Source: a virus. Taken from it: a DNA stretch of 48,885 nucleotides. Where the stretch lies: positions 1-48,885 of the IMG/VR virus record IMGVR_UViG_3300037042_000850; one strand, written 5' to 3'. Shown piece after piece: positions 1 through 48,885 of this stretch. The number at the start of each line of letters is the position of its first letter. Positions within the stretch are counted from its first letter, which is position 1. The translations under genes and the position numbers were made by a program. The notes under the pieces are model-generated. The model was not told the DNA's origin. It did not search any database and saw nothing but the letters and a program-made list of their open reading frames with translations.

Positions 1-2790
1 GTTCCAGCAGAACCAGAACTTCCTGAAGTACCAGTTGTGCCTGAGGTAGCAGATGAACCTGAACTACCACTTGTACCACTTGTTCCTCCTGTACCATTTG
101 TTGCAGATGTTCCACTACTTCCGCTTGTTGCAGATGAACCAGATGAACCACTTGTACCTGTAGAGCCACTAGTTCCACTAGTAGCAGATGAACCTGAAGT
201 ACCTGTTGTACCTGAAGAACCAGACGTAGCACTTGTACCAGATGTTCCAGTGGTGCCTGAGGTTCCTGTTGTACCAGAAGTACCACTTGTAGATGATGTT
301 CCACTTGTACCTGATGTACCATTAGATCCATCACCACCTGTTGCACCATCAAGGTTAACAAACCATGTACAATAGAATCCAGATCCTACAGTTCTTGTAG
401 GAGCACTGAATATCAATATACCTGTTAGAGGGTCATATGATACAACCTCACATTCTTGGTAATTGTTAGCATCAAATGCTATAATAATTGATTGAGCCAC
501 TGTATAAGCAAGATATGTGCCTACGGTGATTGTGCCACTAGCTCCTAATGTAAAACATGTAGTAGATGTTGTGGCATATTTATCTCCTGAATACCCTGAT
601 GTACCAGATGTTCCTGTTGTTCCTGATGTTGCAGAAGTACCACTTGTGGCACTTGTACCAGAAGATCCACTTGTTGCTGAACTTCCTGATGTTCCACTAG
701 TTGCTGAAGTACCAGATGTACCTCCTGTAGAAGATGTTCCAGAAGTTCCTCCTGAACCATTAGTTCCACTAGAGCCACTAGTTGCTGAGCTTCCTGAACT
801 ACCTGAACTACCAGATGAACCAGAAGTACCTGTACTTCCACTTGTTCCACTAGATCCACTAGTTGCAGAAGATCCACTTGACCCACTTGTAGCGGATGTT
901 CCACTAGTTCCACTTGTTCCATTGGTCCCATTAAGACCATTTGTACCATCAATTCCTGATGTTCCTGAGCTACCACTTGTAGCTGATGTTCCAGAAGTTC
1001 CAGAGGTTCCTCCAGTACCATCAGATCCTGATGTGCCTGAAGAGCCACTAGATCCAGTAGTACCGCTAGTACCAGCAGATCCACTTGTAGCAGAGGTACC
1101 TGATGTTGCTGAGGTACCTGATGTTCCAGTAGTACCAGACGTAGCACTAGTTCCACTTGATCCTGACGTACTTCCTACAGATACACCTATTTGTTTTGTT
1201 ACAACAATAATAGATGGTGCTGCAGGATGAGGATAAGGAACAGTTTGTAATGGAATAGCTGTTATTCTTACATTTGCAGATGTAGAAGCAAATACTATTT
1301 CTAAATAATCATTAGCTTGAAGTTCTAATATAACAGATACAAATGGTAATTGCTTACCATTGTTACTACCTAAAGATAATATACTATCTGTACGAACTAT
1401 GTCTGTACCATTCTTTCTTAAGAATATATCTACATCAACCGCAGTTCCACCACTTGTCTTTTCTATTTGTAATGAGTAACCTATTTCATATATACCAGCA
1501 TATGGATATCTAATCTGTTGACCGAAGTCTAAGATGATACCATTAGCTATTTCTGTTGTGTTATATGTAATAACTGTAGGAGTGTTTGCTGCAGTTACAG
1601 ATTGATTTGTACTATCAGAATAGCTAGCAAACCAGTTAGCTATAGCAGCTCCAGAAGAACCATTTAAACCACTAGTACCACTTGTAGCACTTGTACCGCT
1701 TGTTCCTGATGTTCCTGTAGTTCCTGCTGTGCCTGAACTACCAGAAGTACCTGATGTACCATCACTTCCTGATGTACCAGAAGTACCTGTAGTTCCGCTA
1801 GTGCCAGATGTACCTGATGTAGCACTTGAGCCACTAGTACCAGAGGTTGCAGATGTACCACTTGTTCCTGTTGAACCACTTGTCCCAGATGTTCCATCAG
1901 TACCAGAGCTACCAGAACTTCCACTTGAACCACTAGTACCTGTTGTACCTGATGTTCCAGTGGTTCCACTTGTACCTGTTGTTCCACTAGTTCCACTTGA
2001 GCCAGTAGTTCCGCTAGTTCCTGACGTACCACTAGTACCTGTTGTTCCAGAAGTTCCAGAAGTACCATTACTTCCATCTCCTCCTGTACTACCATCTAAG
2101 TTTATATCCCATATACAATAGTTTCCTGAACCAACTACTAATGTAGGGCTACTAAAAACTAAATCTCCTGTAAAAGGATTGTATGTAATAACAATACATT
2201 CTTGATAGTTAAATGCATTATATGCAATAATAATAGATTGACCAGGAGTGTATGCCAATCCTGTGTCAACAGTAAGTGTTCCTGAGTTACCTAATGTAAA
2301 ACAATCTGTAGAGACTGTTCTATAAAGATCACCCTGTAATCCTGATGTACCACTTGTACCTGCTGTAGCAGATGTTCCACTGGTCCCAGTAGTACCTGAA
2401 GACCCTGAGGTGCCAGTTGTTCCTGAGCTTCCACTACTTCCTGTTGTACCACTACTTCCACTAGTCCCTGATGTTCCAGCTGTAGCTGATGTACCAGAGG
2501 TTCCTGTACTTCCAGATGTTCCACTTGTGCCAGAACTTCCTGAGCTTCCTGATGTAGCACTTGTTCCTGAACTCCCACTAGTACCTGTTGTTCCACTTGT
2601 AGAAGAAGAACCAGATGTACCAGCACTCCCACTAGTACCAGTTGTACCAGAAGTGCCTGAAGTGGCGGATGTTCCACTAGTTCCTGTGGTACCTGACGTT
2701 CCACTGGTACCAGAAGTACCACTAGTTCCATCAGCACCAGCACCTGAACATAGTCTATCATTAATTTTCTTTAATGCAGATTCAAGGGTT
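1..2790 (-). repeat. Gly-X-Y collagen-type coding repeats
   Basis: Three-codon (9-bp) imperfect repeats, mostly GGT/GGA/GGC followed by Thr or Ser codons on the minus strand, interrupted by the two duplicated domains near 345-600 and 2095-2340 and by the C1q-like insert near 1165-1665. The repeats are degenerate at third positions, so they look old or selected at protein level rather than like a fresh microsatellite expansion. They also create long open frames on the plus strand that are artefacts. Confidence 0.85.
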
Positions 2791-2894
2791 TCGTTAGTAT
2801 TTATACCAGTACATATTAAGTTAGGTCCTTCGTAGAATACACAGGATGCACTTAATAATATTGGGCAAGGATTAGCTGCACAAATTACACTCAT
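1..2894 (-). CDS. Collagen-like phage fibre protein (3' end outside window)
   Basis: The reading frame opens at an ATG ending at 2894 and stays in phase to the window edge, giving at least 964 residues; the stop lies outside. Residues 1-50 (start MSVICAANPCP) look like the docking module also seen in the 129-residue neighbour and in several adhesins. Gly-X-Y tracts rich in Thr and Ser (GTSGTTGTSGSSG type) follow at about 50-185, 267-410, 576-770 and 850-965. Between them sit two copies of one ~80-residue domain (about 186-266 and 770-850; shared core AYxxxQSIIIA, NYQEC, VGSGxYC). A globular insert at about 411-575 (NWFASYSDSTNQS, YAGIYEIGYSLQIE, LRKNGTDIVRTD) resembles C1q/TNF-like jelly-roll heads of bacterial collagen proteins. 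The likely role is a trimeric virion fibre for host attachment. Many triplets read A-T-S where Gly is expected. The missing C-terminus may hold the true binding tip. Confidence 0.88.
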   Translation of the reverse strand, partial: MSVICAANPCPILLSASCVFYEGPNLICTGINTNETLESALKKINDRLCSGAGADGTSGTSGTSGTSGTTGTSGTSATSGTSGTTGTSGSAGTSGSSSTSGTTGTSGSSGTSATSGSSGSSGTSGTSGSTGTSGTSATAGTSGTSGSSGTTGSSGSSGTTGTSGSSGTTGTSGTSATAGTSGTSGLQGDLYRTVSTDCFTLGNSGTLTVDTGLAYTPGQSIIIAYNAFNYQECIVITYNPFTGDLVFSSPTLVVGSGNYCIWDINLDGSTGGDGSNGTSGTSGTTGTSGTSGTSGTTGSSGTSGTTGTSGTTGTSGTTGTSGSSGSSGSSGTDGTSGTSGSTGTSGTSATSGTSGSSATSGTSGTSGTTGTSGTSGSDGTSGTSGSSGTAGTTGTSGTSGTSATSGTSGLNGSSGAAIANWFASYSDSTNQSVTAANTPTVITYNTTEIANGIILDFGQQIRYPYAGIYEIGYSLQIEKTSGGTAVDVDIFLRKNGTDIVRTDSILSLGSNNGKQLPFVSVILELQANDYLEIVFASTSANVRITAIPLQTVPYPHPAAPSIIVVTKQIGVSVGSTSGSSGTSATSGTTGTSGTSATSGTSATSGSAGTSGTTGSSGSSGTSGSDGTGGTSGTSGTSATSGSSGTSGIDGTNGLNGTNGTSGTSGTSATSGSSGSSATSGSSGTSGSTGTSGSSGSSGSSGSSATSGSSGTNGSGGTSGTSSTGGTSGTSATSGTSGSSATSGSSGTSATSGTSATSGTTGTSGTSGYSGDKYATTSTTCFTLGASGTITVGTYLAYTVAQSIIIAFDANNYQECEVVSYDPLTGILIFSAPTRTVGSGFYCTWFVNLDGATGGDGSNGTSGTSGTSSTSGTSGTTGTSGTTGTSGTSATSGSSGTTGTSGSSATSGTSGSTGTSGSSGSSATSGSSGTSATNGTGGTSGTSGSSGSSATSGTTGTSGSSGSAG

Positions 2895-2906
2895 TGGATT
2901 GGATTA

Positions 2907-3296
2907 TTAGTGAACGATTTTAAGAAGATCTCCTGTACGGTAGATCTGACCAGCAACTAAGCCAGCAAATATAGCAGCTGAGTTATTAGCATACTGAAGT
3001 GTTACTAAAGGAGTAGTTAATATAAGACTCCAATCAGCAGCTCCTGTACCTATAGCTTTAGCAAAATACAACATAGATTTAGATGTATTCAAATAAGTTT
3101 GTCCTATATATGTAGCAGAACTACTAGGAACAGTTGTACCAGATAATGGTACTAAATTAGTATTTATCTTAGCTAATACAGATTCAAGATCCTCTAAAGG
3201 ATTTACTTTTATATTAGTAAGATAGGGGCCATTGTAGACAATGCATTTAGCATTCTCATACACAGCACATGTTGGGCAAATTGCAGCTGTTCTCAT
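2907..3296 (-). CDS. Small virion-docking/fibre-associated protein, 129 aa
   Basis: A 129-residue protein starting MRTAAICPTCAVYENAKC. The first ~50 residues (CIVYNGPYLTNI, then LEDLESVLAKINTNL) match in layout the N-terminus of the collagen-like gene just downstream (CVFYEGPNLICTGI, then LESALKKINDRL). I infer a common virion-attachment module. The remainder (YIGQTYLNTSKSMLYFAKA, DWSLI) looks like a small beta-rich tip, and no enzyme motif is visible. It lies 12 bp upstream of the collagen gene and after the giant cargo genes, so it is probably co-transcribed with both. The function is inferred from the shared module and position only; it could be a short fibre or an adaptor for the collagen fibre. 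Confidence 0.7.
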   Translation of the reverse strand: MRTAAICPTCAVYENAKCIVYNGPYLTNIKVNPLEDLESVLAKINTNLVPLSGTTVPSSSATYIGQTYLNTSKSMLYFAKAIGTGAADWSLILTTPLVTLQYANNSAAIFAGLVAGQIYRTGDLLKIVH

Positions 3297-3375
3297 GTGA
3301 GCAAAGTTAATTATTAATTATGTATTTTGAAAGTGTAGGTATTAAATACCTTGTATAATATAGCTATTGCTATTC

Positions 3376-6300
3376 TTATCTTATCCCATATTGACCTTGC
3401 ATTCTTATTCCAAGATCTTTAGCAAGTGATGGATAAAACATTGGAAGCATTCCAGCAGCTTGATTAGTTATAGGATTTGTTTTCATCCAGTATTTTATAA
3501 CTTGATTTTTTTCAACTGTATCTTCATCATCTATACCTAAAGCATAAGATTCTTTTAAAAATCCACCTAATGCTTTTCCATAGTTATCCAATAAACCTAA
3601 TGAAGGAAATATTCCTTTTTCTACAAGACTTTTTAAACTTCCAGGATTATAGAAATATCCAATCTCATCTTTAAACTTATCTGTAGCTTTAAGAGCAAAC
3701 TTCCATTGGTTTTTAACTAATGGATCTTCATCATCATCTGGAGCCATAGCTTTAAGTCCTAAGAAGATAGCCCATAAAGAAGCATATGTCAATACATCAA
3801 ATAATTGATTCTTAATGTTTTGTCTGACAAGATCAATGAATTCATCTTCTGTCATTTCTAATTCCTTATCTGTATCAGCTTTATAATCAGCTCTCTTTTT
3901 TTCATATAGTTCTCTGATAAAGTCCATTCCTTTATCATTACCAATTAATGAATTTTTTAAATTACCAAGAGCTCCTTTAAAATCTTCAGATATAATTCTG
4001 GCTATCATTCTAGTTCTTCCCCATTCATATGCATCAGAAGCAGCATTGTATTTAACATTACCCATTCTAACATCTACAAGTCTAGGAATCCAGTTTTTGA
4101 ATACCATAAAAGAATTACTATATACATTTAAGTTCATTAAACGTTTGTTCTCTTCTGTCATAGATCCTAATGCATCTGCTGTAAAACTTTGCACCTTTCT
4201 TCTTAATTCTATTACAGAATCAGATTTTCTATCTACACCAGGAATAACAAGTTCTCCATTAACCACCTTACTGATATTTAAGACTCCTTTTTCTTTTACA
4301 ATATCTTTGACAGCTTTCTCAAACTTTGTAGCTCTATCATCTCTTTCTGATTGTGTTCCTTGATAGAAGTTTTTAAACTCATCTGTAGTTTTTAAATACT
4401 CTCTAGCATTAACCACTTCACCATCTACAACAATTGTATTCTTTAAGAAAGAAAAGAAGTTTACTTTTTGTACAGCTTCATCACCTTTTCTCATTAATAT
4501 CATTAACCAATCTTGTACAGCATTATCATCTAGTTTATTAATAGATAACTTTGATGCTGCATGTTTATTATAATTCTCTGTAAATGGAATGAAATAATCA
4601 AGAGCTGCAAGAGCAGTCTTTTTATCTATATCTCCAGCCATCTTATTACTCAACAACCATGCCTCTGTAGATCCATAATCACCTTTAGTAAAATACTTAC
4701 CAGCATTAATTAATCCTTGCATTGTACCACCAAAGTAGTTAGAAGAAGCTGATAATACATTAAGTCCAAGTGCTGTCACTTGAAATGTATTATTTAATTG
4801 TGTAATAGCTTTGTTGATACTTAATTGTCTTCCATCTAAAGTTTCTGGTAATAACTTAAATCCAATTTTATTATTGATTGTTGTTCCAAATGTACCAAAC
4901 TTACCAAGTAATTGATCAAATGCTTCACTCTCTATATACTTTTGTTGATATATGATTGCTTTAACCATATCTTCAAGAAGTTTAAAATTCTCTGTGTTAT
5001 CATTTATATAAACTAATTCACCATTTGCATCCTTTTGCGTTTTACCAAATTGAGATGTAGCAATAGCTTGTTTGTTTTTCTCAAGTCTTAATAATGCCAA
5101 TCCTTGATTTTCAATTTGTGTTAGATATTGAAACTTAATAGCAAACTCATTATACATAGACATAGTTCTAAAAAGATCTTCTGATGCATCTCCTTCAAAC
5201 TCTCTTGTTAAATACTTTGGTATCTTATTAACTGTCTTTCCTGATATAGGATCAAATCTTCCAAGACCAACTTCTTCCTCATCTACAGAAATGTTTTTAA
5301 GAAACTGTTCCCCAAGGGTAATTTTCCCACCGAATATAAGTTTTTCAGAAAGTCCTTGTCTTACCCAAGGAAGGAAGGTTCTAGCTTTACCATTTTGAAT
5401 ATATCCTATCTCTGCATATGCTTCATTTCTTTCTATAATATAATTATAGAAATCAAGAGCTGGTTTGTTTACATAATTACCAGACGCATCTTTTTTATGT
5501 AACTCTTTCCATTCTTTAGATTGCCAATCAGCTTTAGGAAACTTTTTAGCTTCTCTATATAATAACCAACCAAGAGATTTTGGTGATGTAATATCATATA
5601 AAGATGCTGTTTTAGATTTCTCTCTTTCTATATCAGCTTCATTTTGTTCTTCTGTACCAAGTCTAGGAAGATTATCTATTCTTGCATATTCTTCTTGTCT
5701 TTTCTCTTCAAGATATTTTCTATAAGCTTCTACATCAATATTATCTTTTATCCAAATAATATCTCTTACATTTTTATCTGTGGCTCTTTTTAACTGTGTA
5801 AAGAATTCTGGATCATATTCATCTATTAATTCATTAGATCCTTTTTTCTTAATCATGTCAAACATATTCTTACCTGACAATCCTTTAGTAGAAGCCCATT
5901 TTTGGTATTCATTTTTTAAATCTGTAAGTCTTCTCACCTCAGTTTGTGTATCCATACCAGCACGTCCAAAAGCAGCATTAGCTTTTTGATACAATGCAGC
6001 CATTCCTTTTAACTGAATAGTGGAAGTAGTACCTAACCATTTAGAGAATAAACCTTTTACTACCTTCTCTCCTTTTTCTGTACCACCTATTTGTTCAACA
6101 GTGAACTCAGTGAATACATCAGATAGAGATGTGTTAAGTTTTCTAGATTGATATGCTGTATCTCTTAGTTCTTCTTTTAAATTTTTATCTTCATCTGATA
6201 GTTTACCTTCAAATAAGAAATCAAGATCTATATCTAGAGTGATGTAATGTTGTAATGCATCTTCTGAAAGTCTTAATGTTTTAGTGAAGTATTCTAATTC

Positions 6301-8157
6301 CTCTGCACTAAATCCTTTCTTACCTTTATACTTCTCATTATATGTATTAATGATACTCTGTATCTGTACATTTAATATTTTAGATTGATATAATAGAGGA
6401 CCAATATCTTGTTTCATTTGCAATTGTCTTATTGCAGAATACAAAGCATTTAATTGTTCAGCTTTATTTAATCTTTCTGATGGTAATGCTTTTTGATCAG
6501 CTAATTTTGCATATATATCATTTAGTTTATCTAAGAGAGTATTAATCTTTTTACTAGCTTCTTTATCATTCTCAATTATAACTCTCTCTCCAGTAAGCCC
6601 AACAGGAATTAAATAGTCTTCTTTAATATTCTTAATATTAACATCTCCTATTTCTATTTCTAATAGTCTAGGAAGTATTTTTGTTTTTGCATTTGGTTCA
6701 GAATAAACTGCCTTAATAGGAATCATTCTTGTTTGTTCAAAGTCTTGATTACTTACACCATAGTTATCTTTAATGATCAATTTGTATTGAGTCATTTGTC
6801 TGTTCCATGATGCAACATTATACCAAGGAACATCTGTATATCTTTCTGTATTAAGTCCTATAAACTTCCAGTCAAGAATATTTACCTTTCCTTCAGGAGT
6901 AATAGCTAAGAAATCCACTGTACCAGCAACATCTCTTCTAGGATCATGTATTGTCACCTCAGACATAAATACTGTTTCTGCAGGAAATGATTCAAGACGT
7001 GCTCTAAGATTATCTCTTAGCATCTCATACATAGTATTATCATTTGAATCTATAAATGAAACATGATTATCATTTAATGTAGCAGCATCCATTTCATCAC
7101 TACTTTTTCGTTTACCATTTTCATCTGTAAACAAACTAAATGCGTGTTCAAAATCTTTATGACCTGCAGTACCCTTATCAGCTTTTAATGTATTAACAGC
7201 TTTCTTATATTCAGAATCAGTTAATGCATCTTCAGCACGTATTTCATCATACCAAGTTTTGATAATATTACTAACTCTATTCTTGATTTGTTTTCCATCA
7301 ATAAAATATTTCTCCTCTTCACCACCAAGTTCATTCTTGACAGCTTTCTTTTCAATTCTATTGTTTACATTTCTAATACCATTAACAATCTTTTCTTGTT
7401 GAGATAATTGGAAAAACATTTCTCCTTCTTTCTCTCTAATATCTTCAACTGTACCTATCTCTTCACCTCTGATAATTTTCATAGCAGCTGTGTCAAATCC
7501 ACTCTTAGTGAATAAGTTTTTTAAATAGCTAACGATTTGATCCCACCAAGATTCAGCATTTGCAATACGCTCAGGCTTTTCTGTATTATTCTCATTGTTA
7601 TTGATAACAGTTTCAGCCAACACTTGTGCAATAGCTTCTTCCTTAAGTTTGATTACATTTGGTTTACCATCTATTTGAAAGTTAGGATGATTTCCATAAG
7701 TTTGAAACACTTCATTTAATAAAGCATAACTATTAATCTCACTCATCAATTTCTTATATAAAGCTGGATTAGTTTGTTTAATAATTGCTACAGCAAAGTG
7801 CATAGCTTCTTCAGGAAGTGATTGTGCTTCTTTACCATCTACCACTTGAATAAGTTTCTGTGTAAGTAATGCAACAGCATCACTATCATATTTAACACCA
7901 TTCACTTCAAGAGTGGGCATTGATTTTATATCTACACCAATACGATTGGTAAAGTCTTTTATTAATGCAATAGTTTGTGGTGAAGCAGTCTGTGGAAGAA
8001 TCTCTTCCGTTTTTATATCTGATATAGTAGGAAAGTTATCTAAACCATTAACTTCCTGCCACAAAGAAACCTTTGCAGCAAGAACTATTGGATTGATATT
8101 AGATTGTTCAGCTAATGCTGTAAACTCTTGAGAACTTCTATTTACACAATGTGCCAT
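3376..8157 (-). CDS. Giant virion cargo protein with PD-(D/E)XK nuclease domain, 1593 aa
   Basis: A 1593-residue protein beginning MAHCVNRSSQEF, starting one base after the stop of the polymerase gene (TAATATG junction), so translation is probably coupled. A PD-(D/E)XK nuclease core of the RecB/Cas4 style is readable: D415 in AGTVDFLAI, D429-W-K431 in NILDWKF, then Q454xxxY458 in RQMTQYKLII. Much of the remainder is helical and charged. The last ~170 residues include a hydrophobic stretch (LTYASLWAIFLGLKAMAP), suggesting membrane contact. Large proteins next to the virion RNA polymerase are packaged in crAss-like virions; that is family knowledge. The inference is that this one is ejected and cuts or processes DNA or RNA in the infected cell. 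The N-terminus (EEAMHFAVAIIKQTNP) resembles a module common in giant phage proteins; I cannot assign it. Confidence 0.75.
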   Translation of the reverse strand: MAHCVNRSSQEFTALAEQSNINPIVLAAKVSLWQEVNGLDNFPTISDIKTEEILPQTASPQTIALIKDFTNRIGVDIKSMPTLEVNGVKYDSDAVALLTQKLIQVVDGKEAQSLPEEAMHFAVAIIKQTNPALYKKLMSEINSYALLNEVFQTYGNHPNFQIDGKPNVIKLKEEAIAQVLAETVINNNENNTEKPERIANAESWWDQIVSYLKNLFTKSGFDTAAMKIIRGEEIGTVEDIREKEGEMFFQLSQQEKIVNGIRNVNNRIEKKAVKNELGGEEEKYFIDGKQIKNRVSNIIKTWYDEIRAEDALTDSEYKKAVNTLKADKGTAGHKDFEHAFSLFTDENGKRKSSDEMDAATLNDNHVSFIDSNDNTMYEMLRDNLRARLESFPAETVFMSEVTIHDPRRDVAGTVDFLAITPEGKVNILDWKFIGLNTERYTDVPWYNVASWNRQMTQYKLIIKDNYGVSNQDFEQTRMIPIKAVYSEPNAKTKILPRLLEIEIGDVNIKNIKEDYLIPVGLTGERVIIENDKEASKKINTLLDKLNDIYAKLADQKALPSERLNKAEQLNALYSAIRQLQMKQDIGPLLYQSKILNVQIQSIINTYNEKYKGKKGFSAEELEYFTKTLRLSEDALQHYITLDIDLDFLFEGKLSDEDKNLKEELRDTAYQSRKLNTSLSDVFTEFTVEQIGGTEKGEKVVKGLFSKWLGTTSTIQLKGMAALYQKANAAFGRAGMDTQTEVRRLTDLKNEYQKWASTKGLSGKNMFDMIKKKGSNELIDEYDPEFFTQLKRATDKNVRDIIWIKDNIDVEAYRKYLEEKRQEEYARIDNLPRLGTEEQNEADIEREKSKTASLYDITSPKSLGWLLYREAKKFPKADWQSKEWKELHKKDASGNYVNKPALDFYNYIIERNEAYAEIGYIQNGKARTFLPWVRQGLSEKLIFGGKITLGEQFLKNISVDEEEVGLGRFDPISGKTVNKIPKYLTREFEGDASEDLFRTMSMYNEFAIKFQYLTQIENQGLALLRLEKNKQAIATSQFGKTQKDANGELVYINDNTENFKLLEDMVKAIIYQQKYIESEAFDQLLGKFGTFGTTINNKIGFKLLPETLDGRQLSINKAITQLNNTFQVTALGLNVLSASSNYFGGTMQGLINAGKYFTKGDYGSTEAWLLSNKMAGDIDKKTALAALDYFIPFTENYNKHAASKLSINKLDDNAVQDWLMILMRKGDEAVQKVNFFSFLKNTIVVDGEVVNAREYLKTTDEFKNFYQGTQSERDDRATKFEKAVKDIVKEKGVLNISKVVNGELVIPGVDRKSDSVIELRRKVQSFTADALGSMTEENKRLMNLNVYSNSFMVFKNWIPRLVDVRMGNVKYNAASDAYEWGRTRMIARIISEDFKGALGNLKNSLIGNDKGMDFIRELYEKKRADYKADTDKELEMTEDEFIDLVRQNIKNQLFDVLTYASLWAIFLGLKAMAPDDDEDPLVKNQWKFALKATDKFKDEIGYFYNPGSLKSLVEKGIFPSLGLLDNYGKALGGFLKESYALGIDDEDTVEKNQVIKYWMKTNPITNQAAGMLPMFYPSLAKDLGIRMQGQYGIR

Positions 8158-8158
8158 A

Positions 8159-11100
8159 TTACTTACATTCGTTTATTTTATTTTTTTCTTCTTGTGATAA
8201 AGCATTCCATTCTTCATCAGATAATTCTTCAGGTTTCTCAACTACAACTTCTGTAGCTACAGTAACCTCTTCAGCTGGTAAAGATACAACTTCTTCTACA
8301 ACTTCACCACCATAAAAGCTAACAATATCTACATCATTTAACTCTGTTGTAGTTTTGATTGTACCATTATCTATTACAGAACGTCTGAAGTCTGTGTAGT
8401 TCTCTGTAGCTCTAGCACCATCTCCATAAAGATTAACTAATTTATATACAGATTGTGGATCTCCTTTTTCATCTGGTATTCTTAATGGTTCTCCTGTAGA
8501 CAGGAACACTCTTTTATATCCAAATACATCATTCAAAGAGTAATCCCCTTTCTTTTGTCTAATAGCATAGTTTGCATTAGTAACTGTATTACCATTTGTA
8601 ACATCAATTCTTACACCACTTTTTAGTTTCACCACTCTTGGTACAGCAACATAGTCACTGTTCATAGCTTTCTGATTATACTTATCTCCAATCACCAAGA
8701 CTTGTCTATCTATTGATTGAAGATTCAATGAATCAATCTTTGGGAAAGAAGGAGAATAATAACCAGATGTATCAGGTAATCCTAATATCATAGCAGCATA
8801 ATCTTGACTCTTTGTTTTGAAATGTGGTGTAACTCTAGGCATAATCAATTGATCATCAAAGTTATTTCTTTGGAACATTCCATCAACAAATGCTTGTAAT
8901 GTTTCATCAGAAGAAATAGAACTTACCACAGGAGCCACAATAGCAGCATAGTCTTCTATAGGAATAATATTCTTAATAGATATAGCTGATTGATAACTTC
9001 CTTGTAGAATAGCTAATTGTACAAGTTGTTTGTATAACACTCTTGTATCAGCATTGAAGTCTCTAAGCTCTCTCATCATATCTACATAAAGATTTTCATC
9101 ATACGCATCTTTTAAGTTAGCTTTTAACTCAACACTTTTAGCACCATCTACTCTATCAGAAGAAACAACTTGTAAGTCTTTCAATATCTGTAGATCAGGA
9201 TATTTTTGTTTTGCTAGTTCCAATCTATTAGCAACAGATGTTTTTGCATCAACAAGAAGTTCTTGCGTTCTACCATTCACTCCTGTTTTAGTTTGTATAA
9301 TGTAATCTAAGAATGCCATTTTAGCTTTGTTAGATATCTTATTAAAGTTATCTACACTAAGATATTTATTCTTACCATAGGTCTTCATTATATCTTCTGT
9401 AATAATTCTAAGATTGTCTTGTTCTAATTTGAATATAGCTCCCATTGCTTGCATAGATGCAGAAAGAAGTTTTGATTGGTTACCAAGAAATGTAGTATCA
9501 AGAATTTCTTTTGCAGAAGAGATGATGTTCACTGTATTTGCTTTTTCTGTTTGCCATTGTTTTCTTGCAAACATATCTCCACTACCAAATCTACTTGTAT
9601 CATAGTTTGTAGCTTGTGAGAAATCAAAATTGAATTCACCCATCTTAGCATATTTTAAAAACTCTTTAAGAATTTTTCTTTGCTCAGCATTTTCTTTTAC
9701 ATCAAGTTTTTTATCAACAGCATATTTAGAAATATTATTTTTAAATTCATCTGTATTTATCACTGCATCATCAATTGAATCATTAGTAGCTGGGAACAAT
9801 GATTGAGCAGCATTTATATTTTCTTTATAGAAAAGGTTAGAAGAATTATTAGCATTTACAATTCTTAAATATTCTGTAATGATTGGTTGATTCAAGAAGT
9901 ATATAGATTGTTCTCCTGCACCAATATTCTCTAAGAACATAAATGTACCAATCACAAGATTTGATTGAATGATTCGTGTGATAAAGTCATCCTTAGCTAC
10001 ATCCACTACAGCAGTTGCATATCCAGAAAGTCTATTAGAAATTAATTGATTAGTTCCATCAGCTGTTCTTGTTCCTGATAAAGACACTCTATCTACACCA
10101 TTCACCTTTGTAGTGTTATGTTTCAATGCTATTGAACCATCACCTATCAATTTTTGATCATCTTCAGATAGAAGAGCAAACTTAGAAGGATCGATATAAG
10201 ATTGTATCTTTTGTCTCAATGAAAGATTTGTAATATTTACAGCTACAACACCAACCCATTTTTTACCCATAAGGAATGAGTTTCTTAAGTTGGTCATATA
10301 GTTTCTATCAAGAAGTCTATTTGCAATTTTATTTTCATCTATTCCTCTTAACTTATCAAGATCTTCAGCAGCTTTTTTTAATCCAGCATCATCCACAGGA
10401 GATACAAGTCTTTCAAAGTTTTCAGGAAGTGTGATAAGTTTCTCAAGACTATCATAATATTCGTTCTCAAGAGCTTTCTTATACATATCTTTTACATACT
10501 CAGAACGTAATTCAGCTTGTAAGTTTTCATTTGTTAACTTATCAAGATCTTTCTCAATTAAATCTCTGAACTCATATGGACTTTCATATTGTTCTTCTTT
10601 AGCTTTAATATAATCTCCATATATATTAAGTAATCCTTTAGGATCTTCCAATCCATTTACAACTATATCTAATGCTTCTAGAAGATCAACCTTTTTCATT
10701 TGTTTAATACCAAGAGTATCATCAAACACTTTACCATAGAACTCTTTTGTGTTCTCTTCTGTACCCTGCAATCTAACAAGTTTAATATTACCTGTTCTAT
10801 CTGCATATACAGATTTAAGATACATGTTCAACTTATCAATATCAAAATCACTTCCTGATTTAGTAGTGATCTCTGAAGGCACAACAACTGTTGCTCCCAT
10901 ATATTGTGGAAGGAAACCTTTCACTCTAAACACCTCAGCAGAAGAAAGAGCTTGTGTAGGAATTCTAAATCCAATACCAGAAAGAATAGATCTTCCTTCT
11001 TCTGTACTGTTTAAATGTTTAATTAATTCTTTATCTGTTTTGAATTTGTTTTTGAATTTATCTTTGAACCAATGAGGAAGATACATTTCACAATAACGTT

Positions 11101-14100
11101 GACCATCTTTATCTACATAGAACTTAAGACTTTCATCTGTAAGCATTACACCAGCTTTTTCTTCACTAGTTAATGTTTCATACTTCTCTTTAGTTATCTT
11201 CTCCCATACGCCTTCCTTGTTCTTCATAACAATACTTCTACCCTTAGTCATAGACTCAAGCATAGTTGAAGGCATTTGTACATGTGCTCCTCCACTCATT
11301 TTAGGAGAGACAATTGATTTGTCAATCATAGAATAAATAATACTTCTAATCTGTACGTAAGAAGGAGAAGCTTCAAATGGAATAATGAATTGATTCTCTT
11401 TAGTTAATTCGATAGATTGTTTTGTATTAGTAGAAACTTCTCTTCTTAACATCTCTCTCATCAATGTTTCAGATACAGTTTTACCATCTCTCATTACAAA
11501 TCCATTACCAAGATCTTCTATACCAAGATTGTTAAGAAGTTCATTGTATGCATTTTGGTGCATTCTATTTAGAATGTCCATATTACGTTTGTATTCTTCT
11601 TCAGCTCTAGGGCTTGTAGGAATACCATTATCAAATAAATCTATACTAGCAATTTTGGTAATCTGAGAACCTCTAGTTTGTGACTTGTTATCACTACTAG
11701 CTGTCTCCACTTGAATACCATAAGCTTTCCAAGGAACTTGTACAATAGATGCATCAGAGAAAGCTTCTTCATTGAATGAACCATCTCCATTATAAAGACT
11801 GTGTAACTCTTGTGCCCCTACCTTTCTACCTGATTCAACAATAGCATAGCCTATGTTTTGTTTCATCATTTGAATATATAGCTTCTCAAGGTTAGTTCCT
11901 TTCACCATACTATAATAGATAGGTACTTGAGAGAACTTATCTAATACAAGATCAAAATTATTCTTATTGAATTTGTTTCCAGATACAATAGGTTTTAATA
12001 TCTCTGTAGTATACTTAGGACGATCAGTGTCCATTAACTTAGCATCACTAGTTCTTAAAGCTTCACTAGTATATTCATACCCAGGAAGATTTTGTCTTGT
12101 GTAAGCCATTTCCCATTGGAACCATTTTTCTTCTGGTCCTTGCATGTTCCATTGTCCATTCTTAAGTTTAATCTCTCTGTGAGTAGTATCCATTAACCAT
12201 GAAACAGCATCTGCTTCATTTGTATTTGCATACAATTTATTAATAGCAGAAAGACTACCCGCAGTGATAACATCTTTAATAGTGATAGTATCAGTGTGAG
12301 ATTTATGTAAGTGATATCCAGGATCTCCTTCTTTTAATTGAATACCATTGACAACATTTAAATTGTTATTTAAGTATGTATTGTATTCAGCACTATCAAA
12401 TGTTGTTCTTCTTGGAGATAAGAAAGACTTAATACGTTTAGTCTCATCTAACGCTCCTCCTTTTTTAACAGCAAACTGATATGGATCACCAAATAATATT
12501 TTATGGAATTCTATGTTAGCAATAATATAATTAACATTAGCATATCTCAAGACTTGATTAATAGACTCATCAGAAAGAGAATCTTTTTTCAATGACTCAG
12601 CTTTGATAAAGTTATCATCAAGATCTAAATAAGCATATCCATTTTCTCTTGGTGAGATTTTTTGGTTTGCTTCAAGAACTGTTCTTGTTTCTGTTACAGT
12701 GTTTTCAATAAATTCTTTTACAGATTTATTAATATCAGCTATATTATCATTTACATAAGTAGTAATATCTTCAAGAGTTCTTCCATCTTCAATCATTTCA
12801 TTGATTGCATTTAGATTATCAGGTGCAAGGATATCTTTAAAGAAACGTAATTCTTTTGCTCTATCACCAACATTCAATAACTTCTCTCTATTTGTATAAT
12901 CTAAAGCTAAGTTAATATCATCCATTAAATATCCTTTAAATATAGAATTGATTTCTGTATATGAATTTCTTGCTATAGAATCAAATGAAACATTGTTTCC
13001 AATATTCATCATCCATTCTGTAGAACCATCTGCAGGAATAAGAATGTAATAGTTACCATTAAGGTTTTGATTTATCTCTAATGTATATCTATCACCTATT
13101 GTAAGTTTAGATGTAGAGGTTCCTTTATCAGTATCTTGATTATCTTCTCCTTGTATATAAGAAAGCTTGAAGTCTTTTATTTTGTTTCCATCTTTATCAT
13201 AGAATAATCCACCTTCTTTCAGCACTTGACTACCTGTAGAGAATGTATCATTTAATTCTGGTCTTGATTGTTTTAATTCAGTAAGTGATATCACTTCATT
13301 GAATTCATTTTCAAATACAGATGGTGTATTGTTTTCAGAGAAAGCACCAATACGTTGTCCCTCTACACCAAAGTATGTACTTTCTTGTGAAGGGTTATTC
13401 ACTTTATTATATAACTCAGATAATCTATTCAATGGTCCTCCAATATCTAATGTCTTACCAGAGATACTCATCAAATCATTATTACTTCCGAAGTAAGCAT
13501 ATATACTCTGTACTTGTTTAGTAAAACTATTTTCACCTACTTTTTCGTAAGGTTTTAATTTAACATATGTATCAAGATCAAATGTAATACCAATAGCATT
13601 TAACATTGCTATCATATCTTTAGGTTTTCTTATCAACATACTTTTAAGTGCATCCTGATCTATCTCATAAACGTTATTTACATTATTCCAGTTAACTATT
13701 TTTCCATCTCCTTTAGCTAAAGTTTTAATGTTATTCATCCATTCTTTCTCTGTCTGTGCAACAGCTGTAAATAGATTAGCAGCTCCTGTATGAACACTAT
13801 CAACAGATTTATATTGGATTAATGCATCTGGTTTTTGTCTAGCAAATGTTTGTATGAACTGAACAAATAATCTCCAGTCATTGTCTTTGAATTCACTAAA
13901 TGGAACCACTTTATCTTTACCACCTATCTTATTAAATACACTAACATAGTTAGCATCATCTTGAGCTAGGTTGAATAATTTATTTGTAAATGATTTGATG
14001 TCAGATGTATTAGAAAGTTTATCTAATAATGTAGCAAACACTCTACTGAAGTTCATAAGTTTATATCCTTGAATTTCATGACCATCAATAGTCATTTCAG

Positions 14101-17100
14101 AATATTTATTTTCAAGAGGAGTGTTTAATGTAATAGCACTCTCTTGATTAGTAGGTTGTTTTTCAATAACTGTAGAGCATAAAAATTTAACTGCAGATGA
14201 AGCATTCTTCTTAGTATCTAATGTGAATGGTTCAGGGGCATAATCATTTTTATTTGTCTCTTCATTATTAATATCAAGAAGTTCTTCTTCATTAAAGTTG
14301 ATACCTCTTGTACGTAATGAATCCTTCACCTTAGTTTTAAGTTGACTCCAAGTTTCATCAGTTAGTAATTGTCTTCTTCCTTCTTCAATAAGCATATCCT
14401 CAATCTTACCAAACATTTCTGTTCCAGTAATTCTTTCAGGATTAAACAAAAGACCTTTGTCTCCTTCTCTGAATAATATACCAGCAGCTCTTGCTGTCAT
14501 ATCCTGCACAAAGTTATTAGCTTGTGTAGCAGTTAAGTCAGCCACCTTACTATATTCAGCAAATGGATTAATTGATTCTGGTGCTAATACTTTTTCTTTA
14601 TATTTACCTGTATCAATTGCATCAAACAATTCTTCTTTTAATGAAGGACTACTAACAAATGATTTAAAGAAATTAATTATTCTACTAAACAAATTAGAAA
14701 TCTTTTCTCCTAATGATCTACCAGGAAGTTTACCTTTTCTAAAATCTGAGAAGTCATCAGCTATTCTTTCTTTAGCTTGAAGATCTGTAGCATCTGCATA
14801 GTTTATCTTCTTACCAGATTGTCTATCTGTAAATGTACCAGACTTAGCTTTAAACTCATCTAATAAAGCTTGTTGTTCTTCTGAAGATAACATACCTTTA
14901 TATATAGCTTCAAATATCTCATGATATTCTGTAGCTCTTAATCCACCTCTAACAAACTTAGCTACACCATTTTCAAATACACCCCATGCTTTTTCATTAT
15001 CATGTGTAGTGATTATATTTTCTAGCACTTCATAAGGAATGTTAGGAACATTAGCTGCATGCCATTCTTTAAATAGTTCTAGTTCAGCATCAGACATTCT
15101 TTCTGTTCCATCAACTCCTATTCTTCTGAAATCACCAGTTGGTCTTTTCTTAACAGGAACTACTGGTTTTTCTTCTAATTGTTTTTGTTCTTCATCTATT
15201 GATTCTTGTCTACTCTTTTCAGCTTCTTCAGTAAGTGCTTCATAAACTTTGTCAGGAGTAACAGAAACTTCTTTTGCTTTCTCAGTTTTTAATTCTGCAG
15301 CAATTCTAAGAGCTAAATAATCTGTAACATATCTTTCTTCTTCCTCTAAAGGAATAGAAGCATCAAACTTGTTAGCTTTCTTTAATGCTTCTTTGATGCT
15401 ATCAAATGTTTTTTTATCTTCAAGAAGTTTCTTAGTTGTTTCATTACTCTCAACTTCTACATTGAAATTACCATCAACATCTTCTGTTGCTGTAAATTGT
15501 ACAGGACCATTTTGAAGAATAAATGTATTTGATGTTTTACCATCCACTACATATTCTCCCACTGTAGCAACTTCTTCTCCAACAGGAGCTTCAGCTTTTG
15601 CTTTTTCTACAGGTGTAATTACTTGTACATTGAAACTATCTGGTTGTGCTATTGTAGAATATCTTTGTTTGAAAGAATAAGGAACTGCATCTGTAGGTCT
15701 AGCTATAGATGTAGATAATGGTGTATCACCAATAGGTCTAGCTTTACCACTAGGATATTTATTAGATAATAAGAATGTTTGGTAGTTTGTCCATTTACTT
15801 GAAACAAACTGACCATCTTGATTAATATACCATTCTTCAAATGGAATATTTTGAAGTTCTGTTAATGTTTTATTATTGATACTAAGGAATGCTTCATTAA
15901 TTAAATGTTCTTTAATCTCTGATTCATAGTTAGCTATTTCTGATAATGGAAAACTTTTGTTACCAAGTCTTAGACTCATTGATTCAATATCAATACCTAT
16001 TTGATTTGGTGTTGATGTATCAGCTTTTGATTTCCAATATAATATGTTCTGTAAGAACTTAGAATATTGTCTATTAAAGCTTATCTTTTGCCCTGTAGCA
16101 GATTGTTCCAATGTATCAGTAGCAAGTCTTTTAATCACCTCATATATACCACTAGCTTCTCTATTGTTGAATTTTCTATTATTCAAAAATTGAAGAGTGT
16201 CACCATATTGTAATACAGGAACACCATTAGGAGTTTTTTGTATTTCTCCCTTGCTATTAATAATAGTTCCTGTTGTAGGGATAGTTATTAAGTTTGCTTG
16301 ATTAGAAATAAGAGACTCATCAATTAGAATACCACCAACATGATTTCTTTCTTTAATACCATCTGCTGATATTATTTCAATAGGAATACCTCTTGATACA
16401 GAGAATTCAAATGTAGGAAACTCTGTAGCTCCAGCATTAAACAATGATGTTCTATATTCTTTCCATGCTCTAGCGTATGCTTCAGCTTCAGGTTGTTGAT
16501 CTTTTCTATATCTAGGAATAGGATTTCCCTGAGCATCTTTTCTTAAATAATTAAGACTTGTTGTACGCATTGTTTGGAATATAATCTTACTAAGATCAGT
16601 TCCTGCTTCACCCACTTTACCAATTCTATTCCCTTGTTTATCTACAAAGAATGAACCATCTACATCTTGTTCTACAAATACTTGTGCAACCCACCCTAAG
16701 TCATTATCATTTACATCTGCAATAGAACTAACATCTGATGTAACATCTTTATCATAAGACATCTGAACTAATCCGTTAAGGTTTAATCCTTCTGCTTGTT
16801 TAGATGTAATCAATATAGATCTAAGTTTAGATCTGTTAGGCATAGATGCAGCATTGTTTAAAAACTCTCTTGAGTTCTTAACATGTGGAAGAACCTCATC
16901 CCCATCCTCATCTTCTGTTGCTGATGTACTAGAAGTAAATAATATCTCAGCATCTAACAGACGTGGTTCTTTAATAGTTTCTATTACTTCTGAATTAACT
17001 GTAGCAACAGTTCCAGAATTGTGTTCAAGATCTGTTTGCTCTCTAGCTATATCTTCTTTATTCTTTTGTAATTTCTCTTGGTTTGTTTCAAGTCTTTTGT

Positions 17101-19993
17101 ATCCTCTAAGTCTTTTTGGATCAATGTTTAATATATCTCCATTAACATCCTCCACCTTCACTGTACCATCATCATTCAATCCTAACACTTTCACCTTAGA
17201 TAGGTTAGTACTTTCATCAGTTAAGTCTTTAGACTCTTCCACTGCAGCAGCTCTAGTCTTATGAAAAGATACAGTTCCATCAGGAGATGTTACTTGATAT
17301 CTATCATCAGCAATCTTTTTAATAGAAGCTTTCTTTGTAGCTCTCACCTCATACTCTCTACCAACTTCTAATCTTTCTTTTTCTTTATCTTCATTAACAA
17401 ATGAAGGTTGAGCTGTTCCTTTGTTTAAATCTTCTAAAGAAACTTCTTCATTAGCAATATCTTCTGCTTGTTTGAAATATTTATTAAATCCTTCTTCTGT
17501 AGAAAGATTATCAAAAGATTCATTCGCTAATCTTTTATGTTCATTATTTTTATTTATGTCAGCACCATAAGTATATAACTGTGAAGCATTCTCAAGACCT
17601 ACAACATCATCTTTTGTACCATCTTGATTATTTAATTCAAAGTTTAATAATGAATTAAATGTTTTTAAATCAAGTTGTCCATTATTTATAGCAAGAGTGA
17701 TCTTTTCAGAATTTGTACGTAAAGCTTTAGCTTGTTCTCTAATTAATTTCTTATCAGCAGGTGTAGTGTAATCAGTAATTGTATTTAATAATTGATTAGC
17801 TTGTTCTTCATATGATCTAGATAGTTCTTTTAATGATTCTCTATCAGTGATGTTAGATAACATATTATTAGTTACAAGAGGGTTTACTTGTGTAACTTTG
17901 TCTTGTATATCATTAAGTCTATCATTTACATCTTCTTTGATTGATGAATAATATGTAAGATCTGTTTTCCAATTTTCAAATGTATCATAATTAAAATTCT
18001 CTGCCTCTTGTTCAGGAGTAGGATCTATATAATTACTAAAAGGATTTTGGAATGTGCTATTGACAGCTTCTGATGTTTTTTGAATACCATTAGCTTTTTC
18101 AACTAATGAATCTACATAACTGTTCACAGTCTTTTGATTAGATGAATTAAAATTCATTCCAAAAGTTTTTTCAAAATCTTCTTTAGTAAGATCTTTCAAC
18201 ATATTTAATTGTTCAATTGTAACATCATGCATTCCTGATGGAATACGTGATTGTACAAAATTGAAGAACATATCATGTTTAAGATTTTTATATCTAAATA
18301 TATTTCCACCTGTAGCAGCCTCGTCCATTTCTTTTGCTATACCTACAGAGTTTAATGTATTATCATATTTATTAGAAAGAATACCTGTTAGTCCATATCT
18401 GTTAAGCATATTAACAGAAGCAGTTAAACGAGCATCACTACCCTGTCCTTTTTTATTATCATAGATACGTTGTCCTGATCCAATCAATGCAGCAGTAAGA
18501 CCACCAACAATCATATTACTAATACCTTCTGTACTATTAAATTGTTCAGCTAATCCATTAGTGGTAGACTGAGTAATTTCTTTTAAACTATCCCAGTTAT
18601 TTTTATATTCTGGATTGTTTAAATTTTTATATTTTCTAGTGTAGTAATCATACACACCTTTCTCAGCAGCAAACTGTCCACCTTCTTCATATACACCTTC
18701 AGAAAGTATGTTAGGTAGAACAGGTTTAACATTGTCCCAAAGTCTATTTCCAAGACCTGTAACAGCTTTCTTTTCAAATGTATCAAGACTTCCTTCTACA
18801 AGACCTACTTTACCAGCTTCACCTATTCCTTTTGTAAGACTTCCTGCAACTCCTTTTTGTGCTGTAACAAAAGACTTGAATAAGTTATCAAATTGTATAG
18901 CATTAGATACAGTTAGTAATGCCATGTTAATACCAAATCTAGTATTCATTGCATTAGTAGAATAATCTTCTATTTCTTGAAGATCTCCTGCTATAGGTTC
19001 CTGACCAAAATGAGTATCTTTATAATTCTGAATTAATGTATCTTTAACTTGTCTGTATCCATCTCTAGCTTCAACACCTGCTTCTGTCTGTGCAGCTCCC
19101 CAACTAATGATACCATAACGTGCACCATTTAAAACTTTTTGTGATTGAGCTAATTGTCCTAGTTGTTGTATCTTTAAAAGTTGCTTTTCACTTTTACCTA
19201 ATGTTTTAGCTAAACTTAAAACCTCTTCGACTTTATTAGTTCCTCCTGCAAGTTTATTTATCCACAAAGCAGCTTTACCAATTTGTGAACCTAATAATGG
19301 AACTGCTCCAATACCTTCTGTTACAAAACCTATTGCAGCATCTTGTACAGCAGCACCAGCAATAGCACCACCCATAAATCCAAGATTCTTAATAACAGAA
19401 TCACCCCAGAAGTTTGCAGATCCAGTAAACCCAGGAATCATTGCTAGATAAGGATGTTCTTTCTCTTGTCTAGTCATATAGTTTGGAAGATAATCCTCTA
19501 TGTTTTTCATCCAATTATCTATACTTCCTTCATATCCATCTGGATCTCCAGAAAGTTTAGACATATCTCTATTTCTAATAGCTGATATTGTATTAGGAAT
19601 ATCAGTCATAGATTGTGCAAATGTACCTACAGCTATTACGCCTGCTTTAGCAAGACCACTACCTAATGATGAATACCATGATTGTTGTAATCCATATATG
19701 TTTTCAAGATCTGCATCTCGTTCAAACATATTATAACGTTGATTATCTAATAATGTTTTTCTACTAACAGAACTAAATGGGGCATCAAATGATGTTGCAT
19801 CTGGAGCTTGAACTTTAGCAAGTTCATCCATACTCAATCCCATATTAGATTTATTACCAAGGCTCCAATCACCACCCATATCAGTATTTATTCCTCTTGT
19901 AGTAGGAGATCCTAAAGGTACTTGTGGTAATCTAATTTCATCATTAGATCTATCAGAAACATTATTTATAAGTTCGTTATCAAAAATTGGCAT
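8159..19993 (-). CDS. Giant virion RNA polymerase-containing cargo protein, 3944 aa
   Basis: A single uninterrupted 3944-codon frame. At residues 3049-3053 it reads DFDID within KSGSDFDIDKLNMYL. This fits the DxDxD metal-binding loop of two-barrel RNA polymerases and the loop reported for the virion RNA polymerase of the crAss-like phage phi14:2. The expected role is transcription of early phage genes after ejection of the protein with the genome. The protein is far longer than the ~2200-residue phi14:2 enzyme. Its N-terminus has hydrophobic, Gly/Ala-rich stretches at about 105-128 and 203-247, as in membrane-penetrating internal virion proteins. Near 1691 it carries HEIFE in a peptidase-like context (ATEYHEIFEAIYKGMLS). 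The C-terminus is acidic (PEELSDEEWNALSQEE). It sits between the 888-residue and nuclease-bearing cargo genes, 12 and 1 bp away. The polymerase call is good; the functions of the N-terminal half are unknown. Confidence 0.85.
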   Translation of the reverse strand: MPIFDNELINNVSDRSNDEIRLPQVPLGSPTTRGINTDMGGDWSLGNKSNMGLSMDELAKVQAPDATSFDAPFSSVSRKTLLDNQRYNMFERDADLENIYGLQQSWYSSLGSGLAKAGVIAVGTFAQSMTDIPNTISAIRNRDMSKLSGDPDGYEGSIDNWMKNIEDYLPNYMTRQEKEHPYLAMIPGFTGSANFWGDSVIKNLGFMGGAIAGAAVQDAAIGFVTEGIGAVPLLGSQIGKAALWINKLAGGTNKVEEVLSLAKTLGKSEKQLLKIQQLGQLAQSQKVLNGARYGIISWGAAQTEAGVEARDGYRQVKDTLIQNYKDTHFGQEPIAGDLQEIEDYSTNAMNTRFGINMALLTVSNAIQFDNLFKSFVTAQKGVAGSLTKGIGEAGKVGLVEGSLDTFEKKAVTGLGNRLWDNVKPVLPNILSEGVYEEGGQFAAEKGVYDYYTRKYKNLNNPEYKNNWDSLKEITQSTTNGLAEQFNSTEGISNMIVGGLTAALIGSGQRIYDNKKGQGSDARLTASVNMLNRYGLTGILSNKYDNTLNSVGIAKEMDEAATGGNIFRYKNLKHDMFFNFVQSRIPSGMHDVTIEQLNMLKDLTKEDFEKTFGMNFNSSNQKTVNSYVDSLVEKANGIQKTSEAVNSTFQNPFSNYIDPTPEQEAENFNYDTFENWKTDLTYYSSIKEDVNDRLNDIQDKVTQVNPLVTNNMLSNITDRESLKELSRSYEEQANQLLNTITDYTTPADKKLIREQAKALRTNSEKITLAINNGQLDLKTFNSLLNFELNNQDGTKDDVVGLENASQLYTYGADINKNNEHKRLANESFDNLSTEEGFNKYFKQAEDIANEEVSLEDLNKGTAQPSFVNEDKEKERLEVGREYEVRATKKASIKKIADDRYQVTSPDGTVSFHKTRAAAVEESKDLTDESTNLSKVKVLGLNDDGTVKVEDVNGDILNIDPKRLRGYKRLETNQEKLQKNKEDIAREQTDLEHNSGTVATVNSEVIETIKEPRLLDAEILFTSSTSATEDEDGDEVLPHVKNSREFLNNAASMPNRSKLRSILITSKQAEGLNLNGLVQMSYDKDVTSDVSSIADVNDNDLGWVAQVFVEQDVDGSFFVDKQGNRIGKVGEAGTDLSKIIFQTMRTTSLNYLRKDAQGNPIPRYRKDQQPEAEAYARAWKEYRTSLFNAGATEFPTFEFSVSRGIPIEIISADGIKERNHVGGILIDESLISNQANLITIPTTGTIINSKGEIQKTPNGVPVLQYGDTLQFLNNRKFNNREASGIYEVIKRLATDTLEQSATGQKISFNRQYSKFLQNILYWKSKADTSTPNQIGIDIESMSLRLGNKSFPLSEIANYESEIKEHLINEAFLSINNKTLTELQNIPFEEWYINQDGQFVSSKWTNYQTFLLSNKYPSGKARPIGDTPLSTSIARPTDAVPYSFKQRYSTIAQPDSFNVQVITPVEKAKAEAPVGEEVATVGEYVVDGKTSNTFILQNGPVQFTATEDVDGNFNVEVESNETTKKLLEDKKTFDSIKEALKKANKFDASIPLEEEERYVTDYLALRIAAELKTEKAKEVSVTPDKVYEALTEEAEKSRQESIDEEQKQLEEKPVVPVKKRPTGDFRRIGVDGTERMSDAELELFKEWHAANVPNIPYEVLENIITTHDNEKAWGVFENGVAKFVRGGLRATEYHEIFEAIYKGMLSSEEQQALLDEFKAKSGTFTDRQSGKKINYADATDLQAKERIADDFSDFRKGKLPGRSLGEKISNLFSRIINFFKSFVSSPSLKEELFDAIDTGKYKEKVLAPESINPFAEYSKVADLTATQANNFVQDMTARAAGILFREGDKGLLFNPERITGTEMFGKIEDMLIEEGRRQLLTDETWSQLKTKVKDSLRTRGINFNEEELLDINNEETNKNDYAPEPFTLDTKKNASSAVKFLCSTVIEKQPTNQESAITLNTPLENKYSEMTIDGHEIQGYKLMNFSRVFATLLDKLSNTSDIKSFTNKLFNLAQDDANYVSVFNKIGGKDKVVPFSEFKDNDWRLFVQFIQTFARQKPDALIQYKSVDSVHTGAANLFTAVAQTEKEWMNNIKTLAKGDGKIVNWNNVNNVYEIDQDALKSMLIRKPKDMIAMLNAIGITFDLDTYVKLKPYEKVGENSFTKQVQSIYAYFGSNNDLMSISGKTLDIGGPLNRLSELYNKVNNPSQESTYFGVEGQRIGAFSENNTPSVFENEFNEVISLTELKQSRPELNDTFSTGSQVLKEGGLFYDKDGNKIKDFKLSYIQGEDNQDTDKGTSTSKLTIGDRYTLEINQNLNGNYYILIPADGSTEWMMNIGNNVSFDSIARNSYTEINSIFKGYLMDDINLALDYTNREKLLNVGDRAKELRFFKDILAPDNLNAINEMIEDGRTLEDITTYVNDNIADINKSVKEFIENTVTETRTVLEANQKISPRENGYAYLDLDDNFIKAESLKKDSLSDESINQVLRYANVNYIIANIEFHKILFGDPYQFAVKKGGALDETKRIKSFLSPRRTTFDSAEYNTYLNNNLNVVNGIQLKEGDPGYHLHKSHTDTITIKDVITAGSLSAINKLYANTNEADAVSWLMDTTHREIKLKNGQWNMQGPEEKWFQWEMAYTRQNLPGYEYTSEALRTSDAKLMDTDRPKYTTEILKPIVSGNKFNKNNFDLVLDKFSQVPIYYSMVKGTNLEKLYIQMMKQNIGYAIVESGRKVGAQELHSLYNGDGSFNEEAFSDASIVQVPWKAYGIQVETASSDNKSQTRGSQITKIASIDLFDNGIPTSPRAEEEYKRNMDILNRMHQNAYNELLNNLGIEDLGNGFVMRDGKTVSETLMREMLRREVSTNTKQSIELTKENQFIIPFEASPSYVQIRSIIYSMIDKSIVSPKMSGGAHVQMPSTMLESMTKGRSIVMKNKEGVWEKITKEKYETLTSEEKAGVMLTDESLKFYVDKDGQRYCEMYLPHWFKDKFKNKFKTDKELIKHLNSTEEGRSILSGIGFRIPTQALSSAEVFRVKGFLPQYMGATVVVPSEITTKSGSDFDIDKLNMYLKSVYADRTGNIKLVRLQGTEENTKEFYGKVFDDTLGIKQMKKVDLLEALDIVVNGLEDPKGLLNIYGDYIKAKEEQYESPYEFRDLIEKDLDKLTNENLQAELRSEYVKDMYKKALENEYYDSLEKLITLPENFERLVSPVDDAGLKKAAEDLDKLRGIDENKIANRLLDRNYMTNLRNSFLMGKKWVGVVAVNITNLSLRQKIQSYIDPSKFALLSEDDQKLIGDGSIALKHNTTKVNGVDRVSLSGTRTADGTNQLISNRLSGYATAVVDVAKDDFITRIIQSNLVIGTFMFLENIGAGEQSIYFLNQPIITEYLRIVNANNSSNLFYKENINAAQSLFPATNDSIDDAVINTDEFKNNISKYAVDKKLDVKENAEQRKILKEFLKYAKMGEFNFDFSQATNYDTSRFGSGDMFARKQWQTEKANTVNIISSAKEILDTTFLGNQSKLLSASMQAMGAIFKLEQDNLRIITEDIMKTYGKNKYLSVDNFNKISNKAKMAFLDYIIQTKTGVNGRTQELLVDAKTSVANRLELAKQKYPDLQILKDLQVVSSDRVDGAKSVELKANLKDAYDENLYVDMMRELRDFNADTRVLYKQLVQLAILQGSYQSAISIKNIIPIEDYAAIVAPVVSSISSDETLQAFVDGMFQRNNFDDQLIMPRVTPHFKTKSQDYAAMILGLPDTSGYYSPSFPKIDSLNLQSIDRQVLVIGDKYNQKAMNSDYVAVPRVVKLKSGVRIDVTNGNTVTNANYAIRQKKGDYSLNDVFGYKRVFLSTGEPLRIPDEKGDPQSVYKLVNLYGDGARATENYTDFRRSVIDNGTIKTTTELNDVDIVSFYGGEVVEEVVSLPAEEVTVATEVVVEKPEELSDEEWNALSQEEKNKINECK

Positions 19994-20005
19994 ATTAATA
20001 TTTTT

Positions 20006-22672
20006 TTATTTGTGGATTTTTAAAAAATCAGAAACAGTCCCAGGACCAATTTGTTTCATTTGTTCTTGTACACTAGCAATAGATGTAAATCTATTCCCTA
20101 CATATCCAGGTACCCAAACACTATTGTTATTTACATACATTTTTAAAATGAATGAATCATTATCACCTCCATCATTGTCAGCAGCTCCTTCAACATCAAA
20201 CCTAACTAGTGGAGCTAACGCTGTACTTGATAAATGTGGAGCTTGATATCCACTAAATTTAGCATTCACTGCAAGAGAACTATCATCACCAACTCCTAAT
20301 ACATTAGTTGTATGAGAAGCAGAAGACATCACTTGATTTTTAACATCACTCCAAGGATTACCTTGAGCTATGTTTGGAAAGAATTTAGAAAGCTCACCAG
20401 ATGTCATAGGGATAGTTTGTGTCTCAGCTCCATCTGTTACAACTAAATTAGCAGATCCATCATATCTTTTTTCTATTGTATATAAAACATTCTTCTTTGA
20501 TCTAAGAGCAGATAGACTAGTAGGAGAAAAATCTCCCCATTTTTTAACATCTACTTGTCCAAGTTTATTAAATTCATCTGTTTTATTTCCAATTAATTGT
20601 TTAATATGTCTTTGATCAGTTGTATTATTATCATAGTCAAGTGTTCCAACTTGTGATTGTCTTTCAGGCATTTTTGCTGCTAGATAATCAGATTCAAATT
20701 TTTGTTTAGCTTGATGTATTTTAGATATCTGTGGATCAAATTTCATTTTAATGTTTTGTGCTTGATCAACTAACACTCTTTCTGTAGGATTTAATGCTTC
20801 ACCATTAGCACGTTTTATATAAGCTTTTACTAATGGTTCTTCTTTTTTACCTTTATAAGCTTTTAATAATGCATCACTATCTAATACCATATTTGTTCCA
20901 AACTTTTCACCACCTAGTACAATACTTCCACCTTTACCACCAGTCCAATATGTTTCAGCATCTTTTGAAAAGTTATATAACTCATTTGATGAATATAATT
21001 CTCTACCATTTAAGTTTACTCCTACTTGGTTTTTAAGTACATCTTTTTGTTGATTATCAAATTTAGCTGATGCAGCTTTTGTACCATTATATAAAGCGTA
21101 TTTCTGAGCTGCTGTGATTTCAAGTGCTCTTCTCTTCTCTAAGTATTGAGCTAAGTTAGGATTACCTAAAGCATTAACTACCTTCTCTGGATTTTTAAAA
21201 TACTCTCTTGATAAGTAATCTAAATAACTAGCTTTTTGTTGAGGAGTTTTTAAAGAAGACTTAGTAACCTTATCTATATATTCATTTGTAAGAAGATCTA
21301 TTTGACCAGGAGTTTTAATTCCTCCACCTTCTGTTCTATCTCCAATTATACTTAATATCTCTGCATTTAATTTTCCTGCACTAGGAGTGTCAACATCTGT
21401 AGACAATGCTTGATTTGTAACTGGAGGAAGAGATCCATCTTTTAAAGCTTTTGCATCTTCAGCTTTTTGTGCGGTTTCAACACCCCATGTGTACTGACCC
21501 CACTTAAATTTTCTATCTTCGTTTCTTTGATCTCTAGCAGCATTATCATAACTAAACTGAAGATTTCTTCTTTGCATATCCATCTGAGCATAAGGATTAG
21601 TTTTATACTCTTGTTTGTATGATTGATATGATATATCTTTAGCTAGATTATATAAAGTTTTTTGTGTATATAATTTATACTTGTAATCTTCAATATCTTT
21701 ATTAGAATCTATTTGTGCAAACTCTGCATCTAATTGTTTACCCAGAGAACCATCTGATAATGTTGTACTAGCATCATTTATATCTGCTTGTATTTTATTT
21801 CTTTCAGCAGTTGTTAAATTAGGACTAGTGCTTAGTTCTACATTCTTTTGAATAATTTTATCATTCAACATTTGTTTTGAATCCTCATAATTCTTAACAG
21901 CATCTTCTTTAAAGTTATCTGCTGTCTTTCCTCTATAATGATACCAAGCATCTATACCTAATTGTTGTTTATCATTTTCATCTAATGAATCATAGAAGTT
22001 AGCTAAGATCTTTTCTGCTGGTTTACCTTTAGTTGTAATAGAAAGAATAGCATCATCTACAATTGGATTACCATTTTTATCCATTAAATGTCTACCTGTA
22101 GCAGTATCTCTTTTAAAAGGATCTTCAACAGTGTTATCTACTTCATGTACTTTTTCAGCAACATCTCTAAGTTTCTTTTCCATATCTGTATAATGGACAT
22201 ACTTACCATTATAAGATTCTTTTAAATGTGTCTTATTAATATATTGACCTGCACCTTCTTCAAACTTAGCTCTATTCTGAATAGATGACTTTCCAGCTTT
22301 TTCATCAGCCTCTAAAATCTTTTGTTGTTTTCTTAAATTGGCTGTAGAAGATACAGCATTTATTACATTAGGATCTTTAACTATTTGCTTAGTCATTCCA
22401 TTAACAGAATTAACTAATTGGAAATTAGAAAAGTCACCACCAGCAACAAAGTTTAAATTATTACCTAAGCCATCTAATTTAGATTGTAAGTATTTTTTAT
22501 CTAACTCAGAAGCTACATCAAGTCCTGCAACATTATCAATGCTAGTTTGTATTCTTTGTACACCCTCTTCGTACTTTTGTTGTTTGTACATACCTACCTT
22601 CAACATAGCCTCTACAGGTTGTTGTGCGACGTAAGGATTGAAGGTGGGGATTTTATCTGTATATGAAGCCAT
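20006..22672 (-). CDS. Virion cargo/internal structural protein, 888 aa
   Basis: The protein begins MASYTDKIPTFNPYVAQQP and continues with KVGMYKQQKYEEGVQRI and DFSNFQLVNSVNGM. I recognise this N-terminus as typical of a large internal virion protein found beside the polymerase gene in crAss-like and other Bacteroidetes phages. The body is predominantly helical and charged, with coiled-coil-like segments (about 60-420), and no catalytic motif is apparent. The last ~120 residues appear more beta-rich. It is the first gene after the promoter-like element at 22741-22766 and leads the cargo operon, with only 12 bp to the polymerase gene. The probable role is packaged cargo or ejection scaffold; this is inference from context and family resemblance. 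The start is supported by an A/T-rich leader and the conserved N-terminus. Confidence 0.78.
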   Translation of the reverse strand: MASYTDKIPTFNPYVAQQPVEAMLKVGMYKQQKYEEGVQRIQTSIDNVAGLDVASELDKKYLQSKLDGLGNNLNFVAGGDFSNFQLVNSVNGMTKQIVKDPNVINAVSSTANLRKQQKILEADEKAGKSSIQNRAKFEEGAGQYINKTHLKESYNGKYVHYTDMEKKLRDVAEKVHEVDNTVEDPFKRDTATGRHLMDKNGNPIVDDAILSITTKGKPAEKILANFYDSLDENDKQQLGIDAWYHYRGKTADNFKEDAVKNYEDSKQMLNDKIIQKNVELSTSPNLTTAERNKIQADINDASTTLSDGSLGKQLDAEFAQIDSNKDIEDYKYKLYTQKTLYNLAKDISYQSYKQEYKTNPYAQMDMQRRNLQFSYDNAARDQRNEDRKFKWGQYTWGVETAQKAEDAKALKDGSLPPVTNQALSTDVDTPSAGKLNAEILSIIGDRTEGGGIKTPGQIDLLTNEYIDKVTKSSLKTPQQKASYLDYLSREYFKNPEKVVNALGNPNLAQYLEKRRALEITAAQKYALYNGTKAASAKFDNQQKDVLKNQVGVNLNGRELYSSNELYNFSKDAETYWTGGKGGSIVLGGEKFGTNMVLDSDALLKAYKGKKEEPLVKAYIKRANGEALNPTERVLVDQAQNIKMKFDPQISKIHQAKQKFESDYLAAKMPERQSQVGTLDYDNNTTDQRHIKQLIGNKTDEFNKLGQVDVKKWGDFSPTSLSALRSKKNVLYTIEKRYDGSANLVVTDGAETQTIPMTSGELSKFFPNIAQGNPWSDVKNQVMSSASHTTNVLGVGDDSSLAVNAKFSGYQAPHLSSTALAPLVRFDVEGAADNDGGDNDSFILKMYVNNNSVWVPGYVGNRFTSIASVQEQMKQIGPGTVSDFLKIHK

Positions 22673-22759
22673 AGCGTATTAGTTAAGCAAATATAATATG
22701 AATTATTAGATTATACAATAGGTATAATAAGTTTTGTTAATTCTTTATAATTAAATTAG
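22673..22759. other. Intergenic leader between 1266-aa and 888-aa genes
   Basis: An 87-bp, almost pure A/T gap that contains most of the promoter-like element and the leader of the 888-residue cargo gene. It is one of very few gaps of this size in an otherwise tightly packed minus-strand array, which is why I treat it as a transcription-unit boundary. I see no convincing intrinsic terminator for the upstream 1266-residue gene here, so some read-through is likely. Confidence 0.55.
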
Positions 22760-22766
22760 TTATAAA
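22741..22766 (-). promoter_or_regulatory. Putative late promoter, copy 2 (cargo operon)
   Basis: On the minus strand this reads TTTATAACTAATTT followed directly by AATTATAAAGAA. It matches the element at 38118-38143 at 25 of 26 positions. It lies 69 bp upstream of the 888-residue gene's ATG and overlaps the last codons and stop of the preceding gene. Conservation inside A/T-rich non-coding sequence at two operon starts argues for a promoter or activator site. It does not look like a typical E. coli sigma-70 promoter, and whether the host polymerase or a phage factor uses it is unknown. Confidence 0.6.
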
Positions 22767-25700
22767 TTTTTGTATGCTCTTACTACAGAGCTATTTTTTT
22801 GGTTCTTTTTAATTCCACCACCATTTTTCTTACTGGATAAATTATCAACCATTCCTTTTACATTTTGAAGATCAGTATCTGTTTGATCTGTATCATCTTT
22901 CTCTGTAATTTTTTGTAATCTTATTGGACTTCCGTTTGCATCATAAGCTGTAGCTTTATATCCTTCAGGAATTTCTTGATCTTTTCTATCTGTAGCTCCA
23001 GCTATATCTGTATCAAAGAATTGTAATCCATTCCAGTTCTGAGCTTTACCACTCTTACCAAATCTATAGTTGTACATGTTTTCATATACACCCAATGTTC
23101 TATTCTCAAGTTTATGCTTAGCATATTTATCAGCTATAGAATTAAGTGCAGCTTGTGTTGTAGCTTTAGTATTAGATTTAGCTAATGCTTGTTTACCCCA
23201 TTGATCTGCAGCTATTCCTAAGTTTGTCATTTGAGCTTGATTCATAGTTGCTCTGTTACCAGAATAAACTTGATCTTTTTTAGCTTGATTCATTTGGAAC
23301 TCTCTTGCATTGATATCATTAATTGCATTGTATCCAAGAGGAGCAGCATTTGATTGAGCAGAAGGATTATATCCAAGTTGTTTTTGAAGAGCTCTATCTC
23401 TAGCTACAACAGCATTACGTTCATTCTGTAAAGATATATCATAGGGAACATTTAGATCTGGTTGATAGAACTGTACAGGAACAGGATCCAATTGATTAGA
23501 TGCCATAGCATTCCACTCTGGATATAATTGTTGATAATCCAACCCTTCTTGATCTGATGGTCTAAGATAATTTAAAAGTGCATTAGCAGGTATCTGCCAA
23601 GGAAATTTAGGTTTACTTTTACCAATAACATCTGGTACATCTTCTTCTGCTACTAAATCTTCTTCAGGAGCTGGTTCTGATTTTTTAGCTTCATCTGCAG
23701 TAAAACTAAGGTATTGGTCACCAAAAATAGGAAGTCCTTGTGGATTCTTTTTAGTTTTAGGGTCATCTAATATACGAGCTTTTGATCCTATTTTTTCTGA
23801 TTTAGCGTTAGCCCAATTTTTAAAGTCATTTAAACTTATTGGATTTTTTGGATCTAACTTGTCTATACCAGGATAATCAGGAAATCTTTTCTTAAATTGT
23901 TCAAATTTTTCTTTTGTTACTCCTCCTGCAAATCCTGTAGCTTTGTCTAACTTCTGTGCAGGGATATTATCCATAGCACTAGCAGATTTAGTTTCTGTAT
24001 CAGGTTTTTTAACACCCACATGTTTTTTATAATACTTACCATCCGCACGTAATGTATATCCTTCAGCCTTAAGTAGTTCTTTTGATTTCTTAGGAACAAC
24101 TGTAGTTTCTTTTGTTGTTGTAATACCATCTTTAGCTTTACTAACTGTAGCACCCCACTTAGCATCTTTAGTTACAGGATCTTTATCTAACTTAACATAT
24201 CCTTTAGCTAAATGTTCAGCACTAATATTTTTACCCATACCTTCTGATATTTCATCTTTAGCATCATTGATTGCATTCTGGTAGTTAGCTAATGTTATTT
24301 TTGTATTAGCTATATTTTTAAGACCTGAATCAGCTCCTTCAAGATTAGCTTTCAATGCAGAAAGTGTTAACTTATCAAAAGGAGTGTTCACCTTCAATGC
24401 TTCTAATGCATCTGTATTCTTAATGATAGCTTTATTGTGTTTAGCTTCTTGCTTAGCAAGTTCTATTCCAATGTTCTTAAATTTCTTACCATTATACTTA
24501 TTTGCTATTTCCATAAGTTCTGGATCTTTAAATTGTGATGCAATGTTTTTGTTTACTTGCATGTTACCAAATACTACACCAGTATTTTCTGATTCACCAG
24601 TCATAGGATTTACTTCTCCACCACTTGCCATTTCAAACATAGGTTCTCCTCTTTCTACTTCTACAGGATTATCACCATATGTAATACCAATACCTGTATT
24701 TCCTTGTCCATCAGATTCATTATGTGACTGTCCTCTAAATAAAACTGTTTCACCAGATCCTGGCATATAAGGATTATGAGAAACTGTTTCAGCTCCTCCA
24801 CCCCAATGAGTTTGTAATTGTCCACCCATAGCATATGTTTCCATAGCTCTTTCACTAGGAGGAGTGTATTCTTTTAAATGTCCACCAGCTCTAAATTTAT
24901 GTGCATAGTCAGCAAAGTCTTTAGCATTATGATCTCCAAACATTGTAATCACTTGAGGATTGTATTCAGGATTCATATATCCACCATCTTCATAGTTAGG
25001 AATATCACCACCATTTCTTACATATCTATTATTTTGACCTTGTAAAGCTTGCATACTAGAATTAAGAGCCATGGCTTCTGTATTAATCTTAGTTTGATCC
25101 TCTGCTTTTTTAATTTTTTGAGGATTTGTATCTAATAATTGTCCACCGATACCACCAACAACTTCTCCAATTGCTCCACCCACAGGTCCCCAAATTGAAC
25201 CAATACTTTTACCAACAGTTCCTCCAATCTTTCCACCAGCATTTTGTCCACCCATTGCTGTTTGTCCTGCTCCTGTAGCAGTATGTCCAATTGCTCCCCA
25301 AGGAGTTCCACCACCACCACCACTACTAGCAGCTCCAGAGAATCCACTTCCACCACCACTCATTGAATTCTGCCAATTAGCAAATCCACCACCACTTTGT
25401 AGAACATGAAGATAACCACCATGTCTAAAATCTTTTTGTTGGAAAGGATTATTTAATGGTTCATAACCACCATCTGTATAGATATCATTTCCACCATCAT
25501 ATGTATTTTGTATCTCTGTTGGATTACCACCTATTCTTCCACCACTTTGAAAACGTCCACCATTTCTAGAAAGTACATTTGTACCTACACCATATATAGG
25601 AAAGAATTCTTCACCTGTGTTTTGTATATCTTCTGGTCTAACATATTTTCTTTTAGATTCTTCTTCTCTAGTTGCAGAAGCTTGACGAGTAACATTACTT

Positions 25701-26560
25701 ACAGCTCTATTTTGTTCAGCTTGTTTTCTAGCTCTTCTCTCACCTCTTAATTGATCATAACCTTCCATTAATTTACCAGTTATTCCAAGTGGATCTAAAC
25801 CTTTTGCTGTTTTAGTTGCTGCACTAGGTCCACCTTGCACTTGTTGTGCTGAAGGCATTGGATTAAGTTGAGATAAAGTTTGACCAGATGGACTATTTCC
25901 AGCTGGTGTTAAATTAGTTCCAACAGGTTGAACTGGTTCTCGTGGAGGACCATTAGGTCCAGCATATATTGGTTGAGGTTGTCCATAATTTGTTGAACCT
26001 CCAGGAGAATTGTTATCCCACCAACTTCCACCATCTTGTGCTCTTGGGATATTGGTTCCATTTCTACTAGCACCACCAAATAAACCTCCAAGCATTTCCA
26101 TGAATCCACCACCACCTTCTCCTCCACCACCTTCACCACCAAACATGCCCATGATGCCATCCATTCCACCACCACCACCTTCAGCATCTTCTCCACCACC
26201 AAACATTTTCATCGTGCTACCCACATCCATTCCACCACCATCACCTTCTCCACCTCCACCACCACCACCTTTGGTAGCAGTAGCTTCTAGCATAGCTTGC
26301 TCATAAGCAGCTTTTGCTCTTTCTCCTTCAGTAGATCCAGTATTAGATTTATCACCTGCATCATAAATTTCTTGAAAGTCAATTAACTCTGATTGTTTAG
26401 GAATAAATTGTTTAGGAGATGCTCCACCAATAAGATCACCCATAGCAGCTTTCTTAAAAGCTTTACCATGTTGTTTCATGAATGCTTCCTCTGAAGGATA
26501 TTTCTTGTAGAACTCCTTTTCAGATTTAACTCCAGCTATTTTTAAAATTTGTGCTTTCAT
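22760..26560 (-). CDS. Gly-rich structural/cargo protein, 1266 aa
   Basis: The protein starts MKAQILKIAGVKSEKEFYKK, a basic helical head I associate with crAss-like late proteins. Residues about 97-165 are extremely Gly-rich with Met/Phe (GMFGGEGGGG type), encoded by repeated GGT/GGA triplets. A long low-complexity region then carries repeated short Gly-Gly modules (AQDGGSWWDN, YTDGGYEPL, MGGQLQTHWGGG). A recognisable segment reads SHNESDGQGNTGIGITYG followed by NPVEVERGEPMF, a module recurring in Bacteroidetes phage structural proteins. The C-terminus is basic and ends NSSVVRAYKNL. It begins one base after the previous stop (TAATATG) and closes the tail/neck operon. The role is probably an internal virion component or scaffold; no enzyme signature is visible. 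The Gly-rich tract may act as a flexible or self-associating segment. Confidence 0.7.
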   Translation of the reverse strand: MKAQILKIAGVKSEKEFYKKYPSEEAFMKQHGKAFKKAAMGDLIGGASPKQFIPKQSELIDFQEIYDAGDKSNTGSTEGERAKAAYEQAMLEATATKGGGGGGGEGDGGGMDVGSTMKMFGGGEDAEGGGGGMDGIMGMFGGEGGGGEGGGGFMEMLGGLFGGASRNGTNIPRAQDGGSWWDNNSPGGSTNYGQPQPIYAGPNGPPREPVQPVGTNLTPAGNSPSGQTLSQLNPMPSAQQVQGGPSAATKTAKGLDPLGITGKLMEGYDQLRGERRARKQAEQNRAVSNVTRQASATREEESKRKYVRPEDIQNTGEEFFPIYGVGTNVLSRNGGRFQSGGRIGGNPTEIQNTYDGGNDIYTDGGYEPLNNPFQQKDFRHGGYLHVLQSGGGFANWQNSMSGGGSGFSGAASSGGGGGTPWGAIGHTATGAGQTAMGGQNAGGKIGGTVGKSIGSIWGPVGGAIGEVVGGIGGQLLDTNPQKIKKAEDQTKINTEAMALNSSMQALQGQNNRYVRNGGDIPNYEDGGYMNPEYNPQVITMFGDHNAKDFADYAHKFRAGGHLKEYTPPSERAMETYAMGGQLQTHWGGGAETVSHNPYMPGSGETVLFRGQSHNESDGQGNTGIGITYGDNPVEVERGEPMFEMASGGEVNPMTGESENTGVVFGNMQVNKNIASQFKDPELMEIANKYNGKKFKNIGIELAKQEAKHNKAIIKNTDALEALKVNTPFDKLTLSALKANLEGADSGLKNIANTKITLANYQNAINDAKDEISEGMGKNISAEHLAKGYVKLDKDPVTKDAKWGATVSKAKDGITTTKETTVVPKKSKELLKAEGYTLRADGKYYKKHVGVKKPDTETKSASAMDNIPAQKLDKATGFAGGVTKEKFEQFKKRFPDYPGIDKLDPKNPISLNDFKNWANAKSEKIGSKARILDDPKTKKNPQGLPIFGDQYLSFTADEAKKSEPAPEEDLVAEEDVPDVIGKSKPKFPWQIPANALLNYLRPSDQEGLDYQQLYPEWNAMASNQLDPVPVQFYQPDLNVPYDISLQNERNAVVARDRALQKQLGYNPSAQSNAAPLGYNAINDINAREFQMNQAKKDQVYSGNRATMNQAQMTNLGIAADQWGKQALAKSNTKATTQAALNSIADKYAKHKLENRTLGVYENMYNYRFGKSGKAQNWNGLQFFDTDIAGATDRKDQEIPEGYKATAYDANGSPIRLQKITEKDDTDQTDTDLQNVKGMVDNLSSKKNGGGIKKNQKNSSVVRAYKNL

Positions 26561-26561
26561 A

Positions 26562-28388
26562 TTAATTGTATTTGTTTAGCCAGCCTCCTGGTTGTGGTTT
26601 ATTATAATTTGTAAAGTTAGTCAATTGATCTAGATTTTGCAAACTCTTTTGTTCTTGCCTTAATCCATCTTTAGCCATAGGATATTCAGTAACCTTCTTA
26701 CCCTTAAACTTATAGTCTTTTCCTGGCTTCATTAGTTTTGTATCTCCTGTATCAGATACACCAAGGACATCATAAGGAACTCCTTCCATGGTTATTTCAT
26801 TACTTCCTATTTCTGTTATCTCTCCTGGATGATCCCATTGTCCTCTATCATCTTTAATGATTCCTCCATCTTTATTCATAGGAATATCTTTAATATTTGG
26901 TTTCCAGTTATTAATAGAAAATTGTTGATTAAAAGAATTTCCTGCATCTATTTGAAAATCTTTCATCATAGCTTCTCTATCAAATCTATTTCCTGGAAGT
27001 TTAAATTTAGGATCATGTATATAATCAGCTTCATCTCCTATATATCCTAAATGAGATCCTTTGTCTGGAGCAGTTTTATATTCAGTCATAGATGACCATT
27101 GCTGTCCCTCTGGCATTAATTTAATTCCTTTTTCTAAATCTTCTATAGTTTGACCAGTTAGAAATACTGGATCAGCTTGTCTTCTTGAAAGATCTGACCA
27201 TTGATTACCAAGACCTTTTTCATATTGTCTTTCAAGACCTTTTACATAAGCTATATCTGCTTCAGTCTTTGCTGCATTACTTAATCTTATTAATTCTTCT
27301 TTTGGATTTATACCAGAATATTTCCACATCTCACCAGAATCTATAGCTTCACGTAATAAGTTTAGTTCTGTATTAGATGGTAAAGTTGTTACCTTAACAT
27401 CATTAATTGCATTACGTATATCAGTTGGTTGAAAATATTGTTCATCTACTAATATTTGTTTAGGAGGTAGTATATTAGTATTAGCTGCTGCAGACTTTTT
27501 TGATTTTAATAATTTTGGTATAAATGCTTCAGTTGCTCCTAATGCTAGAGGAAGACCTATGTTTTTAACATAAGGCATATATGAATCTTCTTGCTGTGCT
27601 TTTAATGGAGCAGATCCTAATCCTGATGCCATATTACCAATGAATACTCCTGGATTAATATAATCATCAATAAAACTATCTGGATCTTCTGGAAAGATTC
27701 TAAACTTATCTCCTGTAGCTTGTGTTCTATCAGCTAACTGTTGTCTCCAATTATCATCAGTAAATAAGTTTCCTTTTTCATTAGCTATTACACTTGCATC
27801 AATTCTATCTTTTCTACCTTGTACAGTAGCTTTATCTTGTGCTATCTTATTAGCTTTAACTTGATCTTTGTATTCTTTAGTGTCTACCCATTTTCTATAA
27901 TCTTCAGAGTTTGATTCTTTGTTTATAGATCTCTGTAATGGTGTATCAGCTTTTCTATCTTGTATGAATTTATTTGCATTGAATTTAGTTACACCATCTT
28001 GTGCTACATCATGTTTATCTAACCATCCTCCATTTTTACTAATACTCTTAGGTTTGAAATCTAATCCATTTTGATAGTAACTCATCTCTTTACCATTCTG
28101 TGCACTGGCCATTGTTTTCTTTGCATACTTCCCATTACTAGGAGCAGCTCCTTGTGTACGTGCATATGAGAAACCTACAGCTCCTGCTATAGTTCCACCC
28201 ATCGCTGCTTGAGGAACATAGTTAACTGGATAGACAGATCCACCCATTTGAAATTGTCCACCCCACGCAGGAGAATAGTTTCTACCTTTCATAGAATATC
28301 CTTCTCCTTCATATCCTTTAGGAACAGAGGTATTGGAATCATTATAATTCTCTTGTTTACCGTAATTATCTAACCAACCCTTTGCCAT
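26562..28388 (-). CDS. Structural/cargo protein with HPGEITEI module, 608 aa
   Basis: I place the start at 28388 (MAKGWLDNYGKQ), one base after the preceding stop (TAA-A-ATG). An upstream in-frame ATG at 28418 would overlap the previous gene by 29 bp and add MHQVKYLTSK. GWLDNYG recurs at the C-terminus as GGWLNKYN and internally as GGWLDKHD, so the start is plausible. Near the C-terminus lies QWDHPGEITEIGSNEITM, then YDVLGVSDTGDTKLM and PGKDYKFKGKKVTEYP, a segment I have seen repeatedly in crAss-like late proteins. A hydrophobic Gly/Ala segment (QAAMGGTIAGAVGFSYA) sits near residue 60. Its place in the operon between the muzzle and cargo genes fits a virion protein. The biochemical function is unknown; the terminal GWLDxY repeats might be processing or docking signals. 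Confidence 0.7.
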   Translation of the reverse strand: MAKGWLDNYGKQENYNDSNTSVPKGYEGEGYSMKGRNYSPAWGGQFQMGGSVYPVNYVPQAAMGGTIAGAVGFSYARTQGAAPSNGKYAKKTMASAQNGKEMSYYQNGLDFKPKSISKNGGWLDKHDVAQDGVTKFNANKFIQDRKADTPLQRSINKESNSEDYRKWVDTKEYKDQVKANKIAQDKATVQGRKDRIDASVIANEKGNLFTDDNWRQQLADRTQATGDKFRIFPEDPDSFIDDYINPGVFIGNMASGLGSAPLKAQQEDSYMPYVKNIGLPLALGATEAFIPKLLKSKKSAAANTNILPPKQILVDEQYFQPTDIRNAINDVKVTTLPSNTELNLLREAIDSGEMWKYSGINPKEELIRLSNAAKTEADIAYVKGLERQYEKGLGNQWSDLSRRQADPVFLTGQTIEDLEKGIKLMPEGQQWSSMTEYKTAPDKGSHLGYIGDEADYIHDPKFKLPGNRFDREAMMKDFQIDAGNSFNQQFSINNWKPNIKDIPMNKDGGIIKDDRGQWDHPGEITEIGSNEITMEGVPYDVLGVSDTGDTKLMKPGKDYKFKGKKVTEYPMAKDGLRQEQKSLQNLDQLTNFTNYNKPQPGGWLNKYN

Positions 28389-28389
28389 T

Positions 28390-29256
28390 TTACTTGTAAG
28401 ATATTTGACTTGGTGCAATTATGAATTGACTTACCAAGTGAGTTGTTGATGTGTTATCAAGAATGTGTCTCACCTTAACTTCTTTTGCTCTCATTGTTGC
28501 TTTTTTAAAACTTCTTAATCCGTAGTCTATGTTTTCTTGGTTTACCACCTTGTCAATAGAAAGACTTTCACATGTTGTATTAAATAAAGGAACCTGAGAA
28601 CTTATCTCTGCAGCCCAGAATGTATTATACTGATAAAAATTATCACTCTTAGTATAAAGAATAGTTTTACTCTCTGTATTATATATAGGATATTTTAAAT
28701 AAGCACTTAAGTTATGTAATGGTTTAGCTACAAGTTCTAACACACCTGTTGATTGTTGGTTGTTATAAATTACAGCTTTGTTAAACCATTTATCATTTGT
28801 TTCTATTCTTGTATTAGTATTAAATATACCATCAGGTATAGGAAGATATTCATATGCCAATGTATAGTCTACAATATTCTGTAATATCTCATCCTGTATT
28901 TTATATGCAAAAGGATACTCAATAATATATGGTTCTATTTTACCATAAAAAGTATTATACTTTCTTATATTAAGTAAGTGAGTCCATGTACATCCTGTTA
29001 TAATTTGTTTGATCTGTATATTTACATAGTCTGATGATGTTATATCTTGAACACTAATGCTTTTTTCTGCTATACATTTACCTGTAGACTTAATAGTAAC
29101 AATAATTACATCATCATTGACAGTATAACTTATCCCTGCTACAAGAGTTTTTTTAGGAACATCCTGTGCTATTATATTCCCAAACTGATCATAGATTGTG
29201 AATGGTCCAGCACTGGGTCCTACTTCTGTTAATTTTATACTTATAATTTTTGACAT
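28390..29256 (-). CDS. Tail-associated structural protein, 288 aa
   Basis: A 288-residue protein starting one base after the muzzle-type gene stop. Its first ~70 residues (VGPSAGPFTIYDQFGN, KTLVAGISYTVND, IIVTIKSTGKC) are a diverged copy of the N-terminal domain of the 171- and 285-residue adhesins near 39 kb (GPFNL, LLAGYxxxLVP, TIIRxxSVGxCTN). The rest (about 75-288) is distinct: TGCTWTHLLNIRKYNTFYGK, then beta-rich sequence, ending FIIAPSQISYK. I infer a small tail component, perhaps capping or decorating the muzzle protein, with the shared domain serving as the virion anchor. No catalytic motif is seen. The link to the adhesins suggests they dock at related sites. Confidence 0.68.
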   Translation of the reverse strand: MSKIISIKLTEVGPSAGPFTIYDQFGNIIAQDVPKKTLVAGISYTVNDDVIIVTIKSTGKCIAEKSISVQDITSSDYVNIQIKQIITGCTWTHLLNIRKYNTFYGKIEPYIIEYPFAYKIQDEILQNIVDYTLAYEYLPIPDGIFNTNTRIETNDKWFNKAVIYNNQQSTGVLELVAKPLHNLSAYLKYPIYNTESKTILYTKSDNFYQYNTFWAAEISSQVPLFNTTCESLSIDKVVNQENIDYGLRSFKKATMRAKEVKVRHILDNTSTTHLVSQFIIAPSQISYK

Positions 29257-29257
29257 A

Positions 29258-32200
29258 TTAGCAGATTCCGTTATTAGTTAATGTTACTTCTGCTGGAGTG
29301 CTTGGACAACATCTTGCACAGAAGGTTACTGATGAAGGTCCTCCTCCTGAAAGTCCTACACTCACACTACCTGGTACTCCTGTACAATCTGTATAATTTA
29401 CTGTTACTATTCCCACTGTAGATTTAATAACAGTGTATGATATACAAGGAGCTACTGTAGTGGTAGTTGAACTAGTTGGAAAACAATTTTCTATTTGTGT
29501 AATTATTCCACCTACTACATTATAAACTATTCCATAGAATGAGCTTTCATTTGTAAAATACCAACCATCAGGAACTACTGTACAATCTGTTAAAGTACTA
29601 GCACCTGCATAAACTCTATGCCCAACAGTAAGAGTTGAATAACTTACTATTATTGTATTTACTACAGTGTTAGGTGGGATAGTATTTAAATAATTAATTG
29701 CATTACAAGCATCTGTTTGACTGCCTGTTGAAACAATAGTTACTGGTATAGATGTTATTGTGTATCCAATAGCAAATTCATCTTGTGATAAATTAATAGG
29801 TCTAACACAAGGTGGAGGACCAGGGGGTACAGTGATGATACCATTACCAGCTAATATACAATCAGTCAATACTATAATTCCAACAAGCGTACAATCTTTT
29901 CCAGTTGATGTAGTACTAGTTGTAGTAGTAGTAGAACCACCTATAGTGGTTGTAGTTGTAGTGGTTGGAGGATCAGGTATTATAGGTCCAACAACAAAAT
30001 CAAAATCATCACAACAACCATTTATTCCTGAATAAAAGAAATTGTTTTCTCCTATATAGAAATTAGGAATATAACTATGGAAAGAGATCCAGCTTTGTGT
30101 ATTAAAATTATATGATACAGACCAAGACTTGTTACAGAAATAATCAGTATCTCCTAATGCAATAACTGTTATAAGTGGTTCACTGCCAACAATAGGTTGT
30201 TCTATATAAAATTCTTTTGTTACATAATTATACTTAACATCAGAATCAATAGGAATATAATCAAGTTTAGTTATAATGATTCTTTCATATCTAGCATCAT
30301 ATACACCATGTAATCCCACTCCATTGAAATTATTATCTATATCAACTCCTGGTATATTAATTGGTTTACCATTCACTATTATTTCTTTACTTGGAAAATA
30401 TTTTAATATTTCAAATGATAAATGGTTTGTAAAGAAGTTATTCATACCTGAAGAGAAAGATGTTAAATCTTTAGCACCATCTCCAGATATTAAGAATACT
30501 TGTCCTCTCTTAGCATCTATAGTTATTTGTCCTTGTGGAATCTTTAATAAGAATTTATTTTGAGCACCTACATATCCAAGATCTGTTTCAGCAAAATCAA
30601 TTGGAGGGGAGCTTCTAAATAAAGAAGGGTTACCCATATAAGCAGCCTGTGGGTTACTTGTATCAATTGTAAGTAATGTATTATATAATAAAGATTTGTT
30701 CTCAAATCTAGCTAGAATAGCTTTGTTTTGAATACCATCTAATGATACAAGATTACCATAATTCTGAGGGAAATCAAAATAAGAAACTGATCTATATGTT
30801 AACCAACTATTGATTCTATTATCAGCATCTGTATTTTGAGAGTCTGAATAGATTGTTCTAAATGGATAATATGTAAAACAGAAATCTTTAGTCCAGTCAG
30901 CTGGTAGATGTGTAAATGTATTTTCTTTATTCTGTTTTGAAAATGTTACATTATAATTGTATGTATTATCATATGCTATAGATACAAATGCTTCTTGTAC
31001 CCAATCATCAGGAATACTAGAACTAACATGTGGCCAGTAATCACCTTCTTTATTATTGAAAGCCTGTCTTAAATCTGTATTATAATCACTCTCACAATAA
31101 AAGTTAGGAATTCCATATGCAAACATATAAAAGTATCCATTATAATATGTTCTATTAGGATTATCTTGACCTGGAAAATTTGGACCATCTCCAGTAGGTC
31201 CAGGTAATTGACTATTTTTACAATCAAAATGGTGTGCTTTAAATGAAATAACATTTGAAAGAACTCCTTGAGGAGTTGTATAATCTTTTAATATAGATCT
31301 AGCAGAGTGCCAATATATTGGATAGGCTATATTACCAATCTCATCATAAAATACATCACTATCATCAGGAGCATTAACTCTATTATCTATAAAGAATGGT
31401 AGTTTAGTTTTAAATGCAAATCTACCTATGAAGGTATCACCACCAAACACTATATTACTTCCTACTGATAAAGGATTAATAGGTGATTGAAATCCTGTAT
31501 CTACTGTAGTGTATGTATATATTTGTCCCCATTGACCTGGGATTATATTTTTTAATGAAGCATAATAAGATACTACACTAAGATCTTGTTCTTTAGCAGG
31601 AGTTGCACATGCAAAACTATCACCAGCAGTTATTCTAGATTTATCTTCAACAATAGGAACACCTCCTACAATCATACTAGGACTATTACTAGGTAATGGT
31701 AATGCTGGTATTGTACCATCAGAACCTGCTGTTCTTAAATAAACAGATGATTCTCTTCTATAATTATTTATAGGAGCATTTCTCAAACCAACTCCTGGTA
31801 CATTAACTGTATCACCAACTGATTCAACACCAGGAATAAGATATCTATTAATATCAAGCATTCTTTGTTTGATACCAGTGACACCATTTGCTGTAATATT
31901 ATTACCAATACCTACATTATAATTATAATCAGCTATTGAGTTATATGAATAAGCATAGTTTCTTCTTGTAATACCATTTATATAAATAGTTAAATATGCT
32001 TGGTATACAGTGAACATTGCTGTTGCATTATATCCAACACTCATTCCTCCAATATCTGATGCACTCTTAAGTGCATCTCTTTGTGCCTCTTCTGTAAGAA
32101 GTTTATATTTAGCATTACTTCTCACCTCAACAAAATGTCCAAGTCCTTTACCAAACATTACATTTTCTAACTTAAGAACATCTCCTAAAAAAGGTTGTCC

Positions 32201-34615
32201 AAAAGATGTTTCAGGAGAATTAAAAACTTGTCTATATGCAAGTTCTGGTTTATTAGTTATTTCTGTTTGTGGAGTTTCTACTTTACAATCATCCACTCTT
32301 ATTCGAGCATTCAATGCTCTTCTATCATAATTACTACCACTAACCTTTGCTACACCTGTATCTTTTATTGTATTTACATAATATGTAGATCCTGTACCAA
32401 ACAAACCACCAGCTACCCATTGTCGTTTAATTCCTTCTACTGGATCATTCCATTCTGCCTTCCATCCAGCACGAGATCCTTTTACATATATATAATAAAT
32501 ATCATAATTAGAAGGTCCCACTGTAGCAATAATTCCAGGAGCAATTGTTTCATGACCACCTGCATTAGTCTTCATTTTATTAAATGGTCCTGTACCTTGA
32601 AATATAGGTCTAGTGATAGAACATAATACATGTTTACCTAATGTATAGAATTTTTGATATGCAACTTTATCATTATTACAATTAGTGTATTCAACTTCTA
32701 TATATGTAGGAATACCAGTAGTGGGCATATTAAATGCTACTATATTAATGTCCCATGGTTCACATATATCTATCCAAGCATTATTAGTTGCATTTAAGAA
32801 AGGATCTCCACTAACATCATTATATGGATAGTTTGGATAGTAATAGGTTTGTTCTTCTCTTTCATAAGAGTTTACATTACGAAGTATCCCTTTAGCTATA
32901 ATAGATTTGTGTACACCTCTATTACCTCTAATTATTTTAAATGATGCTATCTCACGTTTCTCATCATCAGTTAAATTAGAATTATAAATAAGATTTGAAA
33001 TCTGACCAATATCAATTTTAAGACCAATAGGAAATACAGCATCATTCCCCATCACCATTGATGTAGAAGTTGAGAATGGTTTTGATTCGTTTATAGGAGA
33101 AACTAATACATCAGGAAATTTATGATGTCTAATAGGTAATCCAGCAAGATCTCCCCATACATCTACATTACAAGGATATTCTTGATCTGATTCCCAATAA
33201 GCCATTTCACCATATTGATAAGGTCCTTTATAATCAGGAGCTGGAGAATATCCTGGAGATGTTCCAATTACAGAAGCTGTATTATATATCTTCCAATAAG
33301 GACTATAATTTGTACCTTGATTAGGATTACCTATAAAATCTGAATTTGTATCAGGTATATTTGGTTGACTGAATTCATTAAAATTTTGTACTCTACCAGG
33401 AATATGAAAACCATCTGTTTGTTTTCCATTCTTTAATAAGAATACAATTTCAAATGCATACACCTCATCACGTAGATATCCACGTAAGTTTGTAGCATTT
33501 AATTCATCAGCATAGTTTTCATTAGCAGGGATTCTATATGTTTCCCATTGGACATCTATTTGACTAGCTATTGATTGATAGTTAAGTCTACTAATAGATG
33601 TAAGATTATCCCATACAAGTATATCTTGTACAGCTGTTAAATCTTGTGCAATATCATAATACGGAAACTTCTCAAATATATCAGCAATGGTTAATTGTAT
33701 TGCAGTGACATCTTGTCCAGTATATGTAATTTGATCATTATTTTCTTCAATAAAATATGTACCTACTAATTCAACAGATGTAGTGTTGTTGATTGTTTTG
33801 ATTACAGCTATGTTGTAATATTGATATTGTCCTGTAATGTCAAGATCTGTTATATTAAGAACAATAGATTTACTAACAGCAGTGTTAAAATTAACTGTTG
33901 TTAATTGCTCATCTACTATAGGTGTAGGATTTGTTACTGAATAATATGATGTATATGGATTACCTGATGGATCACAATATTGTATAGCAAATTGATATGT
34001 ACCTGATATAAGATCTCCTCCAGAAACAACATCTGTTACTTCTAGTAAAGGAATACTAAAGTTTGGTTGTAATTTAAGTTGATTACAATCTAGTTCATCT
34101 GTATATTCAGCATCACATAGATTAGTACCATATACTATTATTTTTGGAACATTATTAAGATCTAAATATCTTCTTGGATTAAGTCCATCTGTCCAATATA
34201 TTTCTATTGTACAATTTGTAATCTTATGTACTGTCTTGTGTATTGGATTATTAATATTAAAATTAAGACAAGCTGATTCTACTAATGTATGATATATACA
34301 ATCATTGTTATCCATATACCCAATCTGACACATGTCTGTTAGAGGATTCAGTAAAAAGAATACATGCTTGTTTTTCTCATTTATAAAATGAGTACCAATT
34401 AGCAAATAAGATTTTGGAAAGGTGATACATAGATCATTACCCATTTCATTTTGGTAGTTCACTATGTTTCCATCAAAATTTTCAATAGCTGCATTTAAGG
34501 CATATGTAAGTGACCCCTGTTTAACTTGATTAACAGAGCTGTCTAAGTTTAAGCCAGCAGTTGCAGAATTAATATCTTGATTTATATTACCTTTTGAGTT
34601 TTGTTCGTCAGCCAT
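29258..34615 (-). CDS. crAss-type tail tube/'muzzle' protein with adhesin-like C-terminal extension, 1785 aa
   Basis: The N-terminus (INQDINSATAGLNLD, GSLTYALNAAIENFDGN, YQNEMGNDLC, then IYWTDGLNPRRYLDLNN) has the pattern of the large crAss-like tail protein that forms the tail muzzle below the portal and rings. The body to about residue 1540 is beta-rich and Tyr/Asn-rich with no enzyme motifs, as expected for a tail assembly protein. From about residue 1550 the protein changes: Thr-rich linkers (TTTTTTTIGG, STTTTTSTTSTG, TSSTTTTVAP) separate Cys-containing mini-domains such as CISYTVIKSTVG with VNYTDCTG. These are the same building blocks as in the 38-45 kb adhesin genes. It is preceded by a ring-type gene 8 bp away and followed by a coupled 288-residue gene. 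The call as muzzle is inference from length, motif pattern and gene order. Confidence 0.75.
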   Translation of the reverse strand: MADEQNSKGNINQDINSATAGLNLDSSVNQVKQGSLTYALNAAIENFDGNIVNYQNEMGNDLCITFPKSYLLIGTHFINEKNKHVFFLLNPLTDMCQIGYMDNNDCIYHTLVESACLNFNINNPIHKTVHKITNCTIEIYWTDGLNPRRYLDLNNVPKIIVYGTNLCDAEYTDELDCNQLKLQPNFSIPLLEVTDVVSGGDLISGTYQFAIQYCDPSGNPYTSYYSVTNPTPIVDEQLTTVNFNTAVSKSIVLNITDLDITGQYQYYNIAVIKTINNTTSVELVGTYFIEENNDQITYTGQDVTAIQLTIADIFEKFPYYDIAQDLTAVQDILVWDNLTSISRLNYQSIASQIDVQWETYRIPANENYADELNATNLRGYLRDEVYAFEIVFLLKNGKQTDGFHIPGRVQNFNEFSQPNIPDTNSDFIGNPNQGTNYSPYWKIYNTASVIGTSPGYSPAPDYKGPYQYGEMAYWESDQEYPCNVDVWGDLAGLPIRHHKFPDVLVSPINESKPFSTSTSMVMGNDAVFPIGLKIDIGQISNLIYNSNLTDDEKREIASFKIIRGNRGVHKSIIAKGILRNVNSYEREEQTYYYPNYPYNDVSGDPFLNATNNAWIDICEPWDINIVAFNMPTTGIPTYIEVEYTNCNNDKVAYQKFYTLGKHVLCSITRPIFQGTGPFNKMKTNAGGHETIAPGIIATVGPSNYDIYYIYVKGSRAGWKAEWNDPVEGIKRQWVAGGLFGTGSTYYVNTIKDTGVAKVSGSNYDRRALNARIRVDDCKVETPQTEITNKPELAYRQVFNSPETSFGQPFLGDVLKLENVMFGKGLGHFVEVRSNAKYKLLTEEAQRDALKSASDIGGMSVGYNATAMFTVYQAYLTIYINGITRRNYAYSYNSIADYNYNVGIGNNITANGVTGIKQRMLDINRYLIPGVESVGDTVNVPGVGLRNAPINNYRRESSVYLRTAGSDGTIPALPLPSNSPSMIVGGVPIVEDKSRITAGDSFACATPAKEQDLSVVSYYASLKNIIPGQWGQIYTYTTVDTGFQSPINPLSVGSNIVFGGDTFIGRFAFKTKLPFFIDNRVNAPDDSDVFYDEIGNIAYPIYWHSARSILKDYTTPQGVLSNVISFKAHHFDCKNSQLPGPTGDGPNFPGQDNPNRTYYNGYFYMFAYGIPNFYCESDYNTDLRQAFNNKEGDYWPHVSSSIPDDWVQEAFVSIAYDNTYNYNVTFSKQNKENTFTHLPADWTKDFCFTYYPFRTIYSDSQNTDADNRINSWLTYRSVSYFDFPQNYGNLVSLDGIQNKAILARFENKSLLYNTLLTIDTSNPQAAYMGNPSLFRSSPPIDFAETDLGYVGAQNKFLLKIPQGQITIDAKRGQVFLISGDGAKDLTSFSSGMNNFFTNHLSFEILKYFPSKEIIVNGKPINIPGVDIDNNFNGVGLHGVYDARYERIIITKLDYIPIDSDVKYNYVTKEFYIEQPIVGSEPLITVIALGDTDYFCNKSWSVSYNFNTQSWISFHSYIPNFYIGENNFFYSGINGCCDDFDFVVGPIIPDPPTTTTTTTIGGSTTTTTSTTSTGKDCTLVGIIVLTDCILAGNGIITVPPGPPPCVRPINLSQDEFAIGYTITSIPVTIVSTGSQTDACNAINYLNTIPPNTVVNTIIVSYSTLTVGHRVYAGASTLTDCTVVPDGWYFTNESSFYGIVYNVVGGIITQIENCFPTSSTTTTVAPCISYTVIKSTVGIVTVNYTDCTGVPGSVSVGLSGGGPSSVTFCARCCPSTPAEVTLTNNGIC

Positions 34616-34623
34616 TATATATA

Positions 34624-35598
34624 TTAATTATTACGTCTTCTACCAGCTCTATTAGTTCTGTTAGGAAGTTCATACATATTAAATCTATTAAGATCATTCT
34701 TAATCCTTCTTTGTCTTTCCCAAGGGGTTTGTTTTTTCACTTCAATATCAGCCATAACAAAAGCTTCTTCGTAAGCTTGTTTATGATACATCAGTTTTTG
34801 TTGCAACTGATTAAATGTTTCATCATTGGTTTGATTAGTAAGTATTTCAAACACTTTAAATTTAATAAATGCTTCTACATATTCTCTAATACGATAGTTA
34901 TCAGGAATCAATTGATTTCCTATATCATCATACTCTGTTGCATAGAATATTAAATGTACTACACCATTTCTAAAATTAGTTACAAACTTATTATCTCGTA
35001 TATCAAATGAGTCATAACTAGCAGCACCAGGTGTGAACTCATGAACAGGAGGAGCTTGAGATTGAAATTCCCAATTGTTTGTGTATTCCACTCCACAGTT
35101 TTGTCTTGCAGAGATGTTTCCAGGCTTAAGTAAATAGTCATGAGTAAATCCTCTTGCTACACTATTATTTGTCTTGTATACAGCTTGTACTAATACAGGC
35201 ATACATGTACCATCACATTGTGGAACTTGACAACCAGGTCTATTACAAGGAGTTCCTCCAATAGTTAATGGAGCCACTTGTATAGTAGTAGCAGAAGCTG
35301 CTTGTGAATAAAATGAATTAGCTGATTGATATGGAAAGCCTGCTACTTCTGTAGTCATCCATGCTTCTCTAACAGCATAAAAGTTATCAGGAAGTCTAGC
35401 TTGAAAGTCTTCAATAAATAAAACTTCTTCACTTATTACATACGTAGTTCTTCCTAACTTCTTTAGAGCTTTATCTAAGTAAGTAGGAAATAACAAATCG
35501 TCTACAGCACCTGTATCAAAATAAGATTTTAATTCTTCTTTAACAGTTGAGTAGACAGGCTCTGGGCTTATGAAAGCATATTTATAGTAGTACGACAT
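34624..35598 (-). CDS. Ring/tail-stabilisation protein (P22 gp4-like position), 324 aa
   Basis: A 324-residue protein (MSYYYKYAFISPEPVYS) with an N-terminal helical part (YLDKALKKLGRTTYVISEEV), a central beta segment, and a typical connector-like C-terminal part (GVVHLIFYATEYDDIGNQLI, PDNYRIREYVEAFIKFKVFE). In crAss-like phages a protein of this size and layout just before the muzzle gene is a neck ring protein related in role to P22 gp4. A Cys cluster at C118, C123, C128 and C132 (TPCNRPGCQVPQCDGTCMP) suggests a metal knuckle or disulphide loop inserted in the ring. The C-terminus is very basic (NRTNRAGRRRNN), possibly DNA-contacting. It is downstream of the 159-residue gene with a 3-bp gap. 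Confidence 0.72.
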   Translation of the reverse strand: MSYYYKYAFISPEPVYSTVKEELKSYFDTGAVDDLLFPTYLDKALKKLGRTTYVISEEVLFIEDFQARLPDNFYAVREAWMTTEVAGFPYQSANSFYSQAASATTIQVAPLTIGGTPCNRPGCQVPQCDGTCMPVLVQAVYKTNNSVARGFTHDYLLKPGNISARQNCGVEYTNNWEFQSQAPPVHEFTPGAASYDSFDIRDNKFVTNFRNGVVHLIFYATEYDDIGNQLIPDNYRIREYVEAFIKFKVFEILTNQTNDETFNQLQQKLMYHKQAYEEAFVMADIEVKKQTPWERQRRIKNDLNRFNMYELPNRTNRAGRRRNN

Positions 35599-35601
35599 AA
35601 T

Positions 35602-36081
35602 TTATTTTTTCCATTCGTTATAGACATATTGATACTTGTCGTTGGTCTTTAAGTAATGTGATAGAAGTCTTGATGTAAGTCTAGAAGGTTTGAAATACCA
35701 AAGATCAGAATTTTTAAACCTTGCTGTGGTTTTAAACCACATCCAACCAAAAAAATAACCTTCTGTATGATAATTAAAGTTATATATAACCTTTCCTTTC
35801 TCTTTAGTCTTTTGCCAGTCGATTGGTAGATTGACAAACTCTTTACCATCTATATTATTTTTTAGTTTTCTTCTTTTCTTTTTATTGATAGAGAACTCTC
35901 CAAATCCATAAGGAAGCTTTGCTTTCTCACCTGTCTCTAAAATATATTCTTTAAAAGATTCATTATAGGTATATAATATATTTCTCCACTCATCAAACGT
36001 TAATTTTATAGCTGAGTGTTTCTTACAAAACTGATTATAGTTGTCTTTGCTAGAACTTCTCCAATCAATCTTTGTTCTCAT
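35602..36081 (-). CDS. Conserved small late protein of unknown function, 159 aa
   Basis: A basic 159-residue protein (MRTKIDWRSSSKDNYNQF). Its start overlaps the upstream stop by one base (TAATG), so translation is coupled. It contains GEFSINKKKRRKLKNN, an aromatic stretch (NYHTEGYFFGWMWFKTTARF) and a C-terminal FKPSRLTSRLLSHYLK. The charge and aromatic content suggest nucleic-acid or protein binding, but I cannot name a family. Small basic proteins occur between ring genes in crAss-like genomes, so it may be a neck component or assembly factor. That is inference from position only. Confidence 0.62.
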   Translation of the reverse strand: MRTKIDWRSSSKDNYNQFCKKHSAIKLTFDEWRNILYTYNESFKEYILETGEKAKLPYGFGEFSINKKKRRKLKNNIDGKEFVNLPIDWQKTKEKGKVIYNFNYHTEGYFFGWMWFKTTARFKNSDLWYFKPSRLTSRLLSHYLKTNDKYQYVYNEWKK

Positions 36082-36809
36082 TAATTAGTTGGTTTTGAGT
36101 TTGGTGATTGACCATCTATTCCTTCTGCACTAACATCTGTTTTAAGTGTGAAGTAAGTAGATAATAGTTTCTTTGATGTTAATTCAAGGACTTGTTGTTC
36201 TAAGTATCCAGGAAGAGCAAACTCTTTATCTAATGGGTTAATACATATCTGTTCATTTGTATACTCAGGAGATCCACATCCACATTCAGGATACATGATA
36301 TCATTGTGCACATCTTCTTCGAAGAAAGCTACAAATCTAATTGCTTTAAGTAAAGGATTGTTTACATAAAGATATCCATTAGTAATCCAGAAGTATTCTT
36401 CTTTTTTGATTACAGGAAGTTTTAAAAGATTTAGATATCTATTAATAGATATTTCTTTTAGTTTCTTTCCTTTACCACTTAAAGCATTAATAGAATAAAC
36501 TCCTTGTATAACATATTGATAGTTTCCTTCAGATATACGTGGGAGTTTAAATTTAGTTCTAGCTATAGAACAAGGATCAACATAGTTACAACATTCAGAA
36601 ATAGATACCTCTATCATCTCTAAACAAGGGATAGTGGTAAATAGTGTATCAGTTGCCCATAACTTTCTAAGATTGGTTTCTCTCTTGATTAATAACAAGG
36701 AGTTGTTTCTTATCTCAGATGCGATTGCTCTATCTGTAATAAGACTATCTGTAGAAAGTATCTTGTGGACACTTCTAACATCACTGACTAATTTTCTTAA
36801 TGTTGCCAT
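36081..36809 (-). CDS. Neck/ring-type structural protein, 242 aa
   Basis: A 242-residue protein starting MATLRKLVSDVRSVHKILS, with an N-terminal helical region, a Cys-bearing middle (ISECCNYVDPCSIARTKF and ECGCGSPEY), and a C-terminal helix rich in Leu (YLEQQVLELTSKKLLSTYFT) followed by TDVSAEGIDGQSP. The C-terminal layout, acidic run then Leu-rich helix, resembles that of the 243-residue protein at 46664-47395 (CELETYLEDELLDLTVQNLA), suggesting both are ring proteins of the neck. The start lies 2 bp after the phosphoesterase stop. I call it a connector protein with moderate confidence; no direct motif proves it. Confidence 0.65.
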   Translation of the reverse strand: MATLRKLVSDVRSVHKILSTDSLITDRAIASEIRNNSLLLIKRETNLRKLWATDTLFTTIPCLEMIEVSISECCNYVDPCSIARTKFKLPRISEGNYQYVIQGVYSINALSGKGKKLKEISINRYLNLLKLPVIKKEEYFWITNGYLYVNNPLLKAIRFVAFFEEDVHNDIMYPECGCGSPEYTNEQICINPLDKEFALPGYLEQQVLELTSKKLLSTYFTLKTDVSAEGIDGQSPNSKPTN

Positions 36810-36811
36810 AA

Positions 36812-38035
36812 TTATATTCGAGTTTCAAACTCTGCTATCTTACCTAGATCAAGATCATAGACTAAAGCAAGAGCTGCTCGTACTGAGTGTACGAAGTTAT
36901 TATCTAAGTGCCATCTATCTGTTCCAGATAAGCTAGGCATTTGTTGTATTCTTACACCTTTGACTTCTTTAGCCATATAGTGATGTTTATCTCCTGTATG
37001 CACCTCTCTATATTTAGCATTACCAAATGCTTGACTGTATTGAGGATGTGTTGCAAACAATAATGGTAGGTCTTCTAACTTACAATTACCATGGTGCCAA
37101 CCAATGAATGTATTACCTAATGTTATTCCTTTAATAACTGAATGCTCTCTTATAAATTCTACATCAAGATTATCTTTGAAATATACATCTAATGCATGAG
37201 CTAAATAAAAAGACTTAGTTCTGTCATGATTACCTTGCACAAGAACTACTTGTACAGTGCTAGAATGTTGTCTCAACATATTGATTGTATCTACAAGAAC
37301 AGAGAATCCTAATTCATATTCTGAATGATATTCCATTATAGTATCTTGTGGAGTACCTTGTGTAGTTTGGTTTTGATAGTTATCAGTATGAAAGAAATCA
37401 TTTGATATAGGCAACACTACAGTGTTTACATTATAATTAGCCTCAACTTTGTTAATCAAAGACTGAGCCATATTAAAATATCTCAAAGCTCTGGTTGATG
37501 GATCATTATCACCATCTACTGTTCTCTTAGCTAAATGATAATCAGCTATAGATATTTCTACATCTACATAGTCTTTACTATTAGTACGATCTACTTTAGT
37601 GATTGATATATTATTTGGTTTGTAGTTTTCTAAAAACTTAGCAAAGTCTTCAGGAGAGTAATCTTTTGCTTCTTTTCTTTTTGAAAAGATTGAGGAAGTA
37701 AAACTTCCACTTGGTAACATCTTAGACCAGTAGTTGGTAATGACGTATTTATCTAGGTTTATCTTATGTAGCATAGCTAACTCAAGATCATCTTTAGGTT
37801 CAAATGTACTAGTGACAGTACTTTCTATTGTTCCTTTTTCAACATTTACTTTTCTAATTTCCCCTGTAGAAACATTAAGTTCCATTGGAGATTCATTATC
37901 TTTTTCTCTAAGCTCTCTAAGAAGTTCATTCACTTCGAATTCACTTATTCCTAACTTCTCTGCATAGAACTTTTTACTTTTCTTTTGCGTCAATAACTCT
38001 TCTAATCGATACAATAAGCTTTGATTTTCAGACAT
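36812..38035 (-). CDS. Calcineurin-like metallophosphoesterase, 407 aa
   Basis: The two-metal phosphoesterase motifs are readable in order: D165-Y-H167 (motif I), D213 in PISNDFFHTDN (motif II), G268-N-H-D271 (motif III), H314-H315 in GWHHGN, and the GDKHH segment at 348-352 replacing the usual GHxH. Residues 1-50 (KKFYAEKLGISEFEVNELLRE) look like a small helix-turn-helix. The fold hydrolyses phosphodiester or phosphomonoester bonds with Mn/Fe; Mre11/SbcD-type nucleases belong to it. The gene is first after the promoter-like element at 38118-38143 and leads an operon of neck and tail genes, with 2 bp to the ring-type gene. The substrate is unknown: it could trim DNA ends or concatemers, act on a nucleotide, or have a packaging role. 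All metal-ligand positions seem present, so I expect an active enzyme. Confidence 0.82.
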   Translation of the reverse strand: MSENQSLLYRLEELLTQKKSKKFYAEKLGISEFEVNELLRELREKDNESPMELNVSTGEIRKVNVEKGTIESTVTSTFEPKDDLELAMLHKINLDKYVITNYWSKMLPSGSFTSSIFSKRKEAKDYSPEDFAKFLENYKPNNISITKVDRTNSKDYVDVEISIADYHLAKRTVDGDNDPSTRALRYFNMAQSLINKVEANYNVNTVVLPISNDFFHTDNYQNQTTQGTPQDTIMEYHSEYELGFSVLVDTINMLRQHSSTVQVVLVQGNHDRTKSFYLAHALDVYFKDNLDVEFIREHSVIKGITLGNTFIGWHHGNCKLEDLPLLFATHPQYSQAFGNAKYREVHTGDKHHYMAKEVKGVRIQQMPSLSGTDRWHLDNNFVHSVRAALALVYDLDLGKIAEFETRI

Positions 38036-38117
38036 ATGTAATTTAGTTTAATTAAAAATATCGTAAAGATAAACAATTGTTTTTATATATTCCAAATAAT
38101 TTTAATTAAAAACGTTA

Positions 38118-38143
38118 TTCTTTATAATCAAATTAGTTATAAA
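38118..38143 (-). promoter_or_regulatory. Putative late promoter, copy 1 (neck/tail operon)
   Basis: On the minus strand this reads TTTATAACTAATTT followed by GATTATAAAGAA, differing from the copy at 22741-22766 at one base. It lies directly after the terminator's T-run and 82 bp before the phosphoesterase start. Having the same element after a terminator in one place and ahead of the cargo genes in another strongly suggests a promoter class. The direction is inferred from the genes. Confidence 0.65.
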
Positions 38144-38174
38144 ACAAAAACTCCCCAGACAAATGCCTAGGGAG
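38141..38174 (-). terminator. Rho-independent terminator of the adhesin cassette
   Basis: Minus-strand RNA forms CTCCCTAG / CTGGGGAG (8 pairs, one G-U, loop of 8) followed by TTTTTGTTTT. The G-U pair becomes an A-C mismatch on the plus strand, so the structure is better on the minus transcript. It ends transcription coming from the 285-residue adhesin gene. Confidence 0.8.
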
Positions 38175-38212
38175 AAACCTTGTAAAACCAACAAAACAAG
38201 GTTTTTTGTTTT
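38175..38212 (+). terminator. Second hairpin, T-tail on plus strand
   Basis: A perfect 9-bp stem AAACCTTGT/ACAAGGTTT (38175-38183 with 38196-38204), followed on the plus strand by TTTGTTTT. It therefore reads as a terminator for plus-strand (antisense) transcripts. On the minus strand it lies immediately in front of the other terminator and may assist it. Confidence 0.55.
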
Positions 38213-38221
38213 AATTATATA

Positions 38222-39079
38222 TTATCCTGGAAAAGGGATTTCACAAGAACCAGCCCATCCACATTCTGGAACTACTGTTGTACCATATAAATATGCATCT
38301 GTTGCATTATTAGGATATGTTGTACTTATTATTGTCCCACAGTGGATTTCATTTAATGGATCACCAGGGAATATAAATTGTATCACTTGTCCTATACTCC
38401 ATGATGTAGAAGCTTTTGGCATATTGTAATTAAATCCAGAAACACATGCTATTATTTCATAATTAATATTTTCTACAGGAGCAGGTGTAGTAGTAGTTGT
38501 AGTAGTTGGTGCAACACAAGCACCACCTAGAATTGTATCTGCTGGATGAGTATCACTTATAAGTGGATTAATAGCACATATTACTTCTGCTGGGCCTTCT
38601 GGAGGAACAATAGCATCAATAATTAAAGTATCACCACAAGGTATATATTGTACTGTATGAGTAGCTCCTACAACAGGATTTATTGTATATGTTGAACACA
38701 ATGGAATTGGAGGTTCTTCAGTTGTAGTAGTAGTAGTTGTTGAAGAACTAGTAGAAGTACTTGTTGAAGTAGATGTACTAGTACTGGTAGATGTACTGGT
38801 AGATGTACTAGTTGATGTGCTTGTAGAACTACTACTTGTAGTGGTGGTTGTAGGAATTAAATCAATTGTTATATCAATGTAATTTGTACATACTCCTACA
38901 GATATCACTCTAATTATAGTTGTTCCATTAGGCACAAGTGATGTTGTGTATCCAGCTATTAAGAGTGAGGCAGATATACCTGTTTCAAATGGAACTGTAT
39001 ACCCATCTGCATTTGAATAAAGATTGAAAGGACCAGCGTCCCCACCAATTGGTAATACCAATGTTATTAATGTTGTCAT
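38222..39079 (-). CDS. Adhesin/tail protein with shared N-terminal domain and Thr linker, 285 aa
   Basis: Residues 1-75 (GGDAGPFNLYSNADGYT, LLIAGYTTSLVPNGTTIIR, SVGVCTNYIDI) form a domain clearly paralogous to the neighbour at 39102-39617 and to the 288-residue tail protein. A long Thr/Ser linker (about 77-119) follows, then a Cys mini-domain (CSTYTINPVVGATHTVQYIP with CGDTLI and EVICA), a second Thr linker, and a C-terminal ~90-residue unit (VENINYEIIACVSGFNYNMP, ending CGWAGSCEIPFPG). No enzyme motif is present. It is last in the adhesin cassette and is followed by a terminator. The probable role is a host-binding decoration or fibre on the virion; the receptor is unknown. Confidence 0.72.
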   Translation of the reverse strand: MTTLITLVLPIGGDAGPFNLYSNADGYTVPFETGISASLLIAGYTTSLVPNGTTIIRVISVGVCTNYIDITIDLIPTTTTTSSSSTSTSTSTSTSTSTSTSTSTSTSTSTSSSTTTTTTTEEPPIPLCSTYTINPVVGATHTVQYIPCGDTLIIDAIVPPEGPAEVICAINPLISDTHPADTILGGACVAPTTTTTTTPAPVENINYEIIACVSGFNYNMPKASTSWSIGQVIQFIFPGDPLNEIHCGTIISTTYPNNATDAYLYGTTVVPECGWAGSCEIPFPG

Positions 39080-39101
39080 ATTTTTTTATTTATTATATTA
39101 T

Positions 39102-39617
39102 TTAAGGAGTTGTTGTGCTAGTAGTAGTTGTTGGTACTACAGTGGTTGTTGTTGTAGTTGTACAAGCTGCTATAATATTCATAAGTTCACTACTAACTGT
39201 TACAGCTATTGCACATAATGAATATGTACAAGAAGAACTAAAACATGTATCACTAACTGTTTGTACTATACCATCACAATCTATATATGTTGCTGTAAAT
39301 GTTGTAGAATAAGGATCACTTTGAAATTCATAGCAAGTATTAGCAATAGTGGTAGAAGTGGTAGTTGTACTACTTGTACTACTAGTTGATGTTGTTGTAC
39401 CATATAAAGGTATGTCAATAAAATTAGTACAATCTCCTACAGATCTTATTCTAATAATTGTTGCATAATCAGGAACAAGTGCAGAAGAATATCCTGCAAG
39501 CAATGATGCTTTGGGAACATTTGTTTCAAATGCTGATGTGTATGCATCAAGATTTGTAAACAGATTAAAAGGACCTGAATCAGTTCCAGCAATTGTTAAT
39601 GTTATTAATACTGTCAT
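39102..39617 (-). CDS. Adhesin/tail protein paralogous to its neighbour, 171 aa
   Basis: A shorter relative of the 285-residue gene downstream. The N-terminal domain is very similar (DSGPFNLFTNLDAYTSAFET, LLAGYSSALVPDYATIIR, SVGDCTNFIDI), followed by a short Thr/Ser linker (about 74-91) and one Cys mini-domain (CYEFQSDPYSTTFTATYIDC, then CSLCAIAVT-like residues). It ends in a Thr-rich tail (TTTTTTVVPTTTTSTTTP), so the protein stops where its paralogue would begin another domain. It looks like a tandem duplicate that either lost a tip domain or never had one. Spacing to both neighbours is about 22 bp. The role is inferred as virion decoration. Confidence 0.7.
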   Translation of the reverse strand: MTVLITLTIAGTDSGPFNLFTNLDAYTSAFETNVPKASLLAGYSSALVPDYATIIRIRSVGDCTNFIDIPLYGTTTSTSSTSSTTTTSTTIANTCYEFQSDPYSTTFTATYIDCDGIVQTVSDTCFSSSCTYSLCAIAVTVSSELMNIIAACTTTTTTTVVPTTTTSTTTP

Positions 39618-39639
39618 ATTATTTTATTTATTGGTTTAT

Positions 39640-40737
39640 TTAATCTTGTGCTATACGTACTGAATATCCTGAACTTTTTATTTCATCTGATGTGTACAAA
39701 TCATCACTATAATAATAACAAGCTTTATAATATGCATTAGTTGAATCAAATTGTGTTGATGTCCAAAAACTTGAAAAATCACCAGGACTATAAAATCCTC
39801 CAGTTGTACCATTACGATTTCCTGCAGGTAATGCTGTAAATCCAGTACTATTTGTTGCTCCAGTGTTTGGTGATGCCCAAAGAGAAGTACCAGTTTGTTT
39901 CATTTTACCACCAGTTACATTTGGAAATCCTATTGGATTTACAGAATAATAATAACACCACCATTCATCATTAGTTGGAATATGATAGCCTGTAGGAGCT
40001 AATCCTCTTGAATCATTAACAGCGTACCAATTGTACAATTTACCATATATAGCATCGTTAGCAGGATCATTGTTAACATGACACCATGCACCAGTAGTTA
40101 AAGCAGCCCATCCAGGATTTGGTCCAAGACCAACACTTACATATTCAGGAATAGTATCACCATTTCTATATGTTGTAACATTAAGATTTGTAGTTTCAAA
40201 TACAGGAACCTGACAAGTTGTAGTGGTTGTTGTAGTTGATCCAGGTACTGCAGTAGTAGTAGAAGTAGTAGTAGAACTTGTGCTTGTAGTAGTAGAACTT
40301 GTGCTTGTAGTGGTTGTAGAAGATGTACTAGTTGAAGTACTAGTTGAACTTGTTGTACTAGTAGATGTACTACTACTACTACTTGTTGTAGTTGTTGTAG
40401 GATCTGGAAGTTGATTAGCATCTCCAGTAAATATACATACTGGAAGTTGACTAGCAGTTCCTGTAAAATCACATATAGGACAACATATATTAAGTTGATT
40501 ATTTATATTGATTATGTCTTCTCCTATAATCATTATGTCCTCAGTGATATTTGTTATATCTTCTGTAAGCGTATTTATACTAGATGTAACATTACATACA
40601 ACAGCATCTAACTTAGCAAGAACTGTATTTAAGTCATCACAAGTTTTTATATCTGTACAAGGAAGTTGAGTGCCATCATATATGAAAGCACTCGTTCCTG
40701 TTATTGTTGTATTATTTATCTGAGAGCAATTAGCCAT
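39640..40737 (-). CDS. Tail/fibre adhesin with FISUMP (Fib_succ_major) tip, 365 aa
   Basis: The modules are clear. Residues 1-47 form a docking unit (AFIYDGTQLPCTDI, LNTVLAKLDAVVC). Residues 52-84 form a heptad-like coiled coil (INTLTEDITNITEDIMIIGE). A duplicated short unit CxFTGxAxQLP covers 89-111. A Thr/Ser linker runs 113-174. Residues 177-365 are a Fibrobacter-succinogenes-major-paralogous (FISUMP) domain, recognised by GKLYNWYAVNDSRGLAPTGY, HIPTNDEWW, SFWTSTQFDSTNAYYKACYY and SSGYSVRIAQD. FISUMP domains have a C-type-lectin/FGE-like fold and are common in Bacteroidetes surface proteins. Here the domain is probably the receptor-binding tip. The coiled coil suggests a trimer. No reverse transcriptase or template repeat is visible to suggest diversity generation. 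Confidence 0.85.
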   Translation of the reverse strand: MANCSQINNTTITGTSAFIYDGTQLPCTDIKTCDDLNTVLAKLDAVVCNVTSSINTLTEDITNITEDIMIIGEDIININNQLNICCPICDFTGTASQLPVCIFTGDANQLPDPTTTTTSSSSSTSTSTTSSTSTSTSTSSTTTTSTSSTTTSTSSTTTSTTTAVPGSTTTTTTTCQVPVFETTNLNVTTYRNGDTIPEYVSVGLGPNPGWAALTTGAWCHVNNDPANDAIYGKLYNWYAVNDSRGLAPTGYHIPTNDEWWCYYYSVNPIGFPNVTGGKMKQTGTSLWASPNTGATNSTGFTALPAGNRNGTTGGFYSPGDFSSFWTSTQFDSTNAYYKACYYYSDDLYTSDEIKSSGYSVRIAQD

Positions 40738-40752
40738 GTTTTATATTTTTAT

Positions 40753-42294
40753 TTATGCTGGGCATATTGGGAAACTAACTATTGTGCTATTAACTATTTC
40801 TACAATTGTATAGATTCCACTATAATCAATTATATAATATCCATCGTTAACTAATCCTATTATACATCCTATTGTAGAAGAATAACATCTATCTCCTATT
40901 CCAGGAATTGGTACATTAAAATATACAAGATAACCAGAACTTATATTACATGTAGTGTTTTGTAAACAAATTTGTGAACTACATGCATCTACTAATGAAC
41001 TAATAAAATCAGGAATTAAATCAGTTCCTGCAATTGGTTGCCAAGGATAATCATGTGTTTCAGCAGCATTACATGTTGTTGTAGTTGTAGTTGTTGGTAA
41101 ACAAGGTCCAACAGATACTAATGTTCCTTGTGAAATATTAGGATAAGGTACAGCACAAAAATCAAAAGGCTTTGGAAAATCTGCAGCTGGTTGAGTTATT
41201 GTTATAGGAGTACCAGTTACACATTCAATATATTCTAAAGTTACTACAGTAGACTGTGGTTCAATAAGAGTAGTATCATAACTCCATTGTATACAAGCAG
41301 TGGTAGTGGTAGTTGTAGTTGGTACTGGACAAGCTCCACCAATACAAGTATCCCCAACGGTAATTGTTACAAGAATATTATCTACAAATCCTTGAGATCC
41401 ACAAACCTTTATAACTTCAAGAGGAGTAATATTTACATCTGTAATAGGAAGATTATCACAATCAGTATATCCTATAACATGAGATGATTTATCATCCGTA
41501 TTGTTAAAAGTTAAACAATCACAAGGAAAACCTGTAGTTGTAGTTGTAGTTGTTGTAGGTATAGCTGTAGTAGTACTAGTAGAAGTACTCGTACTAGTTG
41601 ATGTACTGCTAGAAGTGGTAGTAGTAGTTGGGTCAGCTGTAGTAGTACTAGTTGTAGTTTCCTCAACAGCAGATCCATCAAACATACAATCTATTGCTAA
41701 TGTAGTAGTAGTTGTAGTAGTTGGTTCACAAGGACCTATTGGTGTTACTATAACAGTATCAGGAACTATTAAAGAACTACCTGTTATAATACAAATATTT
41801 GTATATCCTGGTACTAATATAATAGCTTCTTGTAATCCTGTATTACAATCAGTTATAAGTAATGCTATTGAAGTTACTCCTGTATTATTTAATAAGAAAC
41901 TTTGACAAGGTGAAAATATAGTCGTAGTGGTTGTAGTGGTAACATTACAACATACATCTAATTGATTGTTTATATTGATTATGTCACCATTGATAGTTAT
42001 TATTTGTGCAGTAATATTATTAACTTGAATAGTTAATGTATTAATCTGTGTAAGTAAGTTACATATAATCTCATCAATCTTTTGTAATATAACATTAAGT
42101 GTATCACATGGCTCAGCTATTATACAAGATAATGCAAGACCATTATATACAATAGTGCTAGAAGCAGTTAAGTTTGTTGAACATGGATCATTGCTATTAC
42201 AACCACTATTGGAAATAACAGAACTACATCCACAAGGATCATTTATAACTACATCTGTGCAGCAAGGATTTACTGGTAAAAAAGGATATGCCAT
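40753..42294 (-). CDS. Multi-domain Thr-linker adhesin, 513 aa
   Basis: The protein begins with a Cys-rich head (PCCTDVVINDPCGCSS), then a docking unit (TIVYNGLALSC, LNVILQKIDEIICN) and a coiled coil (TQINTLTIQVNNITAQIITI) whose end, INGDIININNQL, is almost the same as in the FISUMP protein. Then come at least four Cys mini-domains separated by runs of Thr: CQSFLLNNTGVTS with DCNTGLQEAIIL, CDCLTFNNTDDKSSHVIGY, CIQWSYDTTLIEPQ, and a unique C-terminal unit (HDYPWQPIAGTDLIPDF, ending VSFPICPA). No catalytic motif is seen. The likely form is an extended trimeric fibre of beads on Thr-rich strings. It sits 15 bp from the FISUMP gene and 12 bp from the collar gene. Confidence 0.75.
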   Translation of the reverse strand: MAYPFLPVNPCCTDVVINDPCGCSSVISNSGCNSNDPCSTNLTASSTIVYNGLALSCIIAEPCDTLNVILQKIDEIICNLLTQINTLTIQVNNITAQIITINGDIININNQLDVCCNVTTTTTTTIFSPCQSFLLNNTGVTSIALLITDCNTGLQEAIILVPGYTNICIITGSSLIVPDTVIVTPIGPCEPTTTTTTTLAIDCMFDGSAVEETTTSTTTADPTTTTTSSSTSTSTSTSTSTTTAIPTTTTTTTTGFPCDCLTFNNTDDKSSHVIGYTDCDNLPITDVNITPLEVIKVCGSQGFVDNILVTITVGDTCIGGACPVPTTTTTTTACIQWSYDTTLIEPQSTVVTLEYIECVTGTPITITQPAADFPKPFDFCAVPYPNISQGTLVSVGPCLPTTTTTTTCNAAETHDYPWQPIAGTDLIPDFISSLVDACSSQICLQNTTCNISSGYLVYFNVPIPGIGDRCYSSTIGCIIGLVNDGYYIIDYSGIYTIVEIVNSTIVSFPICPA

Positions 42295-42306
42295 GTTATT
42301 GATTTA

Positions 42307-43410
42307 TTAAGGTCTGTATTGAATATAGTAACAACCTAATCCAGGTTGATAATTTGGATGTGCTTCTCCTCCTCCTTGTGCTCCTATTGTTATATTTGTT
42401 ACTGCAGTTAATGTAACATTTTCAGCAAGTAATGTAGTAGGATCAGGAATTGATGCTCCAACTGCACCAGTTCCAGAAGCAACAATATCAGCATCCATAA
42501 ATGGTACTGCAGGAGATATAGTGTGTGTATGAGGATTAGGAGATAGAGCAGTGGTAGCTGTAGTACCTGGATGTGCATGAGAAGGTAACTGTCCAACAGT
42601 TAATGTAACATTATTTTGACCTAATGGTGTGTTTAAAGCATAAGTAGGATTACCTAATGCTGGATCAACTTGAGGAGTATATGCTCCTCCACCAGGAACT
42701 ACTGTAACACCAACACCAACTCTACCTCTTTTATCTGGTGTACCATTCAATCCATTACAAAGATATATATTTGCCCAATCACCAATTCCTACTCCTGTAG
42801 AAGAGAAGTTACCTAATGGTCCATAATATTCAACTACTGAAAAAGGAACCATTCTGTTACTAATTGCATTAACTCCACCTGAATGAATAATTAAATAGTT
42901 AGCAATATAAGCATCTAACTCAGCACCATTACTTGAATAGTTTACTTGAAGATTAAGTGCAAGTGCTGCTAAGTTAACTTCTATTTGACATAGTTTATTA
43001 ATAACAGCTTGTACAATAGCATGTGTATCTGAAGATGATGTAACACCTGTCAAACATTCAATTGTATAAGGTCCATTTAATAAAATAAGTTCTCCATCAA
43101 TAACATTAATTTGTTGTTGAAGAGTACAAGCAGATTGTATAAGAGCTTTTGATATATCTACAATAGAAAGATCTCCACAAGTAGGAAGATAAGTTTGTAC
43201 AAGAGTACATACATTTATATTACCTAGATCTATTTTTATTCCTGTACCATCTAATGTAGATGTAAGGAATGTAATCAATGCTTGTTCAACAAATGATAAA
43301 GAATCACCTGTTTGAATTCCTAGGACAGGAACATCTATTCCTGTATATTTAACACATCTGTCAGAGACAATCTCTGTACATCCGTTATAACAATTTGAGC
43401 AATTGGACAT
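42307..43410 (-). CDS. Short tail fibre with phage tail-collar domain, 367 aa
   Basis: The N-terminus MSNCSNCYNGCTEIVSD with CVKYTGIDVPVLGIQTGDS is the Cys-rich docking unit of this cassette. The middle is mostly helical (ALIQSACTLQQQINVIDGEL). The C-terminal ~180 residues form a phage collar/short-tail-fibre domain: YLCNGLNGTPDKRGRVGVG, VTLTVGQLPSHAHP, NPHTHTIS, and HPNYQPGLGCYYIQY. Such domains trimerise and often coordinate metal through His residues; HAH and HTH are both present. It is probably a receptor-binding fibre. The domain order, docking then shaft then collar tip, supports a fibre fixed to the virion by its N-terminus. Confidence 0.85.
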   Translation of the reverse strand: MSNCSNCYNGCTEIVSDRCVKYTGIDVPVLGIQTGDSLSFVEQALITFLTSTLDGTGIKIDLGNINVCTLVQTYLPTCGDLSIVDISKALIQSACTLQQQINVIDGELILLNGPYTIECLTGVTSSSDTHAIVQAVINKLCQIEVNLAALALNLQVNYSSNGAELDAYIANYLIIHSGGVNAISNRMVPFSVVEYYGPLGNFSSTGVGIGDWANIYLCNGLNGTPDKRGRVGVGVTVVPGGGAYTPQVDPALGNPTYALNTPLGQNNVTLTVGQLPSHAHPGTTATTALSPNPHTHTISPAVPFMDADIVASGTGAVGASIPDPTTLLAENVTLTAVTNITIGAQGGGEAHPNYQPGLGCYYIQYRP

Positions 43411-43439
43411 ATTATTTATTTTTTAAAAGGTTTAATATA

Positions 43440-44690
43440 TTATAGTTTTATAAATCTTGCGTATAGAGGATCATTTATAGTGTATCCTAAATAATCTCCC
43501 CAACTAACATATCCAAAAGCAGTATTAACACTACATCCATATGCTGGAAACGTAGAAGGAGAATACCCATGAGCTTCAAATCTTCCATCATAATTCCATA
43601 AAATATTTCCAGCGTTCCAAAGAGGAGATCCATATCCTTGAAAATCTATTCCAGTTTCTCCTGCATTACTTTGATCTGTCCAAAAAGTTGGATCCCAATT
43701 ACCTGGATTAGCAGCATATAAATTTTCTACAGGTAAATAAGGATTACAGTCATAAAAATATTGTACATCAGTTGTTGTTAATCCTCTCCATCCTGGAGGA
43801 GGTAAGTTATTAATAGCCACTTGGTTATATAAACAACCTCTGTATGCCTCAGCTGGATCAAATTGCCAATAAGTATAACAAGGTATACTACTAGTAACAT
43901 AGTTATTCCATTCTGTTATATCAGCAGCATACACTATAGGAGTACCATCAGTTAAAACAGTAAGATTTGAATTCTCAGTTGTTATTATTCTACCACAAAC
44001 AGTTACTGAAGGTAAAACCATAGCAGTAGTAGTAGTTGTTGTGGTAGGTGCAGCAGTTGTTGTAGAACTAGTAGTTGTACTTGTAGAACTAGAGCTTGTA
44101 GTAGTAGTAGTTGGAGGTAGAGTGGTACTAGTTGTCGTTGTAGTACACTCATCTGTATTTATCACTACAATATTTGGTGATACATTAAGAGATACTATTG
44201 TACTTATACAAATACTAGATAGTCCTTGTAAAACTATTGTTTGTGGTTCTCCTGTATTACAATTACCAATCAAGAATGATTCTGCAGAATTTGCAGTGTT
44301 ATATAATATAAATGATTGACAACCCATCATTGCAGTGGTTGTACTTGTTGTTGTAGGATTAGCTACTATATCGATCTCACAAGGAATTTCTAAACAAGGT
44401 TCTGGTGTATTACATCTACTAACACAACCTGCTGTAATACGTATAACTCTGCTAGCTATCATAGCTACAGAGTATTCATGCACATAATTAGGATTACAAT
44501 ACTTATGAGTTAGTATCCTTTTATATGCTATTAATTGAAGTATCTCACCAGCAGGTATAGGTTGATTCAACATATATGAAATGTTGTTATACAAACTATT
44601 ACCAAGCTCTGCTAACTTGCAATTTATTTTTTTAAGTAAATCAGGAATGTTAGAACACTCAGGGCAATTTGTTAATCTTGGTGATAACAT
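43440..44690 (-). CDS. Adhesin with crAss-type N-terminal anchor and diverged FISUMP-like tip, 416 aa
   Basis: Residues 1-95 (PDLLKKINCKLAELGNSLYN, QPIPAGEILQLIAYKRIL, KYCNPNYVHEYS, IASRVIRITAGCVSRC) form a helical domain I associate with crAss-like tail proteins. A Thr linker follows, then a Cys mini-domain at about 124-182 (CQSFILYNTANSAESF, GNCNTGEPQTIVL), a second Thr/Ser linker (183-222), and a C-terminal ~190-residue domain. That last part (YRGCLYNQVAINNLPPPGWR, TDVQYFYDCNPY, FWTDQSNAGETGIDFQGYG) has the layout of a diverged FISUMP domain, matching the tip of the 365-residue gene in order but not closely in sequence. The probable role is receptor binding. It starts 13 bp after the micro-protein gene. 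Confidence 0.75.
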   Translation of the reverse strand: MLSPRLTNCPECSNIPDLLKKINCKLAELGNSLYNNISYMLNQPIPAGEILQLIAYKRILTHKYCNPNYVHEYSVAMIASRVIRITAGCVSRCNTPEPCLEIPCEIDIVANPTTTSTTTAMMGCQSFILYNTANSAESFLIGNCNTGEPQTIVLQGLSSICISTIVSLNVSPNIVVINTDECTTTTTSTTLPPTTTTTSSSSTSTTTSSTTTAAPTTTTTTTAMVLPSVTVCGRIITTENSNLTVLTDGTPIVYAADITEWNNYVTSSIPCYTYWQFDPAEAYRGCLYNQVAINNLPPPGWRGLTTTDVQYFYDCNPYLPVENLYAANPGNWDPTFWTDQSNAGETGIDFQGYGSPLWNAGNILWNYDGRFEAHGYSPSTFPAYGCSVNTAFGYVSWGDYLGYTINDPLYARFIKL

Positions 44691-44703
44691 AATAGCAATT
44701 TAT

Positions 44704-44799
44704 TTATTTATTTACTTTAGCAGCACATGCTGCACACACTCCGTTTGTCAATTGACAACCGCACCCTACATTAGCTCCACAGCTTGAACATTGTGCCAT
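44704..44799 (-). CDS. 31-residue Cys-rich micro-protein
   Basis: A tiny ORF reading MAQCSSCGANVGCGC then QLTNGVCAACAAKVNK and a TAA stop. Six Cys are arranged as CxxC, CxC and CxxC, like a zinc knuckle. Its start lies 2 bp after the stop of the 187-residue gene and it ends 13 bp before the next ATG, so it fills an otherwise unexplained gap in the operon with normal spacing. I recall near-identical micro-ORFs in other crAss-like genomes at this place, but I cannot verify that here. It may be a structural zinc-binding peptide or a small capsid/neck factor. Confidence 0.72.
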   Translation of the reverse strand: MAQCSSCGANVGCGCQLTNGVCAACAAKVNK

Positions 44800-44801
44800 A
44801 A

Positions 44802-45365
44802 TTAATAAAAGTTTATTTGGTAGTTGTTACCTGAACAACCACAGTTGGATTTAAGAAAACTGTTTAACATATTATCTGCCTGAGCATATAATGTATTTGA
44901 TTCAAATTCTGCACAGTTATTAGCTGCTGCAATAGCTCCTTGAATAAAGAAGTTGATTGTATTTAATGTTACGCTAGATTGAGTTTTAAGGGCCCTATCG
45001 CACTCCATCATATTTAATTGAAGAAAAGCATTGTCGAACTTCTCTTGAAGTCTCTCAACACGTAATATTGTTCTCTCTACATAATTTGCATATGCAGGAG
45101 CAACTGAATATTTTAATCTATACACTCCATCAGGAAGAGGTTGATTACAACCAATTTCTGTTATCCCTAAATTAGATGATGTAAATACATTGATTTCATT
45201 AGGAACAAAAGGTAATATCTTTGTTCCAAATCCTGGTATTTCAATCTCAATAGATGGTGCTGAGACCACTGGAGGATTGGTAGGATATACAGAAGCATCT
45301 GCAACACCAATTGTAAGTACACTATAAGTAGGAACTACTAATATATCTAATTGTAAGTTTGCCAT
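44802..45365 (-). CDS. Conserved crAss-type structural protein, 187 aa
   Basis: Residues 1-95 are beta-rich (MANLQLDILVVPTYSVLTIG, IEIEIPGFGTKILPFVPNEI, PDGVYRLKYSV). Residues 95-160 are helical with LRVERLQEKFDNAFLQLNMM followed by ECDRALKTQ. The end is Cys-bearing (SNCGCSGNNYQINFY). The ECDRALKTQ-type segment appears familiar from crAss-like late genes, where this protein precedes the Cys-rich micro-protein. It is probably a head, neck or tail-completion protein; no enzyme motif is present. It follows a strong hairpin at 45380-45421, so its expression may be lower than that of the 393-residue gene. Confidence 0.66.
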   Translation of the reverse strand: MANLQLDILVVPTYSVLTIGVADASVYPTNPPVVSAPSIEIEIPGFGTKILPFVPNEINVFTSSNLGITEIGCNQPLPDGVYRLKYSVAPAYANYVERTILRVERLQEKFDNAFLQLNMMECDRALKTQSSVTLNTINFFIQGAIAAANNCAEFESNTLYAQADNMLNSFLKSNCGCSGNNYQINFY

Positions 45366-45379
45366 GTTTTTTTAATAAA

Positions 45380-45421
45380 TATGCCAGAGGAATATGAGTG
45401 TATCCTCTTTCCCCTGGCATA
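45380..45421 (-). other. Strong hairpin between 393-aa and 187-aa genes
   Basis: The minus-strand RNA folds into a 13-pair stem, TATGCCAGGGGAA against TTCCTCTGGCATA, with one G-U pair and a 16-base loop. On the plus strand the G-U becomes A-C, so the minus transcript is the better folder. It is followed by TTTATT and then A-rich sequence, a poor terminator tail. It may be an attenuator or an RNA 3'-end stabiliser that tunes the ratio between the two structural genes. Confidence 0.6.
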
Positions 45422-45454
45422 GGTTATTTAATAATATTTTACTTCTTCTTAGTC

Positions 45455-46636
45455 TTAAGGGATAAGAGTAGAAGTTGTAGTAGTAGTAGATGCAGGAGCA
45501 CTAGAGGTAGTGGTTGTAGTTGTAATACAAGCATTGTTATCTATTACATCCCCTAAAGCAGCAACTAATACCTCTTCGATATCTGCAGCAATTGTAGCAC
45601 CACCTGTTTGTGAAGCAGCATTTGGAGCAGCAATAATTACAGTAGAATCTTCTTGAATGTAATCACCCCATTGATATGCAGATTTATCATACTCATTGAA
45701 TTTGATATAATACGTATCATAAGTAGCACCACCAGATACCCAAGACTCAAAGTTCTCATTGTAACCGTTCATTCTGTAAAGGTGTTTCAAATACCCAGCT
45801 TGGTAGCTGTAGAAGTTTTTCTCTAATTGAGCAATTTCTGCAGTTTGTCCTGTAGCATAAGAAGCACGTTGTGTGATAATAGGTTGTGCAACAAAGTTAC
45901 AAGCATCTGCAACAATAAAGTCAGCAGTAGTAGCTGGACCAGCATATACAAACGTTCTGAAAGACATTCTGTCATATTCAAAAGGGAACGCAGCTACATC
46001 ACAAGGTTGTCCATAGATAGTCAATGGTTTTCCTGTAATACGTAAGATAGTTCCACCTACATTTTCAAATGTATAGAATGTAGAGAAAGAAATGTTGTCA
46101 GGGTTGTTTCCTGGAGCTTTCAAGTTTAATTGATAAATCAATTCATTGATGATAGTGTTAGTACTTACATCAGCACATGGGTTAGCATCGCAATCACAAC
46201 AAGGAGCTTGAATAGTTACTGAACGAGTGAAACCATTGAAATACAATGTATCAATATAAGAAGAGTGAGCACGTAAAGTTAACGTGATAACTTCTCCACA
46301 TTGTACAGTGAAATCAGTTACATCAGTAATTTGGTTAGCAGCAGTTGGACATCCTGATACTTTGTACCATTCAGTTACATTAGATTTACAAGAAGATCCT
46401 GATGGGCATCCAGAGATTTTATCAGATCTTTTAGATCCTTGTAAATAAGTATTTGTTCTACCTTGAGCAACGTAGAAATAAGGGAAATTAGCAATTGTAC
46501 CAGAAGTAACTGTTGCATACAAATTATTAAAAATCCCAACTTGTCCTGCAGTCAAGTTTTGTGTTGAGCCAGAGCTAGGGAGTGCAGTTTGCCCTACTGG
46601 AACCACGAAGAGCGTGGTTAATGAAAAATCAGCCAT
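45455..46636 (-). CDS. Virion structural protein (head decoration/neck candidate), 393 aa
   Basis: The protein starts MADFSLTTLFVVPVGQTALP. The N-terminal ~150 residues are beta-rich with several Cys (CPSGSSCKSN, PCCDCDANPCADVS). The middle contains YQLNLKAPGNNPDNISFSTF, and later come FYSYQAGYLKHLYRMNGYNE and TYDTYYIKFNEYDKSAYQWG. The C-terminus is a Thr/Ser tail (CITTTTTTSSAPASTTTTTS). Its position two genes after the capsid gene, the hairpin directly downstream and its balanced codon use suggest an abundant structural protein. I cannot decide between head auxiliary and tail/neck protein. The Thr tail is the same material that links adhesin domains, so this protein may expose a flexible C-terminus on the virion surface. 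Confidence 0.66.
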   Translation of the reverse strand: MADFSLTTLFVVPVGQTALPSSGSTQNLTAGQVGIFNNLYATVTSGTIANFPYFYVAQGRTNTYLQGSKRSDKISGCPSGSSCKSNVTEWYKVSGCPTAANQITDVTDFTVQCGEVITLTLRAHSSYIDTLYFNGFTRSVTIQAPCCDCDANPCADVSTNTIINELIYQLNLKAPGNNPDNISFSTFYTFENVGGTILRITGKPLTIYGQPCDVAAFPFEYDRMSFRTFVYAGPATTADFIVADACNFVAQPIITQRASYATGQTAEIAQLEKNFYSYQAGYLKHLYRMNGYNENFESWVSGGATYDTYYIKFNEYDKSAYQWGDYIQEDSTVIIAAPNAASQTGGATIAADIEEVLVAALGDVIDNNACITTTTTTSSAPASTTTTTSTLIP

Positions 46637-46663
46637 TTTTATTTATTTAAATGTTAATAAAAT

Positions 46664-47395
46664 TTATTCGTTTGTTTGTATTCTGAACTGTGCACTTTGT
46701 ACTGCAGCAGCATTTTCAGTATACATTGCTAGATTTTGAACTGTTAAATCTAATAGTTCATCTTCTAAATATGTTTCTAATTCACAATCAGCATCATAAG
46801 ATGGTAAACCATCTAACATTATATATCCTGTTTTATTAATATATACTGGATATCTCATATACATTATCTGTATATTTTTAGGAGTAAAAGTTCCATCTGT
46901 AAAAACAGATATTTCATCAGAAGAAAGAAAGTTAAATGTTTCTTGATATTCAAATGAAGGTCTGTAATGATCATTATTTAATATGAACTGAAGATCACCA
47001 TGTTTTGCAAGGTCTCTATTGATCCATATCTTTCTATCTTTACATCTACCTTTATCTGCTAATATATATGAATCTACATAGAACATATATTTTGGTTCAA
47101 GTAAATGAACATTTGCAGACCATTGATTCAAATTAGCATCTTCTAAATGTAAAGGAAGAGGTTGATGATTATAATTTAGTACTAGACTTTGTAAGTCTTC
47201 ATACCGTTTCTTAAATGAATCTTGTCCTAATCCACTAGCAACACTAATACCATCTACCTTTTGTTTTATCAATTTGATTTGAGCTTCATTCAAAGCCAAT
47301 ATCTTATCTTCTAATTGAATCTGTTGATGTGCATTAGTTGATAGTTTATTTAGTTTCTGATCGATCTTGTATAATAAACTATCTACTGGTATCAT
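46664..47395 (-). CDS. Head-tail connector/ring-type protein, 243 aa
   Basis: Residues 1-60 (MIPVDSLLYKIDQKLNKLST, QQIQLEDKILALNEAQIKLI) are helical and likely coiled coil. The middle is beta-rich (PLHLEDANLNQWSANVHLLE, KYMFYVDSYILADKGRCKDR). The C-terminus is CELETYLEDELLDLTVQNLA followed by MYTENAAAVQSAQFRIQTNE. The acidic/Leu C-terminal helix resembles that of the 242-residue protein at 36 kb. It lies 27 bp from the MCP-adjacent gene and 27 bp from the next, inside the head operon. Its place after the capsid genes supports a neck ring or adaptor; this is not proven by any specific motif. Confidence 0.65.
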   Translation of the reverse strand: MIPVDSLLYKIDQKLNKLSTNAHQQIQLEDKILALNEAQIKLIKQKVDGISVASGLGQDSFKKRYEDLQSLVLNYNHQPLPLHLEDANLNQWSANVHLLEPKYMFYVDSYILADKGRCKDRKIWINRDLAKHGDLQFILNNDHYRPSFEYQETFNFLSSDEISVFTDGTFTPKNIQIMYMRYPVYINKTGYIMLDGLPSYDADCELETYLEDELLDLTVQNLAMYTENAAAVQSAQFRIQTNE

Positions 47396-47422
47396 ATGCT
47401 TTTATATTTTTAAACTAGCCTC

Positions 47423-48394
47423 TTATACAGAAGCTAGTTTTTTAGTTTTCAATTTACCTTCTAATGTTAATAACTCATCTTGGTTATCATCATCAGCTAG
47501 GAATTTAATTAAATCATCTTCATCTTTAGCTATTTCATACTCTCCTTCATAAACCTTACCATTAGGTTTGATTCTATATATTGAGTGAGCTACAGCTTGT
47601 TTTACTAAATCTTTTATATGGAGTAAAGCTTCTTTCATATCTGCAAATCTATTGAACACTTCAACTGGATTCATTCCTGAATATTTACCATTCTTGAATT
47701 CTGTTTGTTTCAATACATTATCTACTAAGTTGTAAACAACTTCTTCTTTTGTTTCTTCTGTTACTGGAAGACCTAAAAGTCTTGCAACTTTTTTCTTCTT
47801 ATCAGGAGTCATAGAATCAAACTTAACAATAGCTTTGTTGATCAATTGTTTTTTCTTGTAGATCACTGCATTTTCAATTTCATCATCTACAACATAGAAT
47901 TGTGTATCTGCTGCATATTCACCTCTTTCCCAAGCTTGATAGCTTGAAGCAATTGTTGGATGAACTCTCAACCATGAAAAGGCTATCTCTTGAAATGCAT
48001 TTCCTAAATCAAAATAGTTATCACCATCTAATAATTTAACTACTTGTACATGTGTTTGATCATCTGTAGAAGTTGATAAACCATAGTTCCAGAATTGTGA
48101 ACGAGGTCCTAAATCAATATCACCTATTTCATTCTCAAGTTTTATTTTAAGAGCTCTCACTCTTTCAATTTCTAATTCTTTTTCTAAAGGATCTTGGATT
48201 CTTTTAATGTACGTAGCATTCTCATCTAAGCCTGTTCTGTACTTTCCATCCAATTCTTTATAAGGATATTTGAATACTCCTGTTCCAGGGATTCTTGTCA
48301 TTCCTTTTTGCGATAGTCCACTATCCATTGTTTGAAGTTGAGCACTATTTGAATAGTCTCTCTTAATAGTAGAAATTTTGCCTGTTTTACCCAT
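47423..48394 (-). CDS. Conserved MCP-adjacent crAss-like protein, 323 aa
   Basis: The protein starts MGKTGKISTIKRDYSNS. Key stretches are VFKYPYKELDGKYRTGLDEN, LEKELEIERVRALKIKLE, GPRSQFWNYGLSTSTDDQTH and DNYFDLGNAFQEIAFSWLRV followed by HPTIASSYQAWERGEY and ADTQFYVVDDE. I recognise this pattern from a conserved gene next to the capsid gene in crAss-like phages. It is helical and charged with no enzyme motif, and its C-terminus is Lys-rich (LEGKLKTKKLASV). The likely role is head assembly or an internal/portal-proximal structural function. It is preceded by the non-coding region with the tRNA and is the first gene of the long head-to-adhesin transcript unless capsid read-through supplies it. 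Confidence 0.7.
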   Translation of the reverse strand: MGKTGKISTIKRDYSNSAQLQTMDSGLSQKGMTRIPGTGVFKYPYKELDGKYRTGLDENATYIKRIQDPLEKELEIERVRALKIKLENEIGDIDLGPRSQFWNYGLSTSTDDQTHVQVVKLLDGDNYFDLGNAFQEIAFSWLRVHPTIASSYQAWERGEYAADTQFYVVDDEIENAVIYKKKQLINKAIVKFDSMTPDKKKKVARLLGLPVTEETKEEVVYNLVDNVLKQTEFKNGKYSGMNPVEVFNRFADMKEALLHIKDLVKQAVAHSIYRIKPNGKVYEGEYEIAKDEDDLIKFLADDDNQDELLTLEGKLKTKKLASV

Positions 48395-48428
48395 AATGTA
48401 GTTAAATTTAATAATTGGTTTTAATTTG

Positions 48429-48500
48429 TAGCGAATTGAGGACTCGAACCTCGCTTCTGGGTTATGAGCCCAATGTGCTGACCAGTTACACTAAATCGCA
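48429..48500 (-). tRNA. tRNA-Met-type (anticodon CAT), about 72 nt
   Basis: Read on the minus strand it gives a cloverleaf: U8-A9, D stem GTGT/GCAC with loop AACTGGTCA, anticodon stem TTGGG/CCCAG around loop CTCATAA (anticodon CAT), and T arm CGAGG-TTCGAGT-CCTCA. The GGGCTCATAACCC core equals that of E. coli initiator tRNA, and bases 1 and 72 (T-T) cannot pair; both are initiator-like. The 11-24 pair (T-A) is elongator-like. The acceptor stem has a further T-T mismatch, the T stem a C-A mismatch, and no CCA is encoded. A CAT anticodon modified to lysidine could also read Ile AUA. The gene is probably functional but imperfect. Confidence 0.75.
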
Positions 48501-48505
48501 ATTTG

Positions 48506-48562
48506 TAGAGTGGTTCCACCGAAGGAACCTGAACCTGGATACTATCCATTTCAAACACTCTA
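48506..48562 (-). ncRNA. tRNA-like three-way-junction RNA, 57 nt
   Basis: The minus strand closes with a perfect 7-bp stem TAGAGTG/CACTCTA. Inside are two hairpins: TGGAT-AGT-ATCCA, and GGTTCC-TTCGGT-GGAACC in the place of a T arm. The layout is a tRNA lacking one arm, with no anticodon loop. It lies 5 bp before the tRNA, between it and the repeated A/T element. It may be a degenerate tRNA, a processing signal or a stable leader RNA. Confidence 0.5.
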
Positions 48563-48569
48563 TCACTTA

Positions 48570-48607
48570 GTTATAATATGTAAAATAATATTGTTATAAT
48601 ATGTAAA
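48570..48607 (-). promoter_or_regulatory. Direct repeat, 15 bp x 2, probable promoter/operator
   Basis: TTTACATATTATAAC occurs twice on the minus strand (48607-48593 and 48584-48570), with starts 23 bp apart, about two helical turns. The second copy runs into TAAGTGAT, so TTATAACTAA is shared with the elements at 38118 and 22741. It lies just upstream of the tRNA-like RNA and the tRNA. A promoter or activator-binding site is inferred. Confidence 0.5.
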
Positions 48608-48640
48608 GTACAAAAATTTTTACTAAGTGTTTTGAGATCA

Positions 48641-48673
48641 ATCCCCTCTAGGAGGGAGAGGAGGTGAGGGGAT
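48641..48673 (-). other. Hairpin with pyrimidine loop downstream of capsid gene
   Basis: Minus-strand ATCCCCTC pairs with GAGGGGAT (8 bp), and the 17-base loop is only C/T apart from its ends (ACCTCCTCTCCCTCCTA). It lies 64 bp after the capsid stop. There is no clear T-tract, so it is a weak terminator candidate; it may be an mRNA 3'-end stabiliser. Confidence 0.5.
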
Positions 48674-48736
48674 CTTTCTCGGAAAAAAGAGAAGTATGCT
48701 GTTCTTATGGTAAGCATTACTCCTACTATTTTGTTA

Positions 48737-48885
48737 TTAGAATTGTGGCATTTCCTCAATCAACACAGTTCTAGATAAATCTTCAATAAATACATCACAT
48801 CTGTCTTTCATCCAGATTTCGTATCCAGGGAATTTGTTAGCACTTGACATACCTTGAGATTTAGCAAAACCTAAGTGATGACGAG
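48737..48885 (-). CDS. Probable major capsid protein, C-terminal fragment (5' part outside window)
   Basis: An open minus-strand frame enters from the right edge and ends in TAA at 48737, giving the last 48 residues: RHHLGFAKSQGMSSANKFPG, then YEIWMKDRCDVFIEDLSRTV and LIEEMPQF. The start is outside the window. I infer the major capsid protein because the next gene downstream is the conserved MCP-adjacent type and because in crAss-like genomes the capsid gene heads this module. Only 48 codons are visible, so the identity rests on context; a portal-proximal or other head protein is possible. Confidence 0.5.
   Translation of the reverse strand, partial: RHHLGFAKSQGMSSANKFPGYEIWMKDRCDVFIEDLSRTVLIEEMPQF

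Follow-up and report, generated by a model that had tools for sequence, protein, structure and literature searches.

Box A, a 26-base element present twice in this phage DNA, is likely an operator and not a promoter: a dimeric, probably phage-encoded activator bound there would recruit host RNA polymerase to a separate promoter downstream. The anatomy of the element, its spacing and its two target operons are well supported, and we found no published description of it.

The phage record and its late operons

The analysed DNA, called the window here, is a virus record of 48,885 bases, probably a fragment, whose coverage of the late strand reaches from the head region as far as the fibres; near-complete relatives measure about 113 kb, and one of them (G010) has a terminal repeat of roughly 200 bp. 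No named relative is close: the window and Flavobacterium phage Fpv1 share 26% identity in the neck protein (3e-9), and homologues in G010 match the TerL, portal and MCP of Fpv1 at 1.8e-24, 9.3e-26 and 8.5e-14. Homologous TerL, portal, major capsid and neck genes, compared against Fpv1 and mostly by way of G010, place the phage in the Crassvirales; Fpv3, which is related to Fpv1, was placed with the crAss-like phages in a published survey (PMC7886860). The genes that matter here are the following.

36812-38035, minus strand: SbcD-like exonuclease (phrog_704, E 9.2e-52), first gene of the neck/tail operon
36081-36809, minus strand: virion structural (neck) protein with a homologue in Flavobacterium phage Fpv1, second gene of the SbcD/neck/tail operon
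20006-22672, minus strand: 888-aa protein, first gene of the cargo operon
8159-19993, minus strand: 3944-aa open reading frame of the cargo operon, putative virion RNA polymerase, with a DFDID motif at residue 3049

The putative assignment of the 3944-aa frame follows from its genome position and from DFDID, which we take to be the catalytic motif of the phi14:2 polymerase. Elsewhere in the window, a lone tRNA-Met (CAT) gene (48428-48500, minus strand) adjoins the capsid-side late genes, and positions 1-1700, in the fibre region, hold highly repetitive coding sequence with a collagen-like look.

Box A is an inverted repeat whose arms change together

The 26-mer, TTTATAACTAATTT[A/G]ATTATAAAGAA, occurs on the minus strand as copy 1 (38143-38118, TTTATAACTAATTTGATTATAAAGAA) and copy 2 (22766-22741, TTTATAACTAATTTAATTATAAAGAA), which have a single difference and are thus identical at 25 of 26 positions, while 100 dinucleotide shuffles gave 0 matches with up to 3 mismatches allowed. 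The earlier note had reported these two elements, had placed each before the first gene of a tightly packed operon and had seen a terminator ahead of one of them, and all of this holds: both copies stand before the first gene of a tightly packed minus-strand gene run, and an intrinsic terminator lies directly before copy 1. Beyond that description, box A proves to be an inverted repeat, the SbcD-like exonuclease is the first gene after copy 1, with neck/head-completion genes behind it, and the stop codon of the gene before copy 2, the open reading frame at 22760-26560, falls within that copy.

38151-38174, minus strand: intrinsic terminator of the upstream operon, with a 10-pair stem (6 G-C pairs) followed by a T run
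38121-38143, minus strand: box A copy 1, 23-bp dyad TTTATAACTAATTTGATTATAAA, centre 38132 (26-mer 38118-38143)
22744-22766, minus strand: box A copy 2, 23-bp dyad TTTATAACTAATTTAATTATAAA, centre 22755 (26-mer 22741-22766)

Directly before the terminator, and separate from it, lies an RNA hairpin (38176-38203, minus strand) whose 12-base loop, TTTGTTGGTTTT, hardly varies across 124 of 131 upstream sequences apart from a choice of G or A at a single position, and whose stem covaries strongly (6.36 of 7 pairs, where shuffles gave 4.44 and at most 4.94). This hairpin has no Rfam match and is present once in the window and once in each of the near-complete relatives G010, G031 and G008.

The repeat has the form TTTATAACTA-ATT-TAGTTATAAA and is perfect in many of the aligned relatives. 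Across 52 distinct 23-mers, 8.25 of 11 positions pair symmetrically, against 7.25 +/- 0.12 in column shuffles and a highest value of 7.69 in 2000 of them; these shuffles re-deal the bases of the right arm, keeping the make-up of each column and ignoring shared descent, though several different arm types occur. The paired changes include TAACTA/TAGTTA, TAATCAA/TTGATTA, TAACCAA/TTGGTTA and TAACTGA/TCAGTTA. Diverged relatives, with SbcD proteins about 32% identical, remain symmetric through changes in both arms (TTATAATCAAGTTGATTATAA in L168 and TATAACCAAGTTGGTTATTA in L171), and the same is seen at the cargo locus (TATAACTGATTCAGTTATA in L140). The deepest relatives have a degraded dyad at one of the two loci, namely SbcD in L165, L167 and L170 and cargo in L317. 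A possible third half-site, [AG]TTA, was seen by eye between the dyad and the -33 element, some 22-23 bp beyond the right arm.

Such symmetry would suit a site for a dimeric DNA-binding protein. Arms that change together are also what a stem-loop in a transcript would show, and two direct copies per genome would fit a recombination, replication or packaging site; we nevertheless consider readings of this kind improbable. At both operons the predicted start is downstream of box A, which argues against an RNA element, and neither recombination nor packaging explains why its distance to the -7 box, described below, is kept at two otherwise unlike loci.

A host-type promoter follows each dyad at a fixed distance

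Starting 24 bp downstream of the dyad, each operon has a promoter of the form used by Bacteroidota host sigma factors, that is, TTTG and, 19-21 bp further on, TAnnTTTG or TAnnTTTA; the primary sigma promoters of Bacteroidota are TTTG / TAnnTTTG (PMC6847099, PMC9723704, PMC2483708). The sequences are TTTG-N21-TATCTTTA after copy 1 and ATTG-N20-TATATTTG after copy 2.

38093-38096, minus strand: -33 element TTTG of the SbcD/neck/tail promoter, with 21-bp spacing to the -7 element, kept in 88 of 88 distinct upstream sequences
38064-38071, minus strand: -7 element TATCTTTA of the same promoter, of the TAnnTTTG type with A as last base (TA[TC]CTTTA in all relatives); predicted start about 38059
22716-22719, minus strand: -33 element ATTG of the cargo promoter, with 20-bp spacing
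22688-22695, minus strand: -7 element TATATTTG of the cargo promoter; predicted start about 22683

Both operons thus have the core of Bacteroidota sigma-A promoters at 20-21 bp spacing: the cargo promoter agrees with the -7 box in full and with the -33 element, which is kept in relatives, at three of four bases, whereas the SbcD promoter departs from the usual form in the final A of its -7 box, and both have the upstream dyad in addition. The -33/-7 pair was found downstream of the dyad in 88/88 distinct upstream sequences at SbcD and in 44/46 at the cargo gene. A sigma-70 style promoter scan was uninformative, with 59 promoters found against 72 expected in shuffles.

Of 132 distinct upstream sequences, 128 have the dyad centre 60-61 bp ahead of the first T of the -7 box; the centre was picked within 59-63 bp, and an unconstrained search likewise gave 60-61 in most. 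Bacteroidota sigma-A promoters begin transcription about 5 nt past the -7 box. In Flavobacterium promoters the first T of TAnnTTTG stands at -12 (PMC6847099, PMC9723704). The dyad centre therefore falls at about -72 from the expected start. This is close to seven helical turns and is a classical upstream-activator position. As the two loci are otherwise unlike, their common site and common spacing are strong evidence of joint function.

The same sequences bear on whether the 26-mer could itself be the core promoter, with a -10 of the T4 late type, TATAAATA, read by a phage sigma factor, or with hexamers resembling -35 and -10 elements. It is AT-rich and conserved, and TATAAATA is found in and after the right arm in many relatives. 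In diverged sites, however, TATAAA is lost (the ends read TTATACC, TTATTAC and TTAAACT) while the TAAC/GTTA dyad stays, and the host-type pair follows at fixed spacing with a near-invariant -7 box, TA[TC]CTTTA or TA[ACT]ATTTG. What is found here is not the T4-type late promoter, in which a conserved TATAAATA serves as the -10 with no other core element, and we give little credence to a core promoter within the 26-mer.

Position is also the ground on which activation is to be preferred to repression. Were box A bound by a repressor, both operons would be silent until late, and a dyad accompanied by host-type promoters would suit a repressor from either phage or host; yet the dyad lies upstream of -33, never overlaps the promoter and keeps a constant helical phase, and the SbcD core promoter is not of consensus form. 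We regard repression as unlikely, and a repressor or an architectural protein might still sit at -72. The -7 box of SbcD ends in A, in place of the usual near-invariant G, in all 88 distinct relatives, as expected for an activator-dependent promoter. The capsid promoter is often TAnnTTTA as well.

Box A is restricted to two operons and to phages

Of 80 relatives, 79 have box A 80-83 bp upstream of the SbcD start codon, and in the last one the locus begins so close to the gene that the position is not covered; box A precedes the cargo gene in relatives as well. Of 20 records, 16 have two sites, 4 have one and none has more than two, and a reversed-pattern control gave 0 matches in the same records. 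All 26 fetched sites precede an SbcD-like or a cargo gene, and so do the sites in all 26 contigs that match the near-exact motif. Box A was not found before the terminase, capsid and fibre operons. In 257 Gb of prokaryote genomes only 6 exact matches occurred, in Firmicutes-type and Chloroflexi assemblies and none in Bacteroidota records. This phage specificity makes a phage-encoded reader likely. The cultured crAss-like phages Fpv1, phi14:2 and crAss001 gave no convincing match; Fpv1 has one match to the diverged core with 3 mismatches, at its annotated helicase gene.

This distribution speaks against a hairpin promoter for a virion RNA polymerase, as in N4-like phages, where an inverted repeat with a 3-base loop is used. 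The 10-bp arms and 3-base centre of box A resemble such a hairpin, and the phage has a gene for a putative virion RNA polymerase. The virion polymerase of crAss-like phages, on the other hand, transcribes the early genes (PMC10136315), yet no box A with up to 3 mismatches was found in the early regions of near-complete relatives. In N4 the hairpins precede early genes; box A sites precede structural operons only, and the promoters downstream are of host type, which leaves this explanation very improbable.

The earlier note had proposed a phage-specific late promoter class. Specificity to phages and the tie to structural operons are borne out by at most two sites per relative record, at the same two loci, and by the absence of a Bacteroidota match. 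The element is not itself the promoter, being a dyad at fixed spacing from a separate -33/-7 promoter 24 bp downstream, nor does it mark the whole late class, given that the terminase, capsid and fibre operons use another element.

A second element and candidate regulators

That other element, box B (GCTATATTA or its complement), stands upstream of host-type promoters at the terminase, capsid and fibre operons, at an offset similar to that of box A. At the terminase operon 56 of 57 distinct sequences have it, either 51-53 or 60-63 bp away from the -7 box, and these positions differ by roughly one helical turn; at the capsid operon 52 of 54 have it, at a distance of about 63-65 bp (relatives L204-L283 and L322-L396). 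The distant Leptolyngbya phage Lbo-JY46 has box B too, ahead of its capsid operon (L321), and neither box was found before the late operons of phi14:2 and crAss001. In the window it is seen at a fibre-region gene.

3353-3364, minus strand: box B GCTATATTATAC, before the sigma-A type promoter of the fibre-region gene at 2907-3296
3302-3309, minus strand: -7 element TAACTTTG of that promoter

Since the terminase, capsid and fibre operons use box B, box A promoters are one of at least two late classes.

The terminase operon, which starts the late strand, is headed by three conserved small genes (L160:19302-19673, minus strand, and neighbours) that encode a winged-helix protein (g41), an HU-like protein (g40; PF00216, E 1.8e-8) and a cysteine-rich, zinc-ribbon protein (g39), and these are candidate box A regulators. 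Lbo-JY46 has the same gene order, and crAss001 has it in part, with a gene annotated as a VpsT-like transcriptional regulator and then HU upstream of the terminase. The conserved g41 was modelled by AlphaFold with helices plus a wing (mean pLDDT 76); the model has no PDB match below E 0.001, and MarR-type proteins and the activation domain of T4 MotA are among the entries listed above that value. Pfam and PHROG gave only weak HTH matches for g41, and profile comparisons were likewise weak (crAss001 gp13, annotated as VpsT-like regulator, E 0.01; the Lbo-JY46 gene, E 0.042; phi14:2 gp109, E 0.36), so that kinship with these proteins is suggestive only. The recognition helix of g41 is nearly invariant, and hence no link to the changes in the operator can be drawn; of the two boxes, box B is the more widespread, so g41 could just as well read that one. 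Pfam and PHROG scans of the family proteins showed no obvious activator and no Ogr homologue.

We tentatively raise the possibility, which we hold to be somewhat doubtful, of a two-box late code imposed on host sigma-A promoters, in which box A would serve the neck/tail and cargo/virion-RNA-polymerase operons and box B the terminase, capsid and fibre operons. Two phage activators, one or more of them perhaps from the three genes heading the terminase operon, would then set separate late subclasses.

A model for box A and its relation to known systems

In the operator model, box A would be the two-fold symmetric site of a dimeric protein centred about 72 bp upstream of the start, and the two operons would present it on the same face of the helix. 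The dimer would touch the host RNA polymerase/sigma-A holoenzyme and recruit it to the -33/-7 promoter just downstream, and the SbcD/neck/tail and cargo/virion-RNA-polymerase operons would be switched on together, late in infection, to judge by their gene content.

Among known systems, the late promoters of phages P2 and P4 depend on Ogr/delta activators, the P2 site being TGT-N12-ACA centred near -55. Here too several virion operons (two, with at most two sites per record) have a phage dyad ahead of their weak host-sigma promoters, and host RNA polymerase would work with a phage activator that we infer. Unlike in P2, the dyad is TAAC/GTTA at about -72 and precedes a Bacteroidota -33/-7 promoter. 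Class I activator promoters, such as those of CRP, have sites near -61, -72 and -82; box A resembles them as a symmetric site upstream of the core at whole-turn spacing, centred at about -72, and differs in its sequence and in having two targets per genome. Late genes of the Crassvirales are thought to be transcribed by host RNA polymerase (PMC10136315, PMC8375218). The proposal includes phi14:2 and crAss001, which resemble this phage in genome plan and in their late structural and cargo genes (PMC10136315, PMC8375218), and we found no late promoter or operator described in the literature searched.

The architecture of operator, core promoter, spacing and target operons is precise and testable, is conserved in more than 100 environmental phage sequences, and comes with a short list of candidate regulators. 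It bears on the early-to-late switch that crAss-like phages impose on host RNA polymerase, and it would link production of the putative virion RNA polymerase to a single operator that the neck/tail operon has as well.

Follow-up and report, generated by a model that had tools for sequence, protein, structure and literature searches.

A probable tail-fibre locus of a crAss-like phage in which tips appear to be swapped by recombination on conserved docks

The window analyzed here is the whole of positions 1-48,885 of the IMG/VR record IMGVR_UViG_3300037042_000850, and the cassette under study occupies 38222-44690. Exactly as the preliminary description had it, this region holds six consecutive genes, here g6 to g1. 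All are on the minus strand, and their products are 416, 367, 513, 365, 171 and 285 aa long in that order. The product of g6 (43440..44690) begins with an N-terminal dock (aa 1-112), followed by the run TTTSTTT, a cysteine mini-domain of family F0 (120-182), a 40-aa Thr/Ser linker and the tip F17 (223-416), which hhalign relates weakly to the FISUMP family (87% over 82 columns). The next gene, g5 (42307..43410), codes for a collar-type fibre with a conserved N-terminal half and a tail-collar-like C-terminal domain (E=2.5e-13); it matches the tail families PHROG 8763 and 8469, has a homologue in nearly all loci, and contains neither Thr/Ser linker nor mini-domain. In g4 (40753..42294) a long-helix dock (aa 1-118) is followed by seven threonines (T7), F0, a second T7, a long linker, F1, T7, F4, T7 and the tip F6 (408-513), while g3 (39640..40737) combines a dock homologous to that of g4 (aa 1-113) with a 61-aa Thr/Ser linker and a FISUMP tip (175-365; PF09603, E=8.7e-29). 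The last two genes have docks homologous to each other: g2 (39102..39617) consists of its dock (aa 1-73), a linker, a mini-domain F1 (91-152) and a terminal Thr/Ser stub, and g1 (38222..39079) of its dock (aa 1-76), a 44-aa linker, a mini-domain F1 (121-191), T7 and the tip F5 (199-285). AlphaFold models predict a coiled-coil-like helix for g4 residues 63-117 (pLDDT about 90, modeled on residues 1-197) and, for g1, three modules at pLDDT of about 85-95 joined by linkers below 50, with a dock that is small, beta-rich and not a coiled coil. Of the preliminary description, the coiled coils are predicted for g4, whose dock has a homologue in g3, but not for g1 and g2, its Thr/Ser linkers hold for five of the six genes, and its varied tips are borne out by g3 and g5, whereas the supposedly unique tip of g6 is weakly FISUMP-like.

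The cysteine modules of about 60-70 residues reported earlier are real: the window codes for seven (three in g4 and a single one in each of g6, g2, g1 and the C-terminus of the muzzle protein), and their families cluster as one superfamily in profile comparisons. Foldseek searches of the PDB with both models returned nothing below E=0.3, so that the F0 and F1 mini-domains and the F5 tip match no solved fold and their folds give no demonstration of receptor binding; against BFVD, good matches were obtained only to proteins of unknown function from the marine virus NIOZ-UU157. We know of no function for FISUMP, and its presence together with a collar-type domain is at most suggestive of receptor binding or degradation.

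Immediately before g6 lie a 31-aa ORF with six cysteines (44704..44799, minus strand), found in 77 of 81 loci, and, directly upstream, the gene for the conserved structural protein hd187 (44802..45365, minus strand; PHROG 31752), with homologues in the Cellulophaga phage phi4:1 (gp056, L083:29130-29642, detected by MS/MS), in a Leptolyngbya phage and among the structural genes of csAssE-Sib. No match was detected between hd187 and the crAss001 hub proteins in the PDB, nor by hhalign between hd243 and ring protein 2; we regard hd187 as a candidate for the role of fibre hub. At the other end, an intrinsic-terminator-like hairpin (38151..38174, minus strand) closes the cassette past g1 and is followed, on the same strand, by a conserved exonuclease gene (36812..38035; phrog_704; 77-92% identity in relatives) and the genes for ring protein 2 (36081..36809; PF25702; profile match to crAss001 gp40, E=3.2e-12), ring protein 1 (34624..35598; PF24228; profile match to gp43, E=1.6e-7) and the muzzle, the gatekeeper of the tail tip (29258..34615; PF25731 crAss_MUZ, E=3.6e-32). 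The cassette had been placed between head genes and a neck operon, which is roughly right, its actual neighbors being head-side genes on one side and the exonuclease, then the ring and muzzle genes, on the other. Based on the detection by Pfam of the muzzle and both ring proteins in the window, and of the crass major capsid protein (PF23898, E=2e-27) in the relative L012, the window itself stopping short of that gene, we assign this phage to the crassviruses (crAss-like phages); for its relatives phi4:1 and Fpv1, the listed classification goes no further than genera of Caudoviricetes. The muzzle and ring proteins are homologous by Pfam to those of PhicrAss001, a phage whose fibres dock on the tail by short N-termini, such as residues 1-26 of gp22 (PMC10172136).

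In phi4:1 (Lightbulbvirus) the same locus, between structural and ring genes, holds a cluster of fibre and pectate-lyase genes, gp046-gp052, whose products MS/MS places in the virion. A profile of the g4 dock aligns with gp047 over residues 2-54 (E=6.7e-9), and the g3 dock is likewise homologous to gp047; the g3/g4 docks also match Leptolyngbya phage genes at the same place, one of them annotated as tail fiber. For the g1/g2 dock, searches of isolated phages returned no homologue. In light of the homology of the g3/g4 docks to an MS/MS-detected protein of the same locus, absence of the cassette proteins from virions appears unlikely. We infer that all six are located on the tail. It is improbable that they are instead head fibres or capsid decorations, of an Ig-like kind sticking to mucus or other surfaces and swapped for reasons unrelated to receptors. 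Two kinds of head fibre are indeed present in crAss001 (PMC10172136), and the upstream gene hd393, for which no relatives were found in bacterial and archaeal genomes, ends in a conserved Thr/Ser tail; however, gp047 adjoins the gp046 tail fibre, the Leptolyngbya annotation likewise points to the tail, the cassette adjoins the genes for ring 1, ring 2 and the muzzle, and its modules recur on the muzzle protein, which sits at the tip of the tail.

The muzzle, with homologues in phi4:1 (gp042, MS/MS) and csAssE-Sib, ends in this window in a C-terminal extension (29261..29965, minus strand) comprising a T7 linker, an F6-like module, a short Thr/Ser linker and a cysteine mini-domain, and muzzle modules found in nine phages are F6-like, F7 or FISUMP. 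As these are the same exchangeable modules that the fibres bear, the muzzle C-terminus is a further dock. Hitherto regarded as a gatekeeper, the muzzle in this group also carries the exchangeable modules of the fibres, and both this and the seven-threonine joint go beyond the preliminary description.

That joint is the commonest junction: runs of exactly seven threonines occur in 315 cases under 237 DNA spellings, indicating that the constraint acts on the protein, and adjacent synonymous threonine codons are random (0.395 observed, 0.395 expected). The near-identical linker DNA that had been reported from many genes was not recovered: linkers of different genes in the window align at about 70-78%, their longest exact match is 21 nt, and no 27-mer is common to two different-slot linkers of one genome. 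Accordingly, near-identical linker DNA was rejected as a driver of recombination, the conservation being at the protein level. The exact seven-threonine joint amounts to a natural standard connector and poses a concrete question, namely why seven.

We then examined 80 related IMG/VR loci. Across the 60 dereplicated loci the N-terminal docks of g6, g4, g3, g2 and g1 are conserved, as are the flanks, and everything past the linkers is variable. Among pairs of loci with hd187 genes more than 95% identical in DNA, the same module order was found in only 8/49 for g6, 1/19 for g4, 1/16 for g3, 4/21 for g2 and 4/13 for g1. When homology was followed from the start codon, it ended in a linker in fractions of 0.88, 0.75, 0.52, 0.59 and 0.91 for g6, g4, g3, g2 and g1, against an expected 0.18-0.26, a test that leans towards linkers since alignments may stop there partly through varying linker length. 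The family and tree tests are free of this bias. On the flank tree the g6 tips change 32 times compared with a mean of 33.8 for shuffled labels, i.e. almost as often as if labels were shuffled, and module families with more than one member number 39, of which 18 are found on at least two dock types and seven on at least three. Module shuffling at linkers exceeds chance in the breakpoint, architecture and tree tests; as linker boundaries may be old joins later spread by dock recombination, crossovers inside the linkers themselves are not proven by this. Individual exchanges include one between g4 and g3 with 95.8% DNA identity over 237 nt, in loci whose hd187 genes are only 72% identical, and one between g4 and g6 with 97% over 231 nt, both ending in linkers; in L009 and L011, about 94-97% identical nearby, the g4 modules are F0-F1-F3 and F4-F4-F5, respectively. 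The comparison across related phages that had been set beforehand gave the predicted conserved flanks and tip exchange at Thr/Ser linkers, strict vertical inheritance without such exchange was looked for and not found, and the claim that the locus is a modular array of attachment proteins whose tips are exchanged is supported by the close-pair, breakpoint, family and tree tests.

As the relatives are all metagenome contigs and the linkers are repetitive, the shuffling could conceivably reflect phages mis-joined at linkers during assembly. We give this very little credence: different-slot linker pairs rarely have a common 27-mer (20/20,239) or 31-mer (4/17,948), identical architectures turn up in different metagenomes (for example, L056/L063, L064/L065, L040/L042 and L014/L015), and many common modules differ by 3-20% in DNA with frames staying open, implying that many of the joins are old. 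It is similarly far-fetched that the diversity stems from a diversity-generating retroelement (DGR) acting on lectin-like tips, as in the epsilon and zeta crAss-like phages, whose DGRs mutate tail-fibre domains (PMC11054128, PMC12386605). Nine related contigs, 74-119 kb long and possibly incomplete, yielded no RVT_1 (PF00078) reverse transcriptase in a search whose control worked, which argues against a DGR; moreover, the tips here vary by replacement of whole modules, unlike the templated point mutation of those fibres.

Taken together, the sequences show that docks are conserved and tips exchanged, that homology breaks at linkers, and that modules are shared across slots and with the muzzle. 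We consider it highly probable that this is a crAss-like phage tail-fibre/adhesin locus with tips swapped by recombination on conserved docks. We propose that g6, g4, g3, g2 and g1 would each form a fibre fixed to the tail by its N-terminal dock and bearing one to seven C-terminal modules on Thr/Ser linkers, with some docks of relatives carrying none, that g5 would be a collar-type fibre devoid of linkers, and that the same modules would be grafted on the muzzle C-terminus. Because the junction is standard at the protein level, being in most cases a run of seven threonines or a long Thr/Ser stretch that finishes with such a run, any tip could be placed behind any dock and still fold independently, and recombination among related phages could consequently swap, add, duplicate or remove tips while docks and flanks stay unchanged. 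The tips presumably bind host surfaces, and their swapping may alter host range or adsorption. A different emphasis, which we deem rather unlikely, is that, instead of selecting hosts, the tips serve mainly to attach to abiotic or biofilm matrix or to escape surface defenses of the host, adsorption blocking among them; several tips per virion, frequent docks with no modules (g6 in 21/60, g2 in 18/34) and the beta-propeller (NHL) form of some tips would fit generic stickiness, nothing direct speaks against it, and sequence alone does not separate it from receptor choice.

The proposed fibre locus displays two traits of modular phage receptor-binding proteins, namely horizontal exchange of the C-terminal domain and a conserved N-terminal anchor, the docks, with those of g3/g4 homologous to the gp047 N-terminus. 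In Klebsiella and E. coli phages, receptor-binding proteins likewise join a conserved N-terminal anchor to an exchanged, horizontally transferred C-terminal specificity domain; there the anchor goes with the phage group, the domains are those of depolymerases or tailspikes, and the exchange points have conserved DNA motifs close by (PMC6872550, PMC10408124); the cassette differs in having several docks served by one tip pool, a protein-level threonine junction and several modules per fibre. The phi4:1 cluster gp046-gp052, in contrast to the cassette, codes for long proteins with one short Thr/Ser run (in gp046), no mini-domains found and tips that include pectate lyases, and the text of the crAss001 account (PMC10172136) contains no word that starts with "threonine" or "adhesin", its passages on the tail and fibres that were consulted mentioning neither exchange of modules nor grafts at the C-terminus of the muzzle. 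A limited literature search found no description of threonine-linked phage adhesins. Modular fibres being already known, it is the multi-slot, threonine-jointed form that looks new. If our reading is correct, this would be an environmental crassvirus lineage with combinatorial attachment, in which a seven-threonine joint, possibly glycosylated, lets a common pool of tip families, dozens in number, be exchanged among five linker-bearing fibre docks and the muzzle, with empty docks as acceptors, as a recombination-based counterpart of DGRs; this wider picture we offer tentatively, at somewhat below even confidence.

Host recognition by crassviruses is poorly known, and few of them grow in culture. 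The locus provides tip families and docks ready to hand, together with natural swaps on near-identical backgrounds (e.g. L009/L011), with which the link of tip to host surface can be tested one tip at a time. Searches across IMG/VR recovered few relatives of the tips: for the g6 tip there were two, both on contigs already in the set (L024 and L025), and for the FISUMP tip three, of which one is borne by g3 of a relative and the remaining two belong to other phages.

The six consecutive genes claimed in the preliminary description are indeed present as six minus-strand ORFs at exactly 38222-44690, transcribed in the order g6, g5, g4, g3, g2, g1. Immediately upstream of this cassette is a six-cysteine ORF of 31 aa (window 44704-44799; found in 77 of 81 loci), followed outwards by hd187, hd393, hd243 and hd323, while downstream, past a terminator-like hairpin (38151-38174), lie the exonuclease, ring protein 2, the flank gene r159, ring protein 1 and the muzzle, the tail-tip gatekeeper. 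Based on the Pfam identification of both rings and the muzzle in the window, the profile matches of its ring proteins to PhicrAss001 gp40 and gp43, and the presence in the relative L012, ahead of hd323, of a terminase, a portal, an unnamed gene and a Crass_capsid major capsid protein, we class the phage as a crassvirus by gene content. The head-to-ring region of the 48,885-base window has no near DNA match in the phage collection. At its C-terminus (window 45458-45523), hd393 has a bare Thr/Ser tail that is conserved: the window's copy reads TTTTTTSSAPASTTTTTSTLIP, nearly all relatives have a similar one, and no module follows it in any.

Five of the six proteins consist of a conserved N-terminal dock followed by folded modules alternating with Thr/Ser linkers; g5 has no such linkers and ends in a tail-collar-type domain. 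AlphaFold predicts a long helix (pLDDT about 90) and a five-stranded mini-domain (about 77) in g4 residues 1-197, the first 65 residues falling below 50, and in g1 three confidently predicted modules with low-confidence linkers between them. A structure search against the PDB found no solved-fold match for modules of families F0, F1 (both Cys mini-domains) and F5, and we know of no function for the FISUMP domain. The g3 dock is homologous to that of g4, and the g1 dock to that of g2; the latter pair resembles the N-terminus of the post-muzzle gene (window 28390-29256; hhalign, 95%). This gene also matches the C-terminal part of a structural PHROG of 1,783 positions.

We then compared the locus across 80 relatives retrieved with hd393 (78-97% identical to that of the window), reduced to 60 loci, window included, by removing near-duplicates of the same architecture. 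The flanking gene order is kept and module architectures differ even between relatives with near-identical hd187: in pairs with hd187 above 95% DNA identity, architecture is shared in 8/49 for g6, 1/19 for g4, 1/16 for g3, 4/21 for g2 and 4/13 for g1. Cassette length ranges from 3.8 to 8.7 kb (36 complete cases, window among them), and docks lacking any module are common (21/60 for g6, 18/34 for g2). The 329 non-dock modules group into 60 families, of which 39 have at least two members; 18 of these 39 occur on at least two dock types and seven on at least three. Vertical signal in the architectures of g6, g4 and g3 is only faint, since changes on a tree built from three flank genes nearly equal those for shuffled labels (32 versus 33.8, 26 versus 28.1 and 21 versus 22.1, respectively).

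DNA homology extending from the start codon ends inside a linker in fractions of 0.88 (g6), 0.75 (g4), 0.52 (g3), 0.59 (g2) and 0.91 (g1), against 0.18-0.26 expected under uniform breaks (p <=0.0007 for each gene; linker counted plus or minus 2 aa, one partner per gene), although this test leans towards linkers because their lengths vary (mean relative length difference 0.30 versus 0.03 for modules); the family and tree tests are independent of this bias. In L009 and L011, whose sequences around the cassette share 94-97% identity, g4 differs in its tips, starting at the residue-104 linker and continuing to the end of the gene. Matches between different gene positions include L011 g4 and L037 g3 (95.8% DNA identity across 237 nt, against only 72% for hd187), L024 g4 and L051 g6 (97% over 231 nt, with threonine runs at both ends) and L046 g3 and L073 g1 (96%), which show recent transfers at the DNA level, in one direction or the other. 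Crossover inside linkers is not proven by the location of the breaks, because conserved docks or next-gene starts could recombine and spread older joins.

The near-identical linker DNA that had been proposed did not hold up: within one genome, a 21-mer is common to the two linkers in 5 of 1,062 different-slot linker pairs, and a 27-mer in none. Pure threonine runs peak sharply at exactly seven, with 315 runs of this length compared with 48, 36 and one for lengths of six, eight and nine. As these 315 runs have 237 different DNA spellings (mean identity 79%) and adjacent Thr codons in linkers are chosen at random, the constraint on this fixed run length acts at the protein level. Across all loci, ACC for Thr is four times commoner inside linkers (0.118) than outside (0.030).

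Modules of the cassette also occur on the muzzle, tying them to a known tail-tip protein. In the window, the C-terminal end of the muzzle has seven threonines leading into an F6-like module, which a short Thr/Ser linker joins to a Cys mini-domain. The muzzle core is conserved in eight relatives (57-75% identity) and the ends differ, carrying an F6-like module with either the mini-domain or another small module, a module at the F6-like position with F7, or a FISUMP domain whose identity to the FISUMP tips of the cassette reaches 50%. At the same locus, Cellulophaga phage phi4:1 encodes gp046-gp052, whose annotation as virion proteins comes from MS/MS; residues 2-54 of gp047 are matched by the g4 dock profile (E=6.7e-9), as are two Leptolyngbya phage genes at their N-termini, one of them annotated as a tail fiber. 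Flavobacterium phage Fpv1 likewise has an exonuclease ahead of its ring-2 homologue, but there the region is short. We infer that all six proteins reside on the tail, and that the tips may bind receptors and affect host range.

Receptor-binding proteins of modular build, in which the anchor is conserved and the C-terminus exchanged, have been well described (PMC6872550, PMC10408124), and other crAss-like phages diversify fibres by DGRs (PMC11054128, PMC12386605). As far as our searches reach, what appears to be new is a single tip pool that serves the muzzle as well as several docks, themselves of at least two unrelated kinds, together with the seven-threonine joint and how fast the tips turn over.

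Among individual tips, that of L004 g6 (5366-6997) consists of NHL beta-propeller repeats (Pfam; family F21, also in L020 and L054). Outside these relatives, the phages L089 (3899-5068) and L090 (3911-4360) have FISUMP domains that share 55-60% identity with the g3 tip, in genes whose covered portions contain no linkers of this kind; a weak homologue of hd243 is present in L090 as well. The best structural matches to the g1 model (window 38222-39079) are function-unknown proteins of virus NIOZ-UU157, and hence a similar system may exist in that virus.
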